From the NCBI GenBank assembly GCA_019637615.1, contig JAHBVJ010000039.1:1-64000 (forward strand): 64,000 nt of DNA, read 5' to 3'. Below the pieces are notes generated by a model. The model did no database searches. It had not been told where the DNA came from and saw only the letters and a list, made by a program, of their open reading frames with translations. This document shows positions 1 through 64,000 of this stretch, in pieces. The stretch's first letter is position 1; each line of letters starts with the position of its first letter. Made by a program: the position numbers and the translations under genes. This stretch comes from Anaerolineae bacterium. GTDB taxonomy: Bacteria > Chloroflexota > Anaerolineae > Aggregatilineales > UBA2796.

Positions 1-1
1 T

Positions 2-565
2 GACCGCGCAGTTCGCGCCTGCGCCGACCAGATGTGACGGAGCCGAGCGCTTCCGAAACGAGGCTAACCACGCCTCCGTGAATTCCTGACGTTCCGGCCC
101 GCGTCCCAATGGATTATGGGTTTGGAATAAGCGCTGTGCTTCGGTTTCGACCTCGTAAGGCAAAATGTTGCCCGTCACCACGCCGATGTCGTCACGCGTG
201 AAGGCCGCCATCAAATCTTCGATCCACGTCGGCGGCACGATCACATCGTCATCCAGCAGCGCGATCATCTGCCCGCTGGATGCCACGATACCCGCGTTCC
301 GTCCATACGAGGAGCCACCGCGCGCTTCGTTGACCAGTCTTGCGGTGGGGAAGGCCGCGACGATAGGCGGCGTGATGCCGGATTCTGGATGGTTATCCAC
401 TACGATCAGTTCAAGCTCGACCGAGACTTGCTGTGTAGTTAAGGCGTGAAGACAAGTCTCTAGGGTGGCTGGACGATCATACGTGGAAACCACCACCGAG
501 ACTTTGTGAAACTGCCCGCGTCCAATGGCCTCCATTGGTGCGGGAGTTGAATTGCTGTTTGACAT
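2..565 (-). CDS. Family 2 glycosyltransferase, 3' end outside the window
   Basis: An open frame runs leftward from an ATG at 565 to the window edge without a stop, giving 188 codons. After a short polar leader, the N-terminus has the GT-A start VSVVVSTYDRP. A VDNHPES segment follows, and near residue 100 the metal/nucleotide-sugar motif LLDDDVIVPP. These are typical of inverting GT2 enzymes that transfer sugars from NDP-sugars to glycans at the inner membrane. It lies downstream of the flippase gene on the same strand, so a shared exopolysaccharide or O-glycan role is likely. The acceptor cannot be told. The C-terminal part is missing. Confidence 0.85.
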   Translation of the reverse strand, partial: MSNSNSTPAPMEAIGRGQFHKVSVVVSTYDRPATLETCLHALTTQQVSVELELIVVDNHPESGITPPIVAAFPTARLVNEARGGSSYGRNAGIVASSGQMIALLDDDVIVPPTWIEDLMAAFTRDDIGVVTGNILPYEVETEAQRLFQTHNPLGRGPERQEFTEAWLASFRKRSAPSHLVGAGANCAV

Positions 566-683
566 CGTTTGTTTGACTAATGCAGTTGTCGAGGTGACCA
601 GAGCCTAACGCTCCACCACTATTCCATGACTCATGTCACCAAGCGTACGATAAAATCTTCCATGGGCAAGTATCAGAGCCGTT

Positions 684-2063
684 TTAAATCGATGGGTCTC
701 CTGTGTCGGTTCCATCGTCCACTGCCGTCTCATCCGAGGCGGTAGGCATGTCTGGCGGCATCGGTACAGCCGCGTTTGGTGCCACCATCGATTGTTCTTT
801 CCGCGCAATCTGCTGCCGTTCATGGCGCTTACGCAGTTCCAGCAGCACGACGAAACTGCCGACAGAAATGATAGAGCTGATCAAGTTTGCCACTGCTGCG
901 CCGACAACGCCATAGGGCGGAATGAGCAGTAAGCAGGTCACGTACAAAGAGATCACCGTGATGATGCGCCCGCCCATTTCGACAGCCGGACGGTTGACGC
1001 CGATCAACATGCCAGAGATCACCCCTTGCAGCCCAAAAATGGTTTGCATAGCGATCATCGTGATTACGGCGACAGCGGGCAGCAGGTATTCAGGCTTGAA
1101 GAAGCTGAGGATGATCCATTGATACAACGACAGGTACACGACAGCGATAACAGCGCTGATGGCAAGCACGCCAACGGCGCTCATCAGCATCAACCGCCGA
1201 CGGTTACTCTGCATCGACGCTGCACGCGGCATGATCATCGTCCCCAACGCGCTTGGTACGAAGTCAAACACGATGTTGAGGGTCTTGGTAAAGGTATATG
1301 CACCAACGACAGCATCGCCAGAAAAGCGTCGCAGGATAAAGACATCCGCGCCGTTTGCAAACGCATAGGTCGAGTGCGAAATCCAGATCGGGACTGCCGC
1401 TACGATCAACTCCTTCATCGTTTTCCAATCGAAATATTTCAGGCGGATGCGCACAGGTAGTGGATAGAGCGCCGTGATCAGCAGGACGGGCACCACGTAG
1501 GAAAGGCCATAGATCGCCAGCGCGGGCAGCACCGATTGTTCACGCAGCGCGACATAAACGATCGCGATGACGACGAGCTGAATCAGATTGCTACTCACAA
1601 ACACGATAGCAAGGCGTGTAGAATCTTCAAAGCCACGTGCCAGTCCATAGTAAGCGTAAAACAGCGTCACACCAAAAAAGATCAAATACGCGCCGAGGTC
1701 TAGTGTGCCGGCTAACACGAACAGCGGGATAGTGAATAACACGGTCAGGAGGCACAGGCCAAACATCACGATCCACGCATTGGTGTACACGCGATGGAGC
1801 TGTTCAGTATTATCGCGGTGAATGCTGACCTGCCGCGCCACCAAATGTTGGAAAAATGGCATGGTGGGAATGGAAAGCAAACCTGCGATCAAGATGATGT
1901 ATTGAATGTAGCCGTATCGTTCGGCAGGTAGCATCCGTCCTAGCAGCAGCGAAAAACCCAACCCTAAGAAGCGTGCCAGCGCAAAGCCCGCTGCCAAGAT
2001 GGCTGAACTCTTTAGAAAGCGCGAGTCCAGAATCTTGAATCTCTGTCGTAGTGATGCAATCAT
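684..2063 (-). CDS. Wzx-like polysaccharide flippase (MOP superfamily)
   Basis: This is a polytopic protein of 459 residues with about 12-14 hydrophobic segments and the N-terminal pattern FLKSSAILAAGFALARFLGLG, usual for Wzx/MurJ-like exporters. It would flip lipid-linked glycans across the cytoplasmic membrane. I chose the ATG at 2063 because AAGGA sits about 7 bases upstream; an upstream extension to 2144 has no ribosome site. The C-terminus is a cytoplasmic Pro/Asp/Thr-rich tail. The glycosyltransferase gene follows after 118 bases, consistent with a glycan assembly operon. The transported glycan is unknown. Confidence 0.85.
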   Translation of the reverse strand: MIASLRQRFKILDSRFLKSSAILAAGFALARFLGLGFSLLLGRMLPAERYGYIQYIILIAGLLSIPTMPFFQHLVARQVSIHRDNTEQLHRVYTNAWIVMFGLCLLTVLFTIPLFVLAGTLDLGAYLIFFGVTLFYAYYGLARGFEDSTRLAIVFVSSNLIQLVVIAIVYVALREQSVLPALAIYGLSYVVPVLLITALYPLPVRIRLKYFDWKTMKELIVAAVPIWISHSTYAFANGADVFILRRFSGDAVVGAYTFTKTLNIVFDFVPSALGTMIMPRAASMQSNRRRLMLMSAVGVLAISAVIAVVYLSLYQWIILSFFKPEYLLPAVAVITMIAMQTIFGLQGVISGMLIGVNRPAVEMGGRIITVISLYVTCLLLIPPYGVVGAAVANLISSIISVGSFVVLLELRKRHERQQIARKEQSMVAPNAAVPMPPDMPTASDETAVDDGTDTGDPSI

Positions 2064-2361
2064 TGTTGTCCTTGTTTGTACGTTGGTGACCCACATGTTT
2101 GACTCTGAGGCCAAGCTACCCCTAGTTTGCTTGAGACTGACCAATTGTACAATGGTTGATCATTACAGTTGGGATTTAGCCCTACCTCCCGGAAAAGTTC
2201 GCGAAATTTTCACAAAGCTATTGTTAATTTCATTATTTCTAACCTCACCCTCCCACTCATTGTCTTGCTTATCAACTAATCAATCACTTGCGCAATTTGT
2301 TGATATTCAAGTACAATAAAATGAGTTCGCCCATCACGGGCGAGGGTAGAGAAAGGCTCGG

Positions 2362-3327
2362 ATGATGACTAATCAGGTTGAGATTCAGACTTACGAGAAT
2401 TTCATGAACAGCTTTATGCAGCGCTATGGCGAGAAAAAGTATGCTGAGGCCCTGACCTTGCTCGAACAAGAAGGCCATCACTACCCGGACAACCAAGCGA
2501 TGATCGCCTACAACCGTGCGTGCATGTACGGCGTACAGAATCTGCTGCCACAGGCGCTGAAGGTGCTGCGCGAAGCCTATGATGGCGGCTTCTGGTTCAG
2601 GGCGGATATGCTCCATCAAGACACCGACTTTGCCGCCTTGCAGGGCACGCCCGATTTTGAGAGCTTGGTCCAGCAGTTCCAACAGCGCTACGAAACCCTC
2701 AAGACCACCATCCGCACGAGCCGCCTCGTCTCCACGCCGCCCGCCGATGCCCCCAAGCCCTATCGGTTGCTGCTCACGCTGCACGGCAACAACGCGGATG
2801 CGCAAAACACCGCGCCACATTACGCCGCAGCGGCGAAGGCTGGCTGGTTAGTCGCCAATCTGCAATCATCACAGCTCGGTTTCACGGAGCAAGCCTTCGT
2901 CTGGAACGATCACGCGGAAAGCCTCGCTAACGTCGAGCAGCATCGCGCTGAACTGCTCCAAACCTATCCTATCGATCAGCAGCAGATCGTGGTCAGCGGC
3001 TTCTCGATGGGTGGTCAGATCGCCTCGCTCTTAGCCGTCACGCAGCCTTTCGCGGTCAAAGGGCTAATCGGCATCGGCACCTATTTGGGCGACAAGCAAG
3101 AAGAATGGCAGCCACAGATCGCGACCTTGGCGGAACGCGGCGTGCGCGTCTATTTGCTGATCGGGGATAAGGATGACGGCTGCTATCCCGGTACCGTGCG
3201 CTTTGCGGAGATGCTGCGCGCCGCCAACGTGCCGTGCGAGATGAAAGTTTATCCCGGCATGGGTCACATCTACCCGCCCGATTTTGACGAAATGTTGATC
3301 ACGGCGCTGAAGTTCATCACCGCGTAA
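2362..3327 (+). CDS. TPR-like / alpha-beta hydrolase fusion, esterase-like
   Basis: This 321-residue protein starts with about 110 residues of helical tetratricopeptide-like sequence (YAEALTLLEQEG, ALKVLREAYDGG) ending in a conserved-looking DTDFAALQGTPDFE. An alpha/beta hydrolase domain follows. The oxyanion strand is LLLTLHGN (137-143), the nucleophile elbow is GFSMGG with Ser215, the acid is probably Asp271 in GDKDDG and the base His302 in GMGHIYP. No signal peptide is seen, so it is cytoplasmic. It is probably a serine esterase or peptidase; the substrate is unknown. It stands alone. Confidence 0.8.
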   Translation: MMTNQVEIQTYENFMNSFMQRYGEKKYAEALTLLEQEGHHYPDNQAMIAYNRACMYGVQNLLPQALKVLREAYDGGFWFRADMLHQDTDFAALQGTPDFESLVQQFQQRYETLKTTIRTSRLVSTPPADAPKPYRLLLTLHGNNADAQNTAPHYAAAAKAGWLVANLQSSQLGFTEQAFVWNDHAESLANVEQHRAELLQTYPIDQQQIVVSGFSMGGQIASLLAVTQPFAVKGLIGIGTYLGDKQEEWQPQIATLAERGVRVYLLIGDKDDGCYPGTVRFAEMLRAANVPCEMKVYPGMGHIYPPDFDEMLITALKFITA

Positions 3328-3455
3328 CTTGACTATTCTCCGGCGCTCCTGCCTTCAATCCCAACAGGTAGGGGCGCAGCGCACATGCCCATTTGGCGCG
3401 TTTCTGCTAGTATCGACCTCAATAGGTGGTTTTTCAGTGCTTGGCAAGAGATCAC

Positions 3456-4475
3456 ATGACATCACAACGGGCATCAGGCTGTCTGTTCGGACTGGCCTTT
3501 GGCGACGCGCTCGGCGCACCGACCGAGTTCTTGAGTTATAGCGAGATCAAAGCGCGTTACGGGACGTATCACAGCCTGATGCTCAAAGGCGATCCAGCTT
3601 ATGTCACCGATGATACACAGATGGCGTTAGCAGTCGCCAAGGCGCTGCGCCGCGCTGAGACGCCCTATAGCCAAGCCACACTGCTCGATCCACTGCGGAA
3701 TGCCTTCATCGAGTGGCTCGACAGCCCCGATAATAACCGCGCTCCCGGCAACACCTGTCTGGATGCCTGTTACGCGCTGCAAGATGGGCAGCCGTGGTAC
3801 AAAGCCAGTGTCCAAGGCTCGAAAGGCTGCGGTGCGAATATGCGTGTCGCGCCTGTCGGCATCTTGCCAGCCGGAGAGCACGGCTTTGATGAGACAGCCC
3901 GCGCTGGCATGGCGCAGTTTCAGGCCGCGCTCACGCATGGACATCCTACCGGACTCGCCGCCGCCGATCTGACCGCCGCTGCCATCGCTGATCTGGTGCA
4001 GGGCGGCACCCCAACCGGACTCGTCGCCCGTCTGACCGAATACGCCCGATCTCAGCGCCAAATCTGGCACGCCGCATGGCTCGATCCGCTGTTGTCTGTG
4101 CGTCCTGTAGCGGTCGATAGTAAAGAATTCATCGCTTACGGCTGGGACGAATGCTTGCGCGTGCTGGATCGGCTGGCATGGGCAGTGGAAAACGCGGATC
4201 GGGACAGCGATCCATGTAAGGCGACGGGGGCGGGCTGGATCGCGGAAGAAGCCTTCGCGACGGGGCTGCTGTGTTTTCTGCTGTTCCCCAATGAGCCGAC
4301 CGACGCCGTGCGCTTCGCCGCCATGACCTCCGGCGACTCGGACTCGATTGCGTGTTTGACGGGTGCTTTTGCGGGTTCCTATCACGGCCTGAGCGCGTGG
4401 CCTGCGGACTGGATCAGCCGCATTGAGTATGCCGATCAGCTTACCGCGTTCGGTGCGTATTGGGATCGCGGCTGA
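3456..4475 (+). CDS. ADP-ribosylglycohydrolase family protein
   Basis: A protein of 339 residues with the marks of the DraG/ARH fold: GLAFGDALGAPTEF near the N-terminus, the Mg-binding TDDTQM around residue 55, and SGDSDSIACLTGAFAGS near the C-terminus, whose Asp residues complete the dinuclear Mg site. Family members cleave ADP-ribose from proteins or small molecules, or act on related N-glycosides. The start at 3456 has AAGAGA upstream; a longer frame from 3426 has none. It is monocistronic, with no ADP-ribosyltransferase nearby, so the target is open. Confidence 0.88.
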   Translation: MTSQRASGCLFGLAFGDALGAPTEFLSYSEIKARYGTYHSLMLKGDPAYVTDDTQMALAVAKALRRAETPYSQATLLDPLRNAFIEWLDSPDNNRAPGNTCLDACYALQDGQPWYKASVQGSKGCGANMRVAPVGILPAGEHGFDETARAGMAQFQAALTHGHPTGLAAADLTAAAIADLVQGGTPTGLVARLTEYARSQRQIWHAAWLDPLLSVRPVAVDSKEFIAYGWDECLRVLDRLAWAVENADRDSDPCKATGAGWIAEEAFATGLLCFLLFPNEPTDAVRFAAMTSGDSDSIACLTGAFAGSYHGLSAWPADWISRIEYADQLTAFGAYWDRG

Positions 4476-4501
4476 TCACGGATGATCGAGAGGATTGTCG
4501 G

Positions 4502-4819
4502 TCAATAGTCACCCCGTTCCTCATCAATGAGGGCATCGATGTTTAGTGGCACCGTGATCATGTGGTCAAGTTCTTCTAAATCTTCCTCGGTCACTTCCTC
4601 AAGATCATCCGGTATCTCCAACTCAGAAAGGTTGGCAAGTAGTCCCGCTGCTGCTAACTGCGCTTGAAGTTCCCCTCGTGTGATTTCCTTCGCCACTTTA
4701 TCTGGCGTCGCAATCGGCTGAATCACTAACCTTACCGGGCCTTCGGGAAGATCATCAGGTAGCTCCACGATGAGTTGACGATCCTTGCTAATGACGGCAT
4801 TGAGCGTGATAGCATCCAT
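4502..4819 (-). CDS. Solitary VapB-like antitoxin homologue
   Basis: This 105-residue acidic protein begins MDAITLNAVISKDRQL and continues with LPDDLPEGPVRLVIQ, a short beta-rich segment. A Glu/Asp-rich helical part follows, ending in ERGDY. It is clearly related to the two antitoxin-like genes at 9322-10032, sharing the start, the LPDD-PEGP block and the ending. Even the leader is alike, with TATATACTTT and TAGGAGA before the ATG. No PIN toxin gene accompanies it, so it is either an orphan antitoxin or pairs with the toxin at 8870. Confidence 0.6.
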   Translation of the reverse strand: MDAITLNAVISKDRQLIVELPDDLPEGPVRLVIQPIATPDKVAKEITRGELQAQLAAAGLLANLSELEIPDDLEEVTEEDLEELDHMITVPLNIDALIDEERGDY

Positions 4820-5141
4820 AATCCACTCTCCTACCTAAAGTATATATCATCTGCGTGGTGACCATGACTTTCCTCGTAGTGGCGCTAGTGATGACAGTCA
4901 CTAGCATTCTATGACATTCATCCAATGCGTGCATACCCGCTTGCGGCTAAAGTCGCCCCACAGAGTATGCGGTTTGGCCTACGGCAGCAGCGAGCGGTGG
5001 ATAGCCTTGTAACGGATGAATTCCGCTGCAAGACCGTCGCGAAGCCTGATGACTCCGTACGAACCGCTTGAGTGTGTATCCCGTCGTGAGTACCGACCGT
5101 CATCTCTAGACATTTTCTCCACACCCCCTTTGGAGGAGGCT
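4820..5141. other. Gene-free interval before the radical SAM gene
   Basis: This is 322 bases with no convincing gene. It holds the leader of the leftward antitoxin gene at its left edge, the inverted repeat at 4884-4905, and the GGAGGAGG ribosome site of the radical SAM gene at its right edge. Short frames on both strands lack ribosome sites and recognisable domains. Confidence 0.5.
4884..4905. repeat. Perfect 8-bp inverted repeat
   Basis: GCTAGTGA (4884-4891) and its exact complement TCACTAGC (4898-4905) are separated by six bases. It lies between divergent genes about 240 bases before the radical SAM start and 65 bases before the antitoxin start. It could be an operator. No function can be assigned from sequence alone. 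Confidence 0.45.
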
Positions 5142-6416
5142 ATGAGACCATTTAAGAAAGACATGTATCGTTTTCCGTGGTCGCTAAACGATAACCCCAT
5201 TGGTTGGTTAGAAGTCACCGACAAGTGCAACATCTATTGCCGAGGCTGCTATCGCCTCAACAAGACGGGACATAAGACACTTGAGCAGGTCAAAGAGGAA
5301 ATCCGGTTCCTGAAAGAATGGCGCAACTGCGACAATATTTCAATCGCGGGCGGCGAACCCCTGATTCACCCCAATATCCTCGAAATCATCTCGTACATTC
5401 GCGAACTGAAAATGAAGCCGCTGGTGCTGACGAACGGCGTCAAGCTGGTGGATAACCGTCCGTTCCTCGTGGAACTGAAAAAAGCGGGCGTGTTTGGCTT
5501 CACCTTCCACGTGGATAGCGAGCAAAACCGCCCCCACTGGAAAGGCAAGAGCGAGATCGAACTGTGCGATCTGCGCCTCCAATTCGCCAAGATGGTAGCG
5601 GATGTCGGCGGCTTGTTCGCCAGCTTCGGCTCGACCATCTACCCGACCAACCAGCACTTGATTCCCGAACTGGTGAAGTGGGCGACCAAGCATGTCGATA
5701 TTGTGCATGGCCTCGTGTTCATCACCTACCGCGCCGCGCCGTCCGACGGCTCCTATGACTATCAGGTCGAAGGCCAAAAGGTGGAAAACCTCGAAGTGCC
5801 CTACCTCGCGCCGACGCAGGAAGAACCCAACTTCGACTTCACCTCGCGTCACGTTTACGCCAAAATCAAGGAAGCCAATCCCAACTACGAGACGGCGGCA
5901 TTTCTGGGCGGCACGCAGACGCACGACTCGATCAAGTGGCTGATCGCGGTACAGGTCGGCTCCAAGGGCGGCATGTACGGTTCGTTTGGCCCGAAGATGG
6001 TGGAACTCTCGGAAGCCTTCTATCACTTCTTCACCGGCAAGTACATGGCCTACACCAACATGCACAAGCTGCCCAAAGCGGCCTTCTTGCTCGGCCTCTT
6101 CGACAAGGAACTGCGCAAAGCCCACGCCAATTACTGGGCAGATATTCGGCGCAATCCGCTGCGCTTCTTCCAGCCCATCTACCAGCAGAGCATCGGCATC
6201 GTGCAAGCGCCGGACATTCTGGCGGATGGTCGCCAAGACATGTGCGATAGCTGCCCCGACATGACCGTCTGGGACGGCAAATTGGTGCATTCTTGCCGCA
6301 TGGAAGAATGGCGTCTGTACGGCAACTACATCACGGCGCAGCCTGCTGATGCCGATGGGGTGATGCCGCCGCAGGTCATCGCGCCCGATAAGATTCCGGT
6401 CATCAATCAGAACTAA
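5142..6416 (+). CDS. Radical SAM protein of unknown substrate
   Basis: A protein of 424 residues with Cys29-x3-Cys33-x2-Cys36 (CNIYCRGC), the ligands of the [4Fe-4S] cluster that cleaves S-adenosylmethionine, and SIAGGEPLIHP, the GGE motif that holds the methionine part. The C-terminal end has a second Cys group (MCDSCPDM and SCRMEEW), reminiscent of a SPASM or twitch extension. The start at 5142 is set by GGAGGAGG just upstream; the frame extends further but without support. It stands alone ahead of a long hairpin at 6440. The substrate is not apparent. Confidence 0.85.
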   Translation: MRPFKKDMYRFPWSLNDNPIGWLEVTDKCNIYCRGCYRLNKTGHKTLEQVKEEIRFLKEWRNCDNISIAGGEPLIHPNILEIISYIRELKMKPLVLTNGVKLVDNRPFLVELKKAGVFGFTFHVDSEQNRPHWKGKSEIELCDLRLQFAKMVADVGGLFASFGSTIYPTNQHLIPELVKWATKHVDIVHGLVFITYRAAPSDGSYDYQVEGQKVENLEVPYLAPTQEEPNFDFTSRHVYAKIKEANPNYETAAFLGGTQTHDSIKWLIAVQVGSKGGMYGSFGPKMVELSEAFYHFFTGKYMAYTNMHKLPKAAFLLGLFDKELRKAHANYWADIRRNPLRFFQPIYQQSIGIVQAPDILADGRQDMCDSCPDMTVWDGKLVHSCRMEEWRLYGNYITAQPADADGVMPPQVIAPDKIPVINQN

Positions 6417-6439
6417 GCCAAATTCCTAGGAACCTCAGG

Positions 6440-6477
6440 CGATAGCGTTCCTGCCCGCCACAGCAGGAGCGCTATCG
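6440..6477 (+). terminator. Long hairpin after the radical SAM gene
   Basis: Arms 6440-6454 (CGATAGCGTTCCTGC) and 6463-6477 pair over 15 positions with one G-U pair and an 8-base loop. There is no T-run, so it may slow or end transcription or protect the 3' end rather than act as a classic intrinsic terminator. Confidence 0.5.
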
Positions 6478-6503
6478 TCGTGTGCAGAGAGCAGGGGACG
6501 ACG

Positions 6504-8846
6504 ATGGCATTTCAACAGCTTGAACAGTCCGCGCAGCATCGAGCGCCGCACGCCGCACACAGCCTCCGCTTAGCTGGCGCTTGGGCGGTCATGCCGATTC
6601 CGCTTGCTGCGGCAGGTCTGCCTGAAAATCTGGCATGGGAACACAGCCTCAGTGTGCCAGATTGCTGTCACCTGCAACCCGCGCTGTATCCGCAGCATCC
6701 CTATTGGGGTGAACATCTTCGCGCCATCAATCAGCAGGCATGGATTTATCGTCGCCAATTTACAGTGCCCGATGTGGCCTTCCAGCGAGCACGACTGCGC
6801 TTCGAGGGCGTCGATTACTACGCGACGGTATGGCTCAACGGCACGCTGATCGGTGAACATGAAGGCAACTTCGCGCCGTTCACCTTTGATGTGACCGCCG
6901 CGCTGCGTCGCGATGCAGAAAACACGCTGATCGTCCGTGTCACCGCGCCGTGGGATACGCCCAACTTGAACGGCATCTATCCGAGCGATCACGTGATTCG
7001 GGGCATGGTGAAAGGGCTGTACGAGCATGGCGACGGCGTGATTCCACCCGCTGTCAACCCGCTTGGCATCTGGCAGCCCGTGTGGCTGCTGTTGGACGAT
7101 GGCCTCAGCCTTGATCAGGTGCGGGTGCGCGGCAGTATGGCGGGTAAGGTCACTTGTCAGCTCACAGCAGCGAACACGACTGATCAGGCATGGTGTGGAA
7201 CGCTCGTGGTGTCCATCAGCGCGGAGAACCATGCTGGACAGGGCGCGTCGATCACCAAGCCGATTACGCTCTCTGTCGGGACGCAGACCATCGACCTCGC
7301 GCTGCATATCCCCGATCCGCGCTTGTGGTGGCCTTGGGATCACGGCTTACCGAACTTGTATCGTCTCACCGCCGAACTCGTCAATGCGGATACCTGCACC
7401 TCGATCACGACCACGTTCGGCTTGCGCGAAATCAAGCTGGAACGTTCTCCGGATCAGTTTACCTACCTGATCAACGAGCGGCCTGTGTTCGTGCGCGGCA
7501 CCTCATACATTCCCGGCCTCTATCTCTCGCAGTGCAATCGAGAGTCGCTCACGCATGATCTCGCTTTGGTGCGCGATCTCAACCTCAACTTGCTGCGTCT
7601 GCATGTCCATGTCTCGCCATCGCTGCTTTACGATCTCTGTGATCGGGCGGGCATCATGATCTGGCAAGACTTCGAATTGTGCTGGATACACGATCCCTCG
7701 CCAGAATTTGAGGCGCGGGCGCTCCGCTTGCAGCACGAGATGATCGATCTGCTCGGCAACCACGCCTCGATCATCACATGGTCGTGCCACAACGAGCCAA
7801 CGATGGTCTTTTCGCAGCGCGCGAACTTGGAACAGCACCCCGATCCAGCCTTGTACGCCGATGCGCAGCGCCAAGACCCTACGCGCCCTGTCTTTTTGTG
7901 CTCCGGTCAGATGGATACCGACTGGCAGCGCGCGGGCGATACCCATTCCTATTACGGCGCGTTGTGGACTGAACGCTACACGGATGTCTACCATCACAAG
8001 GTCAAATTCTCCACCGAATTTGGCTTTGAAGCGCCCGCCACCCTCCACACGCTGCAAACCTATCCCGAATGTTGGGATCGCTTGCAGCATCTTGACGGGC
8101 ATATGGATGAACTGTGGGCGTATCAGGCGCAGCTCATCCAATACCACGTTGAGCATTTCCGCCGTCTACGCGCTCAAAGTTGTGCAGGCTACATTCATTT
8201 CCTGTTTGCCGATCTCGTTCCGCAAGTGGGCTGCGGCATTCTGGATGCGCAGCGTGAACCGAAGGGCGGCTATTACGCGCTGCAACGTGCCTCGCGCCCG
8301 CTGCACATCGCCCTTGAGTATGATGATCGTCGCTGTCGTGCGGTGTGGGTCTTCAACGATACCGCCGGATCGATCCGTGATTGTGTCGCCACCTGTCGTA
8401 TTCTTGATCGTGACGATCAGCTCATCTTCCTCAAGCAGCTACCCGTCGATATAGCCGCCAATCAGTCGCAGCGCATCGCGGCGCTTGATTGGTCGGGTTC
8501 AGCAGCGGCGTGTTGGCGCGTAGAACTGGAACTGCGCGATCAAGGTGGTCAGGTCGTGGCCTGCAATCAGTATGATTGCCCGTTACAGCCATTACCCCGT
8601 CCGCGCGGCTACCCGTGGAAGTTTGATCCATTCTTGGGCTGCAAGGTATTTGATCGGCCTGATGCGCCGAGTCTCGCTGATCTGGGCGGCAGTTCGGTGA
8701 TCAAGGTGCTACCGCTGCCATTGCGAGAACGTCTAGGGGAATGGGTGCTCCGTCAGCATCTACCAACCGCCGTGCTGTCATTGACGGCGCGGGTCGCTGC
8801 GCTCTTGAATCCTGTGGTAAATGGTAACCCTGCTCGTGATGGTTAG
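6504..8846 (+). CDS. Glycoside hydrolase family 2, beta-mannosidase-like
   Basis: A 780-residue protein with GH2 order: a jelly-roll sugar-binding domain (about 20-200, with RLRFEGVDYYATVWLNG), an Ig-like domain (about 200-300) and a TIM barrel from about 310. The acid/base is probably Glu431 in HNEP after NHASIITWS, and the nucleophile Glu505 in FSTEFGFE. The C-terminal part is beta-rich. No signal peptide is seen, so it acts in the cytoplasm on imported oligosaccharides. The start at 6504 follows AGGGGA; an earlier GTG at 6480 is weaker. Whether it cleaves mannosides, glucuronides or galactosides is uncertain. Confidence 0.85.
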   Translation: MAFQQLEQSAQHRAPHAAHSLRLAGAWAVMPIPLAAAGLPENLAWEHSLSVPDCCHLQPALYPQHPYWGEHLRAINQQAWIYRRQFTVPDVAFQRARLRFEGVDYYATVWLNGTLIGEHEGNFAPFTFDVTAALRRDAENTLIVRVTAPWDTPNLNGIYPSDHVIRGMVKGLYEHGDGVIPPAVNPLGIWQPVWLLLDDGLSLDQVRVRGSMAGKVTCQLTAANTTDQAWCGTLVVSISAENHAGQGASITKPITLSVGTQTIDLALHIPDPRLWWPWDHGLPNLYRLTAELVNADTCTSITTTFGLREIKLERSPDQFTYLINERPVFVRGTSYIPGLYLSQCNRESLTHDLALVRDLNLNLLRLHVHVSPSLLYDLCDRAGIMIWQDFELCWIHDPSPEFEARALRLQHEMIDLLGNHASIITWSCHNEPTMVFSQRANLEQHPDPALYADAQRQDPTRPVFLCSGQMDTDWQRAGDTHSYYGALWTERYTDVYHHKVKFSTEFGFEAPATLHTLQTYPECWDRLQHLDGHMDELWAYQAQLIQYHVEHFRRLRAQSCAGYIHFLFADLVPQVGCGILDAQREPKGGYYALQRASRPLHIALEYDDRRCRAVWVFNDTAGSIRDCVATCRILDRDDQLIFLKQLPVDIAANQSQRIAALDWSGSAAACWRVELELRDQGGQVVACNQYDCPLQPLPRPRGYPWKFDPFLGCKVFDRPDAPSLADLGGSSVIKVLPLPLRERLGEWVLRQHLPTAVLSLTARVAALLNPVVNGNPARDG

Positions 8847-8869
8847 AAATGGATGCCAGCCTGCGTAAG

Positions 8870-9325
8870 CTAGGGGTGCAGAAGCGGATTATCTACTTGG
8901 AAGCCCTCTAAACTGGCGACAGTGAGCAGCCTCGTATCGGCGCTGACAAAGGTAATTGTCTTTCGTCTCAACCTGCGAAATTCGATAGCACACGCTAACT
9001 GTATGGTATCGAGCGTTTTGAGCGAATGGATACTTAATAATTGACGTGCCTGCTGAATACGTCGGGCATCCAAATTCACAAGCGCATAAGCAGTTCTAAC
9101 ATGCTTGGAAAATCCACGAAGTATCCTTTGCACATCTGCTGAGGTTAGCGTGTTTTGACGTTGGTTCCGCATAAGCAGCGAAGTCATCTCAGCCAATGTC
9201 AGTTCAGAGATGACGATTCTGTTTTTACTCGCAACGCTTGTTTCTCTTTTTACCCATTTAGCGCCAATTTCTAGAGGTAAATAACGTTTGGCAAGCGCAC
9301 TCGTATCCATGAAATAAGTAGTCAA
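8870..9325 (-). CDS. PIN-domain ribonuclease toxin (VapC-like)
   Basis: A 151-residue protein with the four acidic positions of a PIN nuclease: Asp7 in YFMDTSALAKRY, Glu41/Glu46 in SELTLAEM, Asp106 in LDTIQLA and Asp130 in SADTRLL. Such enzymes cut RNA with Mg2+ and are held inactive by a partner antitoxin. Its ATG overlaps the stop of the antitoxin gene 9322-9654 by four bases, giving translational coupling. The order antitoxin-toxin is the usual one. The RNA target is unknown. Confidence 0.85.
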   Translation of the reverse strand: MTTYFMDTSALAKRYLPLEIGAKWVKRETSVASKNRIVISELTLAEMTSLLMRNQRQNTLTSADVQRILRGFSKHVRTAYALVNLDARRIQQARQLLSIHSLKTLDTIQLACAIEFRRLRRKTITFVSADTRLLTVASLEGFQVDNPLLHP

Positions 9326-9654
9326 TAGTCGCCCCGATCCTCAGCGATTTGTTCTTCAACTGGCTTACTTAATGCGGGAATATCGCGTGTAAGCTCATCT
9401 AATTCTTCTTCCGAAAGTGGAGTTAGGTCTTCAGGGATATCATAAATACTAAGATCTGTAACCAATGATCCCGCTGCCGCTAACATCGCGCGTATTTCCT
9501 CAAGCGTTGGTTCCGCTTCCTCTGTTTCTTCAACAACTGGCGCGTTCATCGACTGAATAGTGAGTTTGATCGGCCCCTCTGGCACGTCGTCGGGCAGATC
9601 AATAATGAGTTTGCGATCTTTGCCGACAGTCATATTGAGTGTGATAGCATTCAT
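9322..9654 (-). CDS. Antitoxin partner of the PIN toxin (copy A)
   Basis: A 110-residue acidic protein that starts MNAITLNMTVGKDRKL, with LPDDVPEGPIKLTIQ and a Glu-rich C-terminus ending AEDRGDY. The start at 9654 has GGAGA upstream; a frame extension to 9693 covers the leader. The stop overlaps the toxin start. The role as antitoxin is inferred from its position; the DNA-binding fold is not obvious, though the N-terminal beta pattern would suit a small AbrB- or VapB-like domain. It is nearly identical to copy B upstream. Confidence 0.7.
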   Translation of the reverse strand: MNAITLNMTVGKDRKLIIDLPDDVPEGPIKLTIQSMNAPVVEETEEAEPTLEEIRAMLAAAGSLVTDLSIYDIPEDLTPLSEEELDELTRDIPALSKPVEEQIAEDRGDY

Positions 9655-9699
9655 CGTGAATTCTCCTACCCCAAGTATAAGATACTCAGCCACCGCCGA

Positions 9700-10032
9700 T
9701 CAATACTCGCCCCGATCCTCAGCAATGAATTCTTCAATGGACTTGCTTAATGCGGGAATATCGCGTGTAAGCTCATCCAATTCTTCTTCCGACAGTGGAG
9801 CTAGGTCTTCAGGGATATCATAAATACTAAGATCTGTAACCAACGATCCCGCCGCCGCTAACATCGCGCGTATTTCCTCAAGCGTTGGTTCATCTTCCTC
9901 TGTTTCTTCAACAACTGGCGCGTTCATCGGCTGAATAGTAAGTTTGATCGGCCCCTCTGGCACGTCGTCGGGCAGATCAATAACGAGTTTGCGATCTTTG
10001 CCGACAGTCATATTGAGTGTGATAGCATTCAT
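9700..10032 (-). CDS. Antitoxin paralogue (copy B)
   Basis: 110 residues, differing from copy A at only a few positions (for instance LVIDLPDD and SKSIEEFIAEDRGEY). It has its own leader with a TATACT box and GGAGA before the ATG at 10032, so it can be expressed independently. It has no toxin gene directly behind it; copy A follows. This is a recent tandem duplication, described under the repeat entry. Confidence 0.7.
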   Translation of the reverse strand: MNAITLNMTVGKDRKLVIDLPDDVPEGPIKLTIQPMNAPVVEETEEDEPTLEEIRAMLAAAGSLVTDLSIYDIPEDLAPLSEEELDELTRDIPALSKSIEEFIAEDRGEY

Positions 10033-10077
10033 CGTGAATTCTCCTATCCCAAGTATAAGATACTCAGCCACCGCCGA

Positions 10078-10179
10078 TCAATACTCACCACGATCCTCAG
10101 CAATGAGTTCTTCAATGGGCTTGCTTAACGCGGGAATATCGCGTGTAAGTTCCTCTAATTCTTCAGTAAATTTCCTTAC
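10078..10179 (-). pseudogene. Truncated third antitoxin copy (copy C)
   Basis: Only the last 33 or so codons are left, ending SKPIEELIAEDRGEY and a TGA at 10078-10080. Upstream the frame meets a stop with no start codon between, and similarity to copies A and B ends near 10166. It is a remnant of the same tandem expansion and cannot make a complete protein. Confidence 0.75.
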
Positions 10180-10254
10180 GTCTGATCTATCGGATCATCA
10201 GGGCGCGGATCAAGCAGCGGATTATGTCGTTCCATCATTCACCTTTCGCAGAAT

Positions 10255-10284
10255 CAAAAAGGGCAAGCCATTCAGCCTGCCCTT
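10255..10284 (-). terminator. Intrinsic terminator of rpoB
   Basis: On the minus strand, GGGCAGGC and GCTTGCCC (arms 10274-10282 and 10261-10269) enclose a short loop and are followed by TTTTT (10256-10260). It sits about 55 bases after the rpoB stop and ends the rpoB transcript before the antitoxin repeats. A small CCCCG/CGGGG stem lies between it and the stop codon. Confidence 0.85.
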
Positions 10285-10336
10285 CATCATACGTAGATTT
10301 GCGAGTCGAGTCAGTCCCCGTTTTGCGGGGTGAGCC

Positions 10337-13300
10337 TTACCGATCCGTCGCCAGACCGAGCAAGCCCATATTGATCTTCGGCTGCTTGGACTTCTCTTCG
10401 TCCTTGCCGAACTTGATCACGTCGCCCGCATCGGTAATGGCTTCCACGGCGAGGCCGAGGCTTTGCAGTTCCTTAACCAGCACGCGGAAACTGGCGGGCA
10501 CGCCCGGCTCCTCAATCGGCTCGCCCTTGACGATGGCTTCGTACGTCTTCACGCGGCCTTGCACGTCGTCGGACTTGACGGTGAGCATTTCCTGAAGCGT
10601 ATGCGCCGCGCCGTAGGCTTCCAGCGCCCACACTTCCATTTCACCGAAGCGCTGACCACCGAACTGCGCCTTACCACCCAACGGCTGCTGCGTGACCAAG
10701 CTGTATGGGCCGGTCGAGCGGGCGTGTACCTTATCTTCGACAAGGTGGGCCAGCTTCAGCATGTGGATGATGCCGACGGTCACGGAACGGTCAAACACCT
10801 GCCCCGTCTTGCCGTCGAACAAGCGCTGCTTGCCATAGATCGGCACGGGACGGTCCATGCGGTTGGCGATGCGGTCAGCATAAGCGCGCAGATCGGCATC
10901 GACCAGATCGGCGGGCGTCGGTTCCTCGGTCATCGCTTCGCACCACAGGCGCAGACCAACGTCAATCGCCTTCAGGTCACGCACGGCACGCTCATCGGAG
11001 GTCATGCCCACGATGTTGAACATCAGCAGGTCATCAGGATCAAAGCCCTTCTCGCGCACCCATTCGCGCAGCACGGCACGACGCACGTACACATGCTCGA
11101 CGGCGAGACGTTCGAAGTCATACTCATCGCTGGTGATCCACTGCTCGACGTACAGACGGCGTACTTCGTCGTCATCTTCGAGCGTTTCTGGATCGATATC
11201 CTGCTCTTGTACCCATGCCCAGGCGCGGTCGCTGATTTCCTTCCAGGCGCGGTCGATCATCCACGCGCGGGCGAGTTCCGCCTCGATCTCGATTTCGTCC
11301 GCACCATCGAACACGGGGGTCACAGCGCGGAAGCCGAGACGATCCGCTGCCCAACCGAGGTGCGTTTCCAGCACCTGCCCGATGTTCATACGACCGGGGA
11401 CGCCGAGCGGGTTCAGGATGATGTCAATCGGGCGACCATTTTCGAGGAACGGCATATCCTCAACCGCCACGATCTTCGAGATAACACCCTTGTTCCCGTG
11501 ACGACCTGCCATCTTGTCGCCTTGCGTCAGCTTACGCTTCTGCGCCACGCTCACGCGCACCATCTGCTCGACGCCAGCGGGCAGATCGTGATGCTCTTCG
11601 CGCGTGAAGATCTTCACGTCCACGACCTTACCCTTTTCGCCGTGCGGCAGGCGCAGCGATGAGTCCTTCACTTCACGCGCTTTCTCACCGAAGATCGCGC
11701 GCAGCAGTTTTTCTTCAGGGCTGAGTTCTTTTTCGCCCTTCGGCGTGATCTTGCCGACCAGAATATCGTTCGGGCCGACTTCCGCGCCGATGCGGACGAT
11801 ACCGAATTCATCGAGGTCTTTGAGGGCATCTTCACCGACGTTCGGAATGTCGTAGGTGATTTCCTCAGGGCCGAGCTTCGTATCGCGTGCTTCGACTTCG
11901 TGCTTCTCGATATGGATCGAGGTGAACTTGTCGGCACGCAGCAATTCTTCGTTGATCAGCAACGCGTCTTCGTAGTTGCCGCCTTCCCATGACAGGAACG
12001 CGCACAACACGTCATGACCGAGCGCCAGATTACCATGATCGGTGGACGAGCTGTCCGCCACGATCTCGCCGCGCTTGATCTTCTGCCCCTTGATCACCAC
12101 GGGACGCTGATCGATGCATGTCGATTGGTTGGAACGCTGATACTTGCGCAGACGATACAGCCGCTCTTTGCCGTCCGCTTCACGTACCAACACCTGATGC
12201 CCTTGCACGCTTAGGACTTCGCCATCGGCTTCGGCAAGGATCACCTGACCGGAGTCATACGCAGCCTGATCTTCCATGCCCGTGCTGACGATAGGCACGT
12301 CCGGCTTGAGCAGCGGCACGGCTTGGCGCTGCATGTTCGAACCCATCAGCGCGCGGTTAGCGTCGTCATGTTCAAGGAACGGGATGAGCGCCGCCGAAAT
12401 ACCCACGATCTGGCGTGGCGCTACGTCCATGTAATCGATCTTGTCAGGGATCGTGTCAAGGAATTTCTGCTTATACCGCGCCGACACGCGATCACCCGTG
12501 AATTGGTGAAGGATGTCCAACGTGGCATTCGCCTGCGCAATGGTGAACTGATCTTCCTCGTCAGCCGAGAGGTACGACGTTTCCTCCGACACGAAGGAGC
12601 GCACCGGTACCTCGGTGATGTTCGCCTTCTTCAGCTTATCGATCACCTTCTTATCGATCTCGGTATCTTCCGAGATGATGGTACCGCCGTCTGCATTCGT
12701 GATGTCCTCACGCACGATACGCCCGATCAGCGACGCGTCCGTAATCGGCAGCGACTTGATCACCTTGCGGTACGGCGTCTCGATGAAGCCGTATTCGTTC
12801 ACGCGACCGTATGTCGCCAGACGCCCGATCAGACCGATGTTCGGGCCTTCCGGCGTCTCAATCGGGCAGATGCGTCCGTAGTGGCTGTGGTGGACGTCAC
12901 GCACATCGAAGCCAGCGCGTTCACGCCGCAGACCACCGGGGCCGAGGGCGGAGAGGGTACGCTTGTGCGTCAGTTCCGCCAGCGGGTTGGTCTGTTCCAT
13001 GAATTGGCTGAGTTGGCTGCTGCCGAAGAATTCGCGGATCGCCGCCACAATCGGACGGATGTTGATCAGGGATACGGGAGTGATCGTATCCGACTCACGG
13101 ATCGACATACGCTCGCGGACAACGCGCTCGGTACGGCGGAGGCCAACGCGCAGCTTATTCTGAATCAGTTCACCGACCGTCTTTACGCGGCGGTTGCCGA
13201 GGTGGTCGATGTCATCCGGCGTGGCTTTGCCGTTATTGATATTGATCATGCGCTCAACCAGCTTGACGAGGTCGAACTTCGTCACGATGCGCGTCGCCCG

Positions 13301-14254
13301 TGAGATGTCCTTATCCAAGCCCAAGCGCTGATTCAACTTGTAGCGACCGACGCGCTCAAGGTCGTAGCGGCGCTGGTCGAACAACTGCTGCTCAAGATAC
13401 GTACGCGCGGTGTCCAGCGTTGGCGGGTCACCGGGGCGCATCTTCTTGAGGAATTCGAGCAGCGCGGCCTCGGCAATGGTCTGGCCTTCGCGCAGATCCC
13501 ATTGTGGTTCGGCCTTCAGCGTGGCTTCAATAAATTTGTGATCCGGGTTGGTATCGACGTTCTTGAAAACTTCAAGAATTTCTTCATCGGTGCCAAACTG
13601 GATTGGCGACATATTATCGAAGTTGTCACGCACAGCAGCTAGAGCGCGCAGCAGTACCGTCACCGGAATGGTGCGCTTGCGGTTGAACTTAATCGTAATA
13701 TAGTCGCTCTTGCGCGTCTCAAACTCCATCCACGCCCCGCGATCCGGGATCAGCTTGGCGGTGGACATCTGGCGACCCGTCGTGCGGTCTTCTTCGGAGC
13801 CGAAATACACACCGGGCGAACGGATCAATTGGCTGACCACGACGCGCTCGGTGCCGTTGATGATGAACGTGCCGTTAGCGGTCATCAGGGGGAAGTCCCC
13901 CATGAAGATGTCGTTGGTGACTACTTCACCACCGGCCTCCATATTGACCAGCGCCACCTTCGCGTACAGCGGGGCAGCAAAGGTCATATCGCGCTCAAGG
14001 CATTCGTCTTCTGGATACTTAGGTTCCCCAAACCAATACTTCAGCCCATAAGCCTTAGACTCTTCGCTGAAGCCGGGGAAGTACAACTTCAGGTTGCCAT
14101 TAAAGCTTTCGATGGGGCTGATCTCGTCAAATAGTTCGCCCAGACCTTCATCCCGAAACCAGTTGAACGAATTCAACTGTACTTCGATGAGTGAAGGAAG
14201 TGCTTGAACGTCAGATGTGCGAGCATAGTTCTTCGTATCGAGTCGTTGCTGCAT
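10337..14254 (-). CDS. rpoB: DNA-directed RNA polymerase beta subunit
   Basis: This 1305-residue protein has all core RpoB blocks: PGVYFGSE after the protrusion, the rifampicin-pocket region [54 protein letters not shown], and the C-terminal [20 protein letters not shown]. It forms the catalytic core with beta-prime, alpha and sigma. The ATG at 14254 has AGGAG eight bases upstream; a GTG at 14263 overlaps that site. The rifampicin region reads HKRTLSALG, with Thr where E. coli has Arg529. An acidic insertion rich in Asp, Glu and Arg lies near residues 1000-1070. rpoC is not adjacent. Confidence 0.98.
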
Positions 14255-14400
14255 ACATCTCACTCCTCTGCAAATCTACACTTCTGACCGAACGCGGGCA
14301 AGCAAGCAAAACCGGGCGGTCTGCTTGTACCGAAAACGTTGCGTGGAGCGTTATGGTGAAGATGAGGAATCATTCTCAACTGGAATTCCCGCGAATGGTA

Positions 14401-14428
14401 ATGATAGCACAGCTTATTTCATTGTCAA
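14401..14428 (-). promoter_or_regulatory. Sigma-70-type promoter of rpoB
   Basis: On the minus strand TTGACA (14428-14423), a 16-base spacer and TATCAT (14406-14401), with TG one base before the -10 (extended -10). Transcription would begin near 14394, leaving about 140 bases of untranslated leader before the rpoB ATG. Confidence 0.7.
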
Positions 14429-14659
14429 GAGGGCAATTTTGCGTTTTTACAAATTAGTCACCACGCTTAAAACCATACTATTATATCGTATTCTTGCTCG
14501 GATCGCCTCCCCCAATTTTTCCAACTACTCACAGCGAATTTACTTCCTTCATTATGCTTCCATCCTCCTCGTAATGCGGCGGTAAGGTGCATTTCTTAAC
14601 ATGGTTTTCATCAATCTCTCGTTTATTCATCATCCCTCTAGAGTATCGGAGAGAAGAAA

Positions 14660-15031
14660 ATGTCCTTATTCATACGTTCTCCACTCCCGTCCGAGCAGCC
14701 GCCCCCACGCCGCCGCAAGGCGCAAGGGTTGGTTGAATATGCGCTCATCTTGGCGCTCGTGGCGATGGTTGTCATCGTCGTCGTAACTCTGTTCGGGGAA
14801 GCGATTCCCCAGACCTTTGCTGATCTGGAATGCAGCCTCAGTTTCAGGAAGCGTGCCCGCGCCTTCAACAACGTCAGTCCGGACGCCATGACAGTTGGCT
14901 CCGGTACCTCGTGGCAAGACGCCGAAGCGGAGTTGAAAGTGCTCAAGCAGCCTGAGGCGGGATTCACGGCCTACATCGCTGCCCACCCCGATCAGCAAGG
15001 CAAGTTGTATATGTGTTGGTGGCCTGACTAA
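14660..15031 (+). CDS. Flp/TadE-like pilin precursor
   Basis: A 123-residue protein. A basic leader (PPRRRKAQG) precedes LVEYALILALVAM and a single hydrophobic helix (about 27-47), the class III signal recognised by a TadV-type prepilin peptidase with cleavage after Gly. The mature part would be a helical pilin stalk plus a small, charged C-terminal domain of about 70 residues with two Cys, longer than minimal Flp pilins. The ribosome site GGAGAGAAG precedes the ATG. The Tad secretion genes are not in this window. It is divergent from rpoB. Confidence 0.75.
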   Translation: MSLFIRSPLPSEQPPPRRRKAQGLVEYALILALVAMVVIVVVTLFGEAIPQTFADLECSLSFRKRARAFNNVSPDAMTVGSGTSWQDAEAELKVLKQPEAGFTAYIAAHPDQQGKLYMCWWPD

Positions 15032-15047
15032 TTCCTATCATTCCTCT

Positions 15048-15077
15048 GGGCTTTCCTGTCGCAAGGTGGGAAAGCCC
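15048..15077 (+). terminator. Hairpin after the pilin gene
   Basis: GGGCTTTCC (15048-15056) pairs with GGAAAGCCC (15069-15077) around a 12-base loop and is followed by a weakly T-rich TCTATC. It is placed 17 bases after the pilin stop. Confidence 0.6.
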
Positions 15078-15138
15078 TCTATCGCACTGCCATCCCGACT
15101 CTTATGCCTCCCTAAGACCTCGTCACAGCGCTATACTA

Positions 15139-15156
15139 ATTGTGTAATTTCACAAT
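15139..15156. promoter_or_regulatory. CRP/FNR-like inverted repeat
   Basis: ATTGTG-N6-CACAAT (15139-15144 and 15151-15156) resembles the TGTGA-N6-TCACA layout bound by CRP-family regulators. It lies 170 bases before the cyclo-ligase-like gene. The rest of 15032-15327 holds nothing recognisable. Confidence 0.35.
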
Positions 15157-15327
15157 GCGTACTGATGCGGTTCGGTCTACTATGGTTTTACTCTGTTTCA
15201 CGCCACGCATAAATGCGTCGGTGGGTAACATCCCCAAAATGATCAGGTTTTCCCCTTAATCGCTCCTTTTGATGATTTGGGAACCAAGGTCGAACTGAAC
15301 TAGCACGCAGGAAGGGAACTATAGCTT

Positions 15328-16104
15328 ATGTCTACCCAACCCCATGAACCGCGTTGGGAAGGTCGCAACGCATCAAAAGATGTTCTCCGGCGCGAAATCT
15401 GGCATCTGCTGGAAGAAACCGGCTCGTCAGTAGGTACAGTCTGGAGCCACATCCCGAACTTCGTGGGCGCGGAAGTCGCCGCCGCGCGCCTCGCTGAGCT
15501 TCCCATCTGGCAGCAGGCCAAGATCGTCAAAGCCAACCCCGATTCGCCACAAATTCCTGTGCGGTTGCGGGCGCTGCAAGACGGCAAATTGCTCTACATG
15601 CCCATCCCCGAACTCAAAGATGACTTCCCTTTCGTGCTGTTCGATCCCGCCGAGTTGACCAAGCAGGGCATCTCTTTTGAGTCTGCCGCGCAAGGCAAAC
15701 ACGGCGTTAAATTCGGGCGCAAAGTACGCTTCGAAGAAATGCTGCCAATAGATTTAGTAGTCACGGGGTGCGTTGCCGTGACGCGTAACGGCGCGCGTAC
15801 GGGTAAGGGCGGCGGGTTTGCCGATTTGGAACTTGGCCTCTTCCGTGAACTGCGCTTGCTCAAGCCGGAAACACCTGTCGCGACGACCGTCCATCCCGTC
15901 CAAATCGTGCCTGATGATCGCCTGACGATGCTGCCGCATGACTCGCCGCTGCATTGGATCATCACGCCCGATGAGGTTATCGAAACGCATACGCCGTATC
16001 CCTCGCCCACAGGGGTCTATTGGGCAGCGGTGCAGCCCGATCAGTACAGAGACATCCCGTTTCTGGCTGGTCTAAAGGAGGCGCTTGCCAAAGATCGCGA
16101 GTGA
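15328..16104 (+). CDS. 5-formyltetrahydrofolate cyclo-ligase family protein
   Basis: A 258-residue protein of the MTHFS fold. An N-terminal helical part (SKDVLRREIWHLLEE) is followed by a Rossmann-like core, with the phosphate-binding loop ARTGKGGGFADLE near residues 155-170 matching the family's RxGxGxGxYD-type motif. True MTHFS enzymes close 5-formyl-THF to 5,10-methenyl-THF with ATP. The longer N-terminus and altered loop place it nearer to the MTHFS-domain paralogues, whose substrate is unsettled. It is a single gene. Confidence 0.75.
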   Translation: MSTQPHEPRWEGRNASKDVLRREIWHLLEETGSSVGTVWSHIPNFVGAEVAAARLAELPIWQQAKIVKANPDSPQIPVRLRALQDGKLLYMPIPELKDDFPFVLFDPAELTKQGISFESAAQGKHGVKFGRKVRFEEMLPIDLVVTGCVAVTRNGARTGKGGGFADLELGLFRELRLLKPETPVATTVHPVQIVPDDRLTMLPHDSPLHWIITPDEVIETHTPYPSPTGVYWAAVQPDQYRDIPFLAGLKEALAKDRE

Positions 16105-16171
16105 CGCAGGTTGCTCATGATACCGATTTTTCATCGTTGATTACATCTATCGTCTGAAAGGAAACTTCATT

Positions 16172-17326
16172 ATGCTGCGTTGGAAACTTTCCGCTCTTAC
16201 CGCTGCGCTTTGCGTGCTGATCGCCGCGCCGGTCAGCCAGATTTCCGCACAGGACAAAAAGCCTATCCGCGTGACCTATGTCGTCAACGGTACGCTCGGT
16301 GATAAGTCCTTCATCGACTCGGCACAGCGCGGGTTGGATAAAGCCGCCGACGAATTCGACATGACCATCAACACCATCGAACTCGGCTTCGACCCGCAGA
16401 ACTATGAGTCAGGTCTAGCCGATGCGATGGCAGATACCGACAAGTATGATGTGCTGGTAGCTGGCTCGTTCACCATGCTGGATTACATGTCGCACCGTGC
16501 CGACATGTACCCCGACAAGACCTTCATTTTCTACGATGCCCCGATGCCCTATGACGACAAAACTATCTGCAAAGATGGCTGTAAGAACGTGTACTCGGTA
16601 ACGTACTCGCAGAATCAAGGCTCGTTCCTCGCGGGTGTCTACGCCGCTGCCATGACGACCACCAGCCTCGAAGGCATTAACCCCGATGCGGTGATCGGTG
16701 CGATAGGCGGTCAGGACATCCCCGTCATCAATGACTTCATCGTTGGCTACGAACAGGGCGCGTGCCTCGTCAACGCCGACAGCAAGTTCCTTGTTCAGTA
16801 CGCGGGCGGCTGGAGCGATCCTGCCAAGGGCAAAGAAATCGCGCTGTCGATGTACGATCAGAAGGCCGACATCGTGTTTCAAGTCGCGGGTGGCACGGGC
16901 GAAGGTGTCTTTGAAGCCGCTAAGGAAAAGGGCACCTATGCTATCGGTGTCGATTCCGATCAGGCCAGCATCATCATGGAAACTGATCCTGAGCAGGCCG
17001 CGCACATTCTGACCTCGATGCAAAAGAACGTAGACAACTCGCTGTACCGCGCCATGCAAATGTACGTCGATGGCAAGCTGCCCGTCGGCACCTCGGAAAC
17101 GCTCGGTATCGCGGAAGGTGGCGTTAGCCTCTCGATCAACGACATCTACAAGAAGGCCACGCCCGAAAACGTCCAGAAGCTGATCGCGGCAGTACAAGAC
17201 GTCGTGGTCAAGGGTGATATTCAGGTCGTGACCGTCTTCGCCGCCGAAGACAAAGCCGCCAAGGTCGGCAAAGATTGCAGCGCCATGCCCGAAATGAAGT
17301 TCGATGTAGCCTCGTTCCTAAAGTAA
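16172..17326 (+). CDS. BMP-family ABC transporter substrate-binding protein
   Basis: A 384-residue exported protein. A signal peptide of about 26 residues ends QISAQ; it lacks a lipobox, so SPase I cleavage is expected. The body has family landmarks: VNGTLGDKSFIDSAQRGLDKA, SQNQGSFLAGVYAA, IGAIGGQDIPVINDFIVGYEQGA and VAGGTGEGVFEAAKE. BMP proteins bind nucleosides, purines or related ligands for ABC uptake. No permease or ATPase gene is next to it; flanking genes are unrelated or convergent. The ligand is unknown. Confidence 0.88.
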   Translation: MLRWKLSALTAALCVLIAAPVSQISAQDKKPIRVTYVVNGTLGDKSFIDSAQRGLDKAADEFDMTINTIELGFDPQNYESGLADAMADTDKYDVLVAGSFTMLDYMSHRADMYPDKTFIFYDAPMPYDDKTICKDGCKNVYSVTYSQNQGSFLAGVYAAAMTTTSLEGINPDAVIGAIGGQDIPVINDFIVGYEQGACLVNADSKFLVQYAGGWSDPAKGKEIALSMYDQKADIVFQVAGGTGEGVFEAAKEKGTYAIGVDSDQASIIMETDPEQAAHILTSMQKNVDNSLYRAMQMYVDGKLPVGTSETLGIAEGGVSLSINDIYKKATPENVQKLIAAVQDVVVKGDIQVVTVFAAEDKAAKVGKDCSAMPEMKFDVASFLK

Positions 17327-17354
17327 CGCGCTGAAATTCCTCCTGAATTAGCAT

Positions 17355-17389
17355 GTTCATCTGGTATGCCTTGCGTTTACCAGATGAAC
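17355..17389. terminator. Perfect 12-bp hairpin between convergent genes
   Basis: GTTCATCTGGTA (17355-17366) and its exact complement (17378-17389) flank an 11-base loop. It lies between the ends of the BMP gene and the antiporter gene and may serve both directions, although neither side has a strong T-run. Confidence 0.6.
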
Positions 17390-17417
17390 TCATCGCTAGG
17401 CACGAATCCTTTCTCCC

Positions 17418-19250
17418 CTATGAATCAGCTTGCACTACACTGACCAAGGTCATTCCAACCTGCGGTCTCAACGGTGTATCACCAGTCGCTACCAATAAAT
17501 GTCCCGTTTTATCAACTGCAAATAGAAGCTGGGCCTTGTCGCCGTAAAGTGATTGATAGGCAACCATATCGAACTCGAGTGTCAACTGAGTCGTCTTCAG
17601 CACCGCCCCCTTCGTAAAAAGCGCGTCAAGGTCGGCATATGATTTTCCTTCTCCCAAAAGCACTCGCCCGCTTAGTTCGTATGCCATGCTAAGTCGCTCA
17701 TTATCTCCATGAGCGGGTGATAATTGGTAGACTTGTGCTCGCCCAAACAAACGCGCGAATTCGAGTGATGTCAGCGCGTTCACTTCATCATTGGCCGTCA
17801 GTGCGAGCACACGCCCTATCCCAGTCAAGTCGAGAAGTTCGTCCATCTGGCTGGAGAGAACATTTCCGTACACGACGCTCAGACCTTCCATACGTGCTTG
17901 TTGCACATTCGTCCAGTTGGTGTCCACGAGAAGCGCCTTGAATCCCACTTTTTTTAGTGCGTGCGCTATCGCTCGTGCCCAGCTATGAGCACCGACAATC
18001 AGTGTGCCCTGAGGATTAGGTTGCGAAAGTCCGAGGCGCTGTGCTAATGGGCCAGCAGTAATACCATAAATGACAACTGTCGCGATAATAACAGCGAATA
18101 CTATCGGCACTAGTTGTTCAGCCTCTGGTATGCCCAATGCAGACAGCTCAAGGCCAAAGATAGATGCCGTTGCCGCAGCAACAATGCCTCGTGGAGCCAT
18201 CCAACCGACAAAGAGGCGCTCTTGCCACGAAAGCGCCGACCCGATGGTACACAACCAGATAGTCAAAGGCCGCACGAACACAATCAATCCCACTACAAAC
18301 CCAATTGTCCCCCAGCCAATTTGTGCCATGGTTTCTGGTCGCAACCGTGCCGATAACATGATGAACAAACTAGAGACGATAAGTGTTTGTAGAGTTTCTT
18401 TGAATTCGACGATCCGTTGGATATTTACTGGGTTTCGACTACCCCCTAAGGGCCAACGCCCGAACAACCGCTCGGTTTGATTTACAAGAACAATACCCAT
18501 CACGGTCACCGCTAGCAAACCCGATTCAGACTGCAGGTGATTCGAGATCGTGAACGAAACGAGTACCAAAAACAATGTGATGGGAATTTCCAAATAGTCC
18601 GGTATCCAGTGACGACGCAGCGCCTCAAGCAACAGGCGCGCCGCTGTAAAGCCCAAAACAACTCCGGTGATGGCGGTCTTTGTCAGACCAAGCACTACGA
18701 TGGCGATGCCGCCATTGGGGTGGACGGTCGAGATTACCTCAAAAATCAGCACCGTCAGCACAACGCCAATCGGATCGATGATGATGCCTTCCCAACGTAA
18801 TACCGATGCAACACGCACTGAAGGGCGAATTTGTTTCAGCAGCGGAATAACAACAGTTGGACCTGTGACGACCAATACGGCACCAATGAGCAGTGCCATG
18901 TCGAGGCTGAAGCCGAGTAGTAGCGATGCCAGAAGGGTCGTCAGCATCCAAGTAATAACGACTCCTACACTTAAGATGCGTCTCACAACGCCCTCAATGT
19001 GGCGCAAATCGGCAAAACGCAGCGTCAACCCTCCTTCGAAAAGGACGATCGCAATCGATAAACTGACGATGGGGAACAGCAATTCACCCATTACATGATC
19101 GACATCGATCACGTGCAAAATCGGGCCAGCCAGAAAGCCCAAGCCCAGAAATAGCACAATGGATGGGATGCGCAGTCGCCAAGCAACCCAATGTGCGACT
19201 ACAGCCAAACCAATGATGCCGGTAAGAGCAATGAGCAAGTTTTCGTGCAT
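17418..19250 (-). CDS. Cation:proton antiporter with C-terminal RCK domain (CPA1/NhaP-like)
   Basis: A 610-residue protein. The first 390 or so residues form 11-13 membrane helices with CPA landmarks (VLFEGGLTLRFADL, LLIGAVLVVTGPTVVIPLL, APRGIVAAATASIFGLE). The rest is a cytoplasmic TrkA-N/RCK-like domain. It would exchange Na+ or K+ for H+ at the cytoplasmic membrane. The RCK Rossmann loop reads IVGAHSWARAI, lacking a clean GxGxxG, so nucleotide gating may be altered. AAGGGA precedes the ATG at 19250. No regulator is nearby. Confidence 0.88.
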   Translation of the reverse strand: MHENLLIALTGIIGLAVVAHWVAWRLRIPSIVLFLGLGFLAGPILHVIDVDHVMGELLFPIVSLSIAIVLFEGGLTLRFADLRHIEGVVRRILSVGVVITWMLTTLLASLLLGFSLDMALLIGAVLVVTGPTVVIPLLKQIRPSVRVASVLRWEGIIIDPIGVVLTVLIFEVISTVHPNGGIAIVVLGLTKTAITGVVLGFTAARLLLEALRRHWIPDYLEIPITLFLVLVSFTISNHLQSESGLLAVTVMGIVLVNQTERLFGRWPLGGSRNPVNIQRIVEFKETLQTLIVSSLFIMLSARLRPETMAQIGWGTIGFVVGLIVFVRPLTIWLCTIGSALSWQERLFVGWMAPRGIVAAATASIFGLELSALGIPEAEQLVPIVFAVIIATVVIYGITAGPLAQRLGLSQPNPQGTLIVGAHSWARAIAHALKKVGFKALLVDTNWTNVQQARMEGLSVVYGNVLSSQMDELLDLTGIGRVLALTANDEVNALTSLEFARLFGRAQVYQLSPAHGDNERLSMAYELSGRVLLGEGKSYADLDALFTKGAVLKTTQLTLEFDMVAYQSLYGDKAQLLFAVDKTGHLLVATGDTPLRPQVGMTLVSVVQADS

Positions 19251-19429
19251 TTATTCCCTTCTCTCCGAATCAGTCCATGAAATACCTTCAACAGATTTCT
19301 CACACCCCCAGCAAATGAACTTATGAATAAATGAATTGAAGTTTATTGTTCATAGCCTCTGATGCTATTTACGCAAAGTGCAAAGCAAATTACAGCGAAA
19401 ACTCTTTAATACTAGTGAACAATGGGTCT

Positions 19430-19796
19430 CTAGGATGCATTTGAAGTGCTAAACGCAAGAGCGTGTTGTACATTGCTGCGCAGCAGGCGAGGCGAGCTGG
19501 CAAGTGCAGCGCAATGCGGTTTGGCGTACAACGGCACGCGATCTAATAATCCTCCAAACAATCCAGCATAATCGCGCTTGAGCCAGCACGAACGCTCGAA
19601 AGCATCCCCTTTGGGCGCGTAGGATATCTATCGTCGCTACCTCACTCGGATATAACATCGCGTCGCACGCCTTCGGTGGCTTGCCAAGCGCCGTATCGAC
19701 AGCCCAGAAAATGTGGATGATAATATCTTCATCATGAGCCACACTTTCCATACTTATGGTGTCGGTGCTCCTTTTGACGATTTCAATCTGCACCAC
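19430..19796 (-). pseudogene. Frameshifted transposase remnant
   Basis: On the minus strand one frame reads IIIHIFWAVDTALGKPPK and then YPSEVATIDIL. After a shift near 19625 a second frame continues YAPKGDAFERSCWLKRDYAG and LFGGLLDRVPLY, running to a stop at 19430-19432. Joined, they match the N-terminal layout of DDE transposases of the type with ALKG-N-AFYRWL-RDY-LFP-LPERTRL. The catalytic part is missing. The rest of 19251-19849 holds no gene. Confidence 0.55.
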
Positions 19797-19809
19797 TGGC
19801 TAGTGCATC

Positions 19810-19830
19810 GGGGCGAGTCAAGCCCGCCCC
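19810..19830 (-). terminator. GC-rich hairpin after metG
   Basis: GGGGCG (19810-19815) pairs with CGCCCC (19825-19830) around a 9-base loop, 20 bases past the metG stop. No T-run follows, so termination is only possible, not shown. Confidence 0.35.
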
Positions 19831-19849
19831 ATCTGCGAAGCAATCAACC

Positions 19850-21643
19850 TTAGTCTCTTGTCTGCCCCAAGTAAGCCCGCTCGGACTCGATGATAGCTTG
19901 CTCCTCAGCCGTGTTCGCGCCGAGCTTCTTGAACAGCGGCGCGGGTTCCGCCAGTGCTTGTCCCGCAGCGAGTTGACTCGGTTGCCATGTGCCAGTCGCC
20001 TTGCTGCCATCGTAAGTCAGCCCGTCGTGCGAGTGCCCCGCCTCTTGATAGGCGCGGATCACCTGCTCACCGAACAGCGAACCCTGATACCCCAGATAGC
20101 CGTGCAAGCGCTCCGCCGTGAAGGGCAGGAACGGAGCCAGCAGCAGCTTCAGGTTATCGATCACGCGCAGCACGGTATACACAGCCGTCCCCGCGTCGTC
20201 CCGATCTTCCTTGATGCGCTTCCATGGCGCGCGCCGATCCAGATACGCGTTCGTGTCGCGCACCAGCGCCATCGCCTCATTCAGCGCGGATCGCAGCTTG
20301 ACCGTATTCAGCAGTTCACCGATTGTCTCGAACGCCGCCTCCGACTGCGCGATGATGGCTTTATCCTCGTCGCTCAACGCGGCGGGCGTCGGCACTTTGC
20401 CGTCGAAATTCTTCCGCGCGAAGCCGAGCATCCGGTTGACCAGATTGCCCCACGCGGCGACCAGCTCATTATTATTGCGCTGCACGAACTCCGCCCAGTT
20501 CCAGTCGCCATCTTTGGACTCAGGGAAACTGGCGGCGATGCAGTAGCGGATCGCGTCGGGGTCATAGCGTTCGAGGATGTCCGGCACCCACACCGCCCAG
20601 TTGCGGCTCTTGCTGAACTTCTGCCCCTCGATGTTCAAAAACTCATTGGCGGGCACGTCATACGGCAAGTTCAGATGCCCATCGCCTTCTTTGGCGTACA
20701 AGCCATCGATGCCGAGCAGTTCGGCGGGCCAGATCACCGTATGGAACTCGATGTTGTCCTTGCCGATGAAGTTGTAGATTTTGGCTTGCGGGTTGTACCA
20801 CCACTGCTTCCACGCGTCCGGCTGCCCGATGTTCTTCGCCCATTCGATGCTGGCAGAGAGATAGCCGATGACCGCTTCGAACCACACGTACATCTTCTTC
20901 TTTTCCCACCCCGGCAGCGGCACATCGATGCCCCAATCGATATCGCGCGTGATCGGACGCCCCATCAGGTCGGGCACCTTGTTGCGGGACAGCGCCAGCA
21001 CGTTCGGACGCCAGTGATCTTTCCCGTCGGCAAGGTACTTTTGCAGCGGCTCGATGAACGCGGCGAGGTTCAGGAAGTAGTGTTCCGTCTCGCGGATCAC
21101 GGGCGTGCTGCCGTCGTTCTTGCTGCGCGGATTGATCAGGTCGAGCGCGTCCAGCAGGTTGCCGCAGTTATCGCACTGGTCACCGCGCGCGTTGGCGTAA
21201 TGACAGATCGGACACTCGCCCTCGACGTAGCGGTCGGGCAAGAAGCGGTTCTCCGTCACGCTGAACAATTGCCGCTGTATCTCTTTGTACAGATAGCCGC
21301 GATCCAGCAGCGTCGTGAAGATGTCCTTCGAGACGGTGTGATGGTTCTCGGTGTCCGTATGCGTGAACAGATCGTAGCTGATGCCCATCGTGCGCTGCGT
21401 CTCAAGGAAGCGTTTATGATACTGCTCGAACAGCGCCCGCGCCGTGATCCCCCGCTTATCCGCTTCAACGGCAATCGGCGTGCCGTGCGCGTCAGAACCG
21501 CTGACCATCAGCACATGATTGCCCTTGAGCCGATGGTAGCGTGCAAAAATATCGCTTGGTAGGTACGCGCCCGCCAGATGCCCAACGTGCAAATCGCCGT
21601 TGGCATAAGGCCACGCTACCGATACATGGATGAACTCTGCCAT
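19850..21643 (-). CDS. metG: Methionyl-tRNA synthetase
   Basis: A 597-residue class I synthetase that charges tRNA-Met in the cytoplasm. It has AWPYANGDLHVGHLAG with the HIGH-equivalent HVGH at 19-22, SGSDAHGTP, a zinc knuckle CPICHYANARGDQCDNCG around 145-162, and the KMSKS-equivalent KFSKS at 342-346. The C-terminal helical anticodon domain is present (NLVNRMLGFARKNF) without a tRNA-binding Arc1p-like extension. GGAGGG sits ahead of the ATG. A structured leader or separate small RNA lies upstream (21704-21876). Confidence 0.97.
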   Translation of the reverse strand: MAEFIHVSVAWPYANGDLHVGHLAGAYLPSDIFARYHRLKGNHVLMVSGSDAHGTPIAVEADKRGITARALFEQYHKRFLETQRTMGISYDLFTHTDTENHHTVSKDIFTTLLDRGYLYKEIQRQLFSVTENRFLPDRYVEGECPICHYANARGDQCDNCGNLLDALDLINPRSKNDGSTPVIRETEHYFLNLAAFIEPLQKYLADGKDHWRPNVLALSRNKVPDLMGRPITRDIDWGIDVPLPGWEKKKMYVWFEAVIGYLSASIEWAKNIGQPDAWKQWWYNPQAKIYNFIGKDNIEFHTVIWPAELLGIDGLYAKEGDGHLNLPYDVPANEFLNIEGQKFSKSRNWAVWVPDILERYDPDAIRYCIAASFPESKDGDWNWAEFVQRNNNELVAAWGNLVNRMLGFARKNFDGKVPTPAALSDEDKAIIAQSEAAFETIGELLNTVKLRSALNEAMALVRDTNAYLDRRAPWKRIKEDRDDAGTAVYTVLRVIDNLKLLLAPFLPFTAERLHGYLGYQGSLFGEQVIRAYQEAGHSHDGLTYDGSKATGTWQPSQLAAGQALAEPAPLFKKLGANTAEEQAIIESERAYLGQTRD

Positions 21644-21703
21644 TGATGGATTTCCCTCCAGAAGTGCTGCGATTGTAACCGAACGCTGACCAAGAGAAAA
21701 TAA

Positions 21704-21757
21704 AACACGGCAAACAAAAAACCGCCGGAAAAATCAGCGGTTCTTGGTTGCCGTGTT
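21704..21757 (-). terminator. Nested intrinsic terminator upstream of metG
   Basis: On the minus strand the inner stem AACCGC/GCGGTT (21742-21737 with 21725-21720) runs directly into a T-tract (21721-21716). An outer 10-bp stem, AACACGGCAA (21757-21748) with TTGCCGTGTT (21713-21704), is followed by TTATTTT. It lies 60 bases before the metG ATG. Confidence 0.75.
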
Positions 21758-21876
21758 ACAGGAAACGAGTTAGTGCTTAGGTGCGGGCAGCAGTGAACTC
21801 GCCATCGTCGGGATGTTTCCCCGACCACGGTAAGTTACGCATCATTGCCAGTCCGTAGCAGTAATCGTTAATCATA
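21704..21876 (-). ncRNA. Candidate small RNA or attenuated leader upstream of metG
   Basis: A transcript from the extended -10 promoter at 21891-21883 would start near 21876 and reach a nested terminator at 21757-21704 after about 170 bases. A small stem, TCGGG/CCCGA, is visible in the middle. A 33-codon frame (ATG at 21875) begins almost at the start point without a ribosome site. It is not a recognisable T-box, SAM riboswitch, tRNA or 6S RNA by eye. Either it attenuates metG or is an independent RNA. Confidence 0.4.
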
Positions 21877-21882
21877 CCGACA

Positions 21883-21891
21883 ATTATAGCA
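21883..21891 (-). promoter_or_regulatory. Extended -10 promoter TGCTATAAT
   Basis: On the minus strand TGCTATAAT (21891-21883) matches the extended -10 consensus exactly. A TTGACA lies only 8 bases upstream, too close to act as its -35, so the TG extension would have to compensate. It points toward metG. Confidence 0.55.
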
Positions 21892-21953
21892 TAGCCTGTC
21901 AAGGGTGTTGCTAGAATTGTTCGTGATACTCGAACCTCACAGGAGTTGACGAA

Positions 21954-22754
21954 ATGCCTCACTACATCTGTCTGACGTGTGGCGTCCAATATGCCGAATC
22001 AAGCCAACCGCCGGAACACTGCCTGATCTGCGAGGATGATCGGCAGTACATCGGCTGGAACGGGCAGCAATGGACGACGTTGAGTGAACTACAACAGAAA
22101 TATGCTAACCGGTTTATGCCTATCGAACCCGGCCTGAACGCCTTCAAGACCACGCCGGATTTCGCCATCGGTCAGCGCGCACATGTGATCCAGACGCCGC
22201 ACGGCAACGTGTTATGGGAAACGGTCAGCTTGATTGACGAGGCGACGATTAAGACGCTCCGCGATTCGGGTGGCATTCAAGCCATCGCCATCTCGCATCC
22301 GCATTTCTATGACAGCATGGTGGAATGGAGTCACGCGCTAGGCGGCGTCCCGATCTACTTGCATCGTAGCAATCAGCCGTGGGTCATGCGCCCCGATCCA
22401 GTCATCCACTACTGGGATGGCGATACCTTCGCCATCAATCCGGATGTGACTATCATCCGCTGCGGTGGGCATTTCCCCGGTTCGTCAGTGTTGTATTGGA
22501 ACGCCAACGGCGGCGTCTTGCTCACGGGCGACACGATCTATGTCGTGCAAGATCGGCGTTACGTCAGCTTCATGTACAGCTACCCGAATTTGATTCCGCT
22601 GCCACCGTCCGACGTACGCTCTATTGTGGCGTCGCTTGAACCGTTTGAATTTGATCGTCTGTATGGGAGCTGGATCGACCGGTTTGTGGCGTCTGATGCG
22701 AAGGCGGCGGTGAAACGCTCGGCAGATCGCTATATCGCGCACATCACGGAATGA
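21954..22754 (+). CDS. MBL-fold metallo-hydrolase with N-terminal zinc ribbon
   Basis: A 266-residue protein. Residues 6-28 contain two Cys pairs (CLTC and CLIC), a likely zinc ribbon. The rest resembles a metallo-beta-lactamase fold with SHPHFYDSMVEW in place of HxHxDH, CGGHFPGSSVLYW as the second metal motif and LLTGDTIYVV as the Asp bridge. The ligand set is slightly unusual (HPH-Y-D). AGGAG precedes the ATG. It is single, divergent from metG and convergent with the kinase. The substrate is unknown. Confidence 0.8.
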   Translation: MPHYICLTCGVQYAESSQPPEHCLICEDDRQYIGWNGQQWTTLSELQQKYANRFMPIEPGLNAFKTTPDFAIGQRAHVIQTPHGNVLWETVSLIDEATIKTLRDSGGIQAIAISHPHFYDSMVEWSHALGGVPIYLHRSNQPWVMRPDPVIHYWDGDTFAINPDVTIIRCGGHFPGSSVLYWNANGGVLLTGDTIYVVQDRRYVSFMYSYPNLIPLPPSDVRSIVASLEPFEFDRLYGSWIDRFVASDAKAAVKRSADRYIAHITE

Positions 22755-22793
22755 CACCAATGGGGCGTGGCTGGCAAAATGCCTTCGATTGCC

Positions 22794-25700
22794 TCAACGT
22801 TGCTGCTCCGGCTCGGTGAGCGGTAAGCACACGGTGAAGGTTGTCCCGACGTTCACTTCGCTGGTGACGGAAATGCTGCCGCCGTGCAAACTAACGATCT
22901 CTTTGGAGATGGTCAGACCGAGTCCAGTCCCGCGTGTGGTGCCGTCATTGGCGCGTACGAATGGGTTGAAAATTTGCTCCAACATATCCGGCGCGATGCC
23001 GATGCCCGTATCTTGCACGCGTACCAGAATTTGATGCATATTGGCGGGATCGCGTTCCAGTTTCAAAGTGACATCGCCGCCAGCGGGCGTATAGTTGATC
23101 GCGTTGATGGTCAGGTTGGTGATGACCTGCTTGAGCCGACTCTCATCGATATAAGCGAACAATTCTTCGTCGGGGAGCGCCGCCCGCAGGTGAACACCCT
23201 TGTTGTTGGCCTGAATATCTTCCATCTCCACGACTTGCTGGATCAGGTGGCTCAGGTTCATGTCTGCCCGATTCAAGGTGATCTTGCCTTGTTCGAAGCG
23301 CGTCACATCCAGCAGGTCTTCCATCAGGTTGTGCATCCGATCCACAACCTGCCGGATGACCTTCAAATGCTCGTCAGTACGTTCGGGCTGTTTATCCAGC
23401 AAATATGATCGTAGTTTGAGGTTCGCCAACGGCGTGCGGAGTTCGTGCGAAGCGTTGGCAATGAAGCGATCTTTTTGCTGTTGCAGCGCTTTTTGCTGGC
23501 TAATGTCGCGGATGAGCAGTACGCCCGCAATACCCTGAACATCCTTCAAGCGGGTGAGCGTCATCAACGCGTCGAAGGTGCTGCCGTCGGCGCGCTTAAG
23601 TTGTGCTTCCATGCTCAAGTGGCTCGTCCGGTTCAGCCCTTCCGCAATGATCTTGGCAAACCGCTGCTCGTCTGCCTCATTGACCAGCAAGAACTTGTAG
23701 AAGTTGGGTACGCTGTCAAAGTCGTTATCTGAATAGTGGAAAATCTGATGGAACGCCCCATTCGCATACTGGAAGGTCACAAACGAATCTTTGAGCTGCC
23801 ATGTGACAACCGCCTCATCCATCGAGTTCAGGATGGCAGACAACCGCTCTTGTTCGCTGGCGAGGTCGTGCGTACGTTCCCGCACACGGTCTTCCAACTC
23901 ACCCTTATGCCGCAAGACTTCTTTATACAACCGTGCGTTTTCAATCGAGGTAGCGGCACGTTCAGCAAATGCTTGCAGGGTATTGCGGTCAGCGTCTCCG
24001 AAGGCATCGGGGTACATACTGCGCAAATCCAATACGCCGATCACGCCGTTGGGTGTGCGCAGCGGCATCACCAAGCGCGACCGTGTGCGGCGGTCTCCAT
24101 CCGAATAGGCAGGGCTAACCAGCACATCATGCACGTACAGCACGCGTTCTTCGCGCATCGTCTCATAAATGGCGATGTCTACGCTCAGGTCAGCGTCAGC
24201 AGCGGCTTGGTACTGTCCGGCACGGGCGATTCGCACGGCGTTCCCCGCTTTATCTTTCAGGATGATGCTGCAATCCACCTTGCCGAATTCACGTACCACC
24301 ACTTCCGCAACCTGTCGGCACAGGCTTTCCAGATCGCCCGCATCGACCAACGAGGTGTGCAGGAAGGAGGTGGCCTGATTCAGCACTGCCATTTGCTGTG
24401 CGTCCCGACGAATCTGGTCGAACAACTGCGCGTTCTGGATGGCGATGGCGGCTTGGTCGGCAAACACACGCAGGCGTTCGGCATGGATCGGCGTGAAGAA
24501 ATTTGGCGTATCGTGATCCAGATTCAGGAAGCCTACCACCTCGCCAAAAGCCATGATCGGCACGCCCAGATACGAGCGTATCCACGCCATTTCCGGCAGC
24601 ACCTGCCAGCCCGCAAAGCGCGAGACATCCGGGATCAAGCACGGCTTACCCGTTTCACGCATATATTTGATCGTATACAGATCGACGGGTAAGAAGTACG
24701 CCGTCCGTCCTTTGAATAACTCGCTCGTGCGTCCGCGTACATACGCCACGGAAGCGCCGTCGGGCGTGAGCATCACGATGCTGGCTGAAATATGCGGCAC
24801 TACGCGGTTAGCATTATCGAGGATTTCGTTCATCACCTCGTCGGGATCAAGGGATCGTGTCAGGGCACTGGCGGTATCGCGGAACGCTTCTGCCAAAGCA
24901 CGCTGCTCATGCTCCGCAGCTTGCGCACGATAGCGATCACTGACATCAATCGCGACGCCGCTGCCACCAATGATCTCCCCGTCGTTGGTGCGGATGGGCG
25001 AAAACCACGTTTCAAAAGTGAGGTTGGGCAGCACCAGAGAATGGATAATGCCGAGGAAACTCTCACCAGCTAACGCACGTTTACAGTTCTCCACGAGGTC
25101 AGGTTCGCGTTCGGTGAACAAGAAAATCGATCTGCCGACGAGGTCATCGGGATTCATGCCAGTGTTGTCTAGCCCTTTGCCAGACATGAACGTGACCAAG
25201 CCGTTGCTGTCGAAAGTGAACATAATCATCGGCGTGTTGGCGATCACGGTGCGGAAGCGTTCTTCGCTCGCGCGCAGTGCTTCCTTGGTGCGCTTACGCT
25301 GGATCACGCTCAAGATCATCTCAACCAATACTTTGAGCAGCGCGATGTCGCCCACTGCCCAATTACGTTCTTGCCGGAGCGTCGCAAAGCCAACATAGCC
25401 CGCCAGTTTGCCTTCATGTTGCATCGGCAGCATAAGGGCGGACTTGACGCCAGCACTCTCTAACGACTGCCGCTCATTGATGCCTTCCGGTGGGATCTGA
25501 TCAAGTGTCGGCAGATGCACAGTTTCTAGGTGCTGGAGCTGATCGAACCACCACGGATAACGTGAATAATCCGACATCTCTTCTTCATGCTCTAGATGTG
25601 GGATGCCATCCGCTACCCAATAGTGCGTGAGGCGCATCATACCGTCGGGCGATACCAACTGGATCACGGAGCAGCGATCCGCGCCGATGAAACGCCCGAT

Positions 25701-26954
25701 CCGCGACAACGCGCGCGTGATGGCAACGTCGAATTGGTCATCACCGAGGTTGACGAAATCCGAGGAAACCGTCGTCACCAAGCCTTCGATGCGGCGGCGA
25801 TGATGGAGCTGTTCCATCGCCTGAACGCGGTCAGTGACATCGCTTTGCAATCCGATGAAATTGATCAGGCGGTCTTGCTCATCGAAAACGGGATTGATCG
25901 TCAGGTCGTTCCAGAATACTTCGCCATTTTTGCGATAGTTCAGCACAATGCCATGAAATTGGTCTTTATCCACCATCGCCTGACGGATGCGCTGGATGCT
26001 GTTCGTATCCGTCTGCGGGCCTTGCAGCAACCGGATATTTTGACCGAGCAGTTCATCCCGCGTGTAACCTGTCATGTTCAAGCATGCCGGATTCACGTAG
26101 ACCATCGGGTTATCCGGTAAATTCGGATCAGTGATGAAGACGCCAGTATGCAATGTATTGAGCGCCGTCAACCATTGGTGGTTGGCGGATACCATCTTGC
26201 TCAGGGCATGGTCAGCACGATTCTGCGTCGTGATGTCGCGCAGCGTGAGCAGAAAGGCAGGCTCGGATTCCCATTCGGTATCCATCACGCGCAGTTCGAT
26301 GATGTTCTTGGTCTCGCCCTCACCGTTTAATGCGATCTCGGTCACTTGATGGGGGATTAGGGGGAGTTCGGTGGTCGAGCCGATCAACTGATCGAGGCTG
26401 CGACCGAGGAGGCGTTCTGCCGCCGCATTAGCGAACCGGATGACGCGATTCTTATCAATAATCAACGTCCCGTCCACGTTAGGGAGGATCACGTTACGAA
26501 AACGCGCTTCGCTGGTGATCAATTCCGACTCTAAGTAGCCGAGTTGACGCTGCATGTGGAAGTTTTCGACGATCAACGACAGCATCCGCGCCATCTGTGA
26601 TCCGATTTGCTGTTCTGGCAGCAAATAATCGGTGGCTCCGGCGGCGATGGCTTGTTCGGCTTCAGCTTCGTTTTCTGCCAGCGCGATCACGGGCAGACGA
26701 CCAGAAATAGCATGAAGGTAATCTTGTAACCGTTCGGTGGGTAGCGTCACTAGTACAGCATCGGCGCTCGTCCCTAACAACACTTGGTCAGCCTTAACAA
26801 TGCCATCCACCCGCGTGATCTTAAAACGCGTGGCGGACGTAGGCACGGTCAGCGCACGTTGAATCTGGTGGAGGTTAGCGTTTGAATCGTCGATCAGCAG
26901 CAATCGGACAGTGATCGGTGTCATGTGTTCGGTCGTCGGTGACAAAATTCGCAT
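22794..26954 (-). CDS. Multi-PAS/GAF sensor histidine kinase with degenerate receiver
   Basis: A 1386-residue soluble protein. Approximate order: a receiver-like domain (15-130), PAS (150-250), PAS (265-370), GAF (390-535), PAS (545-665), two GAF domains (690-1010), PAS (1040-1150), HisKA with phospho-acceptor His1170 in SHELRTP, and an HATPase domain ending with DTGIGIAPDM and GTGLGLTISKE. No membrane helices are seen. The receiver lacks the usual phospho-Asp (LVTLP at that place) and the Lys after GATDYL. No response regulator gene is adjacent. The start is uncertain, with AAGGAG about 17 bases upstream. Confidence 0.9.
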   Translation of the reverse strand: MRILSPTTEHMTPITVRLLLIDDSNANLHQIQRALTVPTSATRFKITRVDGIVKADQVLLGTSADAVLVTLPTERLQDYLHAISGRLPVIALAENEAEAEQAIAAGATDYLLPEQQIGSQMARMLSLIVENFHMQRQLGYLESELITSEARFRNVILPNVDGTLIIDKNRVIRFANAAAERLLGRSLDQLIGSTTELPLIPHQVTEIALNGEGETKNIIELRVMDTEWESEPAFLLTLRDITTQNRADHALSKMVSANHQWLTALNTLHTGVFITDPNLPDNPMVYVNPACLNMTGYTRDELLGQNIRLLQGPQTDTNSIQRIRQAMVDKDQFHGIVLNYRKNGEVFWNDLTINPVFDEQDRLINFIGLQSDVTDRVQAMEQLHHRRRIEGLVTTVSSDFVNLGDDQFDVAITRALSRIGRFIGADRCSVIQLVSPDGMMRLTHYWVADGIPHLEHEEEMSDYSRYPWWFDQLQHLETVHLPTLDQIPPEGINERQSLESAGVKSALMLPMQHEGKLAGYVGFATLRQERNWAVGDIALLKVLVEMILSVIQRKRTKEALRASEERFRTVIANTPMIMFTFDSNGLVTFMSGKGLDNTGMNPDDLVGRSIFLFTEREPDLVENCKRALAGESFLGIIHSLVLPNLTFETWFSPIRTNDGEIIGGSGVAIDVSDRYRAQAAEHEQRALAEAFRDTASALTRSLDPDEVMNEILDNANRVVPHISASIVMLTPDGASVAYVRGRTSELFKGRTAYFLPVDLYTIKYMRETGKPCLIPDVSRFAGWQVLPEMAWIRSYLGVPIMAFGEVVGFLNLDHDTPNFFTPIHAERLRVFADQAAIAIQNAQLFDQIRRDAQQMAVLNQATSFLHTSLVDAGDLESLCRQVAEVVVREFGKVDCSIILKDKAGNAVRIARAGQYQAAADADLSVDIAIYETMREERVLYVHDVLVSPAYSDGDRRTRSRLVMPLRTPNGVIGVLDLRSMYPDAFGDADRNTLQAFAERAATSIENARLYKEVLRHKGELEDRVRERTHDLASEQERLSAILNSMDEAVVTWQLKDSFVTFQYANGAFHQIFHYSDNDFDSVPNFYKFLLVNEADEQRFAKIIAEGLNRTSHLSMEAQLKRADGSTFDALMTLTRLKDVQGIAGVLLIRDISQQKALQQQKDRFIANASHELRTPLANLKLRSYLLDKQPERTDEHLKVIRQVVDRMHNLMEDLLDVTRFEQGKITLNRADMNLSHLIQQVVEMEDIQANNKGVHLRAALPDEELFAYIDESRLKQVITNLTINAINYTPAGGDVTLKLERDPANMHQILVRVQDTGIGIAPDMLEQIFNPFVRANDGTTRGTGLGLTISKEIVSLHGGSISVTSEVNVGTTFTVCLPLTEPEQQR

Positions 26955-27126
26955 TCATCTATTCTACACAGCTCTCCTTACAAAATGTTTAATAAGGTTA
27001 TTCTGGTTTGCAAAGTCGCGCTAGTCTGGCACACTGTGCGGAGCGTGTCACACAGACTGATAACCCATAAATTATATGGCTCCTATAGCAACCTTGAACA
27101 CACCGCCGACGCCAGATATTAAGACG

Positions 27127-27199
27127 GTTTAGCAACAACATCGTATGCCGTTAACCCAAATAGGCATTATGTTTCACACGTCGTTCACTATCTGTTAGC
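27127..27199 (+). promoter_or_regulatory. PHO-box-like 11-bp direct repeats before the first phn cassette
   Basis: Hexamers fall on one 11-bp phase: TTTAGC (27128), GTTAAC (27150), TTTCAC (27172), GTTCAC (27183) and GTTAGC (27194). The last three are contiguous units. This is the layout of PhoP direct-repeat units, best described in actinobacteria with a GTTCACC core. A possible -10 (TATCCT, 27209) follows. It suggests induction by phosphate limitation. Confidence 0.55.
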
Positions 27200-27260
27200 A
27201 CTATCCTTCTATCCTCAACTTTGTTATGCACCGTCTTGTCGATGATAGAAAGTGCTGCGT

Positions 27261-28115
27261 ATGCTTCAAATCACCGATGTCAAAGTCGTCTATCCAAACG
27301 GCAACGAAGCGCTGAAATCAGTCAGTTTCACGGCACAAAAAGGCGAAATCGTCGCTATCATCGGGCGTTCCGGCGCGGGCAAGTCCACGCTCTTACGCTG
27401 CGTTAACGGGCTGCAATCATCCACGGCGGGCACGGTCATCCTCGACAATGACAATATTACATCGATGTCCGCCGCCGAACTGAACCTCGCACGTCGCAAA
27501 ATCGGCTTTATCTGGCAAGAGTACAACCTAATTGATCGGTTGCCGGTGATCACCAACGTGTTAACTGGTCGTTTGGGCTACAACCGGGGCATTAGCTCTT
27601 GGCTTGGTTACTTTAGCCCGCAGGATCGCGACATCGCCCTGCATAGTCTTGAACGTGTCAATATGCTGCACCGTGCAAAATTCCGTGCCGACCGTCTGTC
27701 CGGCGGTGAAAAACAGCGTGTTTCCATCGCCCGCGCCATCGCCCAAGAACCCAAAATTATCCTAGCAGATGAGCCTGTCGCCAGCCTTGATCCTGAACTT
27801 GCGGTGCAAGTTATGGGCGATTTAGCACGGGTAGCGCGTGAAGTTGGCGTCCTCACGCTAATCAATATCCATCATGTAGAACTAGCCCGTCGGTTCTGCG
27901 ACCGCATCGTAGCGATTGCGCAAGGGGTGGTCGTCTTCGATGGAAAACCTGAAGACTTAACTGATGAAGTGCTCGATAACACTTATCGCTTCGACAAAGA
28001 CAAATATGAACAGGCGGACGCGGTTGTCAGCAAGCCGCCCTCAGCCATAGACGATCTCCTGATCGATTTACAAAATACGATGAAACAGGCTGGCAATCCA
28101 TCCGCAGCAGGGTAA
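27261..28115 (+). CDS. phnC: Phosphonate ABC transporter ATPase, first cassette
   Basis: A 284-residue ABC ATPase with Walker A GRSGAGKSTLLR, signature LSGGEKQRVSIARA and Walker B IILADEPVASLDPE, plus the PhnC-type start MLQITDVKVVYPNGNEALK. It drives uptake of phosphonates or phosphite with the PhnE and PhnD proteins encoded next. ATG at 27261 is preferred over an in-frame GTG at 27252 because it matches the second PhnC start exactly. The C-terminus has a variable tail after the PhnC core. Confidence 0.93.
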   Translation: MLQITDVKVVYPNGNEALKSVSFTAQKGEIVAIIGRSGAGKSTLLRCVNGLQSSTAGTVILDNDNITSMSAAELNLARRKIGFIWQEYNLIDRLPVITNVLTGRLGYNRGISSWLGYFSPQDRDIALHSLERVNMLHRAKFRADRLSGGEKQRVSIARAIAQEPKIILADEPVASLDPELAVQVMGDLARVAREVGVLTLINIHHVELARRFCDRIVAIAQGVVVFDGKPEDLTDEVLDNTYRFDKDKYEQADAVVSKPPSAIDDLLIDLQNTMKQAGNPSAAG

Positions 28116-28123
28116 AAGCGCAT

Positions 28124-29035
28124 ATGACTTCCAATGCTCAGGCCATTGACAAGAAAAATCAGACGTCCATATCGCCCGAATCCTTGCGTGTCGAATTGCG
28201 GCGTCCTTTCCCCCAACCGAGTCTACGCGGGATATTCATCTTGCTGGTAGTGGTATTCGTGCTAGCGGTAAGCTGGAACGCATCACGCCCGACCGCCATC
28301 AACCGCATAAATGGCATCGGGGATGTTGTTAGCCATATGGCGGACTTGGTTAGGCGCATGTTCCCCGTCCAGTTTGAGTGGGCACGCAACACCGAACGAA
28401 CGATTAACATTCTGGGCAACGAAATCACCATCGGCTGGCCTCTGATTGTGACAGCCGTCATCGAGACGATAGAAATGGCAATTATCGGTACCTTAGGCGC
28501 GGTGGTGTTGTCGATGCCGATCAGCCTGCTGGCAGCTAAAAATACGTCACCCCATCCGCTTATCTATCAGATCACACGGTTGACGTTGAATTTTATGCGT
28601 TCAATTCCAGAACTGATCTGGGGGCTGTTGTTCGTAGTTGGTGTCGGCCTTGGCCCGTTCGCCGGTGTGCTGGCACTGGCATTTGGCTCCATAGGCTCGA
28701 TGTCGCGCATCTATGCCGAAGCCATCGAGCAAATCGATCCACAGCAGGTATTGGCAGTCCGAGCGACCGGGGCTACTTCTATCCAGACCTTTTTATATTC
28801 GGTTATCCCGCAAGCGCTGCCCCTCTTGATTTCGTACTCGATCATCTATTTCGAGAGCAATGTCCGGCACGCCACCATTCTCGGCTTGGTAGGCGCAGGT
28901 GGCATCGGCCTCAAGCTGTGGGAATACACCGGGTTGGGGAACTATCCTCGCTTAATGGGCACCGTCATTGTCCTTGTGGTGGCAGTCACCATCATTGATA
29001 GGTTCAGCAATCAGATCCGTCAGCGTTTCATCTAG
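28124..29035 (+). CDS. phnE: Phosphonate ABC transporter permease, first cassette
   Basis: 303 residues with about six membrane helices after a cytoplasmic N-terminus. The EAA loop reads EAIEQIDPQQVLAVRATGA and is followed by FLYSVIPQALPLLISY, as in PhnE; it couples the permease to PhnC. It starts 8 bases after the phnC stop, so the genes are co-transcribed. It forms the membrane channel with PhnC at the cytoplasmic face. Confidence 0.92.
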   Translation: MTSNAQAIDKKNQTSISPESLRVELRRPFPQPSLRGIFILLVVVFVLAVSWNASRPTAINRINGIGDVVSHMADLVRRMFPVQFEWARNTERTINILGNEITIGWPLIVTAVIETIEMAIIGTLGAVVLSMPISLLAAKNTSPHPLIYQITRLTLNFMRSIPELIWGLLFVVGVGLGPFAGVLALAFGSIGSMSRIYAEAIEQIDPQQVLAVRATGATSIQTFLYSVIPQALPLLISYSIIYFESNVRHATILGLVGAGGIGLKLWEYTGLGNYPRLMGTVIVLVVAVTIIDRFSNQIRQRFI

Positions 29036-29072
29036 CGCGACGTGGTTTTAATAAGTACTCAAGGAGAGACAC

Positions 29073-30104
29073 ATGCACAAGTTTCAACGTATTCTTCTTT
29101 CTCTAGTTGTGGCGGCACTGCTCGTCGTTGGTACGGGCGTAGCCACCAAAGCGCAAGACAAAACAGGCTGGCCTGAAACTTTCATCATCGGCGTGTACCC
29201 CGGTGACAACATTGAGAAGGCCATTGCCTCTAACCAACCGCTGGCGGACTATCTGACCAAGACGCTTGGTGTCCGTACCGTGATCATTACTGGCACCAGC
29301 TATAACGCCGTGATCGAAGCCATGCGCGCTGGTCGTGCAGATGCCTTCGAAGTCGGCCCCTTCTCGTACACGCTGGCGGCTGCCGTTGCCAACGCCGATG
29401 CTATCGCCGTTGCTGACTACAGCACGACCGTGAACTTAGAGCGTATCCCCGGCTACTACAGCGTCATGATTACCTTGAAGGGTTCTGGCATCAAGAGCAT
29501 CGCTGACCTGAAGGGTAAGACCTTCTCGTTCACCGATCCCGCTTCTACCAGCGGCTACTTGGTTCCTTCCAACGACATTATGGCTGATCAGAAATTCACG
29601 GATGTCTCGGAAATCGATGGCTTCGTTGGCAAGACTGTGTTTGCGGGCAATCATCCCGCCTCCGTACTCTCGGTTGCGCAAGGCAAGACGGATGCTGGTG
29701 CAACGTTTGATGACAACCTCGCGGATCAGGTCAAGGCTGGCGCTGCCAAAATTTGCGGTGCAACCGATGATCACGCCACTAACCCGTTCCACAGTGCTCT
29801 GACTCAAGAGCAGATCATGAAGTTCTATGACGAATGCCCAGATGGTGATGTGGTTGTTTTCCATCAGTCGCCCCTGATCCCGCAGACACCGTTCGCCATC
29901 AACAAGGATCTGCCTGAGTCGTTCAAGGCAGCCGTGACCGATGCGCTGCTGAACATCTATAAGGACACTGAGTTGGTGAACGCGTTGGGTCGCTATTACG
30001 TTGATCCGCGTACCATCAACAAAGAGTTGAAGACCATCGACGCGCTCTACGATCCTCTGCGTGAGATTGCCACGAATCTCAAGATCGACCTCACCAAGCG
30101 CTAA
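29073..30104 (+). CDS. phnD: Phosphonate-binding protein, first cassette
   Basis: 343 residues. A signal peptide of about 26 residues ends VATKAQ without a lipobox Cys. The binding-protein body has EVGPFSYTLAA and FTDPASTSGYLVPSN, the Ser-Thr-Ser loop that grips the phosphonate oxygens in PhnD-type proteins, followed by FAGNHPASVLSVAQGKTDAGATFDDN. AAGGAGAGA precedes the ATG. It is about as similar to the second PhnD as to distant relatives, so the two may prefer different phosphonates or phosphite. Confidence 0.92.
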   Translation: MHKFQRILLSLVVAALLVVGTGVATKAQDKTGWPETFIIGVYPGDNIEKAIASNQPLADYLTKTLGVRTVIITGTSYNAVIEAMRAGRADAFEVGPFSYTLAAAVANADAIAVADYSTTVNLERIPGYYSVMITLKGSGIKSIADLKGKTFSFTDPASTSGYLVPSNDIMADQKFTDVSEIDGFVGKTVFAGNHPASVLSVAQGKTDAGATFDDNLADQVKAGAAKICGATDDHATNPFHSALTQEQIMKFYDECPDGDVVVFHQSPLIPQTPFAINKDLPESFKAAVTDALLNIYKDTELVNALGRYYVDPRTINKELKTIDALYDPLREIATNLKIDLTKR

Positions 30105-30126
30105 AAACTACGCAACATCAAGTTGG

Positions 30127-30155
30127 GTCGGCGTGATATTCATTACGCCGACTTT
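30127..30155 (+). terminator. Intrinsic terminator after the first phnCED cassette
   Basis: GTCGGCGT (30127-30134) pairs with ACGCCGAC (30145-30152) around a 10-base loop, followed by TTTAGTT. It closes the first transporter transcript 23 bases after the phnD stop and directly precedes the second direct-repeat array. Confidence 0.75.
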
Positions 30156-30156
30156 A

Positions 30157-30200
30157 GTTGCCAGCCAGCTCACCTTCACATTAACGACAGTTAGCAGTAT
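30157..30200 (+). promoter_or_regulatory. PHO-box-like 11-bp direct repeats before the second phn cassette
   Basis: Hexamers at 11-bp steps: GTTGCC (30157), GCTCAC (30168), CATTAA (30179) and GTTAGC (30190). The last unit and its right flank, GTTAGCAGTATCC, match GTTAGCACTATCC in the first array at all but one base. The two cassettes thus appear to share a regulator. Confidence 0.5.
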
Positions 30201-30329
30201 CCACCTCGTCTTTTAACCATTTTCCCCTAAATATTCCCTGCGCCGTTCAACATCCGTTATTTCGACGCGAGTATTCTCTGTGCGGTTGATGCAGAACCTG
30301 TTTCGGGTGTAAGAGGGACTACCTGCCAT

Positions 30330-31181
30330 ATGCTCCAAATCACCGATGTCAAAGTTGTTTATCCAAACGGCAACGAAGCGCTGAAATCGATCAGTCTGAC
30401 GGCGCAAAAGGGCGAGATCATCGCCATCATCGGGCGTTCAGGCGCGGGCAAGTCCACGCTTCTACGCTGCATCAACGGCTTGCAGCGCACGGCGGCGGGC
30501 AACGTGATCCTTGATGGTGAGGACATCACCAAACTAAACGACCGCGAACTACATACGCTGCGTCGCCATATCGGCTTTGTCTGGCAAGAATATAACCTTG
30601 TTGATCGTCTGCCTGTGATCACCAACGTGTTGACCGGACGGCTTGGCTACAACCGCAACATGGGTAGCCTGTTTGGCTATTTTGACCGCAAGCATCGCGA
30701 GATCGCGTTGCGTAATATCGAGCGCGTGAATCTGTTACATCGTGCGCAGCAGCGTGCCGATAGCCTATCCGGCGGCGAAAAACAGCGCATCTCGATTGCC
30801 CGTGCCATCTCGCAGCAGCCCAAACTACTGCTGGCGGACGAACCGGTCGCTTCGCTCGATCCGGAGTTGGCATGGCAAGTGATGAGAGACTTGGCGCGCG
30901 TTGCCCGTGAAGACGGCGTGCTGACGCTGATCAATATTCATCAGGTCGATCTGGCGCGCGCCTTTTGTGACCGCATCATCGGCATCGCGCAGGGTGTGGT
31001 TGTCTTCGATGGCAAGCCGCTCGATCTGACCGAGCACATACTCGATGAGATTTACCGCTTCGACAAGCCCAAAAATGATGTGATTTCCAACTTGAGTGAC
31101 GAATTAGCGCGCCAGCGCATGAACGTTCCCATTCCATCTAACGCCACGCTTGGCGCGGCAACCGAGGTGACACGTGGCTAA
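30330..31181 (+). CDS. phnC: Phosphonate ABC transporter ATPase, second cassette
   Basis: A 283-residue ABC ATPase that is a close paralogue of the first PhnC: same start MLQITDVKVVYPNGNEALK, Walker A GRSGAGKSTLLR, signature LSGGEKQRISIARA and Walker B LLLADEPVASLDPE. The C-terminal tail after YRFDKPKND differs. It energises the second phosphonate transporter. Its stop overlaps the GTG start of phnE by 8 bases. Confidence 0.93.
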   Translation: MLQITDVKVVYPNGNEALKSISLTAQKGEIIAIIGRSGAGKSTLLRCINGLQRTAAGNVILDGEDITKLNDRELHTLRRHIGFVWQEYNLVDRLPVITNVLTGRLGYNRNMGSLFGYFDRKHREIALRNIERVNLLHRAQQRADSLSGGEKQRISIARAISQQPKLLLADEPVASLDPELAWQVMRDLARVAREDGVLTLINIHQVDLARAFCDRIIGIAQGVVVFDGKPLDLTEHILDEIYRFDKPKNDVISNLSDELARQRMNVPIPSNATLGAATEVTRG

Positions 31182-32127
31182 CCTCGTAAAAGTCGAATCA
31201 GCCCCCGCCGCTATCGACAAAGAAAAGATCAGCGATATTCGTGATCGGTTGCTAAATCCCTTCCCGCGCCTCAGTCTTGGCTCACTGTCGCTAATTCTGC
31301 TGACGATTGTCATCCTGTGGTGGGCAGCGTCGGGCGTGCAGCCAGATTGGGAACAGATCAATCGCGGTAAGACGCCCCTCGACGCGATTATCGAGTTCGT
31401 TGGCAATCTATTCCCACCACAGTGGGAAATGCTGCACGTTCACATCGGTACCGACGCCAACGGCGCGATTACCGTCCAGCAAGATACCAGTTTGCAGTTG
31501 GAAAAAGACCTCGATTATCAATTCCAATATCCCCTTGTCCTCAAATTTATCGTGGAAACCATCCAGATGGCGCTGATCGGGACGATTGTTGGGGTGTTTC
31601 TGTCCTTTCCGTTTGCGCTCTTAGCCGCCCGCAATACCGCCCCCAATCCAGCTATCTACTACGTGACCCGTTTGATCCTGAACGCCATTCGTTCAGTGCC
31701 GGAGATCGTCTGGGCGTTGATCTTTGTGGCAGCGGTCGGGCTTGGCCCCTTCAGCGGCGTGCTGGCGCTGGCAGTCGCAGGCATCGGCTCCAAAGGCAAG
31801 CTGTATGCGGAAGCGATTGAAGCCATCGATCCGCAGCAGGTGATGGCGGTACGGGCAACGGGCGCAGGACGCTTACAAGTCTTCGCTTATGGCGTAGTGC
31901 CACAAGCGCTGCCGCTGGTGCTGTCGTACACGCTGCTCAGTTTCGAATCCAACGTGCGTGCCGCCACCATCCTCGGCTTGGTTGGCGCGGGTGGAGTCGG
32001 ATTTTTGCTCACCAAGTACCTGAACTTGTTCCAGTTCAAGGAGCTGATGGGAACGGTGATTTTACTCGTCGTGGCTGTCACTGTCATCGACCGTTTCAGT
32101 GATTATCTGCGCAAGAAATTCATCTAG
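31174..32127 (+). CDS. phnE: Phosphonate ABC transporter permease, second cassette
   Basis: 317 residues starting at a GTG that overlaps phnC. It has about six membrane helices and the EAA loop EAIEAIDPQQVMAVRATGA. Compared with the first PhnE it carries an extra hydrophilic stretch of about 20 residues after the first helix (around residues 85-110, HIGTDANGAITVQQDT), probably exposed outside. It forms the channel with the second PhnC. Confidence 0.92.
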   Translation: MANLVKVESAPAAIDKEKISDIRDRLLNPFPRLSLGSLSLILLTIVILWWAASGVQPDWEQINRGKTPLDAIIEFVGNLFPPQWEMLHVHIGTDANGAITVQQDTSLQLEKDLDYQFQYPLVLKFIVETIQMALIGTIVGVFLSFPFALLAARNTAPNPAIYYVTRLILNAIRSVPEIVWALIFVAAVGLGPFSGVLALAVAGIGSKGKLYAEAIEAIDPQQVMAVRATGAGRLQVFAYGVVPQALPLVLSYTLLSFESNVRAATILGLVGAGGVGFLLTKYLNLFQFKELMGTVILLVVAVTVIDRFSDYLRKKFI

Positions 32128-32152
32128 CACTATGTACAGGAGAGACTCGCAT

Positions 32153-33181
32153 ATGAAGGCATTTCGCACTATTGTACTATTGGCTGTTGCTGCTGCCCTG
32201 TTGATTGGTGGCTCCAACCGTCCCGTCGCCGCGCAAGAAGACCGCGCGGGTTGGCCTAGCAACTTCATCGTCGGCATTTTCGCGGGTGAAGATCCCGGTA
32301 AAGCGCTCAGCGGCTTCGAGCCGGAACGCGCCTATCTCGAAGAAAAACTCGGCATCCGTACCATCATGTACACCGGTGGCAGCTACACCGCCGTGATCAC
32401 CGCCATGAAGGCTGGTCGCGTGGATGGTTTTGAAGTCGGCCCCTTCAGCTACCTGCTTGCAGCTCAGGAAGCCAACGCCGAAGCCCTCGCCGTGCAAGCC
32501 GCTGGTACGACCAAGTCGGGTGCGCTCGTCAATCCTGACATCAAGCCCTACTACTACAGCGTGATTGTCACCAAGAAGAAGTCCGGCATCAAGACGCTGG
32601 CTGATCTCAAAGGTAAGTCGTTCAGCTTCGTTGATCCTGCCTCGACTTCTGGCAATCTGATGCCCCGTACCCTGATCATCAAGGAAACTGGCCTTGATCC
32701 TGATAAGGACATGAAGACCATTTTCGCGGGTTCGCATCCCACCTCCGTAACCGCCATTTGGTCTGACAAGGTAGACGCTGGCGCGACCTACATCGGCAAC
32801 CTCGTCACGATGGCGAACGAAGGTCAGGTTGACCTGTGCTGGTTCAGCGACGGCGTGATCGATGAGAAGCGCAGTGCCGACGACCTCGCCACACTGTACG
32901 ACACCTGCAAGGATGATCAGCTCGTCGTCATCGCCATGACCGACCCCATCCCCAACACACCATTCGCCGTTAACAAGAACCTGCCGGAATCCTTCAAGAA
33001 GGCGGTCAAGGATGCCCTGCTCGCCATCAAGGACGACCCCGAACTGGTCGCCAAGCTCGGCAACTGGTACGTTGATCCCGCCGCCACCGACACCAGCCTG
33101 AAGGCCACTGACAACTTCTATGATGGTCTGCGCGACGTTGCCAAAACGCTCGGCCTAGAGCTGAAGAGTTTGGTTAAGTAA
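32153..33181 (+). CDS. phnD: Phosphonate-binding protein, second cassette
   Basis: 342 residues. The ATG at 32153 is chosen because AGGAGA lies nine bases upstream and the signal peptide begins there (MKAFRTIVLLAVAAALL), ending PVAAQ without a lipobox. Body motifs: EVGPFSYLLAA, FVDPASTSGNLMPR and FAGSHPTSVTAIWSDKVDAGATYIGN. The phosphonate-gripping DPASTSG loop is the same as in the first PhnD, but flanking residues differ widely, so another ligand range is plausible. Confidence 0.92.
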   Translation: MKAFRTIVLLAVAAALLIGGSNRPVAAQEDRAGWPSNFIVGIFAGEDPGKALSGFEPERAYLEEKLGIRTIMYTGGSYTAVITAMKAGRVDGFEVGPFSYLLAAQEANAEALAVQAAGTTKSGALVNPDIKPYYYSVIVTKKKSGIKTLADLKGKSFSFVDPASTSGNLMPRTLIIKETGLDPDKDMKTIFAGSHPTSVTAIWSDKVDAGATYIGNLVTMANEGQVDLCWFSDGVIDEKRSADDLATLYDTCKDDQLVVIAMTDPIPNTPFAVNKNLPESFKKAVKDALLAIKDDPELVAKLGNWYVDPAATDTSLKATDNFYDGLRDVAKTLGLELKSLVK

Positions 33182-33211
33182 TCGTAAAATCAATTCGTGG
33201 GTAAATATGTT

Positions 33212-33247
33212 ATGGTGGTTGGGTCGTTCGACCAACCACCATTTTTT
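33212..33247 (+). terminator. Strong intrinsic terminator between transporter and C-P lyase genes
   Basis: The arms 33212-33226 and 33229-33242 form a 14-bp stem with one bulged G, closed by a tight GTCG-TT-CGAC tip and followed by a T6 run (33242-33247). It ends 10 bases before the phnG start, so phnG-M expression needs read-through or an internal promoter. Confidence 0.85.
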
Positions 33248-33257
33248 CGGAGTCACG

Positions 33258-33686
33258 GTGACTAATCGACAGTATTCCCAGAGCGAGTACCTCAGCGTCC
33301 TCAGCCAAGCTCAAGTTGAGCCATTGAAACTACTAGCCGAAGCCGTTATTCCGGCGTTGGAACCGATCACCGTCATCTACAACCGCACCGGGCTGGTGAT
33401 GCTGCCCTACCGCGACTCAGCACAGGGCAGCACCTTCCATCTGGGCGAAGTCCTGATCGCGGAAGCGCGCATCCAAGCGGCAGGCGCGGAAGGCTACGGC
33501 GCGTGTCTCGGTCACGATCTGGAACAATCCTTGGCAATCGCCATCCTCGACACCGCGTTGACGGTTGGGCAGCATGTCGAGCCGATCACCGCCTTCATCG
33601 CAGCACAAGCGCAGTTGCAGCATGAGGCACAAGAATCGCTGCTGCGTAATGTGGAAAGCACCCGCGCCGAAATGGAGACGTTCTGA
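33258..33686 (+). CDS. phnG: C-P lyase core subunit PhnG
   Basis: 142 residues from a GTG at 33258 with CGGAG just upstream; an in-frame ATG at 33207 would place translation through the terminator stem and is rejected. PhnG forms part of the PhnGHIJ core, in which PhnI with PhnG and PhnH attaches the phosphonate to ribose 5-triphosphate at the expense of the adenine of ATP. The GEVLIAEARIQ and EGYGACLGHDLEQSLAIAILD segments are typical. Its stop overlaps the phnH start by one base. Confidence 0.9.
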   Translation: MTNRQYSQSEYLSVLSQAQVEPLKLLAEAVIPALEPITVIYNRTGLVMLPYRDSAQGSTFHLGEVLIAEARIQAAGAEGYGACLGHDLEQSLAIAILDTALTVGQHVEPITAFIAAQAQLQHEAQESLLRNVESTRAEMETF

Positions 33687-34246
33687 TGACGCCTGTTACG
33701 CCTGCCTTCACCGACGCTGAAGCCCACACGCGCGAAACATTCCTCGCGCTGATGTGGGCAATGAGCTATCCGGGGCGCGTGCATACGCTGCCTACGCCAG
33801 ACGATGACACCTTGGCAGCTTTTCAAGCCATCGGTGACACCTTGCTCGATCTCGAAGTCAGCTATTACACGCCAGACGCCGTGCTAAATCGCCATTTGCA
33901 GCGCACCACCAGCCGCTTCCTCGAACCATCGCAAGCGGGTTATTTATTTTTCCCCTCGGTAGGCGAAGATCACATCGCTGAACTCGCGCAGGCCAAGCTC
34001 GGCACCATGCTGTATCCCGACGAATCCGCCACCCTGATCCTCGGCTGCACCTTCGACGGTACGCCGATCACGCTAACTGGCCCCGGCGTCAACGGCACGG
34101 CACCGATCACGGTTGGATCGCTGCCTGCTGCTGTTTGGGACTGGCGCGAGAAAACCCGACGCTATCCGCTCGGTTGGGACATCATCCTTGTGGCGGGTAA
34201 TCAGGTCATCGGCATACCGCGCAGCACCAGCATCGAGATGGGCTAG
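33686..34246 (+). CDS. phnH: C-P lyase core subunit PhnH
   Basis: 186 residues starting MTPVTPAFTDAEAHTRETF, followed by MWAMSYPGRVHTLP and, near the middle, YPDESATLILG and LTGPGVNG, the usual PhnH blocks. PhnH is a PLP-fold-like protein without catalytic Lys and is a structural and activating part of the PhnGHIJ complex. The start overlaps the phnG stop (TGATG), giving coupled translation. No residue loss is evident. Confidence 0.92.
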   Translation: MTPVTPAFTDAEAHTRETFLALMWAMSYPGRVHTLPTPDDDTLAAFQAIGDTLLDLEVSYYTPDAVLNRHLQRTTSRFLEPSQAGYLFFPSVGEDHIAELAQAKLGTMLYPDESATLILGCTFDGTPITLTGPGVNGTAPITVGSLPAAVWDWREKTRRYPLGWDIILVAGNQVIGIPRSTSIEMG

Positions 34247-34257
34247 GAAGGCGAATT

Positions 34258-35391
34258 ATGGTTTATGTAGCAGCCAAAGGTGGCGAACAAGCCATCCTGC
34301 ATTCGGAGCAGTTGTACCATTATCTGAACGGCGGTCTGAGCTTGGATCGTGTGCGCGACATCGAGCGCCATCTTCCCTATCTAATTGACCGCGTGATGGG
34401 CGAAAGTTCCTTGTACGCGCCTGAATTGGCGGCGTTGGCGTTGGCGCAGACCGGCGGCGATTTATACGAGGCTGTCCTGCTCCTCCGTGCCTATCGCTCC
34501 ACGCAGCCCCGTGTCGCCTACGCCGAACCCGTCATCGCGGATCGGATGATCACGCTGCGGCGCATCTCGGCGGCCTTCAAAGACATTCCCGGCGGGCAAA
34601 TTCTCGGCCCCTCGCTCGACTACAGTCACCGTCTGCTGCGTATGGATATTCTGGACGGCGCACAGGACACAGTAGCGCCGCCCGCTGCGGACGCCACCGC
34701 CAAACTCGCCTCGCCAACCTACCCGCTGGTCGCGGATTGGCATCGGGCGAACGGCGTGTTGCCCCACATCGAACCCGACGCTACCGATCCCGTCGCGCTG
34801 CCGGACATCACCAAAGATCCCTTGCTGATGCCCGCCCCGCGCGCGCACCGTTTGCAATCCTTAGCGCGGGCGGATTCGGGCGGCGTACTGGCGCTCGGCT
34901 ATTCGGTCATGCGCGGCTACGGCATGTCGCACCCGACGGTCAACGAACTGCGCCTCGCGCACGCCGATGTCGAGATCAAGCATCCCGTCACGGGTGAAGT
35001 GTTCAGCGCGGGCAAGGTACGCGTCAGCCAGTGCGAAGTCGTCACGGAAGCCAGCAGCGGCAAAAACGCCGGACACGGCAAGCGCATCGGCTTCGCGGCG
35101 ACGATGGGTTGGAACGAAGTCAAGATCATCGCCGCCTCCACGCTCGATCTCGCCATGAACGAATCCGATCCGCACCCCGCGCATAACGAAGAATTCGTCC
35201 TCTACCACACCGAAGCAGTGGAATCGTCGGGCTTCTGCATCCATTTCAAACTGCCGCACTACGTCACCTTCGCCAGCAGCATGGACGCCCTGCGCGGCGT
35301 GATGGCGCAAACCTACGGCGGCGATGCGCAAGCCGAAACAGCATCGAAAGAAGAACCTGTATCCAGCGCTGAGGCCGTGACAGGCAAATGA
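34258..35391 (+). CDS. phnI: C-P lyase core subunit PhnI
   Basis: 377 residues with the family blocks MVYVAAKGGEQAI, LALAQTGGDLYEAVLLLRAYRST, DIPGGQILGPSLDYSHRLL and EEFVLYHTEAVESSGF. PhnI is the nucleosidase-like subunit that swaps the adenine of ATP for the phosphonate. The metal-binding pair equivalent to E. coli His328/His333 is kept as His329 and His334 in IHFKLPHYVTF, at the PhnI/PhnJ interface. A 40-residue tail is extra. The stop overlaps the phnJ start (ATGA). Confidence 0.95.
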   Translation: MVYVAAKGGEQAILHSEQLYHYLNGGLSLDRVRDIERHLPYLIDRVMGESSLYAPELAALALAQTGGDLYEAVLLLRAYRSTQPRVAYAEPVIADRMITLRRISAAFKDIPGGQILGPSLDYSHRLLRMDILDGAQDTVAPPAADATAKLASPTYPLVADWHRANGVLPHIEPDATDPVALPDITKDPLLMPAPRAHRLQSLARADSGGVLALGYSVMRGYGMSHPTVNELRLAHADVEIKHPVTGEVFSAGKVRVSQCEVVTEASSGKNAGHGKRIGFAATMGWNEVKIIAASTLDLAMNESDPHPAHNEEFVLYHTEAVESSGFCIHFKLPHYVTFASSMDALRGVMAQTYGGDAQAETASKEEPVSSAEAVTGK

Positions 35392-36350
35392 GCGAACAAC
35401 CCATGAACACACAAACGCCTTCCCTCGCCGCCTTGACGCACCAGCGCCAAGATTACGCCTATGGCTTCTTGGACGATTTCGCCAAGCGCGAACTCCGCCG
35501 CCGCACGCTCAAGGCCATCGCTGTACCGGGCTATCAAGTACCCTATGCCAGCCGCGAACTGCCCATCGCGCGCGGCTGGGGCACGGGCGGCTTGCAAGTC
35601 ACCCTGAGCCTCGTCGGGCCAGACAGCGTCGTCAAGGTCATCGATCAAGGCGCGGATGACTCGGTCAACGCGGTCAATTTGCGGCGTTTCATCAGCCGCA
35701 TGAGTGGCGCACAAACCACAACGGACACCGTACAAGCCACCTTGATCCAGAGCCGTCACCGCATCCCCGAAGAAATCCTGCGCGAAGGCCAAGCACTCAT
35801 TTTGCAAGTGCCCGATCCCGAACCCTTGCGCGGCGTGGCGAAAGATACCTCGCTGGCGGCGCAGCTCCACGCTGATGCCGATTACGGGCAGATGTGGTTG
35901 GTGCTGTACGAGCAGTTGGTGCGCTATAACCAGTATGTACAGGGCGCGAGCTATCCCTCGCTCGTCAACGGGCGCTACGTGATCAGCCCTAGCCCGATCC
36001 CGCGTTGGGATACGCCCAAACTGCATCAAGCCCCGCATCTGACGCTGCTCTCGGCAGGGCGCGAAAAGCGCCTGTACGCCGTCCCGCCCTACACCGACGT
36101 TTATCCGCTGGAATTCACCGATGTGCCCTTCCGCGTGGAAGATCAGCGCACATGGGTGGATCGTGTTACGGGCGTGCTGCACAAATTCATGACCGAAATC
36201 CCGCAGCCAGACGGCTCCGTCCAGTACGAAATCTCGGATACGGGCTACATCGAAAAGCTCAAGCGCAAACTGAGCGATCCCAACGCGCCGCTCGGAGCCA
36301 CCTATTTTGACGACGAAGGGAAATTCTACATCGATGGCTATCTCAAGTAA
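35388..36350 (+). CDS. phnJ: PhnJ homologue without any cysteine
   Basis: A 320-residue full-length PhnJ by sequence: RRTLKAIAVPGYQVPY, GWGTGGLQVTLSLVG, VIDQGADDSVNAVNLR, QSRHRIPEEIL, VNGRYVISPSPIPRWDTPKL and AGREKRLYAVPP. PhnJ normally binds a [4Fe-4S] cluster, cleaves SAM and breaks the C-P bond through a glycyl and a thiyl radical. The glycyl-radical site is kept (Gly48 = E. coli Gly32), but the positions of Cys241, 244, 266 and 272 are Val257, Val260, Ile282 and Ile288, and no Cys occurs anywhere. A constant offset of 16 residues holds throughout, so this is not misalignment. The C-terminal tail of about 32 residues is longer than usual. The mechanism is therefore unclear. Confidence 0.93.
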   Translation: MSEQPMNTQTPSLAALTHQRQDYAYGFLDDFAKRELRRRTLKAIAVPGYQVPYASRELPIARGWGTGGLQVTLSLVGPDSVVKVIDQGADDSVNAVNLRRFISRMSGAQTTTDTVQATLIQSRHRIPEEILREGQALILQVPDPEPLRGVAKDTSLAAQLHADADYGQMWLVLYEQLVRYNQYVQGASYPSLVNGRYVISPSPIPRWDTPKLHQAPHLTLLSAGREKRLYAVPPYTDVYPLEFTDVPFRVEDQRTWVDRVTGVLHKFMTEIPQPDGSVQYEISDTGYIEKLKRKLSDPNAPLGATYFDDEGKFYIDGYLK

Positions 36351-37155
36351 CGGCAATCACCGCGTGTACACCGCGCCGCGCCTCATCCAGTCCAAGCCGT
36401 TGGTGCAGGTACGCGGCCTAGCCCGCAGCTATGGCAAGATCGCGGCGGTGGCGGATGTCAGCTTCGATGTTTATCCGGCGGAAATCCTCGGCATCGTGGG
36501 CGAGTCCGGTTCCGGCAAATCGACGGTACTGCGCCTGTTGAATCTCGAAGAACCTGCCACCGCTGGCACCTATTCGCTGGACATGCCCGGTTACGCAGGC
36601 GTCGATCTGTTCGCGCTGGATCGCTTCGCGCAGCGTGACGTGCGCATCTACAACATCGGGATCGTCTACCAGAATCCGCATTTAGGGCTGCGTATGAAGT
36701 ACACCAGCAGCGGCAACGTAGCCGAACGCCTGCTGATCACGGGCGAACGCACCTTCGCCACGCTGCGCCAAGCCGCCAAGGAATCGCTAGAAGCCTCCGA
36801 ATTCCCGATCAACCGCATGGACGACCAACCTAACAAGCTCTCTGGCGGGATGCAGCAGCGCGTGCAGTTAGCCAAAGCGATTGCCCTCAAGCCGCGTCTC
36901 CTGCTGCTCGATGAGCCGACGACGGGGCTAGATGTCTCGGTGCAAGCGCTGGTACTCGATACGCTCAAACGCCTCCAGCGCGAACGCCAGATCACCATCA
37001 TCATCGTCTCGCACGATCTCGGCGTGATCCGCATGTTGGCGGATCGTGTCATCGTGATGCGGCATGGGCGCGTGGTCGAGTCCGGCCTGACCGATCAGGT
37101 CTTGGAAGACCCGCAAGATGCGTATACACAGCAATTGGTTCATGCGAAGTTATAG
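36334..37155 (+). CDS. phnK: C-P lyase ABC protein PhnK
   Basis: 273 residues with Walker A GESGSGKSTVLR, Q-loop VYQNPHLGLRM, signature LSGGMQQRVQLAKA and Walker B LLLLDEPTTGLD. PhnK binds as a dimer on the PhnJ face of the core complex and drives turnover through ATP hydrolysis. The ATG at 36334 lies inside the end of phnJ (17-base overlap). A TTG at 36307 would lengthen it by nine residues. The N-terminus of about 25 residues before QVRGLARSYG is longer than usual. Confidence 0.93.
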   Translation: MAISSNGNHRVYTAPRLIQSKPLVQVRGLARSYGKIAAVADVSFDVYPAEILGIVGESGSGKSTVLRLLNLEEPATAGTYSLDMPGYAGVDLFALDRFAQRDVRIYNIGIVYQNPHLGLRMKYTSSGNVAERLLITGERTFATLRQAAKESLEASEFPINRMDDQPNKLSGGMQQRVQLAKAIALKPRLLLLDEPTTGLDVSVQALVLDTLKRLQRERQITIIIVSHDLGVIRMLADRVIVMRHGRVVESGLTDQVLEDPQDAYTQQLVHAKL

Positions 37156-37164
37156 AGGTTGCCG

Positions 37165-37887
37165 ATGTCGCTGCTAACGGTACAGGGCTATACCAAACGG
37201 TTCACCATTCACCATCTGAACCGCGAGATCGCCGTCTTTGAAAATCTCGAATTCACCGTCGCGCCCGGTCAATTCACGCTCGTGGTCGGGCCGAACGGCG
37301 CGGGCAAATCGACGCTGCTGCGCTGCTTGTACCGCACCTATCTGCCGACGGCGGGCAGCGCGGTCTATGCCTCGCAGTACGGCGACATCGATCTGGCGAC
37401 GGCGGCGGATGTGGACATCAGCGTGCTGCGCAATACCGAGATCGGCTTCGTCACGCAGTTTTTGCGCCCGCGTCCACGCATCAGTGCCTTGGAATTGGTG
37501 GCGGAACCGTTGATCGGTTCAGGCATCGCGTGGAACGACGCCTTGCAGCAAGCCGAAGCCATGTTAACCTTGTTCAATCTCAAGCCTGAGTTATGGCACG
37601 CCTATCCAACCACCTTTTCCGGCGGCGAACAGCAAAAAGTCAACTTGTCGCGGGCGCTCATCCGTCCCCGTCGGCTGCTGCTCTTGGACGAACCCACCGC
37701 CTCGTTGGATGTGCCCACGCGCACGGCGCTGGTCTCGCGGTTAGCCGAACTCAAGGCGCAAGGGGTGGCGATGATTGGCATCTTCCATCATGCCGAAGAT
37801 GTCACAGCGCTGGTCGATTCGAATATTTACATTAGTGCGGCGGTGGATGCGTCGCTGGCGAGGGAGATTGAAAATGTGGTTGAGTGA
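37165..37887 (+). CDS. phnL: C-P lyase ABC protein PhnL
   Basis: 240 residues with Walker A GPNGAGKSTLLR, signature FSGGEQQKVNLSRA and Walker B LLLLDEPTASLD. PhnL joins PhnK on the core complex and is required for the first, nucleosidase step in E. coli. It starts 9 bases after phnK and its end overlaps the phnM start by 14 bases, so the operon continues without a gap. Confidence 0.93.
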   Translation: MSLLTVQGYTKRFTIHHLNREIAVFENLEFTVAPGQFTLVVGPNGAGKSTLLRCLYRTYLPTAGSAVYASQYGDIDLATAADVDISVLRNTEIGFVTQFLRPRPRISALELVAEPLIGSGIAWNDALQQAEAMLTLFNLKPELWHAYPTTFSGGEQQKVNLSRALIRPRRLLLLDEPTASLDVPTRTALVSRLAELKAQGVAMIGIFHHAEDVTALVDSNIYISAAVDASLAREIENVVE

Positions 37888-39070
37888 TTTTCGCGTCGTC
37901 CTGCCGGATCAGGTGCTGGAACATGGTTCCGTGCGGGTCGAAGATGGACGCATTGCTGAGATCATCGATACGCCGTGTACAGAAGCCGCTGTGGTCGGCA
38001 CTGGCCTCACGCTGATCCCCGGCTTGATCGATCTGCACGGGGATATGTTGGAGCGCGAGATCGAGCCGCGTCCCGGCGTGCCGTTTCCCACCGATCTAGC
38101 GCTGCTCGAACTCGACAAACGGATGGCGGGCGCGGGCATTACCACCTGTTATGCTGCCCTGTCCTTCCAATGGGATCCCGAAGATAGCAAGCGCTCGGAT
38201 AAAGTCACCCGCGCCATCATCAACACCGTCAACGACATGCGCGAACATCTGCTGGTGGATACCTTTATCCACGCGCGTTTCGAAGTCACCAATGCGCAGG
38301 TCGGCGGCTTACTCACCGAACTGCTGGACGCGGGCAAAATCCACCTCGTCTCGATCATGGATCACACGCCGGGGCAGGGGCAGTACAAAGATGTCAAGAA
38401 GTACATCGAATTCGTCACCAAATGGCTCGGCGTGACGGAAGAAGACCTCGACCCCGAATTTCTGATGAACCGCATCCAAGCCCGAATCGCCAAACAGCAA
38501 GCCCGCCAGTGGAGTTGGACAGTGGTCGAAGACGTGATGCAGATCGCCAAGGCACGTAACGTGCCCGTCGCCTCGCACGATGACGACACCCAAGAAAAGG
38601 TCGATCATCTGGCGGAACTCGGCGTATCGATCAGCGAATTTCCCGTCACGTTGGAAGCCGCCCAAGCCGCCAAATCGCATAACATGCACGTCGTCATGGG
38701 TGCGCCGAACGCTCACCGCGCCTATTCCTATTCCGGCAATCTGAGCGCCATCGACGCCATCAAGGCGGGCGTGGTCGATACGCTGGCGGTGGATTATCTG
38801 CCCGCCGCTTTGCTCCATGCGCCCTTCGACATCGCGGATAAGGGCATTTTATCGTTGCCTGAAGCCATCAAACTCGTCAGCCAGAATCCCGCCGACGCCG
38901 TTTTCCTCACCGATCGCGGCAGGATCGAAGTCGGCAAACTCGCCGATCTCGCCTGTGTCGAAGTCGAGCCGCACCGCCGCGTGCGCGGGACGCTGCGGCA
39001 CGGTCAACCGATTTTCTGGGACGCCTCGATGGCGAAACGCGGCACGTTGACCATGATCGAACAGCGTTAA
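37874..39070 (+). CDS. phnM: Ribose 1-methylphosphonate 5-triphosphate diphosphatase PhnM
   Basis: 398 residues of the amidohydrolase fold: LTLIPGLIDLHGDMLEREIEPRPG with the first metal His, followed by TCYAALSF and VASHDDDTQEKVDHLAELG, and HVVMGAPNAHRAYSYSGNLSA. The enzyme removes diphosphate from the phosphonylated ribose triphosphate before C-P cleavage. The start at 37874 is chosen because MWLSDFRVVLPDQVL is the family N-terminus; the upstream frame lies within phnL. Confidence 0.94.
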   Translation: MWLSDFRVVLPDQVLEHGSVRVEDGRIAEIIDTPCTEAAVVGTGLTLIPGLIDLHGDMLEREIEPRPGVPFPTDLALLELDKRMAGAGITTCYAALSFQWDPEDSKRSDKVTRAIINTVNDMREHLLVDTFIHARFEVTNAQVGGLLTELLDAGKIHLVSIMDHTPGQGQYKDVKKYIEFVTKWLGVTEEDLDPEFLMNRIQARIAKQQARQWSWTVVEDVMQIAKARNVPVASHDDDTQEKVDHLAELGVSISEFPVTLEAAQAAKSHNMHVVMGAPNAHRAYSYSGNLSAIDAIKAGVVDTLAVDYLPAALLHAPFDIADKGILSLPEAIKLVSQNPADAVFLTDRGRIEVGKLADLACVEVEPHRRVRGTLRHGQPIFWDASMAKRGTLTMIEQR

Positions 39071-39096
39071 CACACAACACCAAGGAAACTAGTGTC

Positions 39097-39753
39097 ATGC
39101 AGCATATTGAGCACTTAGCGCCCGCCACGATTGACAAACTCGGCAAAAAATCGCTGTCCGATCAGCCCACCATCCACGAGCCGTGCTATATCCTGAACAG
39201 CGATCTCGGCGCGTGGACGGAGATCGGGCGTAACACAATTATCGTGGAGTCCAGCCTCGCGGACTACAGCTATTGTGATGGCGACGTGTCGATGATCTAC
39301 ACCACCGTCGGCAAATTCGCCTCGATAGCCTCGCACGTGCGGATCAACCCCGGCAATCATCCCATGGAGCGCGTCAGCCAGCACCACTTTACCTATCGTC
39401 GTCGTCAGTACGGCTTCGATGACCATGACGACACGGCTTTCTTCGAGTGGCGGCGCGAGCATCACTGCGAGATCGGGCATGATGTCTGGCTCGGTCACGG
39501 CGTGACGGTCATGGCGGGCATCAAGATCGGCACAGGCGCGGTGGTCGGTGCGGGTGCGGTCGTCACCAAAGACATCGCGCCCTACGAGATCGCCGTAGGT
39601 GTTCCCGCCAAGCCGATGCGCAAGCGCTTCACGGATGCGCAGATCGAGGCACTGCTGCGGATCGCGTGGTGGGACTGGGATCATGCTACAATCAAGGTGC
39701 GTTTCAACGACTTCTTGGATATGCCAACCTTTATCGAGAAATACAGGGAATGA
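39097..39753 (+). CDS. Hexapeptide-repeat acyltransferase of phn operons
   Basis: 218 residues forming a left-handed beta-helix, with hexapeptide turns around residues 45-160 (IGRNTIIVESSLADYSYCDGD, IGHDVWLGHGVTVMAGIKIG, GAVVGAGAVVTKDIAPYEIAVGVPAKPMRKRF). Such proteins occur in C-P lyase operons (the phn hexapeptide family) and are presumed to acylate aminophosphonates or related compounds, like PhnO, but their substrate is unproven. It begins 26 bases after phnM and its TGA overlaps the next ATG. Confidence 0.85.
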   Translation: MQHIEHLAPATIDKLGKKSLSDQPTIHEPCYILNSDLGAWTEIGRNTIIVESSLADYSYCDGDVSMIYTTVGKFASIASHVRINPGNHPMERVSQHHFTYRRRQYGFDDHDDTAFFEWRREHHCEIGHDVWLGHGVTVMAGIKIGTGAVVGAGAVVTKDIAPYEIAVGVPAKPMRKRFTDAQIEALLRIAWWDWDHATIKVRFNDFLDMPTFIEKYRE

Positions 39754-40490
39754 ACTCACAGCGTTTTATCGAACTTGAGGGCGCGCTCAACGTGCGCGAT
39801 CTGGGCGGCTACGACACCAATCACGGCAAGCCAACGGCATGGGGGCGCGTCTTTCGCGCCGATAGCCTGCACAAGCTGACCGCTGCTGACGAACTAAAAC
39901 TACGCGATCTGGGCTTGCGCGCGATCATCGATCTGCGCCGCCAAGATGAGATCGACGTAGAACCTGATTTATGGATGACCGATCCCACCATCCGCTTCCA
40001 TCACCTCCCGATCAACGAAGTGGCGGTTTCGTCAGCCATCTCGGTGCAAAAATACGACATCCACGACCTGACCGAGCTGTACCGCAGCTTTCTGGACGTG
40101 CGTCAGCCGCAGCTCAAGCGCATCTTCACCGCGATTGTAGACGTGAGCGATCAACCGCTCGTCTTCCACTGCTCGGCAGGCAAAGACCGGACGGGCATCG
40201 TCGCCGCGCTGCTCCTCGATATCGCGGGCGTGCCAGCCGAAACCATCGCGCAAGATTACGAACTAACGCGGGATCGCATCACTTCGCTGCTATCGAAATA
40301 CCGCGAACGCGCCATCCGCGAAGGCTTCGATCTCACCCGTCACGAACGCATGTTGGAATGCCAGTACGAGACCATGCTGGACACGGTTGGCTATCTGCAC
40401 GACACATACAACGGTGCGGATAACTACCTCTCGCAAATCGGCCTGACTCGCGATCAAGTAGATCGCCTCCACTGGCTGATGGAAGGTTAA
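39750..40490 (+). CDS. Cys-dependent (tyrosine-type) phosphatase in the phn operon
   Basis: 246 residues with RDLGGY and the P-loop HCSAGKDRTG (catalytic Cys141, Arg147), typical of the bacterial Y_phosphatase3/atypical dual-specificity group, which includes phospholipid and protein phosphatases. Its ATG overlaps the previous stop (ATGA), tying it to the phn operon. As phnP and phnN are missing, it may dephosphorylate a sugar-phosphate product of the pathway; that is inference only. It ends 7 bases from a convergent gene. Confidence 0.85.
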   Translation: MNSQRFIELEGALNVRDLGGYDTNHGKPTAWGRVFRADSLHKLTAADELKLRDLGLRAIIDLRRQDEIDVEPDLWMTDPTIRFHHLPINEVAVSSAISVQKYDIHDLTELYRSFLDVRQPQLKRIFTAIVDVSDQPLVFHCSAGKDRTGIVAALLLDIAGVPAETIAQDYELTRDRITSLLSKYRERAIREGFDLTRHERMLECQYETMLDTVGYLHDTYNGADNYLSQIGLTRDQVDRLHWLMEG

Positions 40491-40497
40491 TTCTATT

Positions 40498-41817
40498 TCA
40501 CCGCGCTGTATCAGAAGTAATACTTTGCTCGATGAACTGTGCCGCCTTGGTGAAGCATTCGAGCGGCGCACGCACGTACCCCGCCCCGATCTGCCCGATG
40601 CCCGGTAAGCGGTGCGCGATCCCCGTCGTGATGATCGGCTGAATCCCAGTCTCGATCACCTTGTAAATATCCACGCCGCTTGGCGTACCGCGCCCGCCGA
40701 GCATCGCTAGGTCGAAGTGCGTGCTTTGCTCCACCGTGATCTTGTACATTTCCATCATCGCGGCGGTCAGATACTCCACCGTCCCGCCGATGAACTCGGT
40801 GATCGCGGGCGCACCGCCCACCGCGAAGCCGCCCAAGCCGCTGGCCTCGGTGATCGCGCTGTCGCCCAGATCGCGGTTGGCATCTGCTGCCGTGAAGCCG
40901 GGAAAATAATGCCCCGTGACGACGGGTGACGGCGCGGTGAACCAACGTCCCTGCACGCGGATGCTGAACTCCACACCGTTACGCGAAAACGCCGTCACGA
41001 TGCTGGCGTTGGGGACGGCCTCCGCTGCCAACCATGCTGCCTTGCACGAGGCCATCGTTAGGTTCAAGAAGAAGTAATCGCGCCCGATCATGAATGACAG
41101 CACTTCATCGATTTCGGCAGTGGTGAGCGAAGTCTTCATCAAGCCGGGGATCAGTGCTTGGATCAACAAACATAGCGCGGCACGGTTGCGGCTGTGGCAT
41201 TCATCGCCCATATGTAGCGCCTCGCGCACCAATGGGAAGATCGGCAGTGGCGCGAGTCGTAACACAGCTTCCCGCAAACGCGGAGCCAACACCGCCTGTA
41301 TCCAGCGCAGTCGCTCGATCACGGCGGGGCTGTTCGCGCCGTAGCGCAGCGCAGCGCCGGGTCCTTCATTCAGATTACTGTAGGCGCGCGTGTGGTTTAC
41401 TGAGTCTTCGATCACCCACACGGGCATCGACGCCGAGATCACGCCTGCCATCGGCGCGATGGCATCATGCTGATGATTCGGTGCGATGCGGATTTCGCCC
41501 CGTTCCAGCAGAACACGCGCCGTTTCCAGATCATGCGCCAGCCCTTCATACACCGCCGCGCCCATGATCGCGCCCTGCATCGGCCCCGCCACATCCGCCC
41601 ATGCAATCGGCGGCCCCGCGTGCAAAATCAGGTTATCTGCCATATTGGGGATCACGTCGCGGGCGCGTTGAATATCGATGATGGCGGGGGCGGCTTGGTT
41701 AAAGATGCTCATCACGCGCTGGTTAGCAAGGTCGCGTCGATCATGCTGAAGGATCACCGGAAGCTCCTCGGCTGGTAAACGGCGAAATTCGCGCAGTGTA
41801 GCGCGGGCAGTGAACAT
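40498..41817 (-). CDS. DUF1116 (AllG-like) protein
   Basis: 439 residues with the blocks LHAGPPIAWADVAGPMQGA, APNHQHDAIAPMAGVISASMPVWVI, ALHMGDECHSRNRAA and MLGGRGTPSGVDI. These are characteristic of DUF1116, the family of AllG (YlbE), a subunit of the oxamate carbamoyltransferase of ureide fermentation. The partners allF and allH are not seen, so the role here is uncertain. A frame extension to 41841 begins with TTG. Neither start has a clear ribosome site. It is convergent with the phn operon. Confidence 0.75.
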   Translation of the reverse strand: MFTARATLREFRRLPAEELPVILQHDRRDLANQRVMSIFNQAAPAIIDIQRARDVIPNMADNLILHAGPPIAWADVAGPMQGAIMGAAVYEGLAHDLETARVLLERGEIRIAPNHQHDAIAPMAGVISASMPVWVIEDSVNHTRAYSNLNEGPGAALRYGANSPAVIERLRWIQAVLAPRLREAVLRLAPLPIFPLVREALHMGDECHSRNRAALCLLIQALIPGLMKTSLTTAEIDEVLSFMIGRDYFFLNLTMASCKAAWLAAEAVPNASIVTAFSRNGVEFSIRVQGRWFTAPSPVVTGHYFPGFTAADANRDLGDSAITEASGLGGFAVGGAPAITEFIGGTVEYLTAAMMEMYKITVEQSTHFDLAMLGGRGTPSGVDIYKVIETGIQPIITTGIAHRLPGIGQIGAGYVRAPLECFTKAAQFIEQSITSDTAR

Positions 41818-41977
41818 ACTTGAATGGAGCCAAACTAACAATAGACATAATAACTAAAATCAGCCTTGGACAATTCTTGTAGTCTGCACAATGGCACTAT
41901 CGATGCCCTTTGACTACACTCGATTCCAATTTCACGATCCACTAGGCTAGTCAGGCCACCACAAAGGACGCACCGCT

Positions 41978-42361
41978 ATGCCGTTTGAACTGTTCGTCAA
42001 TGGGACTCTGATGCGCGGTCTCAAGCTGAATCCCAACATGGGCACTTCAGAATTCTTGGGCGAGTTCCGCACCGCGCCCTACTATCGCGCCTTCACCATC
42101 AACGACGTACATCCCGGCATGTTCCGTGTGAATGACGGCGAGTCGGGCGGGGCCAGCATCTGGGGCGAGTTGTACATGGTGGATGACGAAACGTGGGCGA
42201 AGATTGAAGCAGGCGAACCGCCGAATCTGTATCGCGGCATGATCGAGCTGGAAGACGGGCGCAAGGTCTACGGCATCTTGTACCCGCGTGAACTGGCGGA
42301 CGGTCATTACCCGGAGATCACGCAGTACGGCGGTTGGCGGGCTTACTGGGCGACGAAGTAG
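41978..42361 (+). CDS. AIG2/gamma-glutamylcyclotransferase-like protein
   Basis: 127 residues. The start PFELFVNGTLMRG matches the (Y/V)NGTLMRG loop of AIG2/GGCT-fold proteins, and EAGEPPNLYRGMIELEDGRKVYGILYP continues the barrel. Glu77-type acid residues are present, but the catalytic assignment is uncertain. Allophanate hydrolases have a related C-terminal domain of this type. It sits directly before the biuret-hydrolase-like gene (9-base gap), which supports a role in ureide breakdown. Confidence 0.7.
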   Translation: MPFELFVNGTLMRGLKLNPNMGTSEFLGEFRTAPYYRAFTINDVHPGMFRVNDGESGGASIWGELYMVDDETWAKIEAGEPPNLYRGMIELEDGRKVYGILYPRELADGHYPEITQYGGWRAYWATK

Positions 42362-42370
42362 GGGGCGCAG

Positions 42371-43030
42371 ATGTTAACCGTACACGCTGAACCATACGAA
42401 TTTGCTTTTGACCCGACTCACACCGCGCTCATCATCATCGACATGCAGCGCGATTTTGTCGAACCCGGTGGATTCGGGGAAATGCTCGGCAATGATGTCT
42501 CGCAGTTGCGCACCGCCATCGAGCCGATCAAGCGGGTGCTGGCGAAGGCGCGCACGGTCGGCATGATGGTCATTCACACGCGCGAAGGCCACCGCCCCGA
42601 TCTGGCAGATTTGCCGGAAGCCAAACGCGCGCGCGGGCATTTATCCTGCGGGATCGGTGACGCGGGGCCGATGGGGCGCATTCTCGTGCGTGGCGAACAC
42701 GGGCACGACATCATCGATGAACTCAAGCCGCTGCCCACCGAACCGATCATCGACAAACCCGGTAAAGGCAGCTTCCACGCCACCGACCTCCACGCCATCC
42801 TTGCTAATCGTGGCATCACGCACCTGATCGTGACCGGCGTCACGACCGAAGTTTGCGTCCACACCACCGTGCGCGAGGCCAATGATCGCGGTTACGAATG
42901 CCTTGTGCTCTCGGACTGCGTGGCGTCGTACTTCCCCGAATTTCAGCAGATCGGCCTGAAGATGATCGCGGCACAGGGTGGCATTTTCGGATGGGTCGCG
43001 CCCTCATCCGCACTGCTCACGGTGTTATAG
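42371..43030 (+). CDS. Isochorismatase-family cysteine hydrolase, biuret amidohydrolase-like
   Basis: 219 residues. The catalytic set is visible: Asp in ALIIIDMQRDF, Lys in IIDKPGKGSFHATDL and Cys in GVTTEVCVHTTVREANDRGYEC. The blocks HTREGHRPDLADLP and IGDAGPMGRILVRGEHGHDII closely resemble what I recall of biuret hydrolases (BiuH). Such enzymes release ammonia from biuret to give allophanate. Substrate choice among biuret, ureidoacrylate and others is not provable here. Cytoplasmic. Confidence 0.75.
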   Translation: MLTVHAEPYEFAFDPTHTALIIIDMQRDFVEPGGFGEMLGNDVSQLRTAIEPIKRVLAKARTVGMMVIHTREGHRPDLADLPEAKRARGHLSCGIGDAGPMGRILVRGEHGHDIIDELKPLPTEPIIDKPGKGSFHATDLHAILANRGITHLIVTGVTTEVCVHTTVREANDRGYECLVLSDCVASYFPEFQQIGLKMIAAQGGIFGWVAPSSALLTVL

Positions 43031-43183
43031 CCGCCATTTGTGGCGTGCATGGAAACAGGCGAACAGTTCCTACGTGAAAATCCCGCAACGGACTTCGTAG
43101 GGTAAGCTCACAATGCGTGAGGTATCCCAATAATCTTAAGCAGATCAACCATCCGAGACGTCGCGCAGGTGAAGGTAAACGAG

Positions 43184-43381
43184 CTAGATCTGAACTAAAT
43201 AGAGACGAATCGTTTGGTGCATGATGTTGAGTCTGGCATCGAAACATGCCATGCGAGCCGACCCACGATAGTATTCCGGACGGATGTAACCACGCAGCGC
43301 TAACCCGATATGGTTACGTTGGCTTCGTTCGAGCCGGATTTGAAGCCTATTGAGTCTGTCGGCAAAATCTGCCGTGTCAGG
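43184..43381 (-). pseudogene. Transposase C-terminal remnant
   Basis: On the minus strand about 65 codons are open from a stop upstream of 43381 to TAG at 43184-43186. They read DTADFADRLNRLQIRLERSQ, then RNHIGLALRGYIRPEYYRG, then RMACFDARLNIMHQTIRLYL. This resembles the C-terminal end of DDE transposases (pattern RNHI-ALR-F-RLE-R and FEAK-I-REAIR-YL). No start, catalytic residues or inverted repeats remain. The rest of 43031-43453 holds no gene. Confidence 0.55.
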
Positions 43382-43453
43382 TCAAGTCCGATCTTGTACA
43401 ACTAATCCCTTTTAGCATGATTGGGCAGCGCAAATTCATCTACCAAACAGCGA

Positions 43454-44305
43454 TTAATAGCTGTGATTCTGCTGGAAAGTGATGAACAGCACGTTTTCGT
43501 TGCAGGTGTCATGCGTCGTGACGGTCAACAGCTCCGAAATTGGCTGACCCGTGCGGCCTAACAGTTGCACCGTGAAGTTATTCACCTGTGCTTTGTTGCC
43601 GATGTAGACCTCAAAGCCGCTGTCCCCGAACCGTTTCTCTTTGCCACTGTACTGGACTTCATCGATCTGGTTATCAGCGCTCGTGATGCGCAACGCTAAA
43701 CCGGGCAGTGGTTTGCCTTGTAGATCGAACGTAACCCCCGCGATGCTCTGCCAATCGCAGCCTTCGGCGGTGGCGTTGGGCTGGTAGGCGATGCTGGCGG
43801 TGAATGGGAACGGTGAGCGTGTGAACTGTGGCGTGGCTTCGATGATGGGCGACGAGGTATCGGTGGGAATCGCGCCGCCAAACACTGGCGTATCGGTGAT
43901 GGTGGCGGTGGGCGTCGGTGTTTCGGTGGGCGTTGTAGTGGGCGTTGGCGTCGGCTGCGTCGGCGTGGGCGGTTCCGGCGTGAAGGTCATGGACGGCGTG
44001 AGTGTGGGCAGCGGCGTCTCCGTGATGTAGACGATCAACTCGACGGCGGTCGGCGGCGGGAATGGATTGAACGGCGTGTGCGGGTTGGAGAGTAGTAACA
44101 CTGTGATCGAGACGACAAAAATTGTCCCTAGCAGAAACAAGGCCGTGATAACATCCGCGCAGCCATAGCCACGACGGGGCATCTGGGGATCATCGTAGGC
44201 TTCGTCTTCGTACGCCTGGTGTGGAGGGCGGCGACGCGTGCCAATCGGTATGCTAGATTCGGCGTCTTCTTCTTGCTCGAAATCGTCGTTATCGTAGTCG
44301 GTCAT
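43454..44305 (-). CDS. Single-pass membrane protein with Thr/Pro spacer
   Basis: 283 residues. An acidic, Tyr-rich cytoplasmic head (residues 1-50) is followed by one membrane helix (VITALFLLGTIFVVSITVLLL), then a Thr/Pro-rich spacer of about 70 residues, and an outer domain of about 130 residues with two Cys. Its beta-like pattern includes IAGVTFDLQGKPLPGLALRI, resembling a carboxypeptidase-regulatory/CnaB-type fold. The start at 44305 fits the hydrophilic N-terminus; the frame extends upstream through the divergent gene without support. Function unknown. Confidence 0.7.
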   Translation of the reverse strand: MTDYDNDDFEQEEDAESSIPIGTRRRPPHQAYEDEAYDDPQMPRRGYGCADVITALFLLGTIFVVSITVLLLSNPHTPFNPFPPPTAVELIVYITETPLPTLTPSMTFTPEPPTPTQPTPTPTTTPTETPTPTATITDTPVFGGAIPTDTSSPIIEATPQFTRSPFPFTASIAYQPNATAEGCDWQSIAGVTFDLQGKPLPGLALRITSADNQIDEVQYSGKEKRFGDSGFEVYIGNKAQVNNFTVQLLGRTGQPISELLTVTTHDTCNENVLFITFQQNHSY

Positions 44306-44379
44306 AGGTCTCAACGTTCGTGAACAACTTTGGTTATTATGGCGCATGTCCGTGGAATGTGCGAACGCGGCTGACCCGT

Positions 44380-44385
44380 TATAAT
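44380..44385 (+). promoter_or_regulatory. Perfect -10 box 8 bases before an ATG
   Basis: TATAAT at 44380-44385 lies so close to the ATG at 44394 that transcription would start at or within a base or two of it, implying a leaderless mRNA. No good -35 box is visible at 16-18 bases. Confidence 0.45.
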
Positions 44386-44393
44386 GGTGGGTT

Positions 44394-44936
44394 ATGAGCA
44401 CTACACCGAATGAACCAGAAGTAGAAGCGCTGACCGAGGCGGCGGAGGCGGCAAGCCCCGATGCAGTTGCCGAGGCGATGCCCGTTGAGACGAGCGAGGC
44501 AGAGCTTCCACAGCCTAGCCCTGCGGCGCGGGCGGTGGCGCGACGGCGCATCCGTGCCGACCAACGCGGCGTGATGACGGCGGCGGTGTTGATGGCGGCT
44601 GGCGGTTGGCTCGGCCTGTACGTGATGATCTTTCCACTAAACGCCGTGCCGCTGGCACTATATCGCTGGTTATTCTTCATTTTGCTCAACATCGCCATTA
44701 CGGGGACAGCCTTGCCCTTTCTCTGGTATCTGAACAACCGATTCAGCGGCGGGCATCCGGTGATGGGCGGAACACTGCTGCGCGAAGGCATGTGGTGCGG
44801 GCTGTACTGCATCACGCTGGCATGGCTGCAAATGATCCGTGCGTTCAATCCAGCGTTGGCCTTCTTCCTTGCGCTGATCTTCATCGCCATCGAGATATTC
44901 TTGCGCATCCGCGAACGTCAAAATTTGCCGATTTAG
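44394..44936 (+). CDS. Hypothetical membrane protein
   Basis: 180 residues: an Ala/Glu/Pro-rich soluble N-terminus (1-50), a basic stretch ARRRIRAD, then four hydrophobic segments (about 62-80, 88-110, 130-148 and 150-170). No known family is recognised. Several residues around LWYLNNRFSGGHPV suggest an extracellular or cytoplasmic loop. It precedes selA by 15 bases and may share its transcript. Confidence 0.65.
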   Translation: MSTTPNEPEVEALTEAAEAASPDAVAEAMPVETSEAELPQPSPAARAVARRRIRADQRGVMTAAVLMAAGGWLGLYVMIFPLNAVPLALYRWLFFILLNIAITGTALPFLWYLNNRFSGGHPVMGGTLLREGMWCGLYCITLAWLQMIRAFNPALAFFLALIFIAIEIFLRIRERQNLPI

Positions 44937-44951
44937 TACACCGCTACCGTT

Positions 44952-46325
44952 ATGACTGATTTCAATGCCAAGTTGCGCTTGCTGCCGAGCATCGACCGTT
45001 TGCTGAACGACAGCGGCGCGAGTGAGCTGATCACGCACTATGGACGCGAAGCCGTGCGGGACGCGCTGCGCATCGTCTTGGATGCCGCGCGTGAGTGGAT
45101 TCGGCAGGGTGGATCGCCGCCGACGCCTAGTGTCCTGCTGAATAGCGCCATCGAGGTGTTGGGCAAAACGTATCAGCCGTCGCTGCGTCCGGTGATCAAC
45201 GCAACAGGCGTGATCATCCACACGAATCTAGGCCGCGCGCCCCTCTCGGCAGCGGCCCAAGAAGCGATGGTGGCCGTGGCAGCCGGTTACAGCACCCTAG
45301 AATATGAGCTGGAGGCGGGCACACGCGGCAAACGGGATCATCATGCCGAAACGCTGCTCAAGGAGATCACGGGTGCAGAAGCGGCGATGGTGGTGAATAA
45401 TAACGCCGCCGCGCTGATCTTGGTGCTGACCACGTTGGCGTCAAGCCGTGAGGTGATCATCTCGCGCGGGCAGTTGATCGAGATCGGTGGTGGATTCCGG
45501 CTACCGGACATCATGACGCGCAGTGGAGCCAAGCTGATCGAGGTGGGCACGACCAACCGCACCTATTTGGACGACTTCGCGGATGCCATCACACCGCAAA
45601 CCGCGCTGCTGATGCGGGTACACGCTTCCAACTTCAAACAGGTGGGGTTCACGCATCAGCCAGAACTCAATGCCTTGGCAGAACTCGCGCATAAACATGG
45701 ATTGTTCGCGCTGGACGACTTGGGCAGTGGCGCGTTGATCGACACGGCGGTCTACGGCATGGATCACGAACCAACGGTGCAAGAGGCGCTTCAGGCGGGT
45801 GCCGATCTGGTGGCATTCAGCGGCGACAAGCTGCTCGGTGGGCCACAAGCAGGGATCATCGCGGGGAAAGCAGCGCTGGTTGATAAGCTGAAAAAGAATC
45901 CGTTGGCGCGGGCAGTGCGGATCGACAAGCTGTGTTTGGCGGCATTGGTGGCGACGCTGACGCATTACAAGGCGGGCAACGCACTCACGCAGATTCCGGT
46001 GCTGCGCATGATCGCGATGACGGCGGAGCAGTGCCGTGCGCGGGCGGAAGCGTGGGCGGCGGACTTGGGCAGTGAGCCGATTATGAGCGAGGTGATCGCG
46101 GCGGAGTCAACGGTGGGCGGCGGGAGTTTGCCGGGGGCGACATTACCGAGTTATGTACTGGCGATCCATGCAGCAAACGCCGATGAGTTCGCCGCGCGGT
46201 TACGCCGCCAGCCGACGCCGATCATCGCGCGGATCGCGGACGGGCGCGTGCTGCTCGATCCGCGCACGGTATCACCGCAGCAAGACGCGGACGTGATCCG
46301 CGCCTTGAAAGCAGTGATGGCGTGA
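44952..46325 (+). CDS. selA: L-seryl-tRNA(Sec) selenium transferase
   Basis: 457 residues with SelA landmarks: an N-terminal domain (LPSIDRLLND), RPVINATGVIIHTNLGRAPLS, VNNNAAALILVL, SRGQLIEIGGGFRLPDIM and the PLP lysine Lys293 in SGDKLLGGPQAG. The enzyme converts Ser-tRNA(Sec) to Sec-tRNA(Sec) using selenophosphate. selB, selD and the selC tRNA are not in this window. Related proteins without the N-terminal domain have other activities, but this one is complete. Confidence 0.9.
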   Translation: MTDFNAKLRLLPSIDRLLNDSGASELITHYGREAVRDALRIVLDAAREWIRQGGSPPTPSVLLNSAIEVLGKTYQPSLRPVINATGVIIHTNLGRAPLSAAAQEAMVAVAAGYSTLEYELEAGTRGKRDHHAETLLKEITGAEAAMVVNNNAAALILVLTTLASSREVIISRGQLIEIGGGFRLPDIMTRSGAKLIEVGTTNRTYLDDFADAITPQTALLMRVHASNFKQVGFTHQPELNALAELAHKHGLFALDDLGSGALIDTAVYGMDHEPTVQEALQAGADLVAFSGDKLLGGPQAGIIAGKAALVDKLKKNPLARAVRIDKLCLAALVATLTHYKAGNALTQIPVLRMIAMTAEQCRARAEAWAADLGSEPIMSEVIAAESTVGGGSLPGATLPSYVLAIHAANADEFAARLRRQPTPIIARIADGRVLLDPRTVSPQQDADVIRALKAVMA

Positions 46326-46340
46326 TCCATTTGATCGCTA

Positions 46341-47891
46341 TTATTGTTTGATCGCAGCCAGATCCCCGACGGCGATGGCGAAATCGTTCAGCAAGCCGGA
46401 ATTCTCGTTGGCCTGCAAAACGATGTAATACTGAGTGCCCGCCGCGTTGGCGAACACAAAATGACCGATGGAGGGCAAATTTTTGTCCGTCTTGCCGACA
46501 GAAGGCAGCGTCAACACTTTCAGCAGCGCCAACGTGTTGTAATCGTAGACGAGCAGCCGATTGGACGTTTCTTCCCCTTGATTGGGGCAGGGCGGGATCG
46601 GGCGCGACTCTGGGATGGCGAGGATCAGGCCAGCGTTGGCGCTGTGATAAACGTAGCGCGCATACTTCATCTGAGCGAGGCGTCCGTTGGGCGTGACATC
46701 GAGTTCCCAATCGGCGGCAGTGCGGAACACGCCGCCATAGCCGGAGAACAGCCGCTTGCCATCTTGCGAAACCCATAATTTTCCACAGGCATACCAATTG
46801 CCCTGATGCTCACCGAGCACCTCCGCCGTGCCGTTGGTGACATCCACCGACACGATGCCGCCGGAAGAAATGCCTTGCGTCGCGCCGTACAAGCGGTTGC
46901 CAGCGGGATGCATCTCGAAGTTGGTGCCGTAGTAGAAGTCGCCGCCCGTGCTGATGCTTTGTTTGCCGGTGGCGATTTCGAGGGCGGTCAATTTCTGGAA
47001 GCTGCCACCTTGCGGCTCGACGTAAATCCAGCCATTGCCCAACACGATGTCGGTGATCATATCGGGAAAATCGAAGGTTTTGACGATGGTGGCGGCTTGC
47101 AGATCGATATAAGTGATCAGGCCAACATGCGCGACGACGGCGAAGTTGCCATCGGGGCTGACCGAGATGAATTTGCCGACGCTGGCGAGTTTGACGCTGG
47201 TAGACTGCCCTGTGAGCGGATCGAGGATGAACAGCGAACTCGGCACATCCGCCAGCAGGATCAAGCGGTCAAGCGAGAGGCTGTAGTCGGCATCGATCAC
47301 GCGGTAATCCAGCGAGACTTGATCGACGGTGGCGGCGGCTTTGGGCGCAGCGGTAGCTCTGAAGGCGGCACCGCTGCCGTAGAGGTCTACGCGATCCGGC
47401 GCGATGTAATTACCTTTGCTGGCGGCGCTGTGCGTCCCTGTGATGCGCAGCGTGAAGGTGTGTTTGCCCGCTTCAAGTTCTTTGCTCGTCCACAGCAGTT
47501 GATCGCCCGTGGTTTGCGCGGCGTAGAAATCAACGAGGACTTCCGCACCACCATCGACGGAGACGGCGGCGACACCATTGGACGGCCCCAACACGCCGTA
47601 AAAGTCGATCTGCGTGCCCGTGAAGGCAATCGTCAGCGATTCGTCCGGCGTGGCGTTCCAACTGTTGCTGCTGCCATACGCGCCGACATTTTGCCCGCAG
47701 TTCGTGCAGTGCTCCCAGTGGGTGCCGATGTAGTTGAACTGCTGCGCGGCAGTGCCGATCACGCTGTCATCGACCGTCGCGAGAAGCGCTTGCTGCGCGG
47801 TGGCATGATTCAGGGTAGCTAGGGATAGGCTGAGTACGAGCGCGGCGATCAGAACCGCGATGTGCGTGTGTTGGTGGGCGCGTGAGATCAT
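46341..47891 (-). CDS. Secreted protein with lectin-like and beta-propeller regions
   Basis: 516 residues. A signal peptide (HIAVLIAALVLSLSLATLNHATAQ) precedes a beta-sandwich of about 140 residues (FNYIGTHWEHCTNCG, LTIAFTGTQIDFYGVLGP, HTFTLRITGTH), similar to carbohydrate-binding or NPCBM-like modules. From about residue 190 follow repeated blades (LLADVPSSLFILDPLTGQST, KFISVSPDGNFAVVAHVGLI) of a YVTN/YncE-type propeller. It is probably extracellular. No enzyme motif is visible. Confidence 0.7.
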   Translation of the reverse strand: MISRAHQHTHIAVLIAALVLSLSLATLNHATAQQALLATVDDSVIGTAAQQFNYIGTHWEHCTNCGQNVGAYGSSNSWNATPDESLTIAFTGTQIDFYGVLGPSNGVAAVSVDGGAEVLVDFYAAQTTGDQLLWTSKELEAGKHTFTLRITGTHSAASKGNYIAPDRVDLYGSGAAFRATAAPKAAATVDQVSLDYRVIDADYSLSLDRLILLADVPSSLFILDPLTGQSTSVKLASVGKFISVSPDGNFAVVAHVGLITYIDLQAATIVKTFDFPDMITDIVLGNGWIYVEPQGGSFQKLTALEIATGKQSISTGGDFYYGTNFEMHPAGNRLYGATQGISSGGIVSVDVTNGTAEVLGEHQGNWYACGKLWVSQDGKRLFSGYGGVFRTAADWELDVTPNGRLAQMKYARYVYHSANAGLILAIPESRPIPPCPNQGEETSNRLLVYDYNTLALLKVLTLPSVGKTDKNLPSIGHFVFANAAGTQYYIVLQANENSGLLNDFAIAVGDLAAIKQ

Positions 47892-48117
47892 GACGATGGC
47901 CTTTGCCTGAAACTTCTAATACTGTTCCCAAGCGGCGAGATCGTCGTCGGAGCAGTCTCACGCGGGGCATGATGCGGGGTAGCATTCGTAGCGGTGAGGG
48001 TGCGCCTATCGATGCCGCTAGGTATGCCGTCTACCTTAACAGAGAACGCGCCTCCCTCACATCTCTAAGTTCTTCCAAATGCATTAAGACGATTGTGAGC
48101 GGAAAATTTAATATATG

Positions 48118-49101
48118 TTATCTTTTGTAATAGGCCGCCACGAGTTGATCCATCACCCATGAGGTGCGTGCGGCGGTGTGTCCGGTGCTAGGGCAGGTAC
48201 CGCTGCCGTTCAGTTCATCCACCATCGCTTGAATCATGGGTTGCTGAATGTGCGGTGGATTCGCGATCTCGAACTGCTGCTGATGATCGGCAGTGGTCAG
48301 AGTGATGGTCGGCGCGTCGTAAACAGGGAAGGTAATTTTACCTTTCGTGCCGACCAGCTCGATCTGATCGAAGGTGTAGCTGGTATTGAAGCACCACAGT
48401 CCGACGCCGAGGACGCCGTTTTCGAACTGGTAGCTGGCGACGACCTGATCTTCAGAGGGATACTGATGCGCCTGATTAGCGGCAAAGCCCGTGACGGCGC
48501 GGATCGGGCTGACCAGATAATCCAGCAGATCGAGCATGTGTGAGCCAACATCCAAGAAATGCCCCGCACCCGCGACTTCGGGCAGAACGCGCCACGGCAA
48601 GCCGTCGGGCGGCACGCTGGCGGGCAGCGGACGGTAGAGCAAGGTCGTGACCGAACGAAGATCGCCTATCGCCCCGTCTTCGAGCAGCGCTTTGACCTTT
48701 AGGAAGCGCGGCAGCGACCGCCGATAGTAGGCCACCCACAGCGGCACTTTGGCTTGCTCACACGCGTCGATCATGACCTGACATTCGGCAAAGGTCATCG
48801 CCATTGGCTTCTCGACATAGACGGGTTTGCCAGCCTTCGCAGCGAGCAGCGTGTAGTGCTGGTGGACGTTGGGCGGGGTAGCGATATAGACCGCGTCTAC
48901 CTCAGGATCATCGATCAGCGCTTGACCGTCGTCGTACCAGCGCGGGACGCCGTGCCGTTTTGCATAATCTTCCGCCAGCGCACCATTGCGCCGCATGACC
49001 GCTACCAAGGCGGAATTATCTGCTTTCCGAAAGCCGGGGCCGCTCTTGACCTCGGTGACATCGCCCGCACCGATCATGCCCCACCGAACTGTCCGTGTCA
49101 T
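48118..49101 (-). CDS. Gfo/Idh/MocA family oxidoreductase
   Basis: 327 residues. The nucleotide loop WGMIGAGDVTE begins the Rossmann fold; AVYIATPPNVHQHYTLLAAKAGKPVYVEKPMA carries the family EKP motif with the catalytic-region Lys; GHFLDVGSHMLDLLDYL is the His-bearing substrate block. Members oxidise or rearrange sugars and inositols with NAD(P). ATG 49101 follows GAGGG. It is divergent from the GH4/PfkB pair, fitting a sugar-use locus; the substrate is unknown. Confidence 0.9.
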   Translation of the reverse strand: MTRTVRWGMIGAGDVTEVKSGPGFRKADNSALVAVMRRNGALAEDYAKRHGVPRWYDDGQALIDDPEVDAVYIATPPNVHQHYTLLAAKAGKPVYVEKPMAMTFAECQVMIDACEQAKVPLWVAYYRRSLPRFLKVKALLEDGAIGDLRSVTTLLYRPLPASVPPDGLPWRVLPEVAGAGHFLDVGSHMLDLLDYLVSPIRAVTGFAANQAHQYPSEDQVVASYQFENGVLGVGLWCFNTSYTFDQIELVGTKGKITFPVYDAPTITLTTADHQQQFEIANPPHIQQPMIQAMVDELNGSGTCPSTGHTAARTSWVMDQLVAAYYKR

Positions 49102-49447
49102 CGTGAATGCCCTCAATGTAATCTAAGTTTCACGAGAGGGAGTATACCGGGAAAGTTGCGATGTCAGACGGACTTTGTGAGATCGGCGGACAAGCGAGAT
49201 GGCTAAGAGGCAGGGGCAAAATCACCGAAAAGTCATGGCGGCGCAGAAAGGAGACAAAATAATAAAGATCAAAAACATTGAGTAGGCGAAGGTGGGTGAG
49301 TACGCGATATTGTCGCAGTTACCTGTCCCCATTTCCAAATACTTACCCCTGAAAGACCCTCCCCCGTCCGAAACTGGATAGAATAATGTCCATGATGACT
49401 ATTCGTGCCCTTCCTCGGCACGCGAGTGAAAGCAAATAGTGACTCCC
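49102..49447 (+). promoter_or_regulatory. Intergenic region with possible leaderless upstream peptide before the GH4 gene
   Basis: Most of this interval shows nothing recognisable. Near the right end TAGAAT (49379-49384) is a -10-like box. Eight bases later an ATG at 49392 opens a 15-codon frame (MMTIRALPRHASESK) that ends TAG at 49437-49439, nine bases before the GH4 ATG. A CGTGCC/GGCACG stem lies inside it. The peptide may couple translation of the downstream gene. Confidence 0.35.
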
Positions 49448-50830
49448 ATGAAACTCACGATCATTGGCGGCGCTGGTGTCCGCACACCTCGCCTGATTCC
49501 GGCCTTAGTACGCCGTGCGGAACGGCTCGATCTGCAAGAAGTCTGGTTGATGGATAACCAGCAGGAAAAACTTGATCTCATCGGTGGCATGTGCCGCGCG
49601 CAAGCGGAGAAACTCAACGCCCCCTTCAAAGTGATCCTTACCACCGATGCCCGCGAGGCGCTCAAGGGCGCGCAGCATGTCATCACCAGCATCCGCCCCG
49701 GCCTAGAGCAGGGACGCGCCACCGATGAACGGATTTGCTTCCGGCATGGCACGCTCGGACAAGAAACCACGGGCGCGGCGGGTTTCGCGATGGCGATGCG
49801 CAGCCTCCCAGCCATCCTTGCCTATGCGCGGCTGATCGAGGAGATCGGCGCACCGGGGGCGTGGCTCTACAACTTCACCAATCCGGCGGGCTTGGTCGCA
49901 CAGGGCTTGCATTATGCGGGCATCGAGCGCGTGGTTGGTATCTGCGATAGCGCCAACGGGGCACAGCACGCCGTCAGCCGCTTCATGAGTATCCCGCTCA
50001 AGCAAGTGTTCCACGAAGTATATGGGTTGAATCATCTGTCGTGGACGCGCAGCGCGCGCATCGAAGCCAACGCCGATGGTACGGGCGGCGAGGAAGTTTT
50101 ACCCGCGTTGCTCACCAACGAGCGCTTCGTGCAAGCCACCCACATGGCGATGTTTGCCCCCGGTCTGCGCGAATGGCAGGGCGCGTTCCTGAACGAATAT
50201 CTGCACTACTTCTATCATCGCGACGAAGCCCTCGCTGCCCTGCTCAAGAAAACCGAGACGCGCGGTGAAGAGGTCGTCCGCCTGACGGGTGATCTGCTGG
50301 CACGGCTGCGCACCACGACCGATGTGGATGCGCAACTCAGCATCTACCACGAGGTCATGGGCAGGCGTGGCGCGACCTACATGGCACACGCGCGCGGCGG
50401 TGCGGATCGGGTGAAGATGGACAACGTAGGCGATGACGACGAAGGCTATGCCTCGGTCGCGCTCGGCTGCGTAGAAGCCATCGCCACCAACACGCCGCAT
50501 TATACGGGGCTGAACGTCCCCAATCGTGGCACCATCCCCGGCATGGAATCCGACGATGTGGTCGAGGTAAGCTGCTGGATCGACTCTGACGGCATCCGCC
50601 CCGTGCCCGTGAACAACATTCCGGAGCATCAATACCTGCTCATGCGCGATGTCAAGCAGTACGAACGCCTTGCCGCACACGCCATCTTGGAGCGCTCGCG
50701 CGATCTGGCCTATCAAGCCTTAGCCGTGCATCCGCTCATCGGCTCTTATCCGCTCGCCCGCACACTCGTTGATGAATTCCTGACGGCACATCAGGACTTG
50801 GTTGGTACATGGAAGCCTACGACATCCTAA
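49448..50830 (+). CDS. Glycoside hydrolase family 4 (6-phospho-glucosidase-like)
   Basis: 460 residues. The Rossmann start MKLTIIGGAGVRTPRLIPAL, DNQQEKLDLIGGM, GQETTGAAGFAMAMRSLPAI, NFTNPAGLV and GICDSANGAQH are GH4 blocks. The last gives a metal Cys, and NHLSWTR a metal His. GH4 enzymes cleave glycosides by NAD- and Mn-dependent oxidation/elimination. The RPG and GQET blocks suggest phospho-beta-glucosidases or a related group. ATG 49448 is chosen; GTG 49439 is possible. The PfkB gene overlaps its end by 22 bases. Confidence 0.9.
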   Translation: MKLTIIGGAGVRTPRLIPALVRRAERLDLQEVWLMDNQQEKLDLIGGMCRAQAEKLNAPFKVILTTDAREALKGAQHVITSIRPGLEQGRATDERICFRHGTLGQETTGAAGFAMAMRSLPAILAYARLIEEIGAPGAWLYNFTNPAGLVAQGLHYAGIERVVGICDSANGAQHAVSRFMSIPLKQVFHEVYGLNHLSWTRSARIEANADGTGGEEVLPALLTNERFVQATHMAMFAPGLREWQGAFLNEYLHYFYHRDEALAALLKKTETRGEEVVRLTGDLLARLRTTTDVDAQLSIYHEVMGRRGATYMAHARGGADRVKMDNVGDDDEGYASVALGCVEAIATNTPHYTGLNVPNRGTIPGMESDDVVEVSCWIDSDGIRPVPVNNIPEHQYLLMRDVKQYERLAAHAILERSRDLAYQALAVHPLIGSYPLARTLVDEFLTAHQDLVGTWKPTTS

Positions 50831-51717
50831 TTCCCGGCAACTACTTCTGCGACATTATCTTCACCGGGATACCCACCTTTCCCGCGCTCGGCACGGAGAT
50901 CTACACGCAAGCCCTGCGTGTAGTCCCCGGCGGCGTGATCAATTCGGTGGTCGCGCTGCATCGTCTGGGCGTCAAGATCGGCTGGTTGGGCAATCTGGGC
51001 AACGACTTCTTCAGCCGTTTCATCTCGGAGTTGGTGGAGAGTGAAGGCATCGATACCTCGCTGCTCAACCGCATCGATGGCCCGTTGCAACGCGTGACGG
51101 TCTCGCTATCGTATCCGCACGACCGCGCCTTCGTCACCTATGTCGATCCCGTGCCTGAACCGTTCGACAGGATCGAATCAGCGCTGGAAGCCCGCTTGTT
51201 CAAGCATCTGCATTTTTCCGGTTTGGAAGTCGATGAGCGCGTCCCGTCGATGATCCGTGCCTGTCACGCGGCGGGCATCACCGTCTCGATGGACTGCCAG
51301 CATCGCGACACCACGTTGGCTGATCCACTGGCGCGTGAGATCATCTCACTGCTGGACATCTTCATGCCCAACGCCAGCGAAGCCTGCAAACTGACGCAAA
51401 CCGCTACGCTAGACGAGGCGGCTCCTCATCTTGCCGCCCTCACGCCGACGCTGGTGGTCAAAGATGGCGCGCGCGGTGCTCATGCGTGGCGCGATGACAG
51501 TTACTATCATGCACCCGCTATCGACATCACACCGCTGGACACGACAGGCGCAGGCGATGTCTTCAACGCGGGCTTCTTCGCGGGGCATTTTGCGGGGCAC
51601 GATCTGCCAACTTGCTTGCGATGGGGCAACATCAGCGGCGGGCTGTCAACACGTGGTTACGGTGGCTGCTCCACCGCCCCCACCCTCGCGGAGCTGCAAA
51701 CGTGGCTAGGAAACTGA
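50809..51717 (+). CDS. PfkB-family carbohydrate kinase
   Basis: 302 residues. PGGVINSVVALHRLGVKIGWLGNLGNDFFS is the N-terminal glycine-rich block of ribokinase-like enzymes, and DTTGAGDVFNAGFFAG holds the catalytic Asp and anion hole. It transfers phosphate from ATP to a sugar or nucleoside. The 22-base overlap with the GH4 gene implies coupled expression; a released sugar could be phosphorylated here. The exact substrate is unknown. Confidence 0.9.
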   Translation: MEAYDILIPGNYFCDIIFTGIPTFPALGTEIYTQALRVVPGGVINSVVALHRLGVKIGWLGNLGNDFFSRFISELVESEGIDTSLLNRIDGPLQRVTVSLSYPHDRAFVTYVDPVPEPFDRIESALEARLFKHLHFSGLEVDERVPSMIRACHAAGITVSMDCQHRDTTLADPLAREIISLLDIFMPNASEACKLTQTATLDEAAPHLAALTPTLVVKDGARGAHAWRDDSYYHAPAIDITPLDTTGAGDVFNAGFFAGHFAGHDLPTCLRWGNISGGLSTRGYGGCSTAPTLAELQTWLGN

Positions 51718-51743
51718 AGCGTTAGTATCGAGTCCTTTCGTAC

Positions 51744-53203
51744 GGACGCCTCATGAGGCGTCCAATTGGTGTCAAGGTAAGAAAAAGTGGGCAAATAAGG
51801 AGTGAATCACGGATAGTAGAGAAAGTACCACCAATCTTTACTAAACGAGGTTCACTCCATGACAAGCGTAACTGACTTAGCCAGTGTGTTGCAAGAACTG
51901 AATAGTGCCGAAGTAGACGAGTTGGCACGTGCCAGTGGGTTCGTGCAACGGTGCAGGAAATTCAGTGGACGTAGTTTTGTGCAAACAGTGGTGATGGGCT
52001 GGCTACATAACCCCGCCAGCAGTCTGAGCGAGTTAAGTAGTTGGAGCTACTTGGCAGGGAAAGGCGTGAGTCGGCAAGGGGTAGCGCAACGCTTCAACGC
52101 CGCGGCAGCGGTGTTTTTGCAAGCGGTGCTGGAGGCGTGGTTGCAGCAGTGGGTAGGCAGTGAGGCCGAGGTGAGCGGGGTAGTCAGTAAGTTCAGGAGT
52201 GTGCATGTGGTGGACAGCAGTCAAGTGGAGTTACCCCAGTCGCTGGTGTCGGTGTGGGCTGGGGGAAGCGGGCATAGCGGCGCGCGGGCGGCCTTGAAAC
52301 TGAATGTGGACTGGGATCTCGTCAGTGGCGGCTTGCAGGGTCTTGAACTGAGTGCAGGTCGCCAGCATGACCAACGCGCTGAGGTGGCGCAGCAAGTCTA
52401 TGAAGCAGGCAGTGTGCGGCTGACGGATAGCGGCTATTGGTCGTTGCAGCAGTTAGCCGCCTTATCGCGCCAGCACGTCGGCTGGGTGATACCGCTCAAA
52501 GCCGATGCCTGTGTGTACGATGAGCACGGACACAAGCTGGAGTGGCTGGCATGGCTCACCAGCACCACCGCGGACCAGTTCGAGGCTAATGTGTATGCCG
52601 GCAAAGCTAAGCTGCCGTGTCGCTTGTGTGCCCGACGGCTCTCGCCTGAAGCGCAAGCCTATCACCGGGCTTACCTTGACCGCCAGACAGCCAAACATGC
52701 CCGTACCCCGTCGCCCCGTCAGTATGCCTTGTGTGGCTGGCTGGTCGTCATCACCAATTTAGCGGCTGACCACCTCAGTTTGGCGGAGGTCTTCGTGTTG
52801 GCGCGGCTACGCTGGCAAATTGAGAAACTCTTCGACATCTGGAAGTCGGATGGCGGGCTTGACCAGTCCCGCTCCCACCAACCGTGGCGACAATTGTGCG
52901 AAGTCTATGCCAAGTTGCTGGCTCTCCTCATCCAACATTGGTGCAGCTTACTCGGCGTCTGGCAACTGCCTGACCGTAGTCTGCGTCAAGCCTATCGCGT
53001 CGTCCGTGACCACGCCTCTCTCTTATTGTGGGCCTTGTCTTATCCCACTCACCTAGCGACGGTGCTTACCTATATTCAGTCCGCCATGCTTACCTGCCGC
53101 ATGACGGCGCGTCGCAAGAAGCCCCACACCTATCAGTTACTTGCTCAGCCTGACTTGATCTGGAGCTTACCTTGACACCAATTGGACGCCTCATGAGGCG
53201 TCC
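51744..53203 (+). mobile_element. Intact IS4-like insertion sequence with palindromic flanks
   Basis: An 18-bp inverted repeat, AATTGGTGTCAAGGTAAG, lies at 51764-51781 and, inverted, at 53166-53183, enclosing one transposase gene. Directly outside each end is the same 20-bp palindrome GGACGCCTCATGAGGCGTCC (51744-51763 and 53184-53203). The palindrome may be a duplicated target, a hairpin between convergent genes, or part of the element's ends. No other short target duplication is visible outside it. Confidence 0.88.
51859..53175 (+). CDS. IS4-family transposase
   Basis: 438 residues with an all-beta insertion typical of IS4 DDE enzymes. The catalytic acids are probably Asp in VHVVDSSQVELP, Asp in VRLTDSGYWSLQQ and Glu in LRWQIEKLFDIWK (the Y-R-K-E signature region). 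AAACGAGG precedes the ATG, 78 bases inside the left inverted repeat. The frame is intact, so the element may be active. Codon use and GC are similar to the surroundings. Confidence 0.9.
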   Translation: MTSVTDLASVLQELNSAEVDELARASGFVQRCRKFSGRSFVQTVVMGWLHNPASSLSELSSWSYLAGKGVSRQGVAQRFNAAAAVFLQAVLEAWLQQWVGSEAEVSGVVSKFRSVHVVDSSQVELPQSLVSVWAGGSGHSGARAALKLNVDWDLVSGGLQGLELSAGRQHDQRAEVAQQVYEAGSVRLTDSGYWSLQQLAALSRQHVGWVIPLKADACVYDEHGHKLEWLAWLTSTTADQFEANVYAGKAKLPCRLCARRLSPEAQAYHRAYLDRQTAKHARTPSPRQYALCGWLVVITNLAADHLSLAEVFVLARLRWQIEKLFDIWKSDGGLDQSRSHQPWRQLCEVYAKLLALLIQHWCSLLGVWQLPDRSLRQAYRVVRDHASLLLWALSYPTHLATVLTYIQSAMLTCRMTARRKKPHTYQLLAQPDLIWSLP

Positions 53204-53275
53204 GTTGGCATATCGCCGCATCGTAGACTAATGCGTCTTGCTGTCTTTACTCAGCACTAAGGACTCAGCACTTTC

Positions 53276-55024
53276 TCACGCCAGCCCTACCTCGTGCAGG
53301 TACTTGTCGCGGTTCGCCCCGCGCGCGATCTTGCCGCTGCTGGTCTTGTGCAGCCACATCGAATCGACCACTAGCACGTTACTCAAGGTCACGTCGGTTT
53401 CCGCCGCCACGCGCCGCCGCACTTCCTTGCTGATCTCGGTGCGTACGTCGTCATCGGTGCTCTCGGCCTCGACTACCATCACGATATTCTCGGTGCCGAG
53501 CCGCGTATCGTCCACGCCGAAGGCCACTACGCGCCCCGGATGCACGCCCTGCACTTGGTTGGCGATCAGTTCGAGGTCTTGCGGGTACACATTCTTGCCG
53601 CCGACGATGATCAGGTCTTTTTTGCGTCCCGTGATGTACAGTTCGCCATCTGCGAGGTAGCCATAATCGCCCGTCAAATACCAGCCGTCGAACAGCGCTT
53701 CCGCCGTCAGATCGTCGCGTTTGTAGTAGCCTTGTAACATGCTGTCGCTGCGCACGGCAACCTCACCGACGCTGCGTTCCGGCAGCACGCGCTTTTCTTT
53801 GCTGTCATCCACGATCCGGATCGTGCAGTTGGGGATCGCGCGCCCGCACGACAGCATCTCGATGCTCAATTCGCCGTCCGTCGCGGGGATCGCGCGATGC
53901 TGATCGGTCAGCACGGCGCGGCTGATCGTGTCCACCGTCACGCTGGCACTTGTCCCGCCATTTTCGTGAGCGGGAATACCCTGTGTCACCGCGAAGGTAT
54001 TCTCCGCCATCGCGTAGCAGGTCGCCAGCGCCGTCTCGCGCAGTCCATAGGCGCGGAATCGCTCCATGAACAAACGGTGACTGTCTACGTGCATCGGCTC
54101 CGAGCAGTTGATGAAGTGCCGGATCGTCTCCAAGCGCATGCCCGTCAGCGCATTATCGCGGATTCGCGTCGCCATCAGGTTGTAGGCGAAATTCGGCAGC
54201 CAGCACAACGTCCCTTTGTGCGCGTGGATCGCGTGCAGCAGAATCTTCGGATCGCGTACCCAGTGGAACGGCGACATCAGCACCAGCGGAATGCCCTGTG
54301 TGATCGGCAGCACGAACCCCGCGATCAAGCCCATATCGTGGTACAGCGGCAGCCACGACACGATCACATCATCGGGCGTCAGATGGATCGCTTCGCTGTA
54401 ACTGGCGATCTGGTTCAACACCGAGCGATGTGGCAGCGCGACACCTTTCTGCAAGCCCGTCGTGCCGGACGAATGCTGCAAGAACGCCACATCATCGCCC
54501 ACCGCGCCCGCCTCAAAATCCGGCGTGATGGCCTCGCCGCTCAAATGCCGCTCTCCGATCACGTTCGTGCCGCTTTCCGCCAGCAGCGTCGTCAGCGACT
54601 CGACAAAGCCCTCCGACGCGATCACGGCCTTTGCGCCCGAATGGGTGATCAGCAGCTTGACTCGCTCAAAATACAACTGCGGATCGAGCTTGTCGGACAG
54701 GAACGGGAACATCGATGGGATCGCGCCGATCATCATCGCGCCCCAGAAGGCGTACAACAGTGCCTCGCTGTGCTCCATCACGAGGATCACGAGGTCGCGG
54801 TTTCCGATGCCGAGTTTGCGCAGTGCATCAGCGTAACATGCTGCGCCGTCGAAGAATGCCTTCGTCGTGACGTGCCGCGCAGCCGATCCATCCGCCGGAA
54901 TGAAGATCACGGCGGTGCCATCAGGGTGCGCTTCGACCTGCCGACGCGCCATATCCAGTAGCGTCGTGACCTCGGCGCGGTCAGCGAGGGTGAGCAGCGG
55001 ATTACTGGCGACGAGCTTCGACAT
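53276..55024 (-). CDS. Fatty-acyl-AMP ligase (FAAL-like)
   Basis: 582 residues of the AMP-binding superfamily. The P-loop LQHSSGTTGLQKGV, WLPLYHDMGLIAGFVLP and NFAYNLMATRI are FAAL-like, and DGWYLTGDYGYLADGELYITGRKKDLIIVGGKNVYPQDLE ends with the hinge and A8 block; the catalytic Lys is in HKTSSGKIARGANRDKYL. Such enzymes activate fatty acids as adenylates and load them onto a carrier protein. The overlapping ACP gene supports this. The ATG at 55024 lies within the end of the ACP gene. Confidence 0.88.
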   Translation of the reverse strand: MSKLVASNPLLTLADRAEVTTLLDMARRQVEAHPDGTAVIFIPADGSAARHVTTKAFFDGAACYADALRKLGIGNRDLVILVMEHSEALLYAFWGAMMIGAIPSMFPFLSDKLDPQLYFERVKLLITHSGAKAVIASEGFVESLTTLLAESGTNVIGERHLSGEAITPDFEAGAVGDDVAFLQHSSGTTGLQKGVALPHRSVLNQIASYSEAIHLTPDDVIVSWLPLYHDMGLIAGFVLPITQGIPLVLMSPFHWVRDPKILLHAIHAHKGTLCWLPNFAYNLMATRIRDNALTGMRLETIRHFINCSEPMHVDSHRLFMERFRAYGLRETALATCYAMAENTFAVTQGIPAHENGGTSASVTVDTISRAVLTDQHRAIPATDGELSIEMLSCGRAIPNCTIRIVDDSKEKRVLPERSVGEVAVRSDSMLQGYYKRDDLTAEALFDGWYLTGDYGYLADGELYITGRKKDLIIVGGKNVYPQDLELIANQVQGVHPGRVVAFGVDDTRLGTENIVMVVEAESTDDDVRTEISKEVRRRVAAETDVTLSNVLVVDSMWLHKTSSGKIARGANRDKYLHEVGLA

Positions 55025-55244
55025 AACGCGCAATCATCTCCACACTATCCATGTTATCGGCGGTCAGGTCGCTGTCGGGCACGCTCATGCCGTAAGTATC
55101 TTCCAGAAACAAGCCTACCTGCGCCAACGACCACGAGTCGATCAGGCCGCCCTTGATCAGGCTGTCGTCGTCCTTCAGTTTGAACTTCTCGTTGCGCATG
55201 ATCTCTTTAAGGATAAAGCGGCGTATCGCTTCCCGAATTTCCAT
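55002..55244 (-). CDS. Acyl carrier protein partner of the FAAL
   Basis: 80 residues of four-helix ACP pattern; the phosphopantetheine Ser is in GGLIDSWSLAQ, followed by LEDTYGMSVPDSDLTADNMDSVEMIARYV. The ATG at 55244 follows GAGGAG; the frame extends upstream without support. The end overlaps the ligase start by 23 bases, so one likely loads the other. No polyketide or peptide synthase is adjacent; the acyl group's destination is unknown. Confidence 0.85.
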   Translation of the reverse strand: MEIREAIRRFILKEIMRNEKFKLKDDDSLIKGGLIDSWSLAQVGLFLEDTYGMSVPDSDLTADNMDSVEMIARYVEARRQ

Positions 55245-55463
55245 GATGAATTGCTCCTCACGCTCAAAACCGCGATCATTGTAACGGGTTATGCGCGCCT
55301 TGAACAACTACCCTTACCCTCCAGCCGAACCGTTTTACCGACGGTTATCAGCAATTCTTTCATCATTCACACAGGACTTATCGATACTTGTTATGCTGTT
55401 GGCGTTCCGTTTTGGAGGCAGTTGCGGTAAAACTCGTGAGGCGAATTTAAGTTGAAGGATTCT

Positions 55464-56846
55464 ATGCCTGATCATCGCGACATTCTGGCAAGCTGTTTAG
55501 CGGAAATCGAGGCCGGAACGTCGTCCATCGAAGAATGCGCTGCCCGTTACCCACAGATGACCGGGTTGGCTGATCAATTGCGGATGGCACTCGCGCTGCG
55601 TGAGCTGCCACCTATCACCATGCCAGAAGTCCGCAAAATGGCGCTCGAACGGCGCTTGCTACAGGTGATGGAGAATCGCGCGCCTATCCGCCGCAGTCCC
55701 TTTACCGTGCTTCGTCCTCTGGCGACCTTAGCAGCAGTTTTGCTCGTCATCTCACTGGCGACCTTCGGGGTGGCACGTGCGTCCCGTTCATCGCTGCCCG
55801 GTGATTTTCTTTACGGCTACAAACGCGGCGTCGAGCAGGTCGAACTCAGTTTCGCGGGTGCGCAGCGTCCTATCGTGCTGACGACCATCGCGGAAACCCG
55901 TCTGCATGAACTCGAATCCGTCGTGATCCGCGATCAACGTGTCGATACCGCCTTCTTGGACGAGGTAACGGCCTCGGTGAACGAGGCGATGCACGCCACC
56001 AGCGACCCGCTCCAGCAAACGGCGCTGTATACCAGAGCGTTGGATACCTACCAATTCGCGGCGTCGCAGGGCGTCGGGCAGATCGCGCTGGCAACGGCAT
56101 CACTTGTCACGCCGATGCCTACCGCGTCTATCGTCAGCCGTCCAACTGCAACGACCACACCGAGCGCCATCCCGGTTACGGCGACCTTCACGCCGACGCT
56201 AGAACCGACATTCAGCCTGACGCCAACTAGCACATCAACTGCCGCGCAGCCTACCGCCACGTTGACTCAGACCGAAGCACCTGCCGTGCAACCTACTACT
56301 GCCGTGCCGACTTTCACCCCGACGACGACACCCTCGGAAACCAGCAGCGGTTCCGGCTTGATCACGGCGACAGCATTCCCGACCTTCACGCCCAGCAACA
56401 CGCCTAGCCCGACCCTGCCCACCGACACACCGACCATCACCGACGAACCGACCGAAACGCCCATCATTCCGACGGTCATGTATCCCACGGTGACGCCCAC
56501 GCTGACGTATACATTCACGCCCATCGGTGGCAACATCACCATCGTACCGCCCACCGCTGTGCCACCAACGTCCGCCGCCGTCAATCCGACTTCGACGCCG
56601 CCACCGCTGCCCACCGACGCTCCCACGCTGACGCCCACCGAGACGCCATTTGTGTTGCAGCCCTGCGCTTCGATCACGCCAACACCTACCGCGCAGATCG
56701 TGGATGGCGCGACCATCACGCCGTCACCCACCGACGCGGCAGCTGGCGAAATCAGCAAATCTGCTCAGGAGAGCACGCTGGTGCCCTGCCTGACGCTCAC
56801 GCCGACGCCTACGGATATGCCCACCGAACAGACGCCGACGCAGTAA
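55464..56846 (+). CDS. DUF5667-type membrane protein with long Thr/Pro domain
   Basis: 460 residues. An N-terminal region of about 75 residues resembles the short anti-sigma-like head of such proteins (ILASCLAEIEAGTSSIEEC). One membrane helix (about 80-100) follows, then the DUF5667 block SLPGDFLYGYKRGVEQVELSF. From about residue 205 to the end, it is a low-complexity Thr/Pro-rich stretch probably exposed outside and possibly glycosylated. AAGGA precedes ATG 55464. Its function is not established; a link to an ECF sigma factor is possible but none is adjacent. Confidence 0.7.
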   Translation: MPDHRDILASCLAEIEAGTSSIEECAARYPQMTGLADQLRMALALRELPPITMPEVRKMALERRLLQVMENRAPIRRSPFTVLRPLATLAAVLLVISLATFGVARASRSSLPGDFLYGYKRGVEQVELSFAGAQRPIVLTTIAETRLHELESVVIRDQRVDTAFLDEVTASVNEAMHATSDPLQQTALYTRALDTYQFAASQGVGQIALATASLVTPMPTASIVSRPTATTTPSAIPVTATFTPTLEPTFSLTPTSTSTAAQPTATLTQTEAPAVQPTTAVPTFTPTTTPSETSSGSGLITATAFPTFTPSNTPSPTLPTDTPTITDEPTETPIIPTVMYPTVTPTLTYTFTPIGGNITIVPPTAVPPTSAAVNPTSTPPPLPTDAPTLTPTETPFVLQPCASITPTPTAQIVDGATITPSPTDAAAGEISKSAQESTLVPCLTLTPTPTDMPTEQTPTQ

Positions 56847-56979
56847 CGAAGGTCGCTCAGTTGCCCCATCTATCCCGACAGCCGAAGATAGGGCGACTGT
56901 TGCGTCGAGAACGGCAATCCTATCGAAATGCTTTAGCTGGCGCTTATCATGACTCTGTTGCACACTGGATTCTCACCCC

Positions 56980-57008
56980 TTGACATTCCGCTGAGATTAT
57001 CGTATAGT
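56980..57008 (+). promoter_or_regulatory. Consensus promoter of the TetR gene
   Basis: TTGACA (56980-56985), a 17-base spacer and TATAGT (57003-57008). The -10 overlaps the first base of the operator at 57008-57029, so a bound repressor would block RNA polymerase. Confidence 0.8.
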
Positions 57009-57029
57009 TGGAATGAGCGTTCATTCCAA
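57008..57029. promoter_or_regulatory. Operator 1 (22-bp palindrome)
   Basis: TTGGAATGA-GCGT-TCATTCCAA, perfect 9-bp arms. It covers the predicted transcription start of the TetR gene. Its layout matches operator 2 at 57629-57650, indicating autoregulation. Confidence 0.8.
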
Positions 57030-57048
57030 TAGTAGATTGTACCGTGTG

Positions 57049-57609
57049 ATGAGCAGTAAACGCGACCAAATTCTTCTAGCGACCCGCGACCTTGTTTTCG
57101 AGCATGGCTTGCAGGATGTGACCATGTCGCAGGTGGCGGAGCACGCGCAGGTCGGGATGGGGACTATCTACAACTATTTCCCTAGCAAAGAAGATCTCAT
57201 CGTTTCCCTGTTCAACGAAATAAATGTCGCCATGACCCAACATATCCTAAAAGGTTATGACGAAACGCAGCCAGTCGTTGTGCGCGTCTTATACCTGCTC
57301 AATAGCATGGTTCGCTATGGCCTTCAACACCCGCGCGAATTCTTGCTTACAAACCAATTGGCGATGGTTCCTTTTATCCACGAACGGGTCAAAGGCAACG
57401 TAAAAGCGCTGGCGGTAGCCTTCGATCAATTGTTGAGCGATGCCCAAGAGCAGCACCTGCTCAAAGCGATGCCGCCCGCCGTGATGTGGGTCTTGGTGGC
57501 CGGGGCGATGAATGCACTGGTGGAGGGCCACATGACGCAGCAAATTGAACTAGATCAGGCTACCATCGAGCAAGCGACCTCGGCCTGTTGGGATGCTATT
57601 AAACGGTAG
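57049..57609 (+). CDS. TetR-family transcriptional regulator
   Basis: 186 residues. The N-terminal HTH reads VTMSQVAEHAQVGMGTIYNYFPSKEDLI, the TetR DNA-recognition helix; the C-terminal part is a helical ligand domain. I start at ATG 57049 because the in-frame ATG at 57013 lies inside operator 1. Two matching palindromes flank the gene, so it probably represses itself and the SDR/MDR pair downstream until a small molecule, perhaps an aldehyde, ketone or toxic lipophile, binds. Confidence 0.9.
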   Translation: MSSKRDQILLATRDLVFEHGLQDVTMSQVAEHAQVGMGTIYNYFPSKEDLIVSLFNEINVAMTQHILKGYDETQPVVVRVLYLLNSMVRYGLQHPREFLLTNQLAMVPFIHERVKGNVKALAVAFDQLLSDAQEQHLLKAMPPAVMWVLVAGAMNALVEGHMTQQIELDQATIEQATSACWDAIKR

Positions 57610-57628
57610 CTCTTTTTTTATCTAGTAA

Positions 57629-57650
57629 TTGGAGTGAACGCTCACTCCAA
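57629..57650. promoter_or_regulatory. Operator 2 (22-bp palindrome)
   Basis: TTGGAGTGA-ACGC-TCACTCCAA, perfect 9-bp arms, differing from operator 1 by one symmetric base pair plus the centre. It lies 34 bases before the SDR start and 20 bases after the TetR stop. Confidence 0.8.
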
Positions 57651-57683
57651 ATCTCGGATCGAAGAGAGGAAAGACGAAATCTC

Positions 57684-58607
57684 ATGCCAACACGATGGAC
57701 AGAAGACCAAATGCCAGATCAGACCGGACGCATAGCCATTGTCACCGGCTCCAATAGCGGAATCGGTTGGGAAGCGGCGCGGGCACTGGCGACTAAAGGG
57801 GCGACGGTCATTATGGCTTGCCGCAGCATTGCCAGAGCGACCCCTGCCGCTGACCAGATCAAAGCACTCAAGCCGTCGGGACAAGTCGTCGTCATGGCGC
57901 TTGATCTCGGAGATCTGCCGACCATTCACGACTTTGCAACGGCCTTTCGCCAGAAATACCATCGGCTTGATCTCCTGATCAACAACGCCGGGGTGGCCTT
58001 GTCGCCTTACGGGAAAACCAAGCAGGGCTTCGAGCAGCAGTTCGGGATCAACCACTTGGGGCACTTCGCGCTGACTGGGTTGCTGCTGGATAGGCTCACC
58101 GCGACGCCGAACGCCCGCATTGTGGCCTTAAGCAGTTCGACGCATCAGTCGGGAGTGATTAATTTTGATGACCTGAACTGGGAGCGGCGAACGTATCAGC
58201 CGATGGCTGCCTACGGGCAGAGCAAGCTGGCGAATCTGCTGTTCACCTATGAGTTACAGCGTCGGCTGGTTGCAGCAGGCCAATCGACGCTGGTCGTAGC
58301 GGCGCATCCCGGTTGGGCAGCCACCAACGCGCAGCGGCATTCCCCTCTGCTGAAGCGCCTGAATCCGATTTTCGCACAGCCTCCGAAAATGGGTGCCTTA
58401 CCGACCCTGTACGCGGCTACCGCACCGGACGTCAAAGGCGGATCGTATTTTGGGCCAGATGGTCTCGGTCAATCGCGCGGCTATCCCAAGCAGCTTGAAT
58501 CGAGTGTACGCTCGCATGATGAAGCAGTCGCGCGGCGGTTGTGGGCAGTTTCCGAAGAGATGACGCAAGTGAAATATGTATTCGAGTCCGCTGTAGCTAG
58601 GGTCTAG
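57684..58607 (+). CDS. Short-chain dehydrogenase/reductase (retinol dehydrogenase-like)
   Basis: 307 residues. VTGSNSGIGWEAARAL is the NAD(P) loop, LLINNAGV the NNAG motif, LSSSTHQSGVI the catalytic Ser strand and YGQSKLAN the Tyr-x3-Lys. The spacing matches the classical/RDH-type SDRs that reduce aldehydes or ketones. AGAGAGGAAAG precedes the ATG. It sits behind operator 2, so it is likely TetR-controlled along with the next gene. Confidence 0.9.
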   Translation: MPTRWTEDQMPDQTGRIAIVTGSNSGIGWEAARALATKGATVIMACRSIARATPAADQIKALKPSGQVVVMALDLGDLPTIHDFATAFRQKYHRLDLLINNAGVALSPYGKTKQGFEQQFGINHLGHFALTGLLLDRLTATPNARIVALSSSTHQSGVINFDDLNWERRTYQPMAAYGQSKLANLLFTYELQRRLVAAGQSTLVVAAHPGWAATNAQRHSPLLKRLNPIFAQPPKMGALPTLYAATAPDVKGGSYFGPDGLGQSRGYPKQLESSVRSHDEAVARRLWAVSEEMTQVKYVFESAVARV

Positions 58608-58682
58608 GCCTCCTTCTGGCACGGACACATTAAGGCGGTCACTGATGGATCGCCTAAAAATAATCTCCCACAGAAAAGGTAA

Positions 58683-59615
58683 ATGACCATGAAGGCGCTG
58701 ATCTTTGATCCGAACGCACCGCATAGCTTACGTTTTGGCGAGGTCGCCATACCACAGCCTACTGCCTCACAAGCACTCGTCGAAGTGCGGGCGGTATCGC
58801 TCAATTTGGGCGAGATCGCGTTTCTCGAACGCCTGCATAAGCATGGGGATGTGCCGGGTTGGGACGCCGCCGGAGTCATCGTGCGCGCCGCCGACGACGG
58901 ATCTGGTCCCCTGCCCGGAACGCGTGTCACGACATCGGGCTGGAACGGGGCATGGGGCGAGTTCCGCGCGGTCGATACGAACGAGCTTGCCACCCTTCCC
59001 GCCGACATGGATTTTGGGGTGGCAAGTACGCTCCCCGTAGCGGGTACTACGGCGCTCCGGGCGATTCGCGCGCTTGGTTCCGTGGTTGGGCGACGATTGC
59101 TCGTGACCGGTGCCTCCGGCGGGGTGGGAAGCTTTGCGGTTCAGCTAGGGCGTTTCGCCGGTGCCCATGTCGTCGCTTGCGTGAGTAGCCAAGCCCGTGG
59201 CGAAGGACTCCATAAACTGGGTGCAGCCGAAGTCGTCGTCGGCCTAGACGCTATACATAAGCCATTCGATGGCGTTCTCGATCTCGTCGGAGGCGCTGTA
59301 CTCGCGCGGGCGTTCGAGCTTGTGGCCTCCGGCGGAACCCTCATGAGTATTGGAAATGCATCGCTTGCGCCAACGACCATCGACTTCGAGCAAGCACGTT
59401 CACGCGGCGGTGATCGACGTATCGTACTCTTTACGCTAGGTGGCACTGGCAATGGCCCCGACTTCTCATACTTGGTAGATCTGGTGTCGCGCGGCGAGAT
59501 CGATCCGCAAATTGGCTGGCGCGGAAATTGGCAGCATATGGAGGAGGCTGCGACTGCGCTGCTGGAACGACGTGTTCGTGGCAAGGTCGTCCTTGATCTT
59601 CGCGAGGACGAATGA
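58683..59615 (+). CDS. Quinone oxidoreductase-like MDR dehydrogenase
   Basis: 310 residues. A GroES-like N-terminus (VRAVSLNLGEIAFL, PGWDAAGVIVRAADDG) leads into LLVTGASGGVGSFAVQLGRFAGAHVV, the NADPH loop. Zinc ligands are absent, as in the quinone oxidoreductase group. It would reduce quinones or enones with NADPH. It starts 75 bases after the SDR gene and is probably co-transcribed and TetR-controlled. Confidence 0.88.
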   Translation: MTMKALIFDPNAPHSLRFGEVAIPQPTASQALVEVRAVSLNLGEIAFLERLHKHGDVPGWDAAGVIVRAADDGSGPLPGTRVTTSGWNGAWGEFRAVDTNELATLPADMDFGVASTLPVAGTTALRAIRALGSVVGRRLLVTGASGGVGSFAVQLGRFAGAHVVACVSSQARGEGLHKLGAAEVVVGLDAIHKPFDGVLDLVGGAVLARAFELVASGGTLMSIGNASLAPTTIDFEQARSRGGDRRIVLFTLGGTGNGPDFSYLVDLVSRGEIDPQIGWRGNWQHMEEAATALLERRVRGKVVLDLREDE

Positions 59616-59720
59616 CGTGTTTACCCGCAATCCACTTGATCCTCAACTCACTGTCTACACCTCGGTCACATATTTACTGCTTTTTTATCATTCCTTGACA
59701 AAACATGAACAATAATCTAC

Positions 59721-59748
59721 TTGACTTCATATCGATCTATGCTAGAAT
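59721..59748 (+). promoter_or_regulatory. Strong sigma-70 promoter without a gene behind it
   Basis: TTGACT (59721-59726), a 16-base spacer and TAGAAT (59743-59748), with TG one base before the -10 (extended -10). Transcription would start near 59755. Confidence 0.65.
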
Positions 59749-59754
59749 ACAAAA

Positions 59755-60037
59755 GCTACTCGTTCTAAGTCTAGGCGTGAGCTTGGCGGCTCTGCCCGGA
59801 CCAATGGAAATACGAAGACGGCACACATCAGTGGTTGCCACCTCTCCCTCGCCAGTTACACCAAGCACCCCATACACGGGAGCATAACGGAGGGGTCTGC
59901 GATCTCATACCATACGAGCCAATGCACGTCAAAACACGCTCGTGCGGAACCTCCGCAACACTTCATCAGAACGCTAACCGAAACATAGAATCCAGATCGC
60001 GAATGATCCCGTTCGCTCCTCAAGATCGGATCATTTT
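59755..60037 (+). ncRNA. Candidate non-coding RNA
   Basis: A transcript from the promoter at 59721-59748 would reach the stem AATGATCC/GGATCATT (60002-60009 with 60028-60035), followed by TTTT, after about 280 bases. The stretch carries no credible reading frame. It does not match SRP RNA, tmRNA, RNase P RNA or tRNA by eye. 6S-like RNA cannot be excluded. Confidence 0.35.
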
Positions 60038-60189
60038 AGGGATCATGTGCCACCACCAAGGATCGCCACGCTCGTGCGCAGTGCTGAATTCCTACGAGGT
60101 TCGTGCCGCGCGGTAATGACCTATCGTTGATGCCGGGAGGTGGGTAAGGTTGTTGAACGGATGGAGGATAACAGTCCTTGCTACCGTCA

Positions 60190-60238
60190 CCACCCTGATC
60201 TCAACCCGTTGGATGTAACGACGGGCTGTTCAGGGTGG
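60190..60238 (-). terminator. Large two-part hairpin after glnS
   Basis: CCACCCTGA (60190-60198) pairs with TCAGGGTGG (60230-60238), with an inner CCCGT/ACGGG stem (60205-60209 and 60221-60225). It lies 21 bases past the glnS stop. No T-run is present. Confidence 0.5.
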
Positions 60239-60258
60239 CAACTACAACGATGGTGAAC

Positions 60259-61950
60259 TTACGCCTTGTCCTGCACCTTCGCCCACGTATCCTTCAGGCT
60301 CACGGTGCGGTTGAATACGATCTTCTGAGGCGTCGTGTCCTTGTCTACGCAGAAGTAGCCCTGACGCTCGAACTGGAAGCGGTCGCCCACCTTGGCTTCC
60401 TCCACGAACGGTTCGACCTTGATCCCGCTGAGAACTTCGAGCGAGTTCGGGTTCAGGTTCGTCAGGAAGTCTTCGCCTTCGGTGTCTTCAGGGTTAGACT
60501 TGGTGAACAGCGCGTTATACAAGCGCACCTCGGCGTCTACTGCGTGCTGCGCCGAGACCCAATGCAGCGTCGCCTTGACCTTGCGCCCATCAGGCGAATC
60601 GCCACCGCGCGTGGCAGGATCGTAAGTGCAGCGCAGTTCGACCACATTGCCCTGCTCATCCTTGATCACCTCATCACACTTGATGAAGTAGGCATAGCGC
60701 AGCCGCACTTCGCGCCCCGGAGCCAACCGATAGAAGTTCTTCGGCGGGTTCTCCATGAAGTCGTCCGCCTCGATGTACAGTTCGCGCGAGAATGGCACGA
60801 TGCGCGATCCCATGCTTGGATCTTCGGGGTTGTTGACGGCGCTCATCTCCTCGACCGCGCCTTCGGGGTAATTCGTCAGCACGATCTTGATCGGGCGCAG
60901 CACTGCCATCACGCGCTGGGCGTGCAGGTTCAAATACTGGCGGACGCTGTATTCCAGCAAGCCGATGTCGATCATGTTCGGCGTCTTCGCCACGCCGATC
61001 CGTCCGCAGAAATCGCGAATCGCTTCCGCCGGATAGCCGCGCCGCCGCATTCCAGACACCGTCGGCATACGCGGGTCATCCCAACCGCGCACATGCTTAT
61101 CGTTCACCAGTTTGAGCAGTTTGCGCTTGCTCATCACAGTGTAGGTCATGTTCAGGCGGGCAAACTCGATCTGTTGCGGGTGATAGATGCCGAGCGTATC
61201 GAGATACCAGTCGTACAACTGGCGGTGATCGGCGTATTCGAGCGTGCAGATCGAGTGCGTCACGCCTTCGATGGAGTCGCACTGCCCGTGCGCCCAGTCG
61301 TACATCGGGTAGATGCACCACTTATCGCCCGTGCGGTGATGCGTGGCGTGGCGGATGCGATACATTACCGGATCGCGCATGTTGATGTTGGGCGATGCCA
61401 TATCGACCTTCGCGCGCAGCACCTTCGCGCCGTCCGCGAATTCGCCGTTCTTCATGCGCTCGAACAGGTCGAGGTTTTCCTCGACGGAGCGAGTACGGAA
61501 GGGGCTTTCCTTGCCGGGTTCAGTCAGCGTACCGCGATATTCGCGCATCTCGTCGGCGCTAAGGTCATCAACGAAGGCGTTGCCATCCTTGATCATCTGA
61601 ACCGCCCACGCATACAGTTGATCGAAGTAATCCGACGCGAAAAACAGCCGATCATCCCAGTCGCCGCCGAGCCATTTCACGTCCTCGATGATCGAATCGA
61701 CATATTCCTGTTCTTCCTTGGTCGGGTTGGTGTCGTCAAAGCGCAAATTACACTTGCCGCCGTATTTCTCCGCCAGACCAAAGTTCAAGACGATGGATTT
61801 GGCGTGCCCGATGTGCAAGTACCCGTTCGGCTCCGGTGGGAAGCGCGTATGCACCCGCTTCTCGAAGCGTCCGGTGCTGTTATCCTCATCGATCAGATCG
61901 TGGATGAAGTTGGACAACCCTTCGTTGGGCTGTATCGTTTGATCAGTCAT
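60259..61950 (-). CDS. glnS: Glutaminyl-tRNA synthetase
   Basis: 563 residues with [17 protein letters not shown] (HIGH motif), the [11 protein letters not shown] acceptor-binding block, [25 protein letters not shown] and the KMSKS-equivalent [10 protein letters not shown]. The C-terminal double beta-barrel anticodon domain is present (HPFEVEV-like region ending [12 protein letters not shown]). GlnRS charges tRNA-Gln directly, so this organism need not rely only on the GatCAB route. It stands alone. Confidence 0.97.
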
Positions 61951-62154
61951 AGCAACCTGTCAGTTTCACCAATTGCAAAGAAGTGTCTATTTTAAACCGT
62001 TTCGGCGTGGATCGTTAGCCAATCTTATTGCCAGTGCCGAACTACGCTGCCGACACACCACCGCTTGCCGGACTCGTGTGCCAAAAACTAGCATAAACTG
62101 CCGCACCCGTCGCATAATATGCTGTGCAGGTGCGCGTTGATTAGGAGAGAGGGC

Positions 62155-62550
62155 ATGAAGTATCCGTTCAGCCAGAACGAAGCGGACAAGCTCAAAGCGG
62201 CGAGTGAGCGACCGTATGCCGAAGTCACGCTGGAAAACATCGAGCAGCTAACGGCGACCGACATGTTCATCCACGCCGAAACGCTGCGCGCGCAAGCGGA
62301 AGTGGCACGAGCAGCAGGCTATCCGCATCTGGCGGCGAATCTGCTGCGCGCGGCGGAATTGACGATGGTTCCCAATGAAGATGTGTTGAAGATTTATGAC
62401 GCACTGCGCCCGGAACGCTCCTCGGCGGAAGACCTGCTGCGCATCGCGGCGTGGCTGGAAACGCAGTATCAGGCCGTCGAAAATGCGCGCTTCATCCGCG
62501 AAGCTGCCGAAGTCTACAAGGCACGCGGGCTGCTCCGCCGTGACGCGTAG
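62155..62550 (+). CDS. Orphan diol/glycerol dehydratase small-subunit homologue
   Basis: 131 residues. Blocks match the gamma (PduE/DhaE-type) subunit of B12-dependent diol dehydratases: RPYAEVTLENI, ETLRAQAEVARAAGYPHLAANLLRAAELT, VPNEDVLKIYDALRPERSS and FIREAAEVYKARGLL. In known enzymes this small subunit packs on the large catalytic subunit. No large or medium subunit is adjacent: glnS is upstream on the other strand and an epimerase downstream. The ATG at 62155 follows TAGGAGAGA. The role here is uncertain. Confidence 0.8.
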   Translation: MKYPFSQNEADKLKAASERPYAEVTLENIEQLTATDMFIHAETLRAQAEVARAAGYPHLAANLLRAAELTMVPNEDVLKIYDALRPERSSAEDLLRIAAWLETQYQAVENARFIREAAEVYKARGLLRRDA

Positions 62551-62591
62551 CTAGTCGCCCCGTCGGTGAGGCATTATTCTTTGAAAGCGCT

Positions 62592-63329
62592 ATGATGAAA
62601 TTACTGGTGATCGGTGGCAGTGGCATCGTCGGTTCGCTGGTCGTGCCGTTTTTGGCGGAACAGCATCAATTGCGGCTTTTCGATCTGCGTCCGCCGCAGC
62701 AAGAGGGCTTGGGCGAGTATATTCAGGGCGATGTCACGGATCACGCCGCACTGACGAGCGTGCTGGAAGGTGTCGATGCGCTCCTGTACATGGCGATGGG
62801 CAACCTCAAATGGGAAGAACCTATCGGCGTGTCGTCGGCCTTCGATGTGAACGTGAAGGGCGTCCACATGGCGCTGTGGGCAGCACACACGGCGGGCATC
62901 ACGCAAGCCGTCTACACCAGCAGCATGTCGGTCTATGCCGAACCGCTGATGCAGCGCTACTTCGCGGACGAAGACCTGACGCCGGACGCTGCTCACCTGT
63001 ACGGGCTGACCAAGCGCATGGGCGAAGAAGTCTGTCACAACGCCAGCCGCCTCTGGGGCATGAACATCAATGTGCTGCGGCTGTGCTTCCCGACGGCGGA
63101 AGAGAAATGGCTGCGCGAGACGGTCATCGGCAAGCCCACCATCGCGACGACGGCACAGGATGTGGCGCGGGCGATGCTGGCAGCGCTGGAGTTCCGCGCG
63201 GGCTATCAGGCGTTCACCATCAGCGGCGACTACGAAAACAAAGTTATGAACATGAGCAAGGCCAAACGCTTGCTCGGTTGGGAACCGTTGGCGCGCCCGA
63301 CACGGCAAGCGGATAGCAACGAACAATAA
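62592..63329 (+). CDS. NAD-dependent epimerase/dehydratase
   Basis: 245 residues of the extended SDR family. The nucleotide loop is LLVIGGSGIVGSLVV, DVTDHAAL the acidic strand end, TSSMSVYAEP the Ser strand and YGLTK the catalytic Tyr-x3-Lys. The length is short for a sugar epimerase, so the substrate domain is reduced. It starts 41 bases after the small-subunit gene and may share its transcript. The substrate is unknown. Confidence 0.88.
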   Translation: MMKLLVIGGSGIVGSLVVPFLAEQHQLRLFDLRPPQQEGLGEYIQGDVTDHAALTSVLEGVDALLYMAMGNLKWEEPIGVSSAFDVNVKGVHMALWAAHTAGITQAVYTSSMSVYAEPLMQRYFADEDLTPDAAHLYGLTKRMGEEVCHNASRLWGMNINVLRLCFPTAEEKWLRETVIGKPTIATTAQDVARAMLAALEFRAGYQAFTISGDYENKVMNMSKAKRLLGWEPLARPTRQADSNEQ

Positions 63330-63340
63330 GAGGTACAACG

Positions 63341-63904
63341 ATGGCATTCAAGGTAAAGCGGCGCGGTAAGCTGACTTACTATTACGAAGGCGACGATCCA
63401 GTGCTCTCGAATCTGGTGGTCGAGGCACAGCCGGACGGCGATCTGCGGATTTGTTTTTCTGGCCTAACGGGTGGGCATTCCGCGACGGGCGTACTAGGGC
63501 TGGACACGGTGACATCGATGAACCCCGATGTCGAAATCCCGCTCGTGTTCCGCTGTTGGGAGTTCTGGTTGCAACAGGCGGGCATCTGCGACTCGATTGC
63601 TGACGTGGACTTCATCGAGATTCACGCGTTTGGCTGCCAACCCAAAACGCCCAACCCGCAGCTTGATCCTGTTGGCTATGCCAAAGAGCTGGAGCGTTTG
63701 CGGCAAGCCTATGCCCGCGCCTACCGCGCCTATTTCAAAGAATACTGCCCCGATAACGGCCTGCCTGCGCGTTTCACCGTGCATGTGGTCGATGTGCCCG
63801 ATCAAGCCGCATCGTATGAATTTTACGGCACGGCGCTGTATCAGAAATCGCAGCGACCCACGCCCGACCAGCTTCACCCGGATTTGAAAGGTTCTCCGCT
63901 ATGA
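63341..63904 (+). CDS. Hypothetical protein
   Basis: 187 residues, soluble, starting MAFKVKRRGKLTYYYEGDD. No known family is recognised. A central stretch VEIPLVFRCWEFWLQQAGICDSIADVDFIEIHAFGC and a helical, Tyr/Arg-rich part (YAKELERLRQAYARAYRAYFKEY) are the main features. AGAGG precedes the ATG. It follows the epimerase by 11 bases, so the two are probably one operon. Confidence 0.65.
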   Translation: MAFKVKRRGKLTYYYEGDDPVLSNLVVEAQPDGDLRICFSGLTGGHSATGVLGLDTVTSMNPDVEIPLVFRCWEFWLQQAGICDSIADVDFIEIHAFGCQPKTPNPQLDPVGYAKELERLRQAYARAYRAYFKEYCPDNGLPARFTVHVVDVPDQAASYEFYGTALYQKSQRPTPDQLHPDLKGSPL

Positions 63905-63981
63905 GCAAGTCGTTCACGGCGGGAATGAGCATTTGAACACGTAAAAACTTAGATTCATCTGGCGCAGAAAGAATATTCAAC

Positions 63982-64000
63982 ATGGACTCTCAGTACGACC
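63982..64000 (+). CDS. Possible start of a further gene at the window edge
   Basis: ATG at 63982 opens a frame (MDSQYD) that runs off the window after six codons. AGAAAG lies 14 bases upstream. Too little is visible to judge. Confidence 0.2.

Follow-up and report, generated by a model that had tools for sequence, protein, structure and literature searches.

Can a C-P lyase work when its PhnJ subunit contains no cysteine? This question is raised by a window of 64,000 nucleotides from an Anaerolineae bacterium (contig JAHBVJ010000039.1; "the window" means this whole stretch). In oxic waters, C-P lyase is a source of methane, which it sets free from methylphosphonate, and it also breaks down phosphonates of the glyphosate type. 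In PhnJ of E. coli, Cys241, Cys244 and Cys266 bind the cluster and Cys272 attacks phosphorus (PMC7916636). The mechanism has been disputed since structures placed this cysteine site about 30 Å from Gly32, the proposed radical glycine, a discrepancy that the authors call unresolved (PMC9947105; PMC7916636) and for which further work was called for (PMC7916636).

A cysteine-free PhnJ in a complete operon

The original prediction was that the gene at 35388-36350 encodes a PhnJ of 320 residues without any Cys. The translation indeed has 320 residues and zero Cys, it matches PF06007 (PhnJ) with 394 bits (E 3e-118; gathering cutoff 25), and its sequence matches in the PDB are E. coli PhnJ chains only. 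The gene is flanked by phnI and phnK within an operon of the order phnCED-CED-GHIJKLM, with these features:

27252..28115, + strand, PhnC-like phosphonate ABC transporter ATPase, set 1 (ABC_tran; same family as the C of other operons)
28124..29035, + strand, PhnE-like permease, set 1 (ORF; homologues in 29 of 45 Cys-poor loci, see below)
29073..30104, + strand, PhnD-like substrate-binding protein, set 1 (TIGR01098 above cutoff, TIGR03431 below)
30330..31181, + strand, PhnC-like ATPase, set 2 (homologues in other operons)
31174..32127, + strand, PhnE-like permease, set 2 (BPD_transp_1)
32099..33181, + strand, PhnD-like substrate-binding protein, set 2 (clusters with PhnD)
33207..33686, + strand, phnG (PF06754, 66 bits; TIGR03293, 78 bits, below cutoff)
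33686..34246, + strand, phnH (PF05845, 123 bits; TIGR03292 above cutoff)
34258..35391, + strand, phnI (PF05861, 378 bits; alignment to 7z15_C)
35388..36350, + strand, phnJ, Cys-free (PF06007; translation)
35529..35531, + strand, Gly48 codon (E. coli Gly32, proposed glycyl radical site), retained (alignment)
35754..35759, + strand, Arg123-His124 codons (E. coli R107-H108, PRcP pocket), retained (alignment; pocket from PMC9947105)
35805..35807, + strand, Gln140 codon (E. coli Q124, PRcP pocket), retained (alignment)
36159..36161, + strand, Asp258 codon, replaces Cys241 (alignment)
36168..36170, + strand, Thr261 codon, replaces Cys244 (alignment)
36231..36233, + strand, Ile282 codon, replaces Cys266 (alignment)
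36249..36251, + strand, Ile288 codon, replaces Cys272, the proposed thiyl (alignment)
36334..37155, + strand, phnK, without Cys and without CxxC insert (TIGR02323 best match, 235 bits, below cutoff)
37159..37887, + strand, phnL (TIGR02324 best match, 234 bits, below cutoff)
37874..39070, + strand, phnM (NF011988 and TIGR02318 above cutoff)
39097..39753, + strand, phn-associated hexapeptide transferase (TIGR03308, 276 bits, above cutoff)

All C-P lyase subunit genes of the window are open and phnGHIJKLM stand in one operon, in agreement with the earlier description of an operon that is otherwise complete in G, H, I, K, L and M. Subunits and order are the same as in the E. coli C-P lyase (PhnGHIJKLM; 4xb6, 7z15-7z19); unlike in E. 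coli, no phnN or phnP adjoins the operon.

Two tandem phnCED-type transporter sets precede phnG (27252-33181). Downstream of the operon is a tyrosine-phosphatase-like gene (PF13350; 39750-40490), a homologue of which is found upstream of phnG in a Dehalococcoidia locus with the four PhnJ cysteines (CCCC; L075). An AllG-like gene, an allophanate-hydrolase C-terminal domain and an isochorismatase at 40498-43030 form a possible purine/urea catabolic cluster beside phn, and a SelA (selenocysteine synthase) gene lies at 44952-46325. No tRNA genes were found within the window.

Alignment to E. coli PhnJ places Gly32 at Gly48, as predicted, so that the radical-site residue is present, its radical function being only putative. 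The prediction had also given Gly32 and the four cysteines a common offset of +16. This holds for Gly32, for Cys266 (Ile282) and for Cys272, where the thiyl position is occupied by Ile288; Cys241 and Cys244, however, correspond to Asp258 and Thr261 and not to Val257 and Val260, because a one-residue insertion precedes the motif and both fall one residue further on. None of the three cluster ligands is therefore a cysteine. PhnJ is filed by motif among the radical SAM enzymes with C-terminal cysteine motifs (PhnJ, ThiC); the window protein is homologous to PhnJ, but its membership in this class fails on sequence because the defining cluster motif is absent.

Recurrent loss of the PhnJ cysteines

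We compared 234 distinct PhnJ, a sample in which relatives of the window protein are over-represented and which should not be read as a census. Two loci were left out of the count of losses: L216, at a contig end, and L270 (G1514:C2:180998-181812), in which an in-frame stop breaks the phnJ of a Cys-containing lineage. All four Cys are present in 154 PhnJ, and the other 80 are referred to here as Cys-poor. Cys244 and Cys272 are missing jointly in 80 of 80, with Cys244 replaced by Thr in 49 and by Ser in 31, and by no other residue. Cys266 is missing in 61 and present in 19 (the CTCM/CTCL type of Caryophanaceae), and Cys241 is present in 77, the remaining three, with Asp, being the window protein, L046 and L133. 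With zero Cys, the window protein stands at the far end of a broader Cys-poor type in which Cys241 is mostly present. The Caryophanaceae hold the series CCCC, CTCM and CTTM within a single family.

A sequencing error was rejected as the cause, since L046, from an independent Anaerolineae MAG (79% identical), also has zero Cys and Asp at the same position. Chance loss was rejected as well: 154 of the 234 PhnJ have all four Cys and the others lose them clade-wise. Two divergent Chloroflexota operons (L037 in G013, L038 in G231) keep the four PhnJ Cys and are without the PhnI H219 motif (QRQDP/QRSDP).

In a PhnJ tree built with the cysteine domain left out, the window protein belongs to a clade of 37 rows, clade A, all of which are Cys-poor (support 98/84). 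Its members come from Chloroflexota, Alphaproteobacteria, one Verrucomicrobiota MAG and, at the base, a Thermus thermophilus plasmid, and they have their own fixed substitutions and a C-terminal extension. A Bacillota Cys-poor group (21 rows; SH-aLRT 86 in a quick tree) is nested among Cys-containing PhnJ. A third case, L083, is less secure and comes from a small MAG contig. The loss therefore arose at least twice, and probably three times. The prediction had proposed looking for a clade with conserved substitutes, and such a clade was found, with only Ser or Thr at Cys244.

Retained pocket, fold and selection

PRcP, 5-phosphoribosyl 1,2-cyclic phosphate, was modelled at the Zn site of the E. 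coli complex, where PhnI H328 and H333 and PhnJ R107, H108, Q124 and loop 47-50 bind it, and PhnI H219 joins them in the open state (PMC9947105). Among the Cys-poor PhnJ, R107, H108 and Q124 are present in 80 of 80 and Gly32 and loop 47-50 in 79 of 80, and PhnI H219, H328 and H333 are present in every aligned Cys-poor locus. The window encodes all three PhnI histidines as well as PhnJ R107, H108 and Q124, the Zn ligands being His225, His329 and His334 of its PhnI (E. coli 219, 328 and 333; alignment to 7z15_C).

An AlphaFold2 model of the window PhnJ (pLDDT 89) reproduces the fold of E. coli PhnJ, also in the C-terminal domain (rmsd 1.4-1.5 Å over 273-275 residues, Z 37, TM 0.93-0.95 by target length), and the Cys-less C-terminal domain itself is modelled with pLDDT >90. 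The window thus shares with the E. coli enzyme the fold, the PhnI Zn ligands, the PRcP pocket residues and Gly32, and differs from it in the absence of Cys241, 244, 266 and 272 and in a longer C-terminus. Clade A conserves its C-terminal domain: mean identity in this domain vs the core is 53% vs 74% in clade A and 42% vs 62% in canonical PhnJ. Zinc-ribbon proteins, for example some ribosomal proteins, occur as Cys+/Cys- pairs, and CxxCG...CSDTxxC of PhnJ likewise resembles a metal knuckle whose ligands were lost and whose fold was kept; in contrast to those pairs, the PhnJ cysteines are held to be catalytic.

The dN/dS between the window phnJ and L046 is about 0.14, with dS near saturation; it is mostly 0.01-0.14 in other Cys-poor pairs with unsaturated dS, and 0.06 in a canonical pair. 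These values are far below 1, indicating purifying selection, and together with the open operon genes they uphold the earlier claim that the gene is maintained and not decaying. The residues to which catalysis is ascribed in E. coli are missing, as would be expected if Cys-poor PhnJ had no catalytic activity and served only a structural or regulatory role, or if the operon were decaying. The low dN/dS, the open genes, the unchanged substrate pocket and the persistence of the type in many species of several phyla make this very improbable; moreover, real decay looks different, as in the interrupted phnJ of G1514. Because the four residues are gone while the pocket, the operon and purifying selection are kept, the complex most likely works without Fe-S/thiyl chemistry in PhnJ. 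We put a probability of roughly 0.55 on the reading that the Cys-poor operons encode a working C-P lyase variant whose PhnJ has neither the [4Fe-4S] cluster nor the thiyl cysteine.

Gene content of the Cys-poor operons

The Cys-poor operons are complete. In Bacillota, the order F-G-H-I-J-K-M-L-PHP-(D)-C-E-E is common to Cys-poor loci (L098, L113, L268, L269) and CCCC loci (L080, L094-L096, L117). Since the loss recurs inside otherwise unchanged operons, a change of the pathway product is less likely there. The best NCBIfam match of the PHP protein is phosphoribosyl 1,2-cyclic phosphate 1,2-diphosphodiesterase (NF041661), with 299 bits in L098 and 136 bits in L041 of clade A; because these scores are below the cutoff of 500, its role as a PRcP diesterase is a homology lead, and the low scores count against a working variant. 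A search of 31 Cys-poor genomes found neither NF041661 nor PhnP above cutoff; the window's own genome has no PhnP above cutoff either, and its closest PHP match scores a weak 108 bits. The phnX gene adjoins the operon in L047 and L049, and the L047 copy exceeds the cutoff of TIGR01422; in L167, phnN and a TIGR03223 gene are present. Judged by homology, the PRcP-diesterase homologue, PhnX and PhnN beside these operons would point to phosphonates and to the usual product. In L108 (G525:C255:362-1089), the PRcP-diesterase homologue is split over two frames, by a frameshift or an assembly error.

Gly32, kept in all but one of the Cys-poor PhnJ, is hard to explain without a glycyl radical unless it is structural, and this also speaks against a cluster-free PhnJ. 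It is what would be expected if a separate radical-SAM activase made a glycyl radical on Gly32 in trans, as in pyruvate formate-lyase, with another residue replacing the thiyl Cys272. But no extra gene family beyond the phn genes listed recurs in the operon neighbourhoods as a candidate activase, the window PhnJ has no Cys that could form a thiyl, and the carriers (Thermus, the Alphaproteobacteria concerned, Solibacillus) are largely aerobic. We consider activation in trans improbable.

A compensating cluster in other subunits was rejected, since none of G, H, I, K, L and M has a conserved set of replacement Cys. PhnK carries a CxxC-CxxC insert in 89% of canonical vs 9% of Cys-poor operons. 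This insert was rejected as a correlate of the Cys state; it tracks lineage, because E. coli-like canonical PhnK are without it and Bacillota Cys-poor PhnK have it. The insertion (CxxC-x~18-CxxC), probably a metal knuckle, stands before Walker A in most PhnK outside the E. coli-like and clade A operons, and was seen in L072-L118 and in L092, L098, L108 and L113. In the window PhnI, Cys327 (35236-35238) lies two residues before the Zn ligand His328 of the E. coli numbering (GFCIH). Almost every member of clade A has this Cys, as do some Desulfobacterota. It was rejected as compensation: it is a mark of clade A and is missing in Thermus and Bacillota.

Host genomes and coexistence with canonical PhnJ

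The host MAG, of which the window is contig 33, has 8.2 Mb (85% complete, 6.9% contamination). A second, canonical phnJ, which the prediction had named as a possible explanation, was searched for in this 85% complete MAG and not found; the window copy is the only PhnJ. PhnJ occurs in 1 of 11 genomes of the host's family and in 9 of 101 of its order, all of the Cys-poor type and in single copy. The nearest relatives of the window protein are in Anaerolineae MAGs (L046-L048), which makes an anaerolinean host probable; L049, labelled Bacteroidetes, is placed inside the Anaerolineae group, and its label is probably a binning error. No relative was found in viral contigs, and the Solibacillus C-terminus, searched against plasmids, had a single distant match.

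In draws blind to the trait, the Cys-poor type was found in 2 of 48 PhnJ-bearing Alphaproteobacteria, one of them the draw's centre genome, and in no PhnJ-bearing Bacillota apart from the Solibacillus centre. A large part of the PhnJ of Caryophanaceae is of this type, and in Staphylococcaceae all 3 PhnJ-bearing genomes have it.

Fifteen of 16 alphaproteobacterial genomes with a Cys-poor PhnJ also carry a canonical one, the exception being Haematobacter G508. Such coexistence would fit a different job for the Cys-poor type, and counts against our preferred reading. The complex might perform the same ribosyl coupling on another phosphorus compound that needs no radical cleavage, such as a phosphonate with an activated bond, a phosphonate ester, a phosphite ester or a small phosphate ester. 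Side-by-side operons are what divided labour predicts, and the fixed substitutions and C-terminal extension of clade A agree with it, so that for Alphaproteobacteria a split of substrates is a serious alternative. In Bacillota, however, the Cys-poor gene has taken the place of its canonical counterpart within the same operon, alongside the same transporter and a PRcP-diesterase homologue; the Chloroflexota, Bacillota and other carriers searched have only the Cys-poor PhnJ; and the adjoining phnX points to phosphonates. As an account of the whole type, a shift of substrate appears unlikely.

A possible cluster-free mechanism

The prediction had offered three options, namely cleavage without an own Fe-S cluster, an activating enzyme in trans, or another phosphorus compound. 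The first fits best: the operons share no recurring activase gene, and the genes that accompany them point to phosphonates and the usual product. In a working variant of this kind, PhnGHI(L) would couple the phosphonate to ribose 5-triphosphate from ATP and PhnM would take off pyrophosphate. The PhnK/PhnL ATPases would open and close the PhnI-PhnJ complex, which would then free the organic part and yield PRcP. Bond breaking would most likely take place at the fully retained PhnI-PhnJ metal/PRcP pocket, and the former Cys-bearing C-terminal domain may have kept its fold for a structural or docking role only. For the Cys-poor complexes we infer C-P cleavage, PRcP as product and the site of chemistry. 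Purified E. coli PhnJ with a [4Fe-4S] cluster and SAM is reported to cleave the C-P bond (Kamat et al.), so canonical enzymes do seem to use Fe-S/SAM chemistry, which counts against a cluster-free reaction. That the C-P bond can be broken through the PhnI-PhnJ metal/PRcP pocket, with no Fe-S cluster, SAM-derived radical or thiyl Cys in PhnJ, is a tentative proposal, to which we give somewhat less than even odds. If true, the accepted radical-SAM mechanism would be lineage-specific or incomplete.

No description of a noncanonical or Cys-less PhnJ was found in the open-access literature; subscription papers and earlier reviews lay outside this scope, so that priority is not established. A 2012 review by Villarreal-Chiu may mention noncanonical PhnJ. 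Surveys may miss the Cys-poor type because their filters select catalytic or cofactor residues, as in a marine census with databases curated in this way (PMC9381506), or the four-cysteine stretch, at which a primer set is aimed (PMC12413358).

The natural replacement of these cysteines in complete operons, including the Caryophanaceae series, is a living test: either the cysteines are dispensable or a second chemistry exists. Recurrent loss of the cysteines with the pathway intact thus offers a natural test of a disputed reaction mechanism.
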